DNA from: Chloroflexota bacterium
Lineage (GTDB): Bacteria; Chloroflexota; Limnocylindria; Limnocylindrales; CSP1-4
Assembly: GCA_003156975.1 (NCBI GenBank)
Contig: PMIE01000082.1
Location: 1-40,726, forward strand
DNA length: 40,726 nt
Reading direction: 5' to 3'
In this document: positions 1-40,726 of the stretch, piece after piece
How the letters are laid out: each line of letters starts with the position of its first letter
How positions within the stretch are numbered: position 1 is the stretch's first letter
Notes under the pieces: model-generated
Database searches by the model: none
Told to the model about the DNA's origin: nothing
What the model saw: the letters and a program-made list of their open reading frames with translations, nothing else
Program-made: the position numbers and the translations under genes

Positions 1-732
1 GAACAACGCCGGCACCAGGGCCAGATTGAAGACGACAGGCCCGAGGACGTTTCCGGTGTCGTGGCCGAGGACGAGATTCAGGGCCGGGCCGGCGAGCGAA
101 GACGGCATGTACGGACCGACGACCGGCAGCGCGCCCACGATCCCAAAGACGATCAGCGCCACCAGACCGAGCCCGGCAGCGGCGACGGCGGATCGTGTCA
201 GGGTGCTGCCCAGCAGTGTGATCGCGGCGAAGATGACGAGCATCCACCACAGCAGAAACGCCATTGCCATGTACCCGCCGAGCCCAAACGCCGTGGGATA
301 GAGCAACAGCGTGTACACATAGGCGATGCCGCACCCGAGCAGGACGCCGACACCGAGGGTCGCGCAAATGGCGATCAGCTTGGCGGCCAGGAAGGCCGCG
401 CGAGAGGCGGGCTTGGTCAGGATCATGCCGGCCGTGCCGCGCTCCTTCTCCCAGGCCACCGATCCCATCGCCAGCAGCAGGGCGCAGATGATGCCGAACT
501 GCGACAGATTCTTGAGAACCTGGGTCGCCACGCCATCGAGGCTGGGGGCGGGCACCTGGATCGTAAAGCCGCCGCTCTGGCTGCCGATGGCGTCGATCAG
601 CTCCTTCATGTAGCGATCGGTGAGCGGCCCAATGATCCCGAACAGCACGAAGACAGCGACAACGGCGATGAACCGATTCGTACGCAGCTGCTCGCGCAGC
701 TCCTTCACCAGCAGCACCCGGAAGCCCATCAT
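1..732 (-). CDS. ABC-2 type exporter permease (partial, cut by left edge)
   Basis: Integral membrane subunit of an ABC exporter, partnered with the ATPase just upstream. The visible 244 residues begin MMGFRVLLVKELREQL, a charged cytoplasmic N terminus typical of ABC-2 permeases, then a hydrophobic helix at about residues 18-37, a periplasmic-looking loop with no strong hydrophobicity at about 38-72, and further hydrophobic segments near 73-90, 110-135, 145-168 and 172-195. The phrase WEKERGTAGMILTKPASR between helices 2 and 3 is the conserved cytoplasmic motif of this family, where E-x-G-T/S precedes the helix. The first ATG overlaps the ATPase stop by four bases (ATGA), which implies translational coupling. 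The C terminus lies outside the window. The transported substrate cannot be told from sequence. Confidence 0.88.
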   Translation of the reverse strand, partial: MMGFRVLLVKELREQLRTNRFIAVVAVFVLFGIIGPLTDRYMKELIDAIGSQSGGFTIQVPAPSLDGVATQVLKNLSQFGIICALLLAMGSVAWEKERGTAGMILTKPASRAAFLAAKLIAICATLGVGVLLGCGIAYVYTLLLYPTAFGLGGYMAMAFLLWWMLVIFAAITLLGSTLTRSAVAAAGLGLVALIVFGIVGALPVVGPYMPSSLAGPALNLVLGHDTGNVLGPVVFNLALVPALF

Positions 733-2084
733 TGCCGGCCCCTCCCATCGAGACCCCAGGCCGGCACGGCGACCGGCGGCGCGACCTGCGTGCTGCCGTC
801 GGCGACCAGACGCATGAAGACGTCCTCCAGGCTCGGCCGCGCGCGCTCGTACCGGACCAGGTTGACGCCGCTGGCGACGACCAGCGGCAGGATCGCCGGC
901 CCGGCCACCTTCGGGTCGCTGACGAAGACACGGACCGTGTCGGGCGTCGTCCTGACCTCGCGTGCCCAGGCTTGGCCTGTCATCGCTGCCGCGAGCCGAT
1001 CGATCGCGCCGGGCTGCCGGGGTTCGGGCTCCAACTCGTAGATCGGCTGGGCGTAGCGGTCGAGCAGTTCGTCGATTGGGCCTTCGACCACCAGGTGGCC
1101 GAAGTTGAGGATGGCGACGCGATCGCAGACTCGCTCCACGTCGTTGAGGATGTGCGTGCTCATGAAGACCGTGGCCGTGCCGCGCAGTCTGGAGATTATC
1201 TCCAGGACATCGCGCCGGCCCTCGGGATCCAGCGAGCTGACCGGCTCGTCCAGGAAGAGGACACGCGGCTGATTGATGAGTGCCTGCCCGATGCCCAGGC
1301 GCTGGCGCATGCCGCCCGAGTAGCCGCCGATGCGGCGGTGCCCCGCCTCGGTGAGGCCCACGATCTCGAGCACCTCGCCGACCCGTTGCCTCAACTCCGC
1401 CCCGTGCAGGCCGTGGAGCTGGCCGACCATGCTCAGCAGTTCGCGGCCTCGCATCCAGCCGTAGAAGCGCGGGTCCTGGTCCAGGTAGCCGATGTTGCGG
1501 GCCAGGTCGCCACCGGTCCCCCCGATGCGAACTCCGGCCACGGTGCCGCTTCCCTCCGTTGCCGTCGCCAGGCCGGTGAGTAGCCGCAGAGTCGTGGTCT
1601 TGCCGGCGCCGTTGGGCCCCAGGAATCCGAAGATGCTGCCGCTCGGGACGGTCAGGTCCAGGTTGTTCAGGGCGACGATGCCGCCGCCATATCGCTTCGT
1701 CAGACCAGTCGTGACGACGGCCGCGTCGGCGGTCTGCGGCAGGGTGGGCCAGGTGGCCAGGATCCGGGCGATCGAGTCCGTGGCCGCCTTCGCCGCACCA
1801 TTCGCGGCACCGTTCGCCCCCTGGTCGCCGCTTTCCGCGCCGCGCGAGTCGTCACGGCCGATGAAGAAGTACGCCAGCGGCCCGAAGAGGTTGACGAAGC
1901 CGATGATCAGGGCCCACATGATCTTGCTGTCGCCCCGAACACGCCGATCCTCCTGGAACAGGTCGTACAGGGCCGCCAGCAGCAGCCCGACCTGAAGGAT
2001 CAGGACCGGCAAGAGGATCAGGGCGATCGTCGCCGGATCGATTGAGGCGTTGTGCGAGAGGTTCATTGGCGCAGAGTCTCGCAT
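729..2084 (-). CDS. ABC exporter ATPase with N-terminal membrane PLDc_N-like domain
   Basis: This 451-residue protein has two parts. Residues about 17-77 form two hydrophobic helices joined by a charged link (DLFQEDRRVRGDSKIMWALI), ending in FGPLAYFFIGR; this matches the PLDc_N domain (phospholipase D-nuclease N-terminal-like), usually a small stand-alone membrane module. After a Gly/Ala-rich linker, residues about 122-340 are an ABC ATPase with Walker A GPNGAGKTT, signature YSGGMRQR, Walker B VLFLDEP and an H-loop STH. The remainder is the C-terminal extension seen in ABC-2 drug or antibiotic exporter ATPases. Most such ATPases are soluble, so the membrane anchor is unusual. An alternative start is the ATG at 2066, which would still keep the membrane domain. 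It is four-base coupled to the permease downstream. The role as exporter ATPase is secure; the substrate is unknown. Confidence 0.9.
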   Translation of the reverse strand: MRDSAPMNLSHNASIDPATIALILLPVLILQVGLLLAALYDLFQEDRRVRGDSKIMWALIIGFVNLFGPLAYFFIGRDDSRGAESGDQGANGAANGAAKAATDSIARILATWPTLPQTADAAVVTTGLTKRYGGGIVALNNLDLTVPSGSIFGFLGPNGAGKTTTLRLLTGLATATEGSGTVAGVRIGGTGGDLARNIGYLDQDPRFYGWMRGRELLSMVGQLHGLHGAELRQRVGEVLEIVGLTEAGHRRIGGYSGGMRQRLGIGQALINQPRVLFLDEPVSSLDPEGRRDVLEIISRLRGTATVFMSTHILNDVERVCDRVAILNFGHLVVEGPIDELLDRYAQPIYELEPEPRQPGAIDRLAAAMTGQAWAREVRTTPDTVRVFVSDPKVAGPAILPLVVASGVNLVRYERARPSLEDVFMRLVADGSTQVAPPVAVPAWGLDGRGRQ

Positions 2085-2170
2085 GCGGGCGGCGGGTCGG
2101 CATCCTGCTCAGGACGGATTGTGGTTGCTGACCCGGCGTCCTCGCCGGCCCGGCTCGGGCCCGTCCCAGG

Positions 2171-2290
2171 CCCGGCTCAGGCCCGCCTCAGGCTCAGGCT
2201 AAGGCCCGGCTCAGGCCCGCCTAAGGCTCAGGCTAAGGCCCGGCTCAGGCCCGCCTAAGGCTCAGGCTCAGGCCCGGCTCAGGCTCGACT
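2171..2290. repeat. 34-bp tandem repeat, about 3.3 copies
   Basis: The 205-bp gap between the Nudix gene and the ABC ATPase gene is filled by near-identical 34-bp units starting at 2171, 2205, 2239 and 2273 (the last truncated). Each unit opens with CCCGGCTCAGGCCCGCCT and continues with degenerate AGGCTCAGGCT-like sub-repeats, so there is also a 6-bp periodicity (GGCTCA/GGCTAA). The unit length is not a multiple of three and neither gene covers the array. The 3' end of the array touches the Nudix stop codon. It may be slippage-prone spacer DNA; no hairpin terminator is clear inside it. Confidence 0.85.
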
Positions 2291-2904
2291 CAGGCCCCGA
2301 AGTCGCGCCGTATCGTCGAAGGGTTGGGCAGGGGCAGGTCCGGCCGAACCCGCGCGACCCAATCGTGCAGCGCTCGAACGCTCGTCTCGAAGGCGATCAG
2401 CTGCCAGGGGATCTCGTCCGGGGCGAAGGGCCGGGTCTCCAGCGACTCGCGCGTTACCAGCCGCTCGCCGCTGACGATGCGGGCCTCGAAGGCAATGACC
2501 ACCACGGCGGCCGTCACCCTTGAGTACAGCCCCACAATCTCCCCGGGCTCGACGAGGAGACCCGTCTCCTCCAACGTCTCGCGAACGGCCGCCTCACGGA
2601 CCGTCTCGTCGATCTCCAGGAAACCGCCCGGCTGGGCCCACATGTTGTAGCCCGGCTCGATCCCGCGCCGGATGAGCATTACCTCGCCGCGATCGGTGAT
2701 CGGCAGCGTGGTCACAACCAGCCGCGGGTTCACGTAGAAGATGAAGCCGCAGCTTGGGCAGGCGAGCCGGTCACGTTCCTCGCCCTCGATGGGGCCGAAG
2801 TTGAGCCGGCTGCCGCAGCGCGAGCAGAACCGAACCATCGGCTCGAGCCAATCTGGGATGCCGCCCGGACCGAATCGGACTTCGCTCATGCGGACCTTCT
2901 CCAA
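2290..2904 (-). CDS. Zinc-ribbon Nudix hydrolase
   Basis: A 204-residue Nudix-family pyrophosphohydrolase that should cleave a nucleoside diphosphate linked to another moiety. Residues about 27-53 hold a zinc ribbon with two CxxC knuckles (CSRCG and CPSCG). The Nudix box starts at GGFLEIDE and runs through REAAVRETLEETGLL, matching G-x5-E-x7-R-E-U-x-E-E-x-G-U with all metal-binding glutamates present. A zinc ribbon ahead of a Nudix fold recalls NudC-type NADH pyrophosphatases and a group of ADP-ribose or NDP-sugar hydrolases; the NudC specificity motif SQPWPFPxS is not seen, so NADH is not favoured. The second Met (residue 6, at 2889) is an alternative start. It begins 21 bases after the purE stop, so the two are probably cotranscribed. 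Confidence 0.88.
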   Translation of the reverse strand: MEKVRMSEVRFGPGGIPDWLEPMVRFCSRCGSRLNFGPIEGEERDRLACPSCGFIFYVNPRLVVTTLPITDRGEVMLIRRGIEPGYNMWAQPGGFLEIDETVREAAVRETLEETGLLVEPGEIVGLYSRVTAAVVVIAFEARIVSGERLVTRESLETRPFAPDEIPWQLIAFETSVRALHDWVARVRPDLPLPNPSTIRRDFGA

Positions 2905-2925
2905 CTGCCGCCGTCCCCGGCCCGG

Positions 2926-3438
2926 CTACGGAGCGCCGCGGAGGTCCGCGTTCGACTCGTCTTCCTCGATCGATTTCGTCTGGGCCGCGCGGAAGGCCAC
3001 GAGGCGGTCGCGGAGCGCCGGGTCGGCCAGGGCGAGGATCTCGGCCGCGAGCAGGGCCGCGTTTTCGGCGCCGCCTACCGCCACGGTTGCGACGGGGATG
3101 CCCTTTGGCATCTGAACGATCGAGAGGAGCGAGTCCAGGCCGCCGGCGACCTGTGTGGGGATCGGTACGCCGATCACGGGCAGGATCGTCTTGGCCGCGA
3201 TCACCCCGGGCAGATGCGCCGCGCCGCCGGCGGCGGCGATGAAGACCCGTATGCCGCGCTCGTCGGCACCGGCCACGAAGCGGAAGAGCAGGTCCGGCGC
3301 GCGGTGGGCCGAGATGGCGCGCATCTCGCACGGAACGCCGAGCTTGCCGAGCATCTCGACGGCCTTCTCCATCACCGGGAAATCCGAGCGGCTGCCACAC
3401 ACGATTCCGACGCGCGCGGCTTGAGTCTGTGCGGCCAT
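2926..3438 (-). CDS. purE: 5-(carboxyamino)imidazole ribonucleotide mutase PurE
   Basis: Class I PurE, 170 residues, which moves the carboxyl group of N5-CAIR to C4 of the imidazole in de novo purine synthesis. The sequence shows GIVCGSRSDFPVMEKA at the N terminus, the SAHRAP motif, AAGGAAHLPGVIAAKT and PVIGVP, followed by the GLDSLLSIVQMPKGIPVATV stretch that is diagnostic of PurE. The open frame extends upstream to 3663, but the ATG at 3438 is preferred because AGGAGG lies about seven bases ahead and the family starts here. purK is not adjacent. The gene heads a minus-strand run with the Nudix hydrolase. The C-terminal end has a short charged tail beyond the core. Confidence 0.95.
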   Translation of the reverse strand: MAAQTQAARVGIVCGSRSDFPVMEKAVEMLGKLGVPCEMRAISAHRAPDLLFRFVAGADERGIRVFIAAAGGAAHLPGVIAAKTILPVIGVPIPTQVAGGLDSLLSIVQMPKGIPVATVAVGGAENAALLAAEILALADPALRDRLVAFRAAQTKSIEEDESNADLRGAP

Positions 3439-3474
3439 GCCGTTCCTCCTGCGGTGAGCTGCGGCTCGAGTCCG

Positions 3475-3480
3475 ATTATG
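3475..3480 (-). promoter_or_regulatory. Possible -10 box for purE
   Basis: On the minus strand CATAAT lies 37 bases upstream of the purE start, but no convincing -35 hexamer is found at 16-18 bases. It is a weak candidate. Confidence 0.25.
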
Positions 3481-3628
3481 GGCCAGTTCCGAAACCCCGG
3501 GGGCACCGCGTGGGAGTCGGGGCTTCTTTGCGTGACTCGGGCACAGAAGCGGCGAGGAGCCATCATCATGGTGTCGACAGAGTGGATACAGCGAGTCGGC
3601 GCCATCCGATGGAAATGGAGAAGACGGA

Positions 3629-4267
3629 GTGCCCTCGGAGAAGCCCACCCAGTCCAAGATCAACCACGAGGTTCTTGGCCCTGGGATAGCAATTTACGAC
3701 AACCATCGCCGAACGGTCTGGAGGCGGATCGGCTTCGTGTTGCTGGTCCTTCTCGGCGTGGTCGACATCGTCTGGCTCGCACGCGTCGACTTGATGCACG
3801 GCGACACCCTCCTGGGCGGCGCCGAAGTTGCTGGGTCTCTCGCCATCATCGTCTACAGCCTGCACTCGGTGGTGGCCGACACCCTGCGTCTCCGCAGCGA
3901 CATTCGCCTCGTGGTGGCCCGTGGCGGTTTCGCACTGCTTCCACCGGGCCTGCCAGTCTCATGGAGCGAAGTCGAGTCGATCGGCGATCCCAAGTCCCCC
4001 GCGGGGGACCCCAGATTCATCAGAGTCGAACTCAAGGATCCCGCCGACTACGAGAAACGCCACGGCGTCACGCTCGTGGGTCACCTGAACATGCTCTACA
4101 ACCGGGGCACCCTGATCCTCGGTAGCGGGATGAGCATTCCGCTCAAGGACGTGGAAGCCCTGATGCGGAGTCAGCTGGCCGAGTTCCGCGGCGTTGCGGC
4201 AGGCGTGGCCACGGCACCGGTCCCCGCCCCCAGACCGAAGCGCCGCGCCTCCACGCCCAGAAGCTAG
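3629..4267 (+). CDS. Membrane protein of unknown function with two N-terminal helices
   Basis: I do not recognise this 212-residue protein with confidence. It starts at GTG with GGAGAAG about six bases upstream. After a polar N terminus of about 30 residues it has two hydrophobic segments, at about 34-51 and 63-82, separated by a short loop. The following 100 residues are soluble and beta-rich, with SWSEVESIG and later PLKDVEALM, a layout that recalls bacterial PH-like domain proteins in which a two-helix hairpin precedes a PH fold (the W-x-E-I/V-x-x-I element is typical). A Pro/Ala/Arg-rich tail closes it. It is divergent from purE across 190 bases. No function is assigned; the PH-like reading is an inference. 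Confidence 0.72.
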   Translation: MPSEKPTQSKINHEVLGPGIAIYDNHRRTVWRRIGFVLLVLLGVVDIVWLARVDLMHGDTLLGGAEVAGSLAIIVYSLHSVVADTLRLRSDIRLVVARGGFALLPPGLPVSWSEVESIGDPKSPAGDPRFIRVELKDPADYEKRHGVTLVGHLNMLYNRGTLILGSGMSIPLKDVEALMRSQLAEFRGVAAGVATAPVPAPRPKRRASTPRS

Positions 4268-4356
4268 GCCTGCACTCGAATTCCCCATGCCGCCCAGTCG
4301 GCCGTGATCGGACAATTACGTCGATCTACGGCGTGCAATCTACCTGCGCCGGCGCG

Positions 4357-4362
4357 GATAAT
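4357..4362 (+). promoter_or_regulatory. Possible -10 box upstream of leader ORF
   Basis: GATAAT matches the sigma-70 -10 consensus in five of six bases and sits 40 bases before the leader ORF described next. The region 17 bases upstream (TGCAAT) is a poor -35, so the assignment is tentative. Confidence 0.3.
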
Positions 4363-4402
4363 CCCATATCTGCGAGGGACACCCAGAAACAGAGGACGGG
4401 AC

Positions 4403-4447
4403 ATGACACTGGCACAGCAACTTGTTCTGCGGGGTATCGACGCATGA
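4403..4447 (+). CDS. Possible 14-residue leader peptide coupled to the next gene
   Basis: An ATG at 4403, preceded by AGAGGACGGGAC (a plausible ribosome site), opens a 14-codon frame reading MTLAQQLVLRGIDA. Its TGA stop at 4445-4447 overlaps the ATG at 4444 of the next gene (ATGA). The next gene has a poor ribosome site of its own, so ribosomes finishing this peptide could re-initiate there. No run of one regulatory codon suggests classical attenuation. It could equally be chance. Confidence 0.35.
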   Translation: MTLAQQLVLRGIDA

Positions 4448-5355
4448 TGGAAGTCGTTGAATACGGCGGTTGGCCGAATTGCATCAAGCTCTCCAACGGG
4501 AAGATAGAGCTGATCGCGACGACCGATGTCGGCCCGAGGATAATCCGGCTTGGTTTCGTAGGTGGCCAGAACCTCTTCCACAACTACCCGAGCACTCTCG
4601 GCAAGACGGGAGATCCGGAGTGGAACAACTACGGCGGGCATCGCTTGTGGGCCGCGCCTGAGGTCTTCCCGCGCACGTACTCCCCGGACAACAGCCCCGT
4701 CGAACATGAGTGGGACGGCACCACGCTGATCCTGCGCTCCTCCGACAAGCCGGGCGGGCTCGACAAAGAATTGCGAATTACGCTGGATCCAGCCTCGACG
4801 ACCGTCAAGGTCATCCACCGGATCACGAATCGCAACCCGTGGGCAATCGACCTGGCGCTCTGGGTGCTCTCGGTCATGGCCGCCGGAGGCCGTGCGATCT
4901 ACCCTCACGAGGACTACCTTCCGCACCCCGACGTTCTCCTGCCGGCACGTCCGCTCGTCCTGTGGCATTTCACGGACATGAGCGATCCGCGCTGGACCTG
5001 GGGCCGGAAGTACATCCAGCTGCGCCAGAATCCTGCTGCGACCACCAAGCAGAAGCTGGGCATGCTCAACACCAAGGGCTGGGCGGCATATCTGCTCGGC
5101 GGCGATGCTTTCCTCAAGCGCTATCCGTGCCTGCCCGGTGCGACCTATGCGGACATGGGCTGCAACACCGAGACATACACGGACCCCGACATGCTCGAGG
5201 TAGAAACGCTGGGTCCGCTGACGGCAGTTGAGCCCGGAGCGTTCGCCGAACACACCGAGTCCTGGCTTGTGGCCAAGCTTGACTGCGGTACCAGCGACGC
5301 CGATATCGACGCCAAGCTGCTGCCGCTGGTGGCCGGCCTGCCCTCGGTTTCGTAG
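4444..5355 (+). CDS. Galactose-mutarotase-like (beta-sandwich) protein
   Basis: About 303 residues from the ATG at 4444 (a second ATG follows directly). The open frame runs back to 4333, but the upstream part looks untranslated and a short ORF overlaps the chosen start. The sequence has the feel of the galactose mutarotase/aldose 1-epimerase superfamily: an N-terminal strand set with TTDVGPRIIRLGF, then GHRLWAAPE, where arginine and the following residues resemble the superfamily's sugar-binding loop, then DKPGGLDKELRITLD and a long beta-rich C-terminal half ending with a conserved-looking EPGAFAEHTESW. Many such proteins have uncharacterised substrates. Its position next to a galactose locus lacking a classical galM makes a sugar-epimerase role attractive, but this is inference. 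Confidence 0.72.
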   Translation: MMEVVEYGGWPNCIKLSNGKIELIATTDVGPRIIRLGFVGGQNLFHNYPSTLGKTGDPEWNNYGGHRLWAAPEVFPRTYSPDNSPVEHEWDGTTLILRSSDKPGGLDKELRITLDPASTTVKVIHRITNRNPWAIDLALWVLSVMAAGGRAIYPHEDYLPHPDVLLPARPLVLWHFTDMSDPRWTWGRKYIQLRQNPAATTKQKLGMLNTKGWAAYLLGGDAFLKRYPCLPGATYADMGCNTETYTDPDMLEVETLGPLTAVEPGAFAEHTESWLVAKLDCGTSDADIDAKLLPLVAGLPSVS

Positions 5356-5542
5356 CGCGGCGGACGGTCTGCCACAACAACCGGGCGGCCGCAGCCGAGC
5401 CTGCCGGACAGTTCACCGCAGGATCGGCGCGGCCGCCTGATTTCGCGCGGCGCGCGTCCCCGGCAGTCGGCCGCGGCGCGTCACGGCAATTGCTGACGCG
5501 CGGAGCGTGACGGGCAGGGTCCGGCTCGTCCCGGCGGCCGTC

Positions 5543-6364
5543 CTAGCGGCCGCCCATCCTGATCATGAGGATCGACCCTTCGTAGAGCATGTACATCACG
5601 ACTGCCATTACGATCGGGCTGACGAAGTCTGCGCCCGGCGTCACGAAGGTTGAGAAGATGGTGATCCCAAGGATGGCCATCCGGCGCGACCGTTCGAGGC
5701 GCTTGGAAGACACGATGCCGACCTTCGAGAGCAGGACAAGGAAGATCGGGAATTCCATTACCAGGCCGAAGGCCAGGAACAGCGTCGTGATGAAGCTGAA
5801 GTACGCCTCCGCAGTGAGCATCAACGTGACGTCGGAGGTCTGGAAGTTGTACAGGAATCCCGACGCGTAGGGAAGGATGAAGTAGGCGACGCAGACGCCG
5901 AGGGCGAAGAAGAACATCGACATGGGGACCCACGGCCGAGCGGCCGAGCGCTCCTGCCGGGTGAGGCCCGGAGACACGTACGCCCAGAACTCGTACAGGA
6001 TCACCGGCATTGCCAGGATCGCCCCGACGACGAGCGAGACCTGGAGCTGGATCATGAACGGCTCGGTCAGGCCGAGGGCGACCAGCGGCTTGTCCGTCGG
6101 TAGTGGAGCCCTGAGAATGTGAATGATCCTGCCGGACAGGATGAAGCCGATGATGGAACCCGGCAGCAGCGAGAACGCCGCGATGAACAGCCGGTTGCGC
6201 AACTCGACCAGATGGCCCGAGAGCGTCATCTCGGACTCGACCACGGCGGGAGGCGCATCCGGAGAGCGGCGGAACGGCAGCCGAAGCCGGCGCAGCCTTG
6301 AACGGTGAGGGCTAGAGGCGGCGTCGGGCACGGATGCGCTCTCCATCTGGGCGTTGGGATCCAT
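5543..6364 (-). CDS. tatC: Sec-independent protein translocase TatC
   Basis: TatC is the polytopic subunit that recognises twin-arginine signal peptides. From the ATG at 6364 the protein has 273 residues; a TTG at 6376 is the alternative. An Arg/Pro-rich N-terminal extension of about 40 residues precedes the family motif GHLVELRNRL, where the conserved Glu contacts the signal peptide. The second hallmark, FWAYVSPGLTRQERSAARPW, lies between helices 2 and 3. Six hydrophobic segments can be counted, and the last periplasmic loop shows the expected TPGADFVSP. It is the last of five minus-strand genes (regulator, galT, tatA, galK, tatC), an unusual site for a translocase gene. The 160-bp gap to galK leaves room for its own promoter, though I see no clear one. 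Confidence 0.93.
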   Translation of the reverse strand: MDPNAQMESASVPDAASSPHRSRLRRLRLPFRRSPDAPPAVVESEMTLSGHLVELRNRLFIAAFSLLPGSIIGFILSGRIIHILRAPLPTDKPLVALGLTEPFMIQLQVSLVVGAILAMPVILYEFWAYVSPGLTRQERSAARPWVPMSMFFFALGVCVAYFILPYASGFLYNFQTSDVTLMLTAEAYFSFITTLFLAFGLVMEFPIFLVLLSKVGIVSSKRLERSRRMAILGITIFSTFVTPGADFVSPIVMAVVMYMLYEGSILMIRMGGR

Positions 6365-6524
6365 CGTCAGTCCCAAGTGCAGGCGCGCCTTGACTCAAGA
6401 CGATCCTTGGGCACACGGTATTCCCGCGCTGGCGACAGAGCAAGTATGCGCGGCATCACGCAGGAATTGGTTGCCGCCGGACCACGGTCTCTGCCCGAGA
6501 ACCGGCCGCGCCCGCCGAGGCCCT

Positions 6525-7730
6525 TCACGGTCGCAAGAGTTCGCCGGCTCCGTCCACTGCTGCTACCGCATAGACCTTCGGTGAGAGACCGGTCCTGGCG
6601 GTGTAGCCGCGCATGACCGTTTCGCGGAGGGCTTCTTCTGTGCCGTGAGTCACCAGACTGACGGTGCAGCCGCCGAATCCGCCACCCGTCATCCGACTTG
6701 CGATCACTCCCGGCACGGTGTCGGCGATTTCGACCATGAGGTCCAGTTCGGGGCAGCTGACCTCGAGCAGATCCCGCAGCGAGTTGTGGGAGGCCGCGAA
6801 GAGGCGCCCAAGCGCGGCCAGATCGCCGTCCCGCAGGGCCACGACCGTCTCCATGACGCGCTCGTTCTCATCGACGACGTGCTGGCAGCGACGTCCGACT
6901 TCTTCCGGCATGCGGTCGATGTTGCGGGCCAGCATCGCGGCGTCGACGTCGCGCAGAGACTTGACGCCGGGTTCCCTTTGCGCAATCACGGAGACGCCGA
7001 GCTCGCATTCCTCGCGCCGCTTGTTGTAGTCGATGCCCAGGCGCCGCGGAGCGCTCGTGTCGCACACGACGATCGAGAGTTCGGTCGGTAGAGGCGTCAG
7101 AGTCGCCTCGTTGGATCGGCAGTCGATCAGCAGGGCGTTGTTGGCGCGGCCGGCTGCGCTGGCGAACTGATCCATGATCCCGCAGTTGACGCCGACGTAG
7201 GCGTTCTCGGCGCGCTGGGCGATGGCGGCCATCCTCGCTGCCGGCGGCCGGGCAGTGCGCGGATCGGCGAGCGCCAGGCTCGATGCCATCTCCAGAGCGG
7301 CCGATGAGCTGAGCCCGGATCCCAGCGGGATCGTCGAGTCGAGGACGCCGCGGAAGCCCCTCAATGGGAGCCCCGCCTCCAGCATTGCCCAGGCGGTCCC
7401 GGCCACGTAGTCGATCCACGTGGTGTCCGATCTGGCCTTGGGAGCGAGGCTGTCGAAGTCGAATGAGCGGGTCTCGTTCAGTTCGACGGATGTCAGCTCG
7501 ACTCCCGGGCGCTCCCAGGCTTCGAACGCGAGCCAGATCTCGCGATCGATCGCCGCCGGCAGGACGAACCCCAGATTGAAGTCCGTGTACTCGCCGATGA
7601 GGTTCACGCGTCCGGGCGCACGGACGATGTGCGCCGGGCCGGACGCGTGCAGGACGGCCTGCAGGGCGTCGGCGCGGGCCTTGCCGGCAGTGGTCTTCGG
7701 CGAAGGGTTCGCCGCGTGTTCGTCGCTCAT
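6525..7730 (-). CDS. galK: Galactokinase
   Basis: A 401-residue GHMP kinase that phosphorylates galactose at C1 with ATP. The galactokinase signature appears as GRVNLIGEYTDFN near residue 41, the GHMP ATP-binding loop as PLGSGLSSSAALE near 135, the catalytic Asp region as GIMDQFASA near 183, and the third motif as MTGGGFGGCTVSL near the C terminus. Length and motif order are normal. The ATG at 7730 has GAGGAG about eight bases upstream. It lies between tatA and tatC in the same direction, and works with GalT on galactose released by the two galactosidases across the divergent promoter region. Confidence 0.96.
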   Translation of the reverse strand: MSDEHAANPSPKTTAGKARADALQAVLHASGPAHIVRAPGRVNLIGEYTDFNLGFVLPAAIDREIWLAFEAWERPGVELTSVELNETRSFDFDSLAPKARSDTTWIDYVAGTAWAMLEAGLPLRGFRGVLDSTIPLGSGLSSSAALEMASSLALADPRTARPPAARMAAIAQRAENAYVGVNCGIMDQFASAAGRANNALLIDCRSNEATLTPLPTELSIVVCDTSAPRRLGIDYNKRREECELGVSVIAQREPGVKSLRDVDAAMLARNIDRMPEEVGRRCQHVVDENERVMETVVALRDGDLAALGRLFAASHNSLRDLLEVSCPELDLMVEIADTVPGVIASRMTGGGFGGCTVSLVTHGTEEALRETVMRGYTARTGLSPKVYAVAAVDGAGELLRP

Positions 7731-7856
7731 TGCACCGACTCCTCGCCGACTTGTGTTCCCGTCAGCATATGGCGGCTCGCGCCGCGGCTCTCATCCCAGA
7801 GCGATAGCCGCGCCACGAGACTGGAAGGATAAGAGGGTCGACGGCCGCTGGGGCTC

Positions 7857-8288
7857 TCAGTCGGCCTGTGTGGAAGGGGATGCAACCGGCTGGGTGGCGT
7901 CCGGCTGCGGATAGGTGGTGATCGCCGCGGGCTGCGCGGGCGCGGCCTCGACGACGCCCATGACGGGCTGGTACTGCACCGGAACCTGAGCCACGGGGGT
8001 CGGATCGCCCGGCTGACCAACGCCAATGGGCTGTGCGGGTGCCTGGGGCAGTGCCGGCGCCGCGGGCTGTGCGGGCGCCTGGGGCTGTGCGGGCGCCTGG
8101 GGCTCTGCCGGCGCCGTGACTTGAGCGATGGATCCGGTCACAGCTTCCTGAACCGGGCCGATTGCCTTCTGGAACTCGCGGAGGCTCTTGCCGATTGCAG
8201 CGCCAACCTCGGGCAGCTTGCCGGGTCCGACGACGATCAGGGCGATGACCAGAACAATCACCAGGTGGGCTGGCGTGAGTCCGAACAT
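7857..8288 (-). CDS. tatA: TatA-family twin-arginine translocase subunit with Pro/Gln-rich tail
   Basis: A 143-residue TatA/E protein, the pore-forming or membrane-weakening component of the Tat translocase. The ATG at 8288 has AAGGAAG upstream. The N terminus is MFGLTPAHLVIVLVIALIV, one transmembrane helix, followed by the hinge GPGKLPEVGAAIGKSLREF and the amphipathic helix. Beyond residue 60 the protein becomes a low-complexity Ala/Pro/Gln tail with repeated APAQP units, longer than in standard TatA (80-90 residues). It is transcribed between galT and galK. A second copy with the same GLTPAHLVI start lies at 20277. TatB is not separately evident, so TatA may serve both roles. Confidence 0.93.
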   Translation of the reverse strand: MFGLTPAHLVIVLVIALIVVGPGKLPEVGAAIGKSLREFQKAIGPVQEAVTGSIAQVTAPAEPQAPAQPQAPAQPAAPALPQAPAQPIGVGQPGDPTPVAQVPVQYQPVMGVVEAAPAQPAAITTYPQPDATQPVASPSTQAD

Positions 8289-8329
8289 GTGTCGCTTCCT
8301 TCCAACTTCGTTGCCTTGCCGAGCGTTCC

Positions 8330-9388
8330 TCAGCCGGCCGACTGGTCCAGCTTGGAGCTTACAGAGTCGATCGCCGAACGCAACCGATCTGCGGCAACTT
8401 CGGCCGTGATGTCTCGCTGCGACTCCGACAGAAGCTCGTACCCCACCATGAACTTCCTGACCGTCGCGTGGAGGAGCGGTGGATAGAAATGGGCGTGAAG
8501 CTGCCAATGCGGCCTCTCGACGCCGTCGAACGGGGCCTGATGCCATCCCATCGAATACGGGAAAGGCGCGTCGAACAATCCGTCGTAGCCACGCAGCAAC
8601 TCCACGAGCCGGCCCGAGAGCAGGTCTCGCTGGCGATCGCCCAGCTCCGGCAGCCGCGAGACTGGTCGGCGGGGGATGACGAGTGTCTCGAATGGCCAGG
8701 CGGCCCAGAACGGCACGACCACGAGCCAGTCATCGTCGCTGCCCAGGTCCCTCGGTCCGCCGACTTCCTGCTCGGCATAGTCGAGCAGGAGGCTGCGACC
8801 GGTGGCTTCAAAGTAGCTGCGTTGGGTAGCTTCTTCCTTCTCTCCTTCGCGCGGAATGGCGCTGCCGGCCCAGATCTGTCCGTGCGGGTGAGGATTCGAA
8901 GCGCCCATCGCCGATCCGCGGTTCTCGAAGACCTGGACCCACGGAAAAGACTTGCCCAGAGTCTCGGACTGCGCGGACCAGAGGTCCACGACGGTTCTGG
9001 CCTGAGCGGCGCTCATCAGCGACAGAGTCAGGTCGTGGCGCGGCGAGAAGCAGATGACCTTGCAGGTGCCCTGCTCGCTTGACGCCCGCAGCAGCCCGTC
9101 CTCGAATGACGCCACCGGCGAGTCCGGCTGGAGTGCGGCGAAGTCGTTGGTGAAGACGAACGTTGATTCGTACCTGGGATTCTGCTCGCCGTTCGCTCGG
9201 GTGTTGCCGGGGCACAGATAGCAGGATGGGTCGTAGGCCGGCACGTCGGCCAAAGGCGGAGCCTCGGCCGAACCACGCCATGGTCGGCTCGTCCGTTCAG
9301 CCGAAACCAACAGCCATTCTCCCGTCAGCGCGTTATAGCGGCGATGGGGCCGCGATAGGAGAGCGGTCGCAGATAGGTCTTTGTTCAC
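8330..9388 (-). CDS. galT: Galactose-1-phosphate uridylyltransferase
   Basis: GalT exchanges UMP between UDP-glucose and galactose-1-phosphate in the Leloir pathway. The 352-residue protein has the zinc-binding CYLC at residues 56-59, and the active-site HPHGQ with His167-Pro-His169 and Gln171, in which His169 should carry the UMP. Other family blocks are ENRGSAMGASNPHPH, VVPFWAAWPFETLVIPRR and HFYPPLL. The start is GTG at 9388, which overlaps the stop of the upstream regulator by four bases (GTGA), so the two are translationally coupled. tatA follows 41 bases downstream. galE is not in the window, so the UDP-galactose epimerase must be encoded elsewhere. Confidence 0.96.
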   Translation of the reverse strand: MNKDLSATALLSRPHRRYNALTGEWLLVSAERTSRPWRGSAEAPPLADVPAYDPSCYLCPGNTRANGEQNPRYESTFVFTNDFAALQPDSPVASFEDGLLRASSEQGTCKVICFSPRHDLTLSLMSAAQARTVVDLWSAQSETLGKSFPWVQVFENRGSAMGASNPHPHGQIWAGSAIPREGEKEEATQRSYFEATGRSLLLDYAEQEVGGPRDLGSDDDWLVVVPFWAAWPFETLVIPRRPVSRLPELGDRQRDLLSGRLVELLRGYDGLFDAPFPYSMGWHQAPFDGVERPHWQLHAHFYPPLLHATVRKFMVGYELLSESQRDITAEVAADRLRSAIDSVSSKLDQSAG

Positions 9389-10287
9389 TCGGGCTCCCGG
9401 GACTTGTATGGACTGGCAGGGTCAACCCCCTCGCTCGTGATTGTCTGCACGTTGCCTGTCGCAACGTCCGCGAGCAGCAGCCGTCGGACCGCCGTCGTTA
9501 TCTGGCTGCAGGCCGAAGGGTCGAGGCCGGTGTCGGTGACGATTGTGTCGGCGTCTTCCAGCCGCGCTACCGAGCTGATGCCGACGACGCCCCATTTCGT
9601 ATGGTCCGCAAGGACGATCAGGCGTCGGCCTGCCTCGATCAGAGCTCGGTTCGTCTCCGCCTCGAGGATGTTAGGCGTCGTGAAGCCGGATCTCGGATCC
9701 ATCCCATGAATTCCCATGAAGACGCTGTCAACATGCAGCGACCGGATGAAATCGACTGTGAACGGTCCTACGAGTGCGTCGGAAAGGGTGCGAACACCGC
9801 CGCTGAGAATGACCGTCTGGTCCGGTCGGCCGTCCTTGTGGAGGACGTCTGCCACCGGCACCGAATTGGTCAGGACCGTCAGACCGGGAACGTCGGTGAG
9901 GTGTTTGGCAAGCTCGAAGGTCGTGGTTCCGGCCGAGATGGCGATCGCCGTTCCGGGCGTAACCAGGCTGGCGGCGGCGGCCGCGATCAGCGTCTTCTCG
10001 CTCTGCATGAGCGTTGACTTGATCGTGAACCCCGGCTCGAACTGGGAACTCCCCTCCACGGCCGTGGCGCCGCCGTGGACCTTCTCAATCAACCCGAGTT
10101 CGTTCAGAACCTCGAGATCGCGCCGGATGGTCATGTCCGAAACGCCCAGCGCGCGGACCAAATCTGCCACTCGAACCGCGCCCTCCTCGCGCACGCGTTC
10201 GAGAATCAGGGTCTGGCGCTGCCGTGCCAGTGCGGGCCTCCTGGCACTCGCATCCAGATCCTGCGGTGTCTCCACTACTCGCTCCAA
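9385..10287 (-). CDS. DeoR/GlpR-family transcriptional regulator of the galactose locus
   Basis: A 300-residue DeoR-family repressor. Residues about 23-80 form the winged helix-turn-helix, with RQTLILERVREEGAVRVADL and the recognition helix VSDMTIRRDLEVL followed by the wing motif KVHGGAT. The C-terminal DeoRC sugar-phosphate sensor contains ISAGTTTFELAKHL, ILSGGV, HGMDPRSGFTT and VLADHTKWG, all typical. Such proteins usually respond to a phosphorylated sugar; here galactose-1-phosphate or tagatose-phosphate would fit. The open frame begins at TTG (10287); the GTG at 10275 has a better-spaced GGAG and may be the true start. It is the first gene of the minus arm and divergent from the sugar-binding protein gene. 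Confidence 0.93.
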   Translation of the reverse strand: MERVVETPQDLDASARRPALARQRQTLILERVREEGAVRVADLVRALGVSDMTIRRDLEVLNELGLIEKVHGGATAVEGSSQFEPGFTIKSTLMQSEKTLIAAAAASLVTPGTAIAISAGTTTFELAKHLTDVPGLTVLTNSVPVADVLHKDGRPDQTVILSGGVRTLSDALVGPFTVDFIRSLHVDSVFMGIHGMDPRSGFTTPNILEAETNRALIEAGRRLIVLADHTKWGVVGISSVARLEDADTIVTDTGLDPSACSQITTAVRRLLLADVATGNVQTITSEGVDPASPYKSREPE

Positions 10288-10431
10288 TTCCTCGTGGGCC
10301 GTTCCTCTCCGGCGGATGGCGTGCCTACACCACCCCCTTCCAATGTTCTATTCGCTTGCAATCGTGCCGCCATCGAAGCCGAAAGTCAACCGATCCAACC
10401 AGAATCCAAAGGTTCCCAACGCTAAATCCCC

Positions 10432-10461
10432 TTGACAGTTGGAATGGCGCGGCCGGACAAT
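10432..10461 (+). promoter_or_regulatory. Sigma-70-like promoter of the galactoside transport operon
   Basis: A perfect -35 TTGACA at 10432-10437 is followed after 18 bases by GACAAT at 10456-10461, matching four of six bases of the -10. The expected transcription start is near 10468, about 60 bases before the sugar-binding protein gene. It lies within the 240-bp divergent region shared with the regulator gene. Confidence 0.6.
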
Positions 10462-10474
10462 CGCCCAGTCTTGT

Positions 10475-10491
10475 TGGTTCCTGTTGAACCA
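10475..10491. promoter_or_regulatory. Candidate operator palindrome
   Basis: TGGTTC at 10475-10480 and GAACCA at 10486-10491 form a perfect 6-bp inverted repeat with a 5-bp spacer, placed just after the predicted transcription start. This is the right position for repression, plausibly by the divergent DeoR-type protein. Related half-sites (GGTTC at 10411, CCAACC near 10395) lie upstream. Confidence 0.4.
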
Positions 10492-10529
10492 CGGCCGTTT
10501 ACGTGTCGTGGAGGGAGGAGTAACAGTTA

Positions 10530-11954
10530 ATGGCAGATCAAGAGAACCGCGCCGGCTTGCTCTCTGGTGGGCAGGTATCGAGGCGAGAGATCCTCAAGAA
10601 GGGCCTGATCGGCGCAGCCGGACTTACCGTGCTGCCGGCGGTCATCGCCGCGTGCAGTAGTAGCTCGACGGCTACATCCACCCCCGCCGCACCGGTTGCT
10701 ACGCCGGCCGGTGCCACGCCCCCGCCAGCGGCGACCCCGGCCGCGGCTACCGGCAAGGTCACCCTCGGGTCCAACCTCTCGGACGCCACGCCCAAGGCGG
10801 CCCTCGCTGCTGCGGTCGCCGCGTTCAATGTGGCGAACCCGGGCATCACTGTGACGACCAACACGATCGATCACAACACGTTCCAGACCACCCTCAATAC
10901 CTACCTTGGGGCAACGCCTGAGGACGTCATCACCTGGTTCTCCGGCTATCGCATGCGTGCGTTCGCCGATCAGGGCCTCTTCGTTGACATCTCCGACCTG
11001 TGGGCCGGCGCGACTGGCAAGCTGTACACGGACGCTGTCAAGACTGCGTGCACCTCGTACGACGGCAAGCAGTACATGATTCCGTTCGACACATACGCTT
11101 GGACGGTCTACTACGTTCCGAGCCTGTGGAAGGCCAAGGGATACACCGTCCCGACGACTCTCGCAGACTTCAAGACCCTCGCTGCCAAGATGAAGAACGA
11201 TGGCATCGTCCCGATTGGCCTCGGCCAGAAGGACGGATGGCCGGCCATGGGCACGTTCGACATCATCGACCTGCGCGAGAACGGCTACCAGTTCCACGTC
11301 GACCTGATGGCCGGCAAGAACAAGTGGACCGACCCGAAGGTTGCCAACGTCTTCAACGTTTGGAAGGACCTCCTTCCCTACTACCAGACCGGCGCCGCAG
11401 GCCGAAACTGGCAGGATGCCGTCAACGGCCTCCTCGCCAAGACCACAGGCATGATGCTTCAGCCTCAGGCCGTTCAGGTTGCCATCGAGCTTGAGAAGAC
11501 CAAGCCCGGCACTCTGGCCGACCTCGACTTCTTCTCTTGGCCGGGCCACGGGAAGGGCTTCGATGACGAGGCTGCTCTCGACGCGCCGATCGACGGGTTC
11601 ATGCTCGCCAAGAACTCGCCGAACCTCGCCGCGGACACGGCCAGCGCCAAGACGCTGCTCGCGTTCTTCGGTCTGGGCGCTACCCAGGGCATCTACGCCA
11701 AGGCCGACTCGAGCCTCATCGCTGTTGCGAGCGACGCGGACACCAGTGGCTACACCGCGCTTCAGAAGAAGCAGGTCGCAGTCATCGGCGCCGCCAAGAA
11801 GCTCACTCAGTTCCTTGACCGCGACTCCAACCCGGCCTTCACCGGCCCCAACGGCATGGGCAGCTTCCTGATCGACTTCCTCTCGAAGCCGGACCAGGAT
11901 CTGACCCCGTTCCTGGCGAAGATCCAGGCCTTCCAGGACTCCCTGGGCTCCTAG
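10530..11954 (+). CDS. CUT1 sugar ABC transporter substrate-binding lipoprotein with Tat signal
   Basis: Extracytoplasmic sugar receptor, 474 residues, of the carbohydrate uptake 1 family. The N terminus reads VSRREILKKGLIG, a twin-arginine motif (Arg18-Arg19) close to the S-R-R-x-F-L-K consensus, followed by a mild hydrophobic region and the lipobox VIAAC, with Cys42 for lipid attachment. A Ser/Thr/Ala/Pro-rich linker of about 30 residues tethers the mature domain to the membrane. The mature domain has FNVANPGITVTT and PEDVITWFSGYRMRAFADQG, typical of extracellular solute-binding family 1. AGGAG lies nine bases before the ATG. Two permease genes follow. It should export folded via Tat, whose genes lie just across the promoter region. 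The linked galactosidases suggest raffinose-, melibiose- or lactose-like ligands. Confidence 0.93.
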   Translation: MADQENRAGLLSGGQVSRREILKKGLIGAAGLTVLPAVIAACSSSSTATSTPAAPVATPAGATPPPAATPAAATGKVTLGSNLSDATPKAALAAAVAAFNVANPGITVTTNTIDHNTFQTTLNTYLGATPEDVITWFSGYRMRAFADQGLFVDISDLWAGATGKLYTDAVKTACTSYDGKQYMIPFDTYAWTVYYVPSLWKAKGYTVPTTLADFKTLAAKMKNDGIVPIGLGQKDGWPAMGTFDIIDLRENGYQFHVDLMAGKNKWTDPKVANVFNVWKDLLPYYQTGAAGRNWQDAVNGLLAKTTGMMLQPQAVQVAIELEKTKPGTLADLDFFSWPGHGKGFDDEAALDAPIDGFMLAKNSPNLAADTASAKTLLAFFGLGATQGIYAKADSSLIAVASDADTSGYTALQKKQVAVIGAAKKLTQFLDRDSNPAFTGPNGMGSFLIDFLSKPDQDLTPFLAKIQAFQDSLGS

Positions 11955-11998
11955 GCCTGATCTAAGCCATTCAATCCTCGTAGTCTTTGAGCGGTTTG

Positions 11999-13093
11999 AT
12001 GCCTGACAAAGCAGCATCTGCGGCCGCCTCCGTCCAGCCCGGTGACCCCGGGCTGGCGGGGGCGGCTGTCACTCCTTCTACGCGCCTGTTTGATCGGTTC
12101 CCCTTCAACCGGATGCCGTTCATCGGGCGCCAGCGGTGGCACCTTCTGACACGCCGAGACAAGTTTGTTCTGGCGTTGATGGTGGGCATCCCGCTCGTAC
12201 TCGATATCGCCCTGATATGGGGGTCGATCGTCGTCGATTTCCTGTGGTCCCTCACGGACTGGCACGGAAACGGCGCTATCACAGGGGGCGGGGTAGGGCA
12301 CCAGTACGTCGGCCTGAACAACTACGGCCAGCTCTTCACTGGAACTTACCCGTTCTTCTGGACGGCGGCCTTGCACAACGTGTTCTGGCTGGCCTTCCTC
12401 ATGTTCGTGGCCACACCGCTGGGCATTCTGATGGCGGTGATCCTCGATGGACACATCAAGGGCATGGCCTTCTACCGGACCGTCTTCTACCTGCCGGTCG
12501 TGCTCTCCCTTGCCCTCGTCGGCATCATCTGGCAGCTGCAATACGCGCCGGACTGGGACCGCGGCTTCATAAACGGCACGTTGCACTTCTTCGGCTACCA
12601 GGTGCCACTCATCAAGGACATTCCGTTTGTGGGCAAATGGTTCCGGGACGTATCTACGACGGACTGGGTGGGCGGTCCGCTGTCCATCATTCCCACTGTC
12701 ATCGCGGCTACCTGGCGCCACGTGGGTTACGTCACGATCCTCTATCTGGCAGGCCTGAAGGGCTTTGACCCGACGCTCCGGGAGGCTGCCGCGATTGACG
12801 GCGCCAATTCCCGGCAGACCTTCTTCAAGGTCGTGTTCCCGGTGATGAAGCCCATCAACATCATGATCGTGGTGATCACGACGATCGAAGCCCTGCGTGC
12901 GTTCGATCTCGCCTTCATCACGAATGGCGGCCGCAGCCCCTTGGAGTTGCTGTCGACCCTTATTACCAACAACGCCCTTAGCGAATCGACCCGCATTGGG
13001 TTCGGCTCGGCGATCGCCGTCATTCTTGCGATCGTCTCGCTGGTCCCGATCGTGATCTTCCTGGCGATGACGATGCGTGAGGAGAAGAAGTGA
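11999..13093 (+). CDS. CUT1 sugar ABC transporter permease 1
   Basis: MalF/UgpA-type inner-membrane subunit, 364 residues from the ATG at 11999 (an in-frame TTG at 11987 is possible). After a long polar N terminus of about 60 residues it has helices starting at FVLALMVGIPLVLDIALIW and continues with the binding-protein-dependent transport fold. The EAA loop that docks the ATPase reads EAAAIDGANSRQTFFKVVFPVMKP in shortened form EAAAIDGA...FPVMKP, with the invariant Gly. A periplasmic insertion of about 50 residues lies between the third and fourth helices (around GYQVPLIKDIPFVGKW). It overlaps the second permease by four bases (GTGA). No ATPase gene accompanies the pair. Confidence 0.93.
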   Translation: MPDKAASAAASVQPGDPGLAGAAVTPSTRLFDRFPFNRMPFIGRQRWHLLTRRDKFVLALMVGIPLVLDIALIWGSIVVDFLWSLTDWHGNGAITGGGVGHQYVGLNNYGQLFTGTYPFFWTAALHNVFWLAFLMFVATPLGILMAVILDGHIKGMAFYRTVFYLPVVLSLALVGIIWQLQYAPDWDRGFINGTLHFFGYQVPLIKDIPFVGKWFRDVSTTDWVGGPLSIIPTVIAATWRHVGYVTILYLAGLKGFDPTLREAAAIDGANSRQTFFKVVFPVMKPINIMIVVITTIEALRAFDLAFITNGGRSPLELLSTLITNNALSESTRIGFGSAIAVILAIVSLVPIVIFLAMTMREEKK

Positions 13094-14154
13094 GCGACGC
13101 CGAATCCACACCCGGCGCCGCCTTCACGCCCGGCGTCGCACCAAGCGAAGAGGCTGCCAGAGCTCGCGCTAAGGACATGCCGTTCGACCTAATCGACGCT
13201 TCCGACGCGGCCGCGAAGGATCGCGAAACAGCTAGTGCCACGGAACGAGCCCTCGCCCGTGGAGCCGTGCTGAAGCGGAAGCGCGGTGGGATCAAACCCC
13301 GTCGCGTGGGGCTATACGCGTTCCTGGTGACGATCACCTTCATCTGGATGATGCCGTTGCTGGTCGCGGTGTACGAAGCCCTGCGCACGAACGGGGACGT
13401 GATCCAGAACGGCATATTCTCGCTGCCCCATGGTCTGACTCTCGACAACTTCATAACAGCTTGGGGCAGCACGACACCAGACTTCCCGCAGGCCTACGCG
13501 AACACGCTGATAGTCACGATACCGTCGGTGATCATCGTGCTCCTCATCGGGTCGATGGTTGCGTACGCCGTCTCAAAGTACAGCTGGCGCGCCAACCTGC
13601 TCGTCCTCATGATCTTCACCGCAGGAAACCTGCTGCCTCAACAGGCCATCATCCTGCCGATGTACCGCCTCTTCAGCACGCACCTGTTGCCGTGGCCTTT
13701 CACTGACAACGGGGGCACCCTTCTATACAACCAGTACATCGGGCTCATCTTCATCCACGTCCTGTTCCAGTTGGGCTTCGTCGTCTTCGTGCTCAGCAAC
13801 TACATGAAGACGCTGGGCACCGAGATCATCGAGTCTGCCCTGGTGGATGGCGCCGGCGTGGTCAGGATCTGGGCCAGCATCGTCATGCCGCTCTGCAAGC
13901 CCGCAGTCGCGGCAATGGCGACTCTGGAGTTCACGTTCATCTACAACGACTTCTTCTGGGCTCTCACATTGATGTCGACTCAGGACAAGCGGCCCATCAC
14001 CGCTGCCCTGAACACGATCCAAGGCCAGTACTACACCAACTACAACCTTCTCGCGGCGGCCGCTCTGTTGGCCGCAGTCCCAACGGTTCTGGTGTTCCTG
14101 GCCTTGCAGCGCTACTTCGTCAGCGGCCTGACGCTTGGTTCCACCAAGGGCTAG
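13090..14154 (+). CDS. CUT1 sugar ABC transporter permease 2
   Basis: MalG/UgpE-type subunit, 354 residues, starting at GTG coupled to the stop of permease 1. The first 75 residues are charged and Ala-rich and unusually long for this subunit, which normally starts near the first helix (here LYAFLVTITFIWMMPLLVAV). Six helices follow. The EAA motif is ESALVDGAGVVRIWASIVMP, with Asp-Gly conserved, and the C terminus ends with RYFVSGLTLGSTKG, the common R-Y-F/L-V-x-G-L-x-x-G-A/S-x-K-G tail of the family. Together with permease 1 it forms the channel for the oligosaccharide delivered by the Tat-type lipoprotein. Confidence 0.94.
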   Translation: MSDAESTPGAAFTPGVAPSEEAARARAKDMPFDLIDASDAAAKDRETASATERALARGAVLKRKRGGIKPRRVGLYAFLVTITFIWMMPLLVAVYEALRTNGDVIQNGIFSLPHGLTLDNFITAWGSTTPDFPQAYANTLIVTIPSVIIVLLIGSMVAYAVSKYSWRANLLVLMIFTAGNLLPQQAIILPMYRLFSTHLLPWPFTDNGGTLLYNQYIGLIFIHVLFQLGFVVFVLSNYMKTLGTEIIESALVDGAGVVRIWASIVMPLCKPAVAAMATLEFTFIYNDFFWALTLMSTQDKRPITAALNTIQGQYYTNYNLLAAAALLAAVPTVLVFLALQRYFVSGLTLGSTKG

Positions 14155-14202
14155 CCGGCCGAGATCCTTTGCGCTGCGTTCCAACGGGCGACGAGTATTC
14201 TC

Positions 14203-14232
14203 AAAGGCGGACGACGAAAGTCGTCCGCCTTT
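14203..14232 (+). terminator. Perfect 13-bp hairpin with GAAA tetraloop
   Basis: The arms AAAGGCGGACGAC and GTCGTCCGCCTTT pair without mismatch around a GAAA tetraloop, a very stable combination. Only three U residues end the right arm and CAACTC follows, so it is a weak intrinsic terminator at best. In an operon it may partially stop transcription or protect the 3' end of the transporter mRNA, so transporter and glycosidase levels differ. It ends 27 bases before the alpha-galactosidase start. Confidence 0.75.
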
Positions 14233-14259
14233 CAACTCTCCGGACCAGGTGGGAGCACG

Positions 14260-19612
<5,353 letters not shown>

Positions 19613-19627
19613 CTCAACGAGACCTGG

Positions 19628-20023
19628 TCAGTGCGGTCCGATCCAGGCGCCGACGACTACGCCGGCCACCGCGGCCGCCACGGCTATGACGGCCATCAGC
19701 GGCAAAGCAAATCGGACCCAGGGTCCGGCAACCGGCGTTCGGCCGTCCAGCGTCCGGCGCCCGCGGGTTTCTCGTGTCGAGACGAGAAGCCAGCGTGTGG
19801 CGACCCCGAACGGCAGGAACGCGAGCGCCACGAGAGGGAGCGAGAAGATGCCCATGCCGTGGGCCACGTATGCGGCCGCGACGATCAATACCAACGACAA
19901 GATGGCCAACGCCCCCTCGGCGAGCGTTCGCGACCGAACCGGCCGACCGGGCCGCCCCCTCGCGAGCCACCACACCGCAAACGCCCCGAATGCAACGGCA
20001 CCCATGAGCAACAGCCATTTCAT
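19628..20023 (-). CDS. Small four-helix membrane protein of unknown function
   Basis: Unrecognised. From the ATG at 20023 it has 131 residues, although the frame is open to 20194; the start is chosen because MKWLLLMGAVAFGAFAV begins a membrane helix directly. Four hydrophobic segments are visible, at about 2-21, 35-58, 61-80 and 101-125, joined by Arg-rich loops (RGRPGRPVRSR and RETRGRRTLDGR). Basic loops alternate with hydrophobic stretches as the positive-inside rule predicts. It faces the end of the beta-galactosidase gene and is divergent from the second tatA. No motif or partner suggests a function. Confidence 0.6.
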   Translation of the reverse strand: MKWLLLMGAVAFGAFAVWWLARGRPGRPVRSRTLAEGALAILSLVLIVAAAYVAHGMGIFSLPLVALAFLPFGVATRWLLVSTRETRGRRTLDGRTPVAGPWVRFALPLMAVIAVAAAVAGVVVGAWIGPH

Positions 20024-20276
20024 GACTGCATAGTCTAGAGGCGGTTGGGATTGGCCAAACGTCCCGGAGAAGCGGCGTGCCGACTGTCGTTCCGCGCTCC
20101 CGTCCGGGTCCACAGGAGTATTCTTAGCACGTGCAGTAGTCGTTCCCACTAACCAACAGGTTGCGGGTTGCGAGCCGCCTCTACCGGCGGGCACAACACC
20201 CGGAGCTGCGAGTTTCAGCCGCAGCGAAGCGAGATCAGCGAGGCGCTCCCGAGGGCGACCTCAAGGAGAAGCAGCC

Positions 20277-20591
20277 ATGCCGTGGGGACTCACTCCAGCT
20301 CATCTGGTAATCCTTCTCATCATCGTGTTGGTAATCGTCGGCCCGGGCAAGCTGCCCGACACGGGTGCCGCTATCGGTAAGGCTCTGCGCGGCTTCAAGA
20401 ATGAGATGGACGGCGTTGACACCAAGCAGGCCACCGCTCAGCAGCCGGCCCCGCCCGTTCAGCCGCCCGCTCAGGCCCCGGTTCAGTACCAGGCCCAGCC
20501 GGTCGCACCGGTATACCAGGCGCCCGTAGCTGCTCCTACCGTGCCGCAGCAGCCGGTTACGCCGCCCGCCGAGCCGCCCGCCCAGGGCTGA
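20277..20591 (+). CDS. tatA: Second TatA-family translocase subunit
   Basis: A 104-residue TatA-like protein with AAGGAG eight bases before its ATG. MPWGLTPAHLVILLIIVLVIV is the transmembrane helix; GPGKLPDTGAAIGKALRGF is the hinge and start of the amphipathic helix. The tail from about residue 55 is rich in Pro, Gln and Ala with repeated QAPVQYQAQP-like units, parallel to the tail of the tatA at 7857 and about 40 residues shorter. The shared GLTPAHLVI opening shows the two are paralogues. It stands alone on the plus strand. Division of labour (TatA versus TatB- or TatE-like roles) cannot be told from sequence. Confidence 0.92.
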   Translation: MPWGLTPAHLVILLIIVLVIVGPGKLPDTGAAIGKALRGFKNEMDGVDTKQATAQQPAPPVQPPAQAPVQYQAQPVAPVYQAPVAAPTVPQQPVTPPAEPPAQG

Positions 20592-20627
20592 GTTCGAGGT
20601 CTGGTGGCTGACTGACCCCTACTGGCG

Positions 20628-20646
20628 GTGGCGCCGCCGGCGCCAC
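20628..20646. terminator. Hairpin downstream of second tatA
   Basis: GTGGCGCC and GGCGCCAC pair perfectly around a 3-base loop, 36 bases after the tatA stop. There is no U-tract, so it is a structural stop or mRNA-end stabiliser rather than a canonical terminator. Confidence 0.4.
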
Positions 20647-20708
20647 GTCGAGCGGTGGTGCTGCGGGCCTGATCGACGAGTGCGCCAAATGAACGAGGCC
20701 TTTGCCCG

Positions 20709-20743
20709 ATAGGGCGGTCGGGTCTCAATCGCCGCCCTATACT
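20709..20743 (+). promoter_or_regulatory. Inverted repeat overlapping a -10 box
   Basis: ATAGGGCGG (20709-20717) and CCGCCCTAT (20732-20740) are a perfect 9-bp inverted repeat. The right arm runs into TATACT (20738-20743), a good -10, 71 bases before the next gene. No -35 consensus is found at the right distance, so a regulator-dependent promoter is possible. The repeat could also be the tail-end hairpin of the tatA transcript. Confidence 0.4.
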
Positions 20744-20814
20744 CGGTCGGCAGGTTCGCGCAGCTCGGTCCGAGCATTCGCCGCGCGGCCACATCGAACG
20801 GGAGGAGACACGGG

Positions 20815-21177
20815 ATGGCTGCCAGGACGATCCGCGACTTCCAGGTGGGAGCCGACATTACGCCCGTCGTCGACGCGTGGGCGCAGGCAAACCACTATGG
20901 GTTCCGGGGCCTCTCGCCGGACGGCACCCGCAACTACCAGCGCGGCAACGGGCTCCTTACCGGGGCGATGCCATTCTCGTTCCGGCAGGCCGGTTCCTCG
21001 GTTCACATCGAGGCCTGGATCCACGCCAATCTCATGGCCCGCATCAGTGCCCTCTTCCTGATCCCGACCGACATGGGTGTCGACTCGGGCGGTGTCCGGG
21101 GCATCATCCCGCGCACCGTCGCCCGGGACTCCGTGAACAAGCTCCTGGCGCAGCTCGGTCAGCCGCCGATCGCATAG
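20815..21177 (+). CDS. Conserved-looking 120-residue protein of unknown function
   Basis: I do not recognise this protein. The ATG follows GGGAGGAG at a good distance. It starts MAARTIRDFQVGADITPVVDAWAQ and has an aromatic stretch (NHYGFRGLSPDG), then TGAMPFSFRQAGSSVHIEAWIHAN, which suggests beta strands of a small alpha/beta domain, and ends with a helix SVNKLLAQLGQPPIA. There is no signal peptide or clear membrane helix, though MARISALFLIP is mildly hydrophobic. Codon use resembles its neighbours. The last codons and the stop are part of a 14-bp tandem repeat that continues past the gene. Confidence 0.65.
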   Translation: MAARTIRDFQVGADITPVVDAWAQANHYGFRGLSPDGTRNYQRGNGLLTGAMPFSFRQAGSSVHIEAWIHANLMARISALFLIPTDMGVDSGGVRGIIPRTVARDSVNKLLAQLGQPPIA

Positions 21178-21210
21178 CGCCGATCGCATAGCGCCGATCG
21201 CATAGCGCCG
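21164..21210. repeat. 14-bp tandem repeat spanning a stop codon
   Basis: The unit CGCCGATCGCATAG occurs three times in a row (21164, 21178, 21192) with a partial fourth. The first copy encodes the last residues and TAG stop of the 120-residue protein. Because the unit contains a stop and is not a multiple of three, the added copies do not alter the protein. It looks like a recent slippage duplication. Confidence 0.85.
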
Positions 21211-21248
21211 CCGGCCCACGCCGCCCGCGGCTGCTCTAGGATGCGGGT

Positions 21249-22304
21249 GTGAGCGAAACCGCCGGAACCCATCTTCTAGTCGACTGCGACACCGGCATCG
21301 ACGACAGTCTGGCCTTGCTGTACGCGGTCGCCTCGTCCGAGTGCGATCTCGTCGCCGTCACCTGCACCGCCGGAAATGTGGATGCGCGGCAGGTCGCGGA
21401 GAACACTCGGGCCGTGCTCGAGCTGGCCGGCCGGCCGGACGTTGAAGTCGCGATCGGGCGCGAGACGCCACTGGCACGAGCGCTGGTCACGACTCCCGAG
21501 ACGCATGGGTCTCGTGGCATCGGCTATGCCGAGCTGCCGCCCGCAACGAAGCCGCTCTCCCCGCGCTACGGCCCGGACCTGATAGTCGAGGAGGCACGCC
21601 GCCGTCCCGGAGAGCTGACGCTGGTCACGCTGGGCCCGCTGACGAACGTAGCCCTGGCCGTTCTGCGCGAACCCGAGTTGCCACGACTTCTGCGAGGCCT
21701 GGTGATCATGGGCGGCAGCTACCGCTCGCCGGGCAACACGGCGCCCACAACGGAGTGGAACGTCAACGTCGACCCCGAGTCGGCGAAGATCGTCTTCGAG
21801 GCCTTCGGGCCGAGGCAGGTCGACTCGCGAGCCTCGACCGCCGAACCGACGGACTCGACCCATCCCACTCGACCGACTGCGCTCGGGCTCGATGTCACCG
21901 AGCGGGCCAGGATGCTGCCCGAGCACCTCGCCGCGCTGGCGGCCCGGGCGGGCTGTGCTCCGGACGGAACCCGCCCGGATGGCACGGTCAATCCGATCGT
22001 CCGCTACCTCGCCGACGCCCTGCGGTTCTATATGGAGTTCCACAGCCGCTATGACGGCTTCTACGGCGCCTTCATCCACGACCCGCTCGCGCTCGCGACG
22101 GCACTGGATCCGACGCTGGTGCGGACGGAGCCACTCACCGTCGACGTGGAGTTGGGCGGGCGCCTCACCACGGGCGAGACCGTGACGGACTGGCGGCGCG
22201 TGTGGGGCCGGCCGCCTAACGTTGATGTAGCCGTGGAGGCGGACTCGACCCGCTTCATGGCCCGTTTCATCGAACGGGTGGGGGACCTGGCCGCGCGGCG
22301 TTAG
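21249..22304 (+). CDS. Nucleoside hydrolase (IunH family)
   Basis: A 351-residue N-ribosyl hydrolase that splits a nucleoside to base and ribose. The calcium-binding signature is VDCDTGIDDSLALL, with Asp12, Asp14, Asp18 and Asp19; GLVIMGGSY and EWNVNVDPESAKIVFEA are the middle motifs, and IHDPLALATAL carries the catalytic His-Asp pair near the C terminus. An insertion rich in Ser, Thr, Pro and Asp (about residues 190-215) interrupts the region after the NVDPE motif and is not typical. The start is GTG with AGGATG upstream. The adjacent ECF importer suggests a nucleoside-type substrate coming from outside. The true base specificity is not predictable from motifs. Confidence 0.9.
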   Translation: MSETAGTHLLVDCDTGIDDSLALLYAVASSECDLVAVTCTAGNVDARQVAENTRAVLELAGRPDVEVAIGRETPLARALVTTPETHGSRGIGYAELPPATKPLSPRYGPDLIVEEARRRPGELTLVTLGPLTNVALAVLREPELPRLLRGLVIMGGSYRSPGNTAPTTEWNVNVDPESAKIVFEAFGPRQVDSRASTAEPTDSTHPTRPTALGLDVTERARMLPEHLAALAARAGCAPDGTRPDGTVNPIVRYLADALRFYMEFHSRYDGFYGAFIHDPLALATALDPTLVRTEPLTVDVELGGRLTTGETVTDWRRVWGRPPNVDVAVEADSTRFMARFIERVGDLAARR

Positions 22305-22440
22305 TGCTCCGAGCCCGTGGCCCCGGCGCGGCGCAGCGGGCGAGCCTCCAGTGGCGCCCAGCCTGCAGACCTGGCAAGCTGTCGCAGCGCGGCACCCGTT
22401 CATCCGACCTGGCCGCGTTCCGTACAGGAGAGCAGGAGAG

Positions 22441-23337
22441 ATGGGTCTACTACGCCGCTGGGTAGCTCGCCAGTTCACAACCCGAGTAATCGTTCTGATG
22501 CCGGTGGCGATTGCCATCAACATCGTTCTTGGCTACACCGTCCAGAGTGGTCTGAAGCTCCCGATCTACGTCGACTCCATCGGCACGATTCTCGTGGGCG
22601 TGCTCGGCGGGCCCCTGCCCGGCATGTTCACAGGCGCTCTGTCGGACTTGATCTGGCAATACGCACCCGGAATCGGCCCCGGGTCGCAGATCGGTCCGTT
22701 CGCGATCACCGCCGCCGTCATCGGTCTGCTGGCCGGCCTGTGGGGCCAGCTGGGTCTGTTCAGGCCCCGCCGCGGCCACGCCCTGAACACCGCCGCTGCC
22801 GTTGTGGCCGTGGTCCTGATCGGCGCCATGGCGCTATACACCTACAGCCGGGCATTCTCCAGCCCGGACCAGTTTGCCAATGCCGCCTTCAAGGACCCGA
22901 GCGCATTCGACCAGTCGCGGTTCTTCTTCCTGGTCGTGATGGCGGTCTTCGTGGTCCTCGTCGGCTGGGCGCTGGTGCTGCGCCGCGACGTCGGCGCCGT
23001 TTTCGCGATCAGCGCCGGTCTCTTCACCGGCATCGTGGCTGCGGTGGTCTCCGCGCCCATTTACGCGTTCTTCTACGGCGGCCTTTCCGGCAGCGGCACG
23101 GATGCGATCGTCGCCGCCTTCCGGGCCGGCGGCGACAGCCTCTACCAGTCCACGCTCAAGCAGGGCCTCCTGTCGGACCCGATCGACAAGATGATCACGA
23201 CTTTCGTGGTCTTCTTCCTCGTCGGCAGCCTGTCGCGTCGCTTCGTTGCCCGCTTCCCCAACGGCGAGAAGCTCATTGGGCCCGACGCTGAGCCCGACGC
23301 CGAGCCAGAAGCCGAGCCCGCAGGCGAGGCGAGCTAG
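22441..23337 (+). CDS. ECF transporter substrate-binding (S) component
   Basis: Membrane protein of 298 residues from the ATG at 22441, preceded by GGAGAG. It contains helices beginning VIVLMPVAIAINIVLGY, then PIYVDSIGTILVGVLGGPLPGMFTGALSDLIW, shown here as YVDSIGTILV and GALSDLIW, a pattern common to ECF S-components in which the loop after helix 2 lines the substrate pocket. It is longer than the usual 180-200 residues, with a large loop (SRAFSSPDQFANAAFKDPSAF) and an acidic Pro/Glu/Ala tail. S, T, A and A' genes follow in order, forming a complete group I importer. Nucleoside hydrolase context suggests a nucleoside-related or base-related ligand, an inference from position only. Confidence 0.85.
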   Translation: MGLLRRWVARQFTTRVIVLMPVAIAINIVLGYTVQSGLKLPIYVDSIGTILVGVLGGPLPGMFTGALSDLIWQYAPGIGPGSQIGPFAITAAVIGLLAGLWGQLGLFRPRRGHALNTAAAVVAVVLIGAMALYTYSRAFSSPDQFANAAFKDPSAFDQSRFFFLVVMAVFVVLVGWALVLRRDVGAVFAISAGLFTGIVAAVVSAPIYAFFYGGLSGSGTDAIVAAFRAGGDSLYQSTLKQGLLSDPIDKMITTFVVFFLVGSLSRRFVARFPNGEKLIGPDAEPDAEPEAEPAGEAS

Positions 23338-23343
23338 CCCCGC

Positions 23344-24159
23344 GTGACGCCACCCTCGCTTGCCCCCACCGCGGCCGGCTTCGGCCTGCCCGACTACGTC
23401 ACTCGCCGGCCGAGTGGTTTCTATCGCTCGCTCAACCCGGCCACCAAGCTGGCAGTGGCGGCTCTGGAGGTCGTGGCCGCCTTCACGATCTCCGGCTGGC
23501 TGGGACCGGCGCTCGTGCTCGCCACGCTGGCGGCAACCGCGGCCGGCTCCCGGACCCTGCGCGGGTTGATGGTCGTTGGGCTGGCGGCCTTGCCGCTGGT
23601 CGTCTCGATCATGGTCGTGAACCTGTTCCTGCTGCCCGGCGCCTCGGACCCGATTGCCCATGTCGGGCCGCTCGCGCCAACGTGGAGCGGACTGCGGTTC
23701 GGGCTGCTTACTGCCGCGCGGCTGCTGGCGTTCTCGTCGGCGGTGGCGCTGGCCTACCTGACCACGCCCGTCGACGACCTGCTGGCCGACATGTCGCGTC
23801 GCGGCCTCGGCCGGCGAGGCGTTTTCGTTGTCGGCGCGGCGGTGCAGATGGTGCCGCGGACCATCGAACGGGTCGGGGAGATCATGGATGCCCAGCGTGC
23901 CCGCGGCATGGATACGGAAGGGCGGATCTGGCGGCGGGCGCGAGGCGTCGTCCCGCTGGCGGCACCGGTCGTCTTCGGTGCGTTGGCCGAAGTCGAGGAG
24001 CGGACGATGGCCCTGGAATCGCGGGCATTCACGGCGCCGGGTCGCCAGACGCTGCTTCGAACTCCGCCGGATCGAACGATCGATTCGGTGCTGCGCTGGC
24101 TCGCGCTCGCAGGAGTGCTGGCCATCGTCGCGCTGCGGCTGACCGGCAGGATCGGCTGA
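23344..24159 (+). CDS. ecfT: ECF transporter transmembrane coupling protein EcfT
   Basis: A 271-residue coupling subunit linking the S-component to the two ATPases. The two cytoplasmic coupling motifs are recognisable as AQRARGMDTEG (the classic Ala-Arg-Gly motif) and ALESRAFTAPGRQT (the second, with Ser-Arg-Ala instead of Ala-Arg-Gly). Several helices precede them, for example FTISGWLGPALVLATLAA and LVVSIMVVNLFLL. The start is GTG six bases after the S-component stop. A final helix (LALAGVLAIVALRLTG) closes the protein. It overlaps nothing; the next gene begins three bases later. Confidence 0.92.
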   Translation: MTPPSLAPTAAGFGLPDYVTRRPSGFYRSLNPATKLAVAALEVVAAFTISGWLGPALVLATLAATAAGSRTLRGLMVVGLAALPLVVSIMVVNLFLLPGASDPIAHVGPLAPTWSGLRFGLLTAARLLAFSSAVALAYLTTPVDDLLADMSRRGLGRRGVFVVGAAVQMVPRTIERVGEIMDAQRARGMDTEGRIWRRARGVVPLAAPVVFGALAEVEERTMALESRAFTAPGRQTLLRTPPDRTIDSVLRWLALAGVLAIVALRLTGRIG

Positions 24160-24161
24160 CG

Positions 24162-24977
24162 ATGGCGATCGAGCTTGAGTCTGCCCGGTATCGATACGCG
24201 GGCTCGGGGTCGGCGGCCCTGGGACCGATCGAGCTACGCGTCGAGCCGGGGCGCGTGCTGGGCGTGGCCGGCGCGAATGAATCGGGCAAGTCCACGCTCT
24301 GCGTCGTTGCCGCCGGAGTCGCTCCCGCGGTCATTGGCGGCAAGCTCGATGGATCGGTGCGGATCGACGGCGTGGACGCGGCGACGCTCCGGCCGCACGA
24401 ACTTGCGCAACGCTGCGGCCTGTTGTTCCAGCACGCCCATACGCAGCTCAGCCACACCACCGCCACGGTGTTCGAGGAAGTGGCGTTTGGGCCGTGCAAC
24501 CTTGGCCTGCCTGTGGCGGAAGTGGCCGAACGAGTCTGGTGGGCGCTCGGCGCAGTCGGCGTGGAGGGCCTTGCGCCGCGCGACCCGGCGCGCCTCTCCG
24601 GCGGGCAGGGGCAGCTCGTTGCGCTCGCGTCGGTGCTGGCGCTGCGGCCGAAGTACCTGATCCTCGATGAGCCGACGAGCGAGCTGGATCCGGCCGGAAC
24701 TCGGCTCATCGCCGATGCGCTGGTGCGGGTCGCGGCCGAAACCGGTGCCGGCATCCTCCTGGTCGAGCACAAGCTCGACGTCCTTGCTCATATCGCCGAC
24801 GAGGTCGTCGTCCTGGAGCGCGGCTCCGTGGCGCTCGTCGGCCAGGCGGCGGCGGTTCTCGCCGATCCTCGACTGGCGGAGTTGGGGGTCGAGCCGCCGG
24901 CCGGCGTGCGCCTCGAGCGGGCCGTTCGAGACTCCGGCGTGGAGTGGACGGCTTCAATGTCCGAGTCGATCCGATGA
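24162..24977 (+). CDS. ecfA: ECF transporter ATPase, first copy (canonical signature)
   Basis: ATPase of 271 residues from the ATG at 24162; the frame is open upstream but that part is a shadow of ecfT. Walker A is GANESGKST, the Q-loop LLFQHAHTQLSHTTATVFEEVAFGP has the ECF-typical phrase VFEEVAFGP, the signature is ARLSGGQGQLVALASVLAL and Walker B YLILDEPTSELD, with switch His in LLVEHK. All catalytic elements are intact. The last base of the stop overlaps the next ATPase start (ATGA). It powers uptake together with the second, more divergent ATPase. Confidence 0.94.
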   Translation: MAIELESARYRYAGSGSAALGPIELRVEPGRVLGVAGANESGKSTLCVVAAGVAPAVIGGKLDGSVRIDGVDAATLRPHELAQRCGLLFQHAHTQLSHTTATVFEEVAFGPCNLGLPVAEVAERVWWALGAVGVEGLAPRDPARLSGGQGQLVALASVLALRPKYLILDEPTSELDPAGTRLIADALVRVAAETGAGILLVEHKLDVLAHIADEVVVLERGSVALVGQAAAVLADPRLAELGVEPPAGVRLERAVRDSGVEWTASMSESIR

Positions 24978-25831
24978 CCTCTCCCGATTCGGCCGCGCCG
25001 GCTCCCTCGATCGAATTCGCCTCCGTCTCGTTCGCCTATCCCGACGGCACTCGGGCACTGACCGACGTGGAGCTGCGCATCCAGCCCGGCGAGTCTCTCG
25101 CCATCGTCGGGCAGAACGGCTCGGGCAAGTCGACTCTGGTCCGGCATATCAACGGCCTTCTTCGCCCCGCCACCGGCCGGGTGCTCATCGACGGTCGAGA
25201 CATCCGGCAGACGCACGTCGCCAGGCTGGCCGGATTGGTCGGGCTTGCGTTCCAGAATCCCGATCGCCAGCTTTTCGCCGGAAGCGCCTCCGCGGAAGTC
25301 GCATTCGGCCCGCGCAATCTTGGGCTGCGTGGGAGCGCGTTGGAGGCGCGGGTTCGGGAAGCGCTGGAGGACGTCGGTCTGGGCGAGGAGACGGCCACGA
25401 ACCCCTACGACCTCGGCTACTCGCGCCGCAAGCTGCTGGCGCTGGCGTCGGTCCTGGCGATGCGGACGCCGATCCTGATCCTCGATGAACCGACCACGGG
25501 CCAGGATGCGCGGGGAGTGGCTCGGGTTCGTGGCGTCGTCGCGAGGGCGGCCGGCGAGGGGCGGACGCTGATCGCCATCAGCCACGACATGCGCTTTGTC
25601 GCGGAGTCGTTCCGGCGAGTGGTGGTCATGCGGGCCGGGCGTGTGGTCCTGGATGGGGCGCCGGACGCGGTGTTTGCCGAAACCGCGTGGGGCGCGCTCC
25701 GAGCCGCGTATCTCGAGCCGCCGCTGCCGGCCGTGGCCGGGGCGCGGCTTGGTCTTGGCGCTACGCCGACGGACGGCGAATTCGTGGCGGCGCTGGAGGT
25801 GGCGACTCCGCCCCGAACTCAGAACAGGTAG
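24974..25831 (+). CDS. ecfA: ECF transporter ATPase, second copy with degenerate signature
   Basis: A 285-residue ATPase starting at ATG 24974 by four-base overlap; the frame is open from 24944. Walker A is GQNGSGKST, the Q-loop FQNPDRQLFAGSASAEVAFGP is typical, and Walker B is LILDEPTTGQD with the H-loop ISHD. The LSGGQ signature is replaced by LGYSRRKLLALASV, so Ser-Gly-Gly is lost while Ser-Arg-Arg-Lys occurs at its place. Some ECF ATPase groups carry such S-x-R/E-R-K variants. The pair therefore probably has one canonical and one degenerate nucleotide site. An acetate-kinase gene follows nine bases on. Confidence 0.93.
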   Translation: MTSPDSAAPAPSIEFASVSFAYPDGTRALTDVELRIQPGESLAIVGQNGSGKSTLVRHINGLLRPATGRVLIDGRDIRQTHVARLAGLVGLAFQNPDRQLFAGSASAEVAFGPRNLGLRGSALEARVREALEDVGLGEETATNPYDLGYSRRKLLALASVLAMRTPILILDEPTTGQDARGVARVRGVVARAAGEGRTLIAISHDMRFVAESFRRVVVMRAGRVVLDGAPDAVFAETAWGALRAAYLEPPLPAVAGARLGLGATPTDGEFVAALEVATPPRTQNR

Positions 25832-25840
25832 CCTAGCCCG

Positions 25841-27025
25841 ATGCGTGTTCTCGTCCTGAACCCAGGGTCCAGCTCGCTCAAGTCGAGCGTGATCGAGACG
25901 TCGACGATTCCCGTCGCCGGGCTCAACGGCATCTTGCCCGCCCCGCCGGCGGCGTCGATGGCGCCGCTGGGTCAGATCGACGTGGACTGGGGCGTGGACG
26001 CGACCGCCGGGGGCGACCCTGCCGACGACATCCGCGCCCTCGTCGCCGAGTACGAAGCCGCGGGCATCTCGACGGCCTCCTTGGGTGCGGTTGGATATCG
26101 CGTCGTCCACGGCGGCGCCATCTTCCGCCAGCCGGTGCGAGTGACGCCGGAAGTGATCGGACAGGTAACGGCGCTGCGGGATCTGGCGCCGCTCCACAAT
26201 GGCGTTGCCGCGGCCACGATGACCGCCGGACTCGCTGCCATCCCACGCCTGCCTCACGTGGCCGTCTTCGATACCGCCTTCCACGCGACACTGCCGGAAG
26301 ACGCATACCGCTACCCCGTACCGGAGCAGTGGTATCGGGAGTGGGGCATGCGCCGCTACGGCTTCCACGGCATGTCGGTGGCGTGGTCGGCCGAGCGCGC
26401 CGCCGCGCTCCTGGCCCGTCCCGTCGGGGAGCTGCGAACGGTGGTCGCGCATCTGGGCAGCGGCTGCTCGGTGACCGCCGTGGACGGCGGCCGCTCCGTG
26501 GCCACTTCGATGGGCATGACCCCGCTCGAGGGTCTGATGATGGGGACGCGGGCAGGGTCGATCGATCCGGGGATCATCTTCTACCTGCTCCGCACCGGCC
26601 GCCTCGGCACCGACGAGCTGGCCGAGCAGCTGGACCACGACTCGGGACTCGTCGGCGTCTCCGGCCGGACCTCCGACGTCCGAGAGCTGCTCAAGCTCGA
26701 GGCGGCGGGCGACGAGCCGGCGGCGCTGGCACTCCAGATCTTCGTGCGGCGCGCGGCCGAGTGCATCGCTGCCGCGGCCACCTCGCTCCCGACCCTGGAC
26801 GCCATCGTCTTCACGGGTGGGATCGGCGAGAACGCCGCCGGGCTGCGAACTCGGATCACGGGCCGGCTTGCGGCCATCGGCGTGGCGGCCGTCTCAGACG
26901 CGGCAATCGCCGAAGACGGTCTGCTGTCGGCCGGCGGCTCACCGGCGGTGCTGCGGATCGTGGCTCGCGAGGACCTGGTCGTCGCCCGAGAGGCTGCTCG
27001 AATTGTGGGCAGCGGCCCCGGCTGA
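25841..27025 (+). CDS. ackA: Acetate/propionate-kinase family protein
   Basis: Kinase of 394 residues interconverting acyl-phosphate plus ADP and acid plus ATP. N-terminal NPGSSSLKSS gives Asn7, Ser10, Ser12 and Lys14. Further motifs are VVHGGAIFRQP, APLHNGVAAA, FDTAFHATLP, RRYGFHGMSV, VAHLGSGCSV, TPLEGLMMGTRAGSIDPG and FTGGIGEN. The Arg in GTR and the catalytic His of FHG are kept, but GDIDPA of typical AckA reads GSIDPG and GTSH reads GMSV, as in the broader acetate/propionate kinase group. An insertion near residues 20-50 lengthens the N-terminal part. Acyl specificity is open. It is the last gene of the nucleoside-hydrolase/ECF run, and pta is not present. Confidence 0.9.
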   Translation: MRVLVLNPGSSSLKSSVIETSTIPVAGLNGILPAPPAASMAPLGQIDVDWGVDATAGGDPADDIRALVAEYEAAGISTASLGAVGYRVVHGGAIFRQPVRVTPEVIGQVTALRDLAPLHNGVAAATMTAGLAAIPRLPHVAVFDTAFHATLPEDAYRYPVPEQWYREWGMRRYGFHGMSVAWSAERAAALLARPVGELRTVVAHLGSGCSVTAVDGGRSVATSMGMTPLEGLMMGTRAGSIDPGIIFYLLRTGRLGTDELAEQLDHDSGLVGVSGRTSDVRELLKLEAAGDEPAALALQIFVRRAAECIAAAATSLPTLDAIVFTGGIGENAAGLRTRITGRLAAIGVAAVSDAAIAEDGLLSAGGSPAVLRIVAREDLVVAREAARIVGSGPG

Positions 27026-27032
27026 ACTGCTC

Positions 27033-27869
27033 CTACAACTCCCCGGCCAGCTGGGCAAACGCACGGGTGAGGGCGACACGCGCCACCCTGGCGGGGAACG
27101 GCGAAAGGGGCATGGCATCGTCGGCCGAACCGCCGTCGAAACGGACGCGGCGGGCCAGCTGTGCCAGGGCCGAGAGGTCGGCCAGCTGCCCCTCGACGAA
27201 GGACCGTCCGACTACCTCGCCGTGCCCCGGAATGACCGGCCCGAGGGCAACATCCAGGATCCGGCCCATAGTTCCCGGCCAATCCATCGGGTATGAGTCC
27301 TCGAACGACGGCGGAGCGCCCTGTTCTACGAGGTCACCGGCGAAGACCACGTGAACGTCCGGCACCACCGCAACGATGTCGTTGTCCGTGTGACCGCGAC
27401 CGTAGTGGGTCAGTTCCACCTTCCGACCGCCCAGCTCCAGAGAGACGCTGTCGCGGAAGGTCTTGTTAGGCGGCGTGATGTGGGCGTCGGTGTATTCGGC
27501 GGCGAATTCGGGCATGGCCGCGGCCAGGGCGTACTGCGTTGTCCGACTGTCCGACCGGAGGCGAGCGGCGCACTGCTCGTGGCCCCAAATCTCGGCCGGG
27601 AGGAAGGCGGAGTTGCCAAAGGCGTGATCGTAGTGGTGATGTGTGTTCGCGACGACCAGCTTGCCGTGAGTGATCCACCGGATCTCACTGGCCAGCTCGC
27701 GGCCCTGACGATCTGAGCCGCGGGTGTCTATCACAAGAGTGGCGTTATCGCCGACGACAAGCCCGACGTTCACGTTGAAGTCGAGGAAGCGACGGACGAA
27801 GACCTTGTCGGCCACTTCGTGCCACATGCGAGCCGCGCGGGCGGCGCTGCGCGTGCCGAATGGGCTCAT
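27033..27869 (-). CDS. Metallo-beta-lactamase-fold hydrolase
   Basis: About 278 residues from the ATG at 27869; ATG 27827 (MWHEVADKVFVRRF) and TTG 27875 are alternatives, none with a strong ribosome site. The metal site is THHHYDHAFGN, with the H-x-H-x-D-H pattern, followed by THYGRGHTDNDIVAVVP, VFAGDLVEQGAPPSF and IPGHGEVV, which supply the remaining His and Asp ligands. These place it near the cyclase/QuiP/MBL hydrolase groups that act on diverse esters or lactams; substrate is unknown. It converges on the acetate-kinase gene with seven bases between the stops. The suf genes lie upstream in the same direction but 198 bases away. Confidence 0.87.
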   Translation of the reverse strand: MSPFGTRSAARAARMWHEVADKVFVRRFLDFNVNVGLVVGDNATLVIDTRGSDRQGRELASEIRWITHGKLVVANTHHHYDHAFGNSAFLPAEIWGHEQCAARLRSDSRTTQYALAAAMPEFAAEYTDAHITPPNKTFRDSVSLELGGRKVELTHYGRGHTDNDIVAVVPDVHVVFAGDLVEQGAPPSFEDSYPMDWPGTMGRILDVALGPVIPGHGEVVGRSFVEGQLADLSALAQLARRVRFDGGSADDAMPLSPFPARVARVALTRAFAQLAGEL

Positions 27870-27887
27870 CCGCAACAGGCGACCGCG

Positions 27888-27905
27888 CCGGGGCCAGCGC
27901 CCCGG
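27888..27905. terminator. Small GC hairpin between sufU and the hydrolase gene
   Basis: CCGGGGC and GCCCCGG form a 7-bp stem with a CAGC loop, between the end of the suf genes and the hydrolase start. No U-tract follows on either strand. It could mark the end of the suf transcript or sit in the hydrolase leader. Confidence 0.3.
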
Positions 27906-28066
27906 AACGCGTCATCGTCCCTCGCCACTTGCACCAATTCACTCCGCCATAGAGGTGGTCAACCGCCGGGACCCCTGGGAGCCCACGGCCACAACTGAAG
28001 GGTACTTCGTGGCGAGGAGTTGGGTTGCGCCGACAGAGACTCGTCCGGCGACTTGACGACGCGCGG

Positions 28067-28468
28067 TCAGCCCGGCCGGCTCGTTTCGTCGTGGCCCTTG
28101 GCGGCTTCGTCCGCCAGGGCGTGGGCCACCGTGTCGAGCGAGAGGAGGGCGCACTTCAGCCGCGCCGGGCTGATCTCGATGCCGATCAGGTCCAGCAGCG
28201 TATCCGGTGTCATCTTCTCGACCTGCTCGACCGACTTGCCCTTGATCTCGTCGGTCAGGAGGGATGCGCTGGCCTGGCTGATGGCGCAGCCGCGGCCGGT
28301 GAATGCGACCTCGCTGACGATCCCGTCCTTGATGCCGAGCATCATCGTGATCCGGTCGCCGCACAAAGGATTCGCGCCCTCGTAGCTCGCCGTCGGATCC
28401 TCGAGGACGCCGAAGTTGTGGGGTCGCCGGTAGTGTTCCAGGATGTAGTCGCGGTAGAGATCGTCCAT
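28067..28468 (-). CDS. sufU: SufU-type Fe-S/zinc sulfur-acceptor protein
   Basis: A 133-residue SufU/IscU-like protein that receives sulfur from SufS. From the ATG at 28468, the Cys-Asp pair in NPLCGDRI gives Cys36 and Asp38, GRGCAIS gives Cys61 and LKCALLSL gives Cys106, the four zinc ligands of SufU. The region between Cys61 and Cys106 holds the insertion (LTDEIKGKSVEQVEKM) that separates SufU from IscU, and the IscU LPPVKxHC motif is absent. The upstream frame (to 28738) is a shadow. It starts 16 bases after sufS, an arrangement typical of Gram-positive-style suf operons. Confidence 0.94.
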   Translation of the reverse strand: MDDLYRDYILEHYRRPHNFGVLEDPTASYEGANPLCGDRITMMLGIKDGIVSEVAFTGRGCAISQASASLLTDEIKGKSVEQVEKMTPDTLLDLIGIEISPARLKCALLSLDTVAHALADEAAKGHDETSRPG

Positions 28469-28484
28469 CTCGTCGAGGATACCC

Positions 28485-29741
28485 TCAGTGGTCGAAAACG
28501 CGGGCGACTTCCCGCAGACCGACGGCCAGAGCGTCGATCTCCTCGGGAATCGTGTAGACGTTGAAGCTGGCCCGGGCCGTGGCCGCAAGATCGAAGCGTT
28601 CGTGGAGCGGCATGGTGCAGTGGTGCCCGGCACGGACGCAGATTCCCGAGCGGTCCAGGATCTGGGCCACGTCATGGGGATGTATGCCCGGCAGGTTGAA
28701 GGCCACGACTCCGCCTCGCGCGTCCGCCTGCGGCCCATACAGTTCGATCCCGGGGACCTCGCGCCGCAGCGTTTCCAGGGCGTAGCGTGCCAGTTCTTGC
28801 TCGTGTGCTCGGACGTTGTCCATGCCCAGCGCCATCAGGTATTCCGCGGCGGCGCCCATGCCGATCTCCGCTGAAATGTCCGGCGTGCCGGCCTCGAACT
28901 TGTAGGGGATCTCGTTGAAGTCGGACCGGCGGAGGTGGACCTCGCGGATCATGTCGCCGCCGGCCATGAAGGGCGGCATCGCCTCGAGCAGCTCGCGCCT
29001 CGCCCACAGCGCGCCCGAGCCCGTGGGCCCGAGCATCTTGTGTCCGGAGAACACGTAGAAGTCGGCCCCGATCGCCTGGACGTCCACCGGCAAGTGAGGG
29101 GCGGCCTGCGCGCCGTCGATCAGGACGAGCGCCCCGGCGGCGTGAGCCATCTCGGTCAGCTGGCGGACGGGGTTGATCGTCCCGAGCATGTTCGAGACGT
29201 GGGTGAATGCCACGAGCTTAGGGTTCAGGTGGAGCAGCGCCTCGTAGACCTCGAGCTGCAACAGGCCTTCGTCTGTGATCGGGATGAACTCGAGATCGCC
29301 GTCCTTCTCCTGGACCAGGATCTGCCACGGCACGAGGTTGGCGTGATGTTCCATCTCGGTCAGGACGATGGTGTCGCCGCGGCCGATGTTGCGCCGACCC
29401 CACGAATAGGCGACGAGGTTGATCGCCTCCGTGGCGTTGCGGACGAAGACGATCTCGGCGGCTTCCGGCGCGTTGATCAGCCTGGCGGTGGAGGCGCGGG
29501 CGGCCTCGTATGCGCCGGTCGCCCGCTCGGCGATTTCGTAGATGCCCCGATGGATGTTGGACGAGTACCTGGTGTTGTAGCCGTCCACGGCCTCGATCAC
29601 GGCCCGCGGCTTGAGGCTGGTGGCGGCGCTGTCGAGATAGATGAGTGGCTTGCCCAGGCGGTTGACCGTGGTCAGGATCGGGAAGTCCTTGCGGATCCGG
29701 GCGACGTCCAGCGGCGTGGAGGGGGCGGCGATATCGGCCAT
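28485..29741 (-). CDS. sufS: Cysteine desulfurase SufS
   Basis: PLP enzyme of 418 residues that takes sulfur from cysteine as a persulfide. LDSAATSLKP near residue 36 starts the fold; EMEHHANLVPW near 129 binds PLP, DGAQAAPHLPVD near 209 holds the cofactor Asp, and GHKMLGPTGSG carries the Schiff-base Lys235. The persulfide cysteine is Cys375 in VRAGHHCTMPLHERF, the short-loop group II (SufS) arrangement. The start at ATG 29741 is the family norm. The gene lies ten bases downstream of the sufC stop and ahead of sufU; sufB and sufD are not here. Confidence 0.96.
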   Translation of the reverse strand: MADIAAPSTPLDVARIRKDFPILTTVNRLGKPLIYLDSAATSLKPRAVIEAVDGYNTRYSSNIHRGIYEIAERATGAYEAARASTARLINAPEAAEIVFVRNATEAINLVAYSWGRRNIGRGDTIVLTEMEHHANLVPWQILVQEKDGDLEFIPITDEGLLQLEVYEALLHLNPKLVAFTHVSNMLGTINPVRQLTEMAHAAGALVLIDGAQAAPHLPVDVQAIGADFYVFSGHKMLGPTGSGALWARRELLEAMPPFMAGGDMIREVHLRRSDFNEIPYKFEAGTPDISAEIGMGAAAEYLMALGMDNVRAHEQELARYALETLRREVPGIELYGPQADARGGVVAFNLPGIHPHDVAQILDRSGICVRAGHHCTMPLHERFDLAATARASFNVYTIPEEIDALAVGLREVARVFDH

Positions 29742-29751
29742 CTCTGCCCGC

Positions 29752-30705
29752 CTAGCGGGCGGCCTCCACTACCGGTCCGGCCACCTCGGGCGCCTCGCCC
29801 GCAGGAGCCTCGCCCGCAGGAGCCTCGCCCGCAGGAGCCTCGCCCGCAGGAGCCTCGCCCGCAGGAGCCTCGCCCGCAGGAGCCTCGTCCCCGACGCCCT
29901 CGAGTCCGGCCGCGGCCAGGATCGGCGCGTAGCCCTCCTCTTCCAGGCGCAGGGCCAGGTCCTTGCCGCCGCTGAGGATGATCCGGCCGGCTGCAAGAAC
30001 GTGGACGACATCCGGCTTGATGTAGTCCAGTAGCCGCTGGTAGTGGGTTATCACCAGCACGCCCATGTTCGGATTGAGCATCGCGTTGACGCCTTCGGCC
30101 ACGATGCGAAGAGCATCGATGTCAAGGCCGGAGTCGGTCTCGTCGAGGATCGCCATCTCGGGCTGCAGGACCGCCATCTGGAGCATCTCGAGGCGCTTCT
30201 TCTCGCCGCCCGAGAACCCTTCGTTGACGTAGCGAGCCGCGATCGACTCGTCCATCTTGAGAAGGGCCATCTTCTCCTTGACGAGCTTTCGGAACTCGCC
30301 CATCGGGATGCCGCCGCGGAAGGCGTCGGTCGGGTCGATCGTGGGGTCGGGCGTCAGCCCGGAGCGGCGAGCGTTTATCGCCGAGCGCAGGAAGCTCGCC
30401 ACCGACAGCCCGGGAATGGCCATCGGGTACTGGAAGGCGAGGAACATCCCCAGCCGGGCACGCTTGTCGGCCGAGAGCTTCAGGAGATCGTGGCCCTGCC
30501 AGAGAACCTCGCCGGACTTGATGATGTATGCCGGATGGCCCATCAGGGCGTAGGCGAGCGTCGTCTTGCCGGAGCCGTTCGGGCCCATGATGGCGTGAAC
30601 CTCGCCCTTGCGAACGGTCAGATCGATCCCCTTGAGGATCTCGTGATCGGGCTTCGCCGCGGGGGCCACGTGCAGGTCGCGGATGACGAGGTCTTGGTCG
30701 CTCAC
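29752..30705 (-). CDS. sufC: Fe-S assembly ATPase SufC with repeat tail
   Basis: A 317-residue SufC, the ABC-type ATPase that normally acts with SufB and SufD. GTG at 30705 is the start (MSDQDLVIRDLHV), with AAGGAG about 12 bases upstream. Walker A is GPNGSGKTT, the Q-loop AFQYPMAIPGL is the SufC type, the signature is NEGFSGGEKKR and Walker B AILDETDSGLD, followed by the switch ITHYQRLL. All are standard through about residue 250. A tail of roughly 55 residues follows, with six Gly-Glu-Ala-Pro-Ala repeats coded by a 15-bp tandem array, absent from normal SufC (about 250 residues). The partner proteins are missing from the operon. Confidence 0.93.
   Translation of the reverse strand: MSDQDLVIRDLHVAPAAKPDHEILKGIDLTVRKGEVHAIMGPNGSGKTTLAYALMGHPAYIIKSGEVLWQGHDLLKLSADKRARLGMFLAFQYPMAIPGLSVASFLRSAINARRSGLTPDPTIDPTDAFRGGIPMGEFRKLVKEKMALLKMDESIAARYVNEGFSGGEKKRLEMLQMAVLQPEMAILDETDSGLDIDALRIVAEGVNAMLNPNMGVLVITHYQRLLDYIKPDVVHVLAAGRIILSGGKDLALRLEEEGYAPILAAAGLEGVGDEAPAGEAPAGEAPAGEAPAGEAPAGEAPAGEAPEVAGPVVEAAR
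29797..29886. repeat. Six perfect 15-bp tandem repeats in sufC
   Basis: GCCCGCAGGAGCCTC repeats six times in exact register. On the minus strand each copy encodes Gly-Glu-Ala-Pro-Ala. Perfect identity at the DNA level, including third positions, indicates recent expansion by slippage. Because the unit is five codons, copy-number changes keep the frame. Confidence 0.95.
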
Positions 30706-30743
30706 GTTGCTCGGTTGCTCCTTGGTCGGGTGGCGGTGTTCGC

Positions 30744-31268
30744 TCAGTCGAGCGGGAGAGGGCCGGCGGCACCGGACGCCAGTTTCGTCTTCGCGCCGAG
30801 GGCCGGCAGGCTGCCCACGCGCCCGGCCACGGGCACGAGATCGGCCAGCGTCATCGAGTCGAGCGCGCCGGAGATGGCGTCGCGGACCCGAACCCACATG
30901 AAGTTGACGGTGCAGTGGCCGCTGCGCGCGCAGGTCAGATGAGTTGGATCGTCGGTCACGCAGATCATCGGCGCGATCGGCCCTTCCAGCGCTCGCAGAA
31001 CCTCGCCCATGACGATCTCTTCCGGAGGGCGAGTCAGCTCATAGCCGCCGTGGGCGCCCCGGGTGCTCTGCACCAGTTCCGCGTCGCGGAGGCTGATGAC
31101 CAGCTGCTCTAGGTAGGCCCGCGGCAGGTCTTCCTGCTCGGCGATCTCGGTCAGGCTGGCCGGCCCGGTGCCGTGGCGCCGCGCCAGCTGGGCCATCAGG
31201 CGCACGCCGTACTCGCCCTTCGTGGAGAAGGAGACGGCGCCGGTGCTGTGGTAGGTCCTTGTGGCCAG
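30744..31268 (-). CDS. Rrf2-family regulator, likely Fe-S sensing
   Basis: An Rrf2-type winged-helix regulator of about 174 residues, upstream of sufC. The Rrf2 signature runs from FSTKGEYGVRLMAQLA to LPRAYLEQLVISLRDAELVQSTRGAHGGYEL. Cys103, Cys113 and Cys119 in the stretch ICVTDDPTHLTCARSGHC suggest cluster ligands; the first spacing (nine residues) is longer than in IscR. No ATG, GTG or TTG exists in frame between the likely transcription start (about 31359) and the domain, but CTG at 31268 has AGGAG seven bases ahead, so I place the start there. The frame is open to 31418. It is probably an autorepressor and regulator of suf. Confidence 0.88.
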   Translation of the reverse strand: MATRTYHSTGAVSFSTKGEYGVRLMAQLARRHGTGPASLTEIAEQEDLPRAYLEQLVISLRDAELVQSTRGAHGGYELTRPPEEIVMGEVLRALEGPIAPMICVTDDPTHLTCARSGHCTVNFMWVRVRDAISGALDSMTLADLVPVAGRVGSLPALGAKTKLASGAAGPLPLD

Positions 31269-31342
31269 TGTCGAGCTCCTGTGGTGCGGCGGTCGATCCT
31301 CGGCGGCGCGGCGCTCGGGTGAGCTCGTGCGGCCATTCCAAT

Positions 31343-31361
31343 TCCGACCTAACCCGTCGGA
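31343..31361. promoter_or_regulatory. Inverted-repeat operator at the Rrf2 transcription start
   Basis: TCCGAC and GTCGGA form a perfect 6-bp inverted repeat with a 7-bp spacer, covering the expected transcription start of the Rrf2-suf promoter. Rrf2 proteins bind such dyads and this position would block transcription, so autoregulation is likely. Confidence 0.5.
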
Positions 31362-31365
31362 TATC

Positions 31366-31393
31366 AGTATAGGCGCGCCAAATCGGGTGTCAA
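31366..31393 (-). promoter_or_regulatory. Strong sigma-70-like promoter for the Rrf2-suf operon
   Basis: On the minus strand a perfect TTGACA (31393-31388) is separated by 16 bases from TATACT (31371-31366), five of six matches to the -10. Transcription should begin near 31359, which shows that the upstream part of the open frame is not translated. Confidence 0.7.
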
Positions 31394-31655
31394 ACGCTCC
31401 GAGGACGCTCGCCACCACTACTCGCCACCACTCGCCGATGCGCGCGCTAATGCTCGCGCGAGGCTCCCTTCACGCCGGCACGGTGTCGCGCAGGGCGGCT
31501 CTACGCAATTCGTCGGCGTTGACCAGTCGCGGGGCTGCGATGTACGGTCTTTGTCTGCTCTCTGGTGCAGTCGCGCCTCGGAGGGACGTCAACCGTGAGC
31601 CATGGGTCCCAGTTGCCAGGGTGCCCACTCACGTAATGCTCGACGGAGGAGTCGC
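31394..31655. other. Divergent intergenic region between Rrf2 and subtilase genes
   Basis: The gene-free gap from 31269 to 31655 holds the Rrf2 leader, its promoter and operator, and the subtilase promoter. The part from 31394 to 31500 shows no tRNA, repeat or conserved motif that I can identify, only GC-rich short palindromes such as CTCGCGCGAG. Confidence 0.6.
31519..31548 (+). promoter_or_regulatory. Possible promoter of the subtilase gene
   Basis: TTGACC at 31519-31524 is followed after 18 bases by TACGGT at 31543-31548, with five of six and three of six consensus matches. It would give a leader of about 100 bases. Confidence 0.4.
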
Positions 31656-34600
31656 ATGAGACGTCGTGTCTTCGTTTCGCTCTCGGTTCTCGCACTCGTG
31701 TTCGGGGCGGCGATCCCCACCACGGCCGCTGCGGCCAGCCCGGTCCACCGCTTCCAGAAGATCCACGTGACCGGCGTTGACCCGCAGGTCCTGCCCTACA
31801 TGATCGACAAGAACCGCCAGCTCAATCTAATGGTCGAGCTTTCCGACCAGCCGGTAGCAGCTCAGGTCGGCAACGCCACGGACAACGGCACGACCGCCAC
31901 CGCGTCCGATCGGTCCGCCTGGCGTTCCAAGATCAAGACCAGCCAGGCCCCCATCGTCGCCGCCGTCAAGGCGCATGGCGGAAGAGTCATGAGCCAGGTC
32001 CAGGATGCCTACAACGGTGTCCACGTCCATCTGGCGGCCGGTTCCGTCGCGGCTATTGCTGCGCTACCGGGTGTCGTGGCCGTTCACCTCGTGACCACGT
32101 ACAAGCCGATGCTCACCAAGAGCGTTCCCTATGTGGGAGCGCCACAGGCGTGGAGCGCAACCGGCGAGACCGGCGCCGGGGAGAAGATCGCGGTCATCGA
32201 TACGGGAATTGACTTCTACCACGCCGACTTCGGCGGCTCCGGAAACCCGGCCGACTACACGTACGGCCTTGCGCACGACACCGCCGTCCCGGCCAAGAAC
32301 GCCGACGGCACGACAGTAGCCTTCCCCAACGCCAAGATCCCCGTCGGATATGACTTCGTGGGCGATGCCTACGACGCCAGCGCCACGGCCGGGTCGCCCG
32401 CCACCATTCCGCAGCCCGACGGAAACCCCCTCGACTGCGACAGCCACGGCACTCACACCGCCAGCACGGCTGCAGGCTTCGGCGAGCTTGCCAACGGGTC
32501 CACCTACCACGGGCCGTATACGCCGGCCGTCTACGGCACCAAGGACTTCAAGATCGGCCCCGGCGTTGCCCCCAATGCCCAGCTCTACATCTACAAGGTG
32601 TTCGGCTGCCTCGGGACCACAGACGTGGTGACCGAAGCGATCAACAAGGCCGTCCAGGACGGCGCCGACGTCATCAGCATGTCGCTCGGGTCGGACTTCG
32701 GCACCTCCGATACTCCGGATGCCGCTGCCGCCGAGAACGCTTCTCGTGCCGGCGTCGTCGTCGTTGCCGCCAGCGGCAACGAAGGCTCCAGCGCCTACAT
32801 GGCCGGAACTCCGGCCAGCAGCTCCCGGACGATCTCCGTCGCGGCGTTGGACTCCAACGCCACCTTCCCCGGAGCGACGATCCAGCTCAGCCCGAAGATC
32901 TCCGCGCTCGATGCCAACAACGGCCCGCTGCCGGTCACCGGCAAGCTGGTCGTCCTGACTTCCGGCGGAGCCATCGGACTCGGTTGCGACGCTTCCGATT
33001 ACTCCGGCGTCCACACCGGCGACATCGTGGTCACGACTCGAGGCGTTTGCGCCCGCGTCCTCCGAGCCCAGCTCGGTCAGGCGGCCCATGCTTCGGCCGT
33101 GATCATGGTCAACAACGGCGACGGTCTGCCGCCGTTCGAAGGCCCGATTGCCGGGGTGACCATCCCGTTCATCGGCGTCTCCGAGTCCGACGGGGCGGCT
33201 CTCCTCGCTGCCGACGGAACCCCGAACGTGACCATCGTCGCGGCCGGCATGCTGACCAACCCCACCTACAAGCAGCTCGCGGACTTCACGTCTTATGGGC
33301 CGCGCTTCGGCGACAGCGCCCTTAAGCCCGAGGTTACCGCCCCGGGCGTGAGCATCGTGGCCGCCGGCATGGGTACGGGTAGCGACGTCCTCGTCGACTC
33401 GGGCACCTCCATGGCCACACCGCACATCGCCGGAGTTGCCGCCCTCGTTCTCGCCGCCAATCCGCATTGGTCCGTGAATGAGGTCAAGGCCGCGATCATG
33501 AGCACGGCCTCCGATACCTCGGCCACGATCGTCGGCTACGACCCAATCGGTGCCGGCTCGGGCGTGGTGCAAGCTCAGCAAGCCACCACTACCCAGGCGA
33601 TTGCTCTGACGAGCGACCACCTCGATAGCCTCGCGTTCGGCTATCGGCCGCTCGGCGGCTCATTCTCGGCCGTGAAGAGCTTCATCATCGAGAACAAGGG
33701 CTTCAAGTCCATCACCTACAACCTCGCCGCGAGTTTCGTCGGTGGTTCGGCTGGGGCAAAGGTCAAGGTCTCGCCCTCCAGGCTTTCAGTGCCGGCGCAC
33801 CAGTCGCGCAGCGTCGCGGTGACGCTGTCGATGTCCGCCGCGGCGGTCGCGGCCCTGCCGGCGGCCGACACGTTCGCCGGGGTCGGCCCGGGCGCCCTGC
33901 TGAGCGTTGAGGGCGTGGTCACGGCCAAGCCCACGGCCTCCGGCGCGGGCATCTACTCGCTCCACGTTCCGTTCCTGCTGGTCCCGCGCGGCGATTCGAA
34001 GGTCGTCGCCGGCCCGCCCTCGCCCTACCAGCTGACCGCTGACGTGGCCAGCGCCACCGTGCCTCTCAAGAACGTAGGCCTGCACAGCGGCACGGCCGAT
34101 GTCTACTCGTGGGGCATCTCCGACAAGGACCACACGACGGGCATCGCCAGTATCCGAGCCGTCGGCGTGCAGTCGCTGCCGGCTAGTACCTGCGGCGCGG
34201 CCACGGGTGACGCCTGCCTCGTCTTCGCGATCAACGGCTGGCACCAGTGGTCCAACGCAGCGGCAGCCGAATACGACATCGGCATCGACACCAACAACGA
34301 TGGGTCCGCCGACTTCATCGTCGTGGGCCTCGACCTCGGTGAGATCACTACCGGCTCCTTCAACGGCGTCGAGGCCTCGTTCGAGTTCGATGCCGGGGGC
34401 AATCTGATCGCGGCGTACTACGCGGATGCGCCGATGAACGGCTCGGTCATCGAGCTGCCGGCCATCGCCAGCGAGATCGGCGTCACCGCCGGCTCGCCGA
34501 CCTTCACCTACTCGATCACCGGCGTGGACCTCATCACCGGCACCGTCGATGCGGTTGCGGGAACGGCGAAGTACAACGCCTTCACCCCGACTGCCTCGAA

Positions 34601-34772
34601 CGGCCAGTTCGTGTCGCTCGCATCGGGCGCCTCGGCGACTTTGCCGATCAGCGTCACCGCGAGCCTGCAGGCGACAACTCCGGCACTCGGCTGGATGGTC
34701 GTCAGCCTCGACAACGCCAACGGAGCCGCTCAGGCGGCCCTGATCCCCGTCGGGAAGATCCCCGCGCACTGA
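31656..34772 (+). CDS. Secreted S8 subtilisin-like serine protease with PA domain
   Basis: About 1038 residues from the ATG at 31656, which has GGAGGA five bases upstream. A Sec signal peptide runs from MRRRVFVSLSVLALVFG to an Ala-rich cleavage area near residue 27. Residues about 35-150 look like an I9-type propeptide. The catalytic triad is Asp182 in AVIDTGID, His264 in SHGTHTAS and Ser585 in SGTSMATPH. Between His and Ser lies a PA domain (about 430-540, TTRGVCARVLRAQLG and IPFIGVSESDGAAL), as in Vpr and lactocepin proteases. The 400-residue C-terminal part is beta-rich, resembling Fn3-like domains. No sortase motif or membrane anchor is seen, so the enzyme is probably released and degrades extracellular protein. 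Confidence 0.93.
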   Translation: MRRRVFVSLSVLALVFGAAIPTTAAAASPVHRFQKIHVTGVDPQVLPYMIDKNRQLNLMVELSDQPVAAQVGNATDNGTTATASDRSAWRSKIKTSQAPIVAAVKAHGGRVMSQVQDAYNGVHVHLAAGSVAAIAALPGVVAVHLVTTYKPMLTKSVPYVGAPQAWSATGETGAGEKIAVIDTGIDFYHADFGGSGNPADYTYGLAHDTAVPAKNADGTTVAFPNAKIPVGYDFVGDAYDASATAGSPATIPQPDGNPLDCDSHGTHTASTAAGFGELANGSTYHGPYTPAVYGTKDFKIGPGVAPNAQLYIYKVFGCLGTTDVVTEAINKAVQDGADVISMSLGSDFGTSDTPDAAAAENASRAGVVVVAASGNEGSSAYMAGTPASSSRTISVAALDSNATFPGATIQLSPKISALDANNGPLPVTGKLVVLTSGGAIGLGCDASDYSGVHTGDIVVTTRGVCARVLRAQLGQAAHASAVIMVNNGDGLPPFEGPIAGVTIPFIGVSESDGAALLAADGTPNVTIVAAGMLTNPTYKQLADFTSYGPRFGDSALKPEVTAPGVSIVAAGMGTGSDVLVDSGTSMATPHIAGVAALVLAANPHWSVNEVKAAIMSTASDTSATIVGYDPIGAGSGVVQAQQATTTQAIALTSDHLDSLAFGYRPLGGSFSAVKSFIIENKGFKSITYNLAASFVGGSAGAKVKVSPSRLSVPAHQSRSVAVTLSMSAAAVAALPAADTFAGVGPGALLSVEGVVTAKPTASGAGIYSLHVPFLLVPRGDSKVVAGPPSPYQLTADVASATVPLKNVGLHSGTADVYSWGISDKDHTTGIASIRAVGVQSLPASTCGAATGDACLVFAINGWHQWSNAAAAEYDIGIDTNNDGSADFIVVGLDLGEITTGSFNGVEASFEFDAGGNLIAAYYADAPMNGSVIELPAIASEIGVTAGSPTFTYSITGVDLITGTVDAVAGTAKYNAFTPTASNGQFVSLASGASATLPISVTASLQATTPALGWMVVSLDNANGAAQAALIPVGKIPAH

Positions 34773-34792
34773 CCGACCCTTCGCCAGGTTCC

Positions 34793-34822
34793 GTGGCCCG
34801 CCCGGTTCTCCGGGCGGGCCAC
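34793..34822 (+). terminator. Strong hairpin terminator after the subtilase
   Basis: GTGGCCCGCCCGG (34793-34805) and CCGGGCGGGCCAC (34810-34822) pair perfectly over 13 bp around TTCT, and TTCTTGT follows. It begins 20 bases after the subtilase stop. The stem is strong and the U-tract short. Confidence 0.75.
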
Positions 34823-35009
34823 TTCTTGTACGCCCTGACTCGCGACGCAGACCGAACCCCGGGCGCTCTGCGACGGTCATATCTATGGTGAGAGCATCGC
34901 GTGAAGAGACCCATCAACCCGGCGTTGGAGTGGCGCACTACTCCCGACTACGAGCCGCGGAACGATTACCATGGGCAGGCATTACGAGGCAGCGTTCGGA
35001 GAGGCTAGC

Positions 35010-35237
35010 GTGTCGTACGACGTCATCGGCAAGATGGGGCGCGTAACCGCAGACATCACCCCGGGGCATCTCGGCGAGGTGCTTATCGAGGTCCGCCAGG
35101 GGACCGAGCGATTCCTGGCATCCTCCGCGGATCCGGAGGCGACGATCAAGAAGAACGCCCAGGTTCTGGTGGTCGGTAGCCTGGGGGGACGGACGGTTGA
35201 GGTGGCACCGACCGATACAGTGAGGCTCCCGAGATGA
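35010..35237 (+). CDS. Short NfeD-like OB-fold protein
   Basis: About 75 residues from GTG 35010, chosen because GGAGAGG lies five bases upstream; an ATG at 34971 is in frame but poorly preceded. The sequence GKMGRVTADITPGHLGEVLIEV, then KKNAQVLVVGSLGGRTVEV, follows the strand pattern of the NfeD C-terminal OB domain (Gly-x-x-Gly near the start, closing strands with V-x-V-V). The membrane helices and protease part of long NfeD proteins are absent. NfeD proteins are usually encoded next to SPFH proteins, and this stop overlaps the flotillin start by four bases (ATGA). It probably binds or regulates that partner. Confidence 0.72.
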   Translation: MSYDVIGKMGRVTADITPGHLGEVLIEVRQGTERFLASSADPEATIKKNAQVLVVGSLGGRTVEVAPTDTVRLPR

Positions 35238-36784
35238 CAACAGAACAGATCACGCTGGCGGTAATAGCTGGGGCGATCGTCCTCGTCTTGCTGGTCTTGA
35301 TCATCCTGATCAAGTCCACGCTGCGGATTGCCGAGCCGGATGAGGCCCTGATCATCTCCGGAATTTCGCGCGGTCATTCGGCGGGCCAGGTCGCCGGCGA
35401 GAGCATGCGCTTCAAGATCGTGACGGGCGGCGCCACGATGGTGATGCCGGGCCTGTCCAAGGTTCGAGCCCTCTCGCTCATGGCCCACGAGAGCGAGATC
35501 TCCGTGCCGTGCGTGAGCCAGCAGAAGATTCGTCTGGACCTTCGCGGCGTCATCGTCTACAAGGTCGGCGACGACTATCGCTCCATCGCCAACGCCGCCC
35601 GCCGCTTCCTGGACCGCCCGGCCGTAGAGCTCGAGTCCAAGGTCCAAAACGTCTTCGTCGGCCACCTTCGCGCCATCGCCGGCTCGATGACCGTCGAGGA
35701 GATGATCAGCGACCAGGACAAGTTCGCCCAGCAGGTCCGCGACCGCTGCACCCTCGAGATGGAATCCTTCGGCCTGGTCATCGACAGCTTCCAGATCCAG
35801 TCGATCACCAGCCCGTCCAACTACATCGAGAACCTGGCCGTTCCGCATCAGGCGGAAGTCGAGCAGAACGCCCGCATCGCCCGCGCTCAAGCGGACCAGA
35901 CCGCCGTCGCGCAAGAGCAGACGGCTCAGGCCCAGATCGCCGAGTCGATCCGGGGCACCGAAATCAAGAAGGCCGGCTTCCAGGCAGAAATCGATCGGGC
36001 CCAGAGACAAGCCGGGCAGCAGGGACCTCTCGCCGAGGCTCAGGCTCGCCAGGCGGTCGTCGAGCAGGAAACGCGCGTCGCCGAGCTGCAGGCCCAGCAG
36101 AAGGAACAGCAGCTCCAGGTAGACGTCCGCAAGCCCGCCGACGCCGAGGCCTATCGACAGACCACACTCGCCGCGGCCGGTCGCGACGTCCGAATTCGCC
36201 AGGCTGAAGCTGCCGCTCAGGAAGTCCGCCTGGCGGCCGAAGCTCAAGCGGCGGCGGTCAAGGTCCAGGCCGAGGCTCAGGCCAACGCGACTCGCATCAA
36301 CGGCCAGGCCGACGGCGACGCCATCAAGGCTCGCGGTCTTGCCGAGGCGGACGCGATCAAGGCCAAGGCGATGGCCGAGGCGGCCGGCATCGAAAGCCGC
36401 GCGGCAGCCCTCAGCCAGAACCAGGAAGCGGTCATCGCCCAGCAGATCGCCGTCTCCATGCCGGACATCGTCCGAGCGGCGGCCTCTCCGTTCGAGCACG
36501 TCGGGCAGTTCACCGTCCTCAACGGCGCCCAGGGCGTCACGAGCGCTCTCGGCGACGTCATCCAGCAGGCCGGTGCGCTCGTCGGCATCGCCCGCCGGAC
36601 CATCACTCCGCTGCTCGCGCCGGACGAGAAGAACGGCTCCGGAAACGGGACCGCTGCGAAGCCCGCGCCGGTCGCCCCGGCACCGGCGGCGCGCCGCGCA
36701 GCACGACCGGCGGATGCGCCCAAGGCGCCCGACGCGGCGAAGTCCGCGGACGCGCCTGTCGCGCCCGACGCCCCGCAGGGGTAG
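35234..36784 (+). CDS. Flotillin-like SPFH-domain membrane scaffold
   Basis: A 516-residue flotillin-like protein. One N-terminal membrane helix (ITLAVIAGAIVLVLLVLIILI) anchors it. The SPFH/band-7 domain covers about 30-210 and includes EALIISGISRG, GGATMVMPGLSKV and LDLRGVIVYKVGDD. From about 215 to 400 a long Ala/Glu/Gln/Arg-rich coiled coil shows repeated AEAQA and ARAQAD heptads, the oligomerisation region of flotillins. The C terminus is a Pro/Ala-rich disordered tail with repeated APDA/ADAP units. Flotillins organise membrane domains. It is coupled to the NfeD-like gene and followed by the TelA-family gene. Confidence 0.92.
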   Translation: MTTEQITLAVIAGAIVLVLLVLIILIKSTLRIAEPDEALIISGISRGHSAGQVAGESMRFKIVTGGATMVMPGLSKVRALSLMAHESEISVPCVSQQKIRLDLRGVIVYKVGDDYRSIANAARRFLDRPAVELESKVQNVFVGHLRAIAGSMTVEEMISDQDKFAQQVRDRCTLEMESFGLVIDSFQIQSITSPSNYIENLAVPHQAEVEQNARIARAQADQTAVAQEQTAQAQIAESIRGTEIKKAGFQAEIDRAQRQAGQQGPLAEAQARQAVVEQETRVAELQAQQKEQQLQVDVRKPADAEAYRQTTLAAAGRDVRIRQAEAAAQEVRLAAEAQAAAVKVQAEAQANATRINGQADGDAIKARGLAEADAIKAKAMAEAAGIESRAAALSQNQEAVIAQQIAVSMPDIVRAAASPFEHVGQFTVLNGAQGVTSALGDVIQQAGALVGIARRTITPLLAPDEKNGSGNGTAAKPAPVAPAPAARRAARPADAPKAPDAAKSADAPVAPDAPQG

Positions 36785-36799
36785 ACGCTCGTTGGTTCA

Positions 36800-37888
36800 A
36801 TGAGCAAACCGAGCAAGTCATTCAACCCGGCGGAGCCCGCAACGGCTTCGCCGGGCTCTGTTTTGGCCACGCCTCCAAACCTCGAGATCGAGCCCGAATC
36901 GGTGGCGGGGATTGAGCGCATGGCGACGGAGTATGTCGACGCCTTTCTAGTGGCAGAGCCGTCCGACCCCGAGTCGGCACGTACGATTGCCGCGATCGAC
37001 CGACTCGGCGAGCGTGACTTCGTAGTCACCGCGGCGATCAGCGGGCGGCTGCTGGATCGTCGTTTTCGCGCCGTGGACGCGGTGCTCGGAAGCAAGGCCC
37101 CGATTGCGCGGCAGCTCGCCGAGTTGCGCAAGCTCGCGGCCCGAATAGACCCGTCGAAGCTGAGCCTGGACGGCGGCCGCTCCCCCGAGGAAGACATCCG
37201 CGATCTCGATCGCTACTTCGAGCGCTTCGCCAGGTTGCAGCCGGCCCTGCAGGAGATCCTCAGCCGGCTCGCTGAAGGCCGCCTCTTCCTGGAGCAGGAC
37301 AACGCCGCGATCGTCCAGGAACAGGCGTCGTTGGAGATCGAGCTGGAGACGTTGCGCCAGTACGCCTACCTCGCCGAACGGATCGATCGACTGGCTAGCG
37401 CTCGCATCGATGCCATGGCTGCGACCGAGCCTGCCCGCGCCCAATCGTTGATGACGAGCTTTCTCAGTGTCGTGCGCCGGCGGCGCCAGGAGATCCTGGT
37501 GCAGCTGGCGGTCGTGACCCAGGGTTTCGCGGCCCTGCAGGTCGTCGAGGAGAGCAACGCCGAAGTGGTGCACGCCCTTGCCACGGCGATCACGACCACC
37601 ACGACCGCGATGCGAACGGCCGTTATGGCGGCGCATGCGGCGGCGAGCCAGCGGATTGCCCTGGGCCAGCTCCACGCAGCGCAGAAGGCCACCAGCGCAA
37701 TGGCCAACCACGTCGCTGCGCTGGAAGACGGCTCGTCCGGCCCGAGCGGGCGAGTTGCCGTGCTCCGCGACGCCTGGAGCGAGGTCTACGCCGCCCTGGA
37801 TCGCGTGGACCAGCAGAAGGCCCAGGTCCTGCGAACCATCTCACGGGCCGACCGCGAGCTGACCAGGCTGAAGCCGGGGAGTCCGTAG
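36800..37888 (+). CDS. TelA/KlaA-family toxic-anion-resistance-like protein
   Basis: A 362-residue protein resembling TelA (tellurite/toxic anion resistance). The diagnostic stretch EILVQLAVVTQGFAALQVVEESNAE is visible in its core as QLAVVTQGFAALQVV, followed by long helices (TTTTTAMRTAVMAAHAAASQRIALGQL), as in TelA, where T-x-x-A-L-R-x-A-V occurs. Upstream helices with ARIDPSKL and FERFARLQPALQEIL match the rest of the family. TelA proteins are cytoplasmic and alpha-helical, of uncertain mechanism, and often sit with stress genes. The N-terminal 40 residues are low complexity, and a terminator-like hairpin lies within them, so the real start may be later (for example ATG 36923). It follows the flotillin gene by 15 bases. 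Confidence 0.85.
   Translation: MSKPSKSFNPAEPATASPGSVLATPPNLEIEPESVAGIERMATEYVDAFLVAEPSDPESARTIAAIDRLGERDFVVTAAISGRLLDRRFRAVDAVLGSKAPIARQLAELRKLAARIDPSKLSLDGGRSPEEDIRDLDRYFERFARLQPALQEILSRLAEGRLFLEQDNAAIVQEQASLEIELETLRQYAYLAERIDRLASARIDAMAATEPARAQSLMTSFLSVVRRRRQEILVQLAVVTQGFAALQVVEESNAEVVHALATAITTTTTAMRTAVMAAHAAASQRIALGQLHAAQKATSAMANHVAALEDGSSGPSGRVAVLRDAWSEVYAALDRVDQQKAQVLRTISRADRELTRLKPGSP
36831..36864 (+). terminator. Terminator-like hairpin inside the TelA gene 5' end
   Basis: CGGAGCCCG (36831-36839) pairs with CGGGCTCTG (36852-36860; one G-U), with a 12-base loop and TTTT directly after. It lies 47 bases beyond the flotillin stop, where an intrinsic terminator is expected, but inside the annotated start of the next gene. 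Confidence 0.5.
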
Positions 37889-37937
37889 CTTCGAGGTTGG
37901 CCGGCACAACAGTGCGCCGAGGCGCGAGAATGGGGCA

Positions 37938-38540
37938 ATGAGCGAATCGTCGGAGATCGACAAACCGGGCCTACGCGAGCGCAAGAAGGCCAAGACGCGG
38001 GCACTCATCCAGGAACATGCAATGCGCCTCTTCGGTGAGCAGGGTTACGGGGCCACGACCGTCGAGCAGATCGCCGATGCGGCAGAGGTCTCGCCGAGTA
38101 CGTTCTTCCGCTATTTCGGGTCGAAGGAAGAGGTCGTCGCGTATGACGCCTTGGACCCGCTGATCCTCCAAGCGTGGCGAGCACAGCCGGCCGGACTGAC
38201 CCCGCTGGCGGCCATGCGCGATGCCATGAAAGTGGTCTTCGGCAACATTGCGCCTGAGGCCCGAGCCGAGATGGTCAGCCGGGGCAAGCTGCTGTATTCG
38301 GAGCCGGATCTGCGTTCCGCGGCGATCGGTGAGCTGATCAGATCAGCCCAGATGATGATGGACGAGATAGCTGCGCGAACCGGCAGGCCGGCGGACGATC
38401 TCGAGGTTCGGGTCTTCGCCGGCGCGCTGGTCGGTGCCTTCATCGCTGCGGTTGTGCCAGTTCTCGAGGATCCCAAGGCGGACTTCTTCGAACTGGCAGA
38501 CAAGGCCATCGACTTTCTCGACAAGGGCATGCCGCTCTAG
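37938..38540 (+). CDS. TetR-family transcriptional regulator
   Basis: A 200-residue TetR repressor. Residues 15-61 are the helix-turn-helix, from ERKKAKTRALIQEHAMRLF through ATTVEQIADAAEVSPSTFFRYFGSKEEVV, a close match to the family. The C-terminal ligand-binding half is helical and has no identifiable specificity motif; the NIAPEARAEMVSRGKLLYSEPDLR element resembles acyl-CoA or MftR-type TetR regulators. It is 49 bases after the TelA-family gene and 74 bases before the GGDEF gene, all plus strand, so its targets may be these neighbours, although co-orientation leaves this open. Confidence 0.93.
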   Translation: MSESSEIDKPGLRERKKAKTRALIQEHAMRLFGEQGYGATTVEQIADAAEVSPSTFFRYFGSKEEVVAYDALDPLILQAWRAQPAGLTPLAAMRDAMKVVFGNIAPEARAEMVSRGKLLYSEPDLRSAAIGELIRSAQMMMDEIAARTGRPADDLEVRVFAGALVGAFIAAVVPVLEDPKADFFELADKAIDFLDKGMPL

Positions 38541-38580
38541 TCCTGCTGCGTGAGCCGGGGGCATCAAGTCAACGCCTCCT

Positions 38581-38630
38581 GGGCCCGACGACTAAAGCAG
38601 CCAGTCGTATCAGGATGGGCCCAACGACTA
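38581..38630. repeat. Pair of 14-bp direct repeats before the GGDEF gene
   Basis: GGGCCCGACGACTA at 38581 and GGGCCCAACGACTA at 38617 differ by one base and start 36 bp apart. They flank the start of the cyclase gene. They could be a regulator site or chance. Confidence 0.4.
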
Positions 38631-40459
38631 TGCCTCGACGTGCCGGCGTTTCCGCTTCGCGTGTTGGCGCGGGCGTCGCCGCCTTGGCGCTCCAGGCGGA
38701 GCCCGGTTCGGGGGCGAAATCGTCGCTGATCCCGTTCGCGCCGACGGCGACGCCGACCACGCCGCTCTCGGGCGCGCCATACGTCCTTCCGCCCAATAGG
38801 GCCATCGTTCCGGCCGACTCCGGCGAACCCGCAGAGCCGCCCCGCCGTCGCCGCTCAGACACGGGCAGCGGGCCGCGGCTCCAGCGAGTGCTGGCCGACC
38901 AGTCCAACCAGCCTGTTGCGTCCGGCCTGCTTCATCTCGACCCGATCCTCGTGGCGCTGGCCGACAGCGAACGCCACTTCCGCGCCATGATCGAGCAGGC
39001 CGCCGACGGCATCGTGGTCGTCGACGTTGGTGGCCGGGTCTCTCTGGCCAACTCGCGAGCTTGCGAGATGCTGGGCTGCTCCGCCCCGGAGGTAGTCGGG
39101 CTCGACCTGCTCGACACGTACCTGCCCGAAGATCGCGAGCTGGGTCGCGCCAGCCTCCAGCAGCCGCCGGGTTCCTCGATGCGTTTCGAGCGCCAGCTCG
39201 TTCGCCGCGATGGCTCGACCATTCCGATCGACGTCAGCGTGGCCTGGCTCGGCGACGGCGAACGCCAGCTCATCATGCGGGATGTCACTGCCCGCCAGCG
39301 CGCGGAAGAGGCACAGCTTGCCGAGGAACGTCGCCTGAGGTCGCTGTTGCGAATCTCGGAGGTGGAGTGCGACAGCGTCCCCGACCTGCTGAATGTCACG
39401 CTCGCAGAGGTAGTTGCGCTGAGCGACAGCGCCTTCGGCTACATATACGCCTACGACGAAGTCCGCGGCGTATTCACACTCCATTCGTGGTCTCGGGAGG
39501 AAACGGAGGCCAGCGAGATCGGCGATCCGACGTGGACCTACGAGCTGGCCAAGTCCGGCATCTGGGCGGAAGTCGAGAGCCACCGTCAGCCGATCGTAGT
39601 CAACGACCTGCAACCACCGGATCGGACAGAGCCGGACGCAGATGGCGCCGTCCCGGTCACGAGGTTCATGACCATTCCAGTGGTCAGTCGAGACCAGATG
39701 GTCGCCGTGGTCGGAGTTGCAAACAAGGCCGAGCCGTATACGGACACCGACGTTCGCCAGCTGACCCAGATCATGGACGTGGTCTGGAAGATCGCCGATC
39801 GCCAGCAGGCCGAGGACAGGATGCACCAGTTCGCCACTCAACTGGAGGCTCGGGTCGAGCAGCGCACACACGAGTTCGAGCGCGCCAACGCCGAGCTCGA
39901 GGCTGCCAACCAGGAGATCGCCGCCGCAAATGAGGAGCTGCAGCGACTCCTAGGCGAGCAGGCACGACTGCAGAGCGAGCTGGCATACCGGGTGCTGCAC
40001 GATCCCCTGACCGGTCTGGCCAACCGGACCATGTTCCAGGAGCGCCTGGACCATGCCTTCCGAGTCAGCGAGCGCGGTGTCGCCGTCCTGTGGATCGACC
40101 TCGATCATTTCAAGGAGGTCAACGACATCTTCGGCCACGAGGTTGGCGACGAGATGCTCATTGCCGTTGCCGATCGATTGCGGGACGTCGTTCGGGAAAC
40201 GGACGACATCGCCCGGATGGGTGGCGATGAGTTTGCCGTGGTTCTCCCAAATGTCGTGGAGAGCGAGGCCCAGGTTGTGGCCGATAGGGTCCTCGCGGCG
40301 TTGACAGATCGGGACGCGTTCAGGCTGCAAGTCGGTGTGAGTGTTGGGGTCGGCTGGCAACGAAATGCCACCGGCGATGGCCGAGTGCTGATACGGCGCG
40401 CGGACCAGGCGATGTACCGCGCCAAAGCGGCCGGCGGCAGCATGGCGATCATGTATTGA
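38615..40459 (+). CDS. PAS-GAF-GGDEF diguanylate cyclase
   Basis: A 614-residue sensor enzyme making cyclic di-GMP from two GTP. After a disordered Ala/Pro N terminus, a PAS domain covers about 120-235 (HFRAMIEQAADGIVVVDVGG and DGSTIPIDVSVAWL). A GAF domain follows at about 245-405 (VTLAEVVALSDSAFGYIY), then a coiled coil (about 410-460, ELEAANQEIAAANEEL), then the GGDEF domain starting at HDPLTGLANRTMFQERL. The active site reads GGDEF at 536-540, intact. The inhibitory I-site RETD is at 527-530, five residues before it, so product feedback is expected. There is no EAL domain and no membrane helix, so it is a cytosolic sensor. The ATG at 38630 is an alternative start. The ligand sensed is not predictable. 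Confidence 0.94.
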   Translation: MGPTTMPRRAGVSASRVGAGVAALALQAEPGSGAKSSLIPFAPTATPTTPLSGAPYVLPPNRAIVPADSGEPAEPPRRRRSDTGSGPRLQRVLADQSNQPVASGLLHLDPILVALADSERHFRAMIEQAADGIVVVDVGGRVSLANSRACEMLGCSAPEVVGLDLLDTYLPEDRELGRASLQQPPGSSMRFERQLVRRDGSTIPIDVSVAWLGDGERQLIMRDVTARQRAEEAQLAEERRLRSLLRISEVECDSVPDLLNVTLAEVVALSDSAFGYIYAYDEVRGVFTLHSWSREETEASEIGDPTWTYELAKSGIWAEVESHRQPIVVNDLQPPDRTEPDADGAVPVTRFMTIPVVSRDQMVAVVGVANKAEPYTDTDVRQLTQIMDVVWKIADRQQAEDRMHQFATQLEARVEQRTHEFERANAELEAANQEIAAANEELQRLLGEQARLQSELAYRVLHDPLTGLANRTMFQERLDHAFRVSERGVAVLWIDLDHFKEVNDIFGHEVGDEMLIAVADRLRDVVRETDDIARMGGDEFAVVLPNVVESEAQVVADRVLAALTDRDAFRLQVGVSVGVGWQRNATGDGRVLIRRADQAMYRAKAAGGSMAIMY

Positions 40460-40637
40460 AGCTCCAAAAATCGGGTCAGTCTCGTAGTTCTTTACTGGAC
40501 AAAACGGCTTCGAGACGTGGTAACCTCCGCCCGACGGGCCAATAGGCCCCGAATCCAGCGGCTCACACGATCGCTCCTCTCAACGGTTCTCGGCGAGACA
40601 GACGTGTCGCTGAGGCCGCACGAGTAAGGAGCGTTCT
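40460..40637. other. Intergenic region after the cyclase gene
   Basis: 178 bases without a gene. A short GGGCC/GGCCC hairpin with an AATA loop lies near 40540 and has no U-tract. TGGACA at 40496 and TAACCT at 40521 could be promoter elements, but their 19-base spacing is poor. Confidence 0.4.
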
Positions 40638-40726
40638 TTGTACGCATCGGACAAGACTCTGGTTTGCCAGGACTGCAACCAGGAGTTCGTCTTCAGCGCG
40701 AGCGAGCAGCAGTTCTACGCGGATCG
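40638..40726 (+). CDS. Small zinc-ribbon protein (partial, cut by right edge)
   Basis: A TTG start at 40638 has AAGGAG (40626-40631) six bases upstream. The visible 29 residues include LVCQDCNQEFVFSASEQQFY, a CxxC knuckle followed by an aromatic-rich strand. This matches the small zinc-ribbon proteins whose consensus is DKTLVCxDCGxEFVFTAGEQEFY, shown here in shortened form; they normally carry a second CxxC beyond the window edge. Function in the family is not well established. Confidence 0.75.
   Translation, partial: MYASDKTLVCQDCNQEFVFSASEQQFYAD

Follow-up and report, generated by a model that had tools for sequence, protein, structure and literature searches.

The window (the whole stretch of 40,726 nucleotides analysed here) contains six genes in one direction on the forward strand between positions 21249 and 27025, encoding in order an IunH-type nucleoside hydrolase, the S, T, A and A' components of an ECF transporter, and a protein of the acetate kinase family. 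This arrangement raises the question of what the transporter imports, and whether the hydrolase and the kinase act on it. The initial annotation read the locus as nucleoside salvage, possibly of queuosine. The features are listed in Table 1.

Table 1. Features of the hydrolase–ECF–kinase unit, with positions in the window.
Feature	Position	Strand	Size and start	Basis
IunH-type nucleoside hydrolase	21249..22304	+	351 aa, GTG start	PF01156 7.6e-90
ECF S-component	22441..23337	+	298 aa	NF045596 3e-28, 98.6 bits
Lineage-specific S insert, ~80 residues (about 107-183)	22759..22989	+		motif spacing, hydropathy, model
ECF T-component	23344..24159	+		PF02361 CbiQ 8.9e-22; ARG at residues 186 and 199
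ECF A ATPase	24162..24977	+		TIGR04520 3.7e-54; Walker A, LSGGQ intact
ECF A' ATPase	24974..25831	+		TIGR04521 2.7e-64; signature degenerate (LGYSRRK)
Acetate/propionate-family kinase	25841..27025	+		PF00871 5.7e-107; TIGR00016

The gene order is as originally described, although the statement that the transporter genes follow the hydrolase at once is slightly strong, since a gap of 136 bases separates the hydrolase gene from S. The S and T genes are separated by 6 bases, T and A by 2, and A' and the kinase by 9, and A and A' share a 4-base ATGA overlap. The reading frame of S is counted from the ATG behind CAGGAGAG. We infer that the hydrolase, ECF and kinase genes form a single transcript. 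Scans of the sequence for sigma-70 promoters and terminators gave nothing above chance. Just 5' of the hydrolase gene there is a perfect 14-base tandem repeat, consisting of 3.4 copies of CGCCGATCGCATAG (21164-21210). Upstream (6525-19612) lies a galactoside-use cluster encoding GalK, GalT, a DeoR regulator, an ABC permease, GH36 and LacZ, and downstream (28485-31418) a Suf-type cluster encoding a SufS-type aminotransferase, an ABC ATPase and an Rrf2 regulator. The genome is 2.78 Mb in size, in 153 contigs and about 85% complete, and the gene absences described below rest on incomplete genomes.

For the comparison of gene order, 20 regions of the class Limnocylindria were fetched. We refer to the family of the window as f1, to the sister family, Candidatus Aquidulcis (placed by NCBI in Chloroflexota, Candidatus Limnocylindria), as f2, and to a second family that carries the block as f5. 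The order IunH-S-T-A-A' recurs in most of the f1 genera fetched and in f5, and since the genes are kept together to this extent the unit represents more than a chance association. The hydrolase gene is nearby but in the opposite orientation in two f1 genomes (L039 and L040). Across the class (177 genomes), S was matched in 114 genomes and IunH in 140, with neither among the class-wide matches in f3 and f4. Within f1, IunH is present in 87 of the 88 genomes that have S versus 14 of the 19 that do not, a co-occurrence that is explained in part by the adjacency of the two genes, because a lost contig removes both. The pairing is also not exclusive, as some f1 genomes contain several further IunH genes. 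The block usually stands alone in f1; in f5 its conserved neighbours are acyl-CoA carboxylase-type genes, which are uninformative. In one genome (G062) a gene for a BmpA/PnrA-type nucleoside-binding protein directly follows the block (L047:6247-7347).

The transporter genes have the composition of an ECF transporter with its own, dedicated module: the genes for all four components lie together, the T-component contains two ARG coupling motifs, and both ATPases contain Walker A and Walker B motifs. The replacement of LSGGQ in A' is shared by its counterparts across the clade. Because A' lacks the standard signature while A has it, it is probable that the two ATP sites are not equivalent.

The S-component matches no Pfam family. 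Its match to the NCBIfam family NF045596 (CD3073) falls in two separated stretches and lies below the curated cut-off of 180 bits, which is reached by no genome of the class. It shares with this family the motifs LP-[IVT]-[YF]-x-D-[SMT]-IGT, GG.[TS]G..[ST]D and DK, together with genes for a private T-A-A' module; it differs in its score, in its insert, and in its linkage, which is to IunH and not to phosphorylases. On these grounds it appears to be distantly related to the CD3073 family, short of formal membership. Classification of the S-component speaks against the comparison originally made with QrtT systems, giving the CD3073 match and none to QueT or QrtT; the QueT family PF06177 was not found in the genome, and the Pfam family given for QrtT is PF12822 (PMC11130926). 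FolT-type S-components show a weak resemblance. A Foldseek search with the model of S gave weak fold matches to RibU, PanT and ThiT only, none with an E value below 0.001, and we rejected these matches as too weak for a substrate call. A literature search for “CD3073” found nothing, and one for nucleoside-specific ECF systems gave nothing relevant.

The large size of the S-component, remarked on in the initial annotation, is real, and its cause is a lineage-wide insert that adds two hydrophobic segments. The distance between two of the S motifs is 165–186 residues (256 in one sequence) in the inserted clade, which comprises f1 and f5 sequences, and 89–99 residues in the others. Hydropathy places the hydrophobic segments at residues 114–132 and 162–180, and AlphaFold predicts helices at 114–137 and 158–180 with low confidence (pLDDT about 50–60). 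Arginines flank the insert on both sides (FRPRRG before and LRRD after), which suggests a hairpin entered from the cytoplasm. Such a conserved two-segment insert would extend an ECF S-component in an unusual way. The inserted and uninserted clades have about 30% identity and are separated by a long branch, and one uninserted sequence (L111) is placed inside the inserted clade with modest support.

The hydrolase contains the motifs DCDTGIDD and HDP, and an HG histidine in the β3–α3 loop. By these motifs it is a structural group I enzyme, the group that contains the non-specific and pyrimidine-specific nucleoside hydrolases (PMC8910321). It is the only IunH copy found in the genome. The nearest PDB sequences are the Leishmania and Crithidia IU-NH and E. 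coli RihA, with which it shares the catalytic motifs; it differs from them in an extra linker after about residue 188, and its substrate is a prediction. Among curated hydrolase models, RihA and UriH matched best, both below cut-off. In the tree, the closest IunH outside f1 is that of Aquidulcis, in a locus that also contains phosphorylase, PfkB kinase, Qng1 and ECF genes, and the f5 IunH forms a different and more distant branch.

The kinase scores 345.5 bits against TIGR00016 (cut-off 293.4), identifying it as an acetate/propionate kinase, and no second PF00871 gene was found in the genome. The family and the spacing first reported for it were correct, and its tie to the unit proved to be confined to one genus: each of the six regions fetched from the window's genus (L032–L037) has it as the next gene 3' of A', no more than about 1.1 kb away, and in the other f1 genera fetched no kinase lies beside the block in the same direction. 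It probably joined the unit at the level of this genus. We speculate that it could recover ATP from ribose breakdown. A phosphoketolase or pentose-breakdown neighbour was considered as an explanation for the kinase and rejected, none being present among the neighbours scanned (L047, L049 and the window genes).

A scan of named genomes located the uninserted S clade in Anaerolineae, in Actinomycetota (including Microbacteriaceae and Actinomarinales) and in Rhizobiaceae. Its neighbours include PNP_UDP_1 phosphorylases, PfkB kinases, MFS carriers, nucleoside deoxyribosyltransferase, DeoC and IunH. In Aquidulcis a neighbour of the uninserted S is Qng1, and the locus also includes IunH, phosphorylase and PfkB genes. 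These loci in Aquidulcis and Actinomarinales resemble the window in combining a related S, IunH and ECF genes in one locus, and differ in containing Qng1 and phosphorylase genes and in lacking the insert in S. The theme common to the uninserted clade appears to be nucleosides, and queuosine would fit as one among them. Of 29 uninserted-S genomes scanned, 13 have no tgt, including the isolates Salinibacterium soli and Actinopolymorpha alba; the remaining tgt-bearing genomes outside Actinomarinales have Val-type TGTs. Five Actinomarinales loci (L154, L156, L157, L158 and L161) contain Qng1 and IunH in tandem near ECF genes, and the TGTs from three of these genomes read GGLAIGE or GGLALGE, which differ from both the Val and the Gly type.

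On balance we favour the view that the unit is a general ribonucleoside import-and-hydrolysis system, with queuosine a possible cargo. The S-component would bind an extracellular nucleoside, the T-A-A' module would move it across the membrane using ATP, and the cytoplasmic hydrolase would split it into base and ribose for salvage; queuosine could be one such nucleoside. The nucleoside salvage first proposed for this locus is supported by the conservation of the block, by the hydrolase linkage and by the neighbours of the S clade. The linkage to the hydrolase, together with the phosphorylase, ribokinase-family, deoxyribosyltransferase and Qng1 neighbours of the related clade, leads us to infer that S carries nucleosides. 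The weakest step is the extension of the nucleoside role from the uninserted to the inserted clade: a shift of substrate may have occurred, because the phosphorylase-rich neighbourhoods belong to the other clade and the f1 block has few companions. For the CD3073 S family, hitherto without an assigned substrate, the neighbourhoods suggest a substrate class, namely nucleosides.

The genome contains tgt, with flanking genes that read as recA and ruvB. No queA was found in it or in any f1 or f2 genome, so that every f1 or f2 genome with tgt is without queA; queA was found in 19 f5 genomes, one f3 genome and one f4 genome. The TGT pocket reads GGLAGDE in all f1 and f2 TGTs read, in agreement with the signature GG[LS][AS]G of queuine-inserting, salvaging TGTs (PMC11570991), whereas the TGTs of the queA-bearing f5 have GGLSVGE, GGLSVGET or GGLAVGG, with Val at the pocket position. 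The presence of tgt without queA and this TGT pocket are as expected for direct queuine salvage, and because the TGT looks queuine-inserting and no queA was found, the organism would need queuine from outside. Searches of the window's genus detected no QPTR, QueT or Qng1; QPTR is present in f2 and some g5 genomes, QueT gave three weak or marginal hits in f4 and f5, and Qng1 occurs only in f2 and in four genomes of f1. Neither of the known queuine transporters (QPTR or QueT) was found in the window's genome, which is about 85% complete, or across the genus. From this gene content it is very likely that the window's family needs queuine and is without known importers among those searched, and the unit is a concrete candidate for a missing step in its queuine nutrition.

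There is a parallel in the C. difficile queK-qrtT-queL operon (PMC11477304), where a nucleoside hydrolase gene also adjoins an ECF S-component gene, and where there is a queuine need like that proposed here. The window's hydrolase has the IunH fold and intact catalytic motifs, as a QueK-type enzyme would. The two systems differ in that the window's S lies outside QueT/QrtT by Pfam, in that an Rfam scan found no preQ1 or other riboswitch, and in that the window's unit carries its own T-A-A' genes. The queuine-type TGT of this organism would make a queuine lyase (QueL) unnecessary. A unit dedicated to queuosine salvage, in which S imports queuosine or queuine, the hydrolase acts like QueK and the TGT inserts the queuine, would account for tgt without queA, for the TGT pocket, for the missing QPTR, QueT and Qng1 in the genus, and for the distribution of Qng1 in Aquidulcis given below. 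We nevertheless consider such a dedicated function unlikely. The S-component is not QueT or QrtT, there is no preQ1 riboswitch, f5 keeps the block despite having queA and Val-type TGTs, and related S and hydrolase clusters occur in genomes without tgt. Nor did the expected co-occurrence of the cluster with tgt across relatives materialise: within f1 there is no association between S and tgt (p = 0.44), 16 genomes having tgt and no detected S, and we rejected this co-occurrence as evidence for queuosine. In favour of the queuosine proposal stand the presence of tgt, the lack of queA, the queuine-type TGT and the failure to detect QPTR, QueT or Qng1 in the genus.

It is also conceivable that S imports some other riboside or base, for example a cofactor precursor, on which the hydrolase acts. 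The f1/f5 S clade is distinct, with a unique insert, and the resemblance to FolT-type S-components points the same way, but the block showed no cofactor gene and the hydrolase has the motifs of an ordinary group I enzyme, and we regard this as quite improbable. Still less credible is that the hydrolase and kinase simply adjoin the ECF genes and do not act on the imported substrate: the restriction of the kinase to one genus and the gap between IunH and S would suit this, but the conservation of IunH-S-T-A-A' across two families speaks against it.

Going beyond the general ribonucleoside system that we favour, CD3073-type ECF transporters might be further queuosine or queuine importers that replace QPTR in Limnocylindria, with the inserted S and IunH of f1 forming a complete direct queuine-salvage unit for the queuine-type TGT; we put this forward as a rather unlikely but specific proposal. 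Among the 19 f2 genomes, a CD3073-type S is found in 8 and QPTR above cut-off in 7, with no genome having both, for which the chance is 0.0065 if the two are independent. Qng1 is present in 7 of the 8 genomes with S and in all 7 with QPTR (14 of 15). TGT similarity suggests that the QPTR genomes are one lineage, so the split may reflect a single replacement event, and the value of 0.0065 does not represent many independent tests. The Aquidulcis genomes (G107–G125, about 1 Mb) each contain 2 to 9 IunH genes, a heavy investment in nucleoside hydrolysis.

Follow-up and report, generated by a model that had tools for sequence, protein, structure and literature searches.

Bacterial flotillins with an NfeD-type partner have been described in Bacillus subtilis and Staphylococcus aureus. 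In the B. subtilis yuaF-floT-yuaI operon, of the NfeD2-SPFH2 kind, an NfeD-type gene shares an operon with a flotillin gene; YuaF carries the NfeD hydrophobic stretches, of which most NfeD homologues have three, and YuaI is an acetyltransferase (sections consulted of the 2009 SPFH survey, PMC2636767). In S. aureus, the flotillin FloA is bound at its coiled coil by the OB domain of NfeD, OB–OB contacts are proposed to join dimers, and FloA–NfeD holds unfolded proteins; NfeD there also has a lipid-recognising membrane region, and TelA is no part of the description in the sections consulted (PMC11222466). A further B. subtilis operon, pspA-ydjGHI, combines an SPFH protein with a soluble stress protein: PspA depends on YdjI to reach the membrane, and the operon has an internal terminator (sections consulted of PMC8581546).

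TelA proteins have been linked to tolerance of envelope drugs and tellurite, by a mechanism not established in those parts of the literature consulted. In B. subtilis, the TelA family is represented by YaaN in the operon xpaC-yaaN and by YceH in yceCDEFGH; flotillin is absent from both. These operons and yuaF-floT all belong to the sigma-W regulon (table in PMC3498285, the part consulted). In Listeria, a telA mutant shows raised sensitivity to nisin and tellurite, according to the sections consulted of PMC12791056. The word “TelA” occurs 0 times in the text of the 2009 survey available to us (PMC2636767). In the open literature, we found no report of flotillin, NfeD, and TelA together, of TelA with flotillin and PspA, or of SPFH proteins with TelA; subscription papers lay outside this search, and the link may be in print.

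Here we describe a locus that joins all 3 gene types. The window, contig C82, is a stretch of 40,726 nucleotides of a Chloroflexota draft genome (2.78 Mb, 84.7% complete). An earlier note, made from the letters alone, had proposed an NfeD–flotillin–TelA membrane module; its 3 open reading frames stand where it placed them, the ATGA overlap of the first two is exact (35234–35237), and so is the spacing of 15 bases before telA (Table 1). A protease-like gene (31602–34772; large, subtilisin-like by eye) precedes the trio and a TetR-family regulator (37938–38540) follows it. The nearest named relative is “Chloroflexi bacterium isolate fen_1019” (L055), with a TelA identity of 73%. Unlike yuaF-floT-yuaI, the trio has an OB-only partner and a TelA gene in third place. 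Its likeness to pspA-ydjGHI is one of design only: there the SPFH protein is a different one, the soluble protein is PspA and not TelA, and the terminator lies between genes; we do not claim homology of TelA and PspA.

Table 1. Features of the NfeD–flotillin–TelA locus, in window coordinates.
Feature	Position	Strand	Basis
Shine-Dalgarno-like CGGAGAGG, ahead of NfeD-like gene	34997..35004	+	sequence; CGGAGA in relatives
NfeD-like OB domain protein, 75 aa, without membrane segment	35010..35237	+	hhalign, YuaF PDB match, 20-sequence alignment, hydropathy
Flotillin (SPFH), 516 aa, one N-terminal hydrophobic segment	35234..36784	+	PF01145, PF15975, PDB matches, hydropathy
Flotillin–telA junction, 15 nt, clear Shine-Dalgarno absent	36785..36799	+	sequence; gaps in relatives
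TelA-family protein (flotillin-linked subfamily), 362 aa, without membrane segment, predicted helical	36800..37888	+	PF05816, tree, AF2, hydropathy
Conserved RNA hairpin, codons 9–19 of telA, then CTCTGTTTTG	36826..36855	+	terminator-like scan, pair counts, fold z, genome search

The first gene had been read as a minimal, OB-only NfeD, a name that needed proof beyond Pfam. The Pfam NfeD model (PF01957) reaches the window protein at E 0.024 and 15.3 bits, under the curated cut-off of 29.1, and matches 13 of the 20 members of the alignment at E up to 1 (best E 0.0028). Profile comparison is firmer: hhalign against 16 Chloroflexota OB domains, each over the cut-off of the Pfam NfeD model, gives a probability of 89.8% and E 1.8e-6 (as a single comparison), with 34% identity over 56 columns. 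The 20-sequence profile has YuaF (2k14) as its top PDB match at E 0.021, which is marginal on its own. Hydropathy finds no membrane segment in the 75 residues, and, lacking the N-terminal membrane segments, we file the protein as an OB-only relative rather than a typical NfeD. The profile comparison and the YuaF match support the name. The alignment, which covers 20 sequences (L062, L069, L075, L076, and the 4 loci without NfeD on the contig are left out), has a mean column identity of 87%; a two-sequence AF2 model reached a pLDDT of 42.8. The start is the GTG at 35010, where homology begins, with CGGAGAGG ahead of it; CGGAGA lies upstream of the gene in 15 of 15 genus-type loci with the gene on the contig. 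A longer frame from 34971 was rejected, since homology does not extend ahead of 35010 and L061, L064, and L079 have no open frame there.

The other two gene identities are upheld as well. The flotillin matches Band_7 (PF01145, 1e-25) and Flot (PF15975, 4e-9), both over the Pfam cut-off; in the PDB it is closest to chains of Flotillin-1 and Flotillin-2 (E 1e-24 to 8e-21), and its score of 232.9 bits against the NCBIfam equivalog of B. subtilis FloT (NF058507) lies below the cut-off of 700. The TelA protein matches PF05816 at 2.2e-32 and 112.9 bits (cut-off 30) over model positions 14–323 of 332; in the trio TelA alignment, which leaves out L062, L081, and L082, 25 of 25 members match the family. 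The “cytoplasmic helical effector” of the earlier note holds as far as predictions carry it: an AF2 model from a single sequence, of modest quality (mean pLDDT 70.3), is all helix, and hydropathy finds no hydrophobic membrane segment, consistent with a soluble protein. No PDB relative was found by sequence at E up to 1, a second PDB search returned coiled-coil chance matches only (best E 0.1), and a fold search with the AF2 model gave no significant match (best E 0.035). Weak fold matches to alpha-helical pore proteins and designed bundles had low TM-scores and were not used.

The trio keeps its gene order from genus to genus and also in another family; it thereby passes the check on co-occurrence in relatives that the earlier note had set for the module. 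A flotillin gene adjoins a TelA gene in 28 loci of 27 genomes in two families, beyond chance. Among 107 genomes of the family, a search with the window TelA found TelA in 29, of which 25 have the flotillin-linked kind and 4 (G212, G213, G216, G220) have a canonical TelA only. The window flotillin, searched against the same 107 genomes, has 26 long matches at at least 70% identity, located in the same 25 genomes; TelA adjoins all 26, and one genome (G234) carries two trio loci. Two genomes of another family (G054, G159), in a phylum sample of 201, also carry flotillin–TelA, the survey covering Chloroflexota. The distribution is patchy, with 25 carriers among the 107 genomes of the family and 2 more in the phylum sample. 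The NfeD gene shares the contig in 24 of the 28 loci; in the other four, the contig ends inside the flotillin gene, and where the flotillin start of these genomes lies on another contig, NfeD precedes it in three and a 17-residue NfeD match does so in the fourth. Flanking genes mostly differ across genera while the trio persists. The trio is real and conserved.

Controls delimit the association. TelA was found in the fetched flanks of 0 of 40 other Chloroflexota flotillins, chosen from the family and phylum match lists. No flotillin lies in the wide flanks of 12 canonical TelA loci, nor near plasmid TelA in 3 of 6 matching records (L130–L132; the other three, from Curtobacterium, are outside the sample). 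Two plasmid flotillins (L129, L133; 2 of 28 records) have an OB-only neighbour and no TelA. One of the 40 flotillins, the close paralogue L134 (74%), has neither NfeD nor TelA beside it; its genome carries the trio as well. A conserved neighbour of canonical TelA (cluster c1) has no Pfam family in the 4 members scanned. An apparent flotillin–TelA fusion in L056 was rejected: the draft flotillin is split between two frames, and one part of it thereby shares an open frame with telA.

Trees place the trio proteins in groups of their own. In the TelA tree, 26 trio TelAs lie on one side of a branch with support 100/100 and 12 canonical TelAs on the other; the plasmid TelAs of Nonomuraea, Arthrobacter, and Sphaerotilus fall on the canonical side. 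The branch of L080 is long, L081 and L082 are left out, L062 was cut at 400 residues, and YaaN and YceH stand outside the tree. The trio TelA is a separate subfamily, a point unseen by the earlier note. In a flotillin tree of 70 rows, built by a quick method, the 28 trio flotillins cluster with L134 (SH-aLRT 100); a larger group (99) adds L135 and L136, of another Chloroflexota family, and plasmid flotillins of Arthrobacter and Streptomyces, whose placements are unsure on long branches. Beside these 4 outer flotillins, the OB profile finds matches (E 6e-20, 5e-20, 1e-9, and 3e-5) without membrane segments, on which Pfam NfeD finds nothing in three and E 0.031 in the fourth. Of the 40 control flotillins, 12 have a profile match beside them, L135 and L136 included; the reach of the profile is narrow, and the lack of a match at the others does not imply that the gene is missing. 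The hydropathy check of these 12 covered L135, L136, and six more (L139, L147, L151, L152, L168, L170), each of the six with at least two hydrophobic segments; L138, L142, L162, and L165 were outside it. Membrane-free NfeD appears to mark a wider flotillin clade, with two Actinomycetota plasmids among its members, which the earlier note did not see either. On our reading, membrane-free NfeD came first in this clade and TelA joined once inside it, L134 being a copy without either.

Gene spacing is also kept. The ATGA overlap is present in 22 of 24 loci, and the flotillin–telA gap is 7–28 nt in the 18 of 19 genus-type loci whose flotillin stop is readable; in L076 and L079, telA overlaps the flotillin stop by 1 nt and 4 nt. 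The gap data omit L056 and L077 (broken flotillin frames) and L080–L082 (telA start unsure). A simple sigma-70 scan of 34700–38700, weak evidence in this phylum, found no promoter-like site (0.3 expected). All 3 genes are under purifying selection: dN/dS is 0.03–0.14 for NfeD (7 pairs), 0.15–0.24 for flotillin (5 pairs), and 0.10–0.27 for TelA (8 pairs), below 0.3 in every pair, with some dS values near 1 and unreliable. Across loci, identity to the window is 31–73% for TelA and 70–95% for flotillin (best segments). Because TelA is the less conserved, a tight shared interface of the two is not evident; TelA dN exceeds flotillin dN in only 2 of 4 close pairs.

An RNA hairpin inside telA, unseen by the earlier note, qualifies the simple picture of one operon. 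A stem lies at about codons 8–19 of telA in 19 of 19 genus-type loci. In group I (12 loci), 89.7% of cells pair, and compensatory double changes occur at 4 pairs; the pair of columns 29–63 is unpaired in 7 of 12. The covariation score was reached by 0 of 500 shuffles and the number of double-change pairs by 6 of 500, all such counts being inflated by the relatedness of the sequences. Sliding the arms drops pairing to at most 55%. In group II (7 loci), a stem at the same place forms 10 or 11 of its 11 pairs and closes a loop of 7. The window RNA has a fold z of −3.77. A covariance model from the 12 group I sites scores 56.9 bits here versus 20.4 at the next separate site in the genome; in 21 genus genomes, its 12 best matches are its 12 source sites and the next scores 27.8 bits. 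On these searches, which in the window's own genome scored 150 of 8618 first-look candidates, a dispersed repeat was rejected. In L074–L082, the model finds nothing at E up to 1; it scores even group II weakly, and other stems may exist there. Rfam gave two matches elsewhere, both far under the gathering score, and membership of a known family was set aside. A terminator-like scan finds the hairpin with the tail CTCTGTTTTG, one of 3 sites in the region versus 1.6 (sd 1.4) in shuffles; the T runs after the stem are broken in group I relatives, and group II has none. The hairpin may be a ribosome-dependent attenuator or a stem for mRNA processing, and it could give telA a partly separate expression.

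We propose that the locus may be a single envelope-stress unit, a reading to which we give an even chance. What is shown is the architecture and its conservation; OB binding to this flotillin, recruitment of TelA, the stress role, and attenuation are inferred. The membrane-anchored flotillin would assemble in the SPFH manner, its coiled coils lying in the cytoplasm. As the flotillin-binding OB domain alone, the small NfeD protein would bind and cross-link these coiled coils; it could keep the OB contacts of the S. aureus type but lack the lipid part. Soluble, helical TelA would be a client or effector gathered at the membrane by this scaffold to protect the envelope, and in the window's genus, the stem-loop at the telA start would lower the synthesis of TelA, or make it conditional, in relation to that of the scaffold. 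In favour are the co-occurrence with its controls, the single TelA clade, the kept ATGA overlap, the dN/dS values, and the persistence of the trio among differing flanks. That the flotillin scaffold recruits TelA is preferred, with the balance about level, on the strength of what the sources in the parts consulted report: OB–FloA binding in S. aureus, YdjI and PspA, the sigma-W regulon, and the Listeria telA phenotype. Counted against a single unit are the L134 flotillin without NfeD or TelA, the patchiness of the trio, the low pLDDT of the NfeD-like model, the modest TelA model with its lack of a significant fold match, the lower conservation of TelA, and the partly separate expression that the hairpin could mean.

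It is a good deal less certain, though a serious prospect, that the complex consists of the OB protein and flotillin, with TelA no more than a co-regulated downstream stress gene acting elsewhere in the cell. B. subtilis offers a precedent, since TelA-type operons and floT share the sigma-W regulon as separate operons (PMC3498285, table consulted); the 12 flotillin-free canonical TelA loci, a TelA less conserved than both flotillin and NfeD, and a hairpin at the telA start also fit. However, co-regulation would allow a swap with canonical TelA, and none is seen among 28 loci; in both families a single TelA clade goes with a single flotillin clade, and the overlaps with the flotillin stop in L076 and L079 speak against it too. 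We consider it improbable that TelA assists the flotillin assembly in folding, as a helical adaptor loading or releasing unfolded membrane proteins held by a flotillin clamp. The client-holding of S. aureus FloA–NfeD, as presented in the sections consulted (PMC11222466), and the long helices predicted for TelA are in its favour, but TelA has no chaperone family among its Pfam matches and no significant fold match.

The hairpin, taken alone, might be a by-product of the GC-rich coding of a stretch rich in Pro, Ala, and Gly rather than a regulatory RNA, which we think unlikely. GC content is high, the frame is open through the stem, and codon-position differences before and across it look coding in 10 of 12 group I loci, from which we conclude that telA probably starts ahead of the stem; further pair types are no more frequent than in shuffles (268 of 500 reach the observed number). 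Yet in L059 and L066 the double changes preserve the pairing while the encoded amino acids differ (codons read by eye), the window copy is the best by far in the genome search, and the stem keeps its place in group II.

A bolder form of the proposal would make the locus a distinct flotillin system. Here, OB-only, membrane-free NfeD would mark a clade common to Chloroflexota and Actinomycetota, and within it a single capture would have made TelA a dedicated effector, with a stem-loop in its own first codons that opens as ribosomes pass from flotillin into telA and so sets the dose. We put this forward tentatively and think it rather doubtful as a whole. If it is true, a flotillin platform would have its soluble working arm in TelA, much as YdjI has in PspA. 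In the trio, the flotillin partner NfeD takes a minimal form that lacks membrane segments, and the conserved genomic link of TelA with flotillin provides a testable hypothesis for where, and with what, TelA acts.

The hairpin downstream of the protease-like gene would set the trio apart from the genes upstream of it. Within the trio, the hairpin at the start of telA is terminator-like in group I, a sequence group of 12 genus-type loci.

Hairpins, OB-only frames, and flotillin paralogue
Feature	Position	Remarks
Terminator-like hairpin, 13 pairs	34793-34822	3' of protease-like gene
RNA hairpin within start of telA	36826-36855	conserved, compensatory changes
OB-only NfeD-like frame adjoining flotillin	L129:7358-7633	Arthrobacter plasmid
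OB-only NfeD-like frame adjoining flotillin	L133:4681-4977	Streptomyces plasmid
Close flotillin paralogue, 74%	L134:1448-3040	trio-bearing genome

An apparent single flotillin-TelA open frame in the nearest named relative (loci L055 and L056) is false and results from its draft flotillin being split between two frames, near 3825. Directly after telA, 6 of the 12 canonical TelA loci (L087-L092) carry a related protein of 181-274 aa; 4 members of this cluster were scanned (2 from L087-L092), and none had a Pfam match.

Gene order is reversed on the Arthrobacter plasmid, with flotillin preceding the OB-only frame; the Streptomyces frame is annotated as a hypothetical protein. Neither NfeD nor TelA lies near the flotillin paralogue. 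Two trios (L071 and L076) occur in genome G234, the second of them close to a different genus, g148; this pattern suggests either transfer or a mixed bin.
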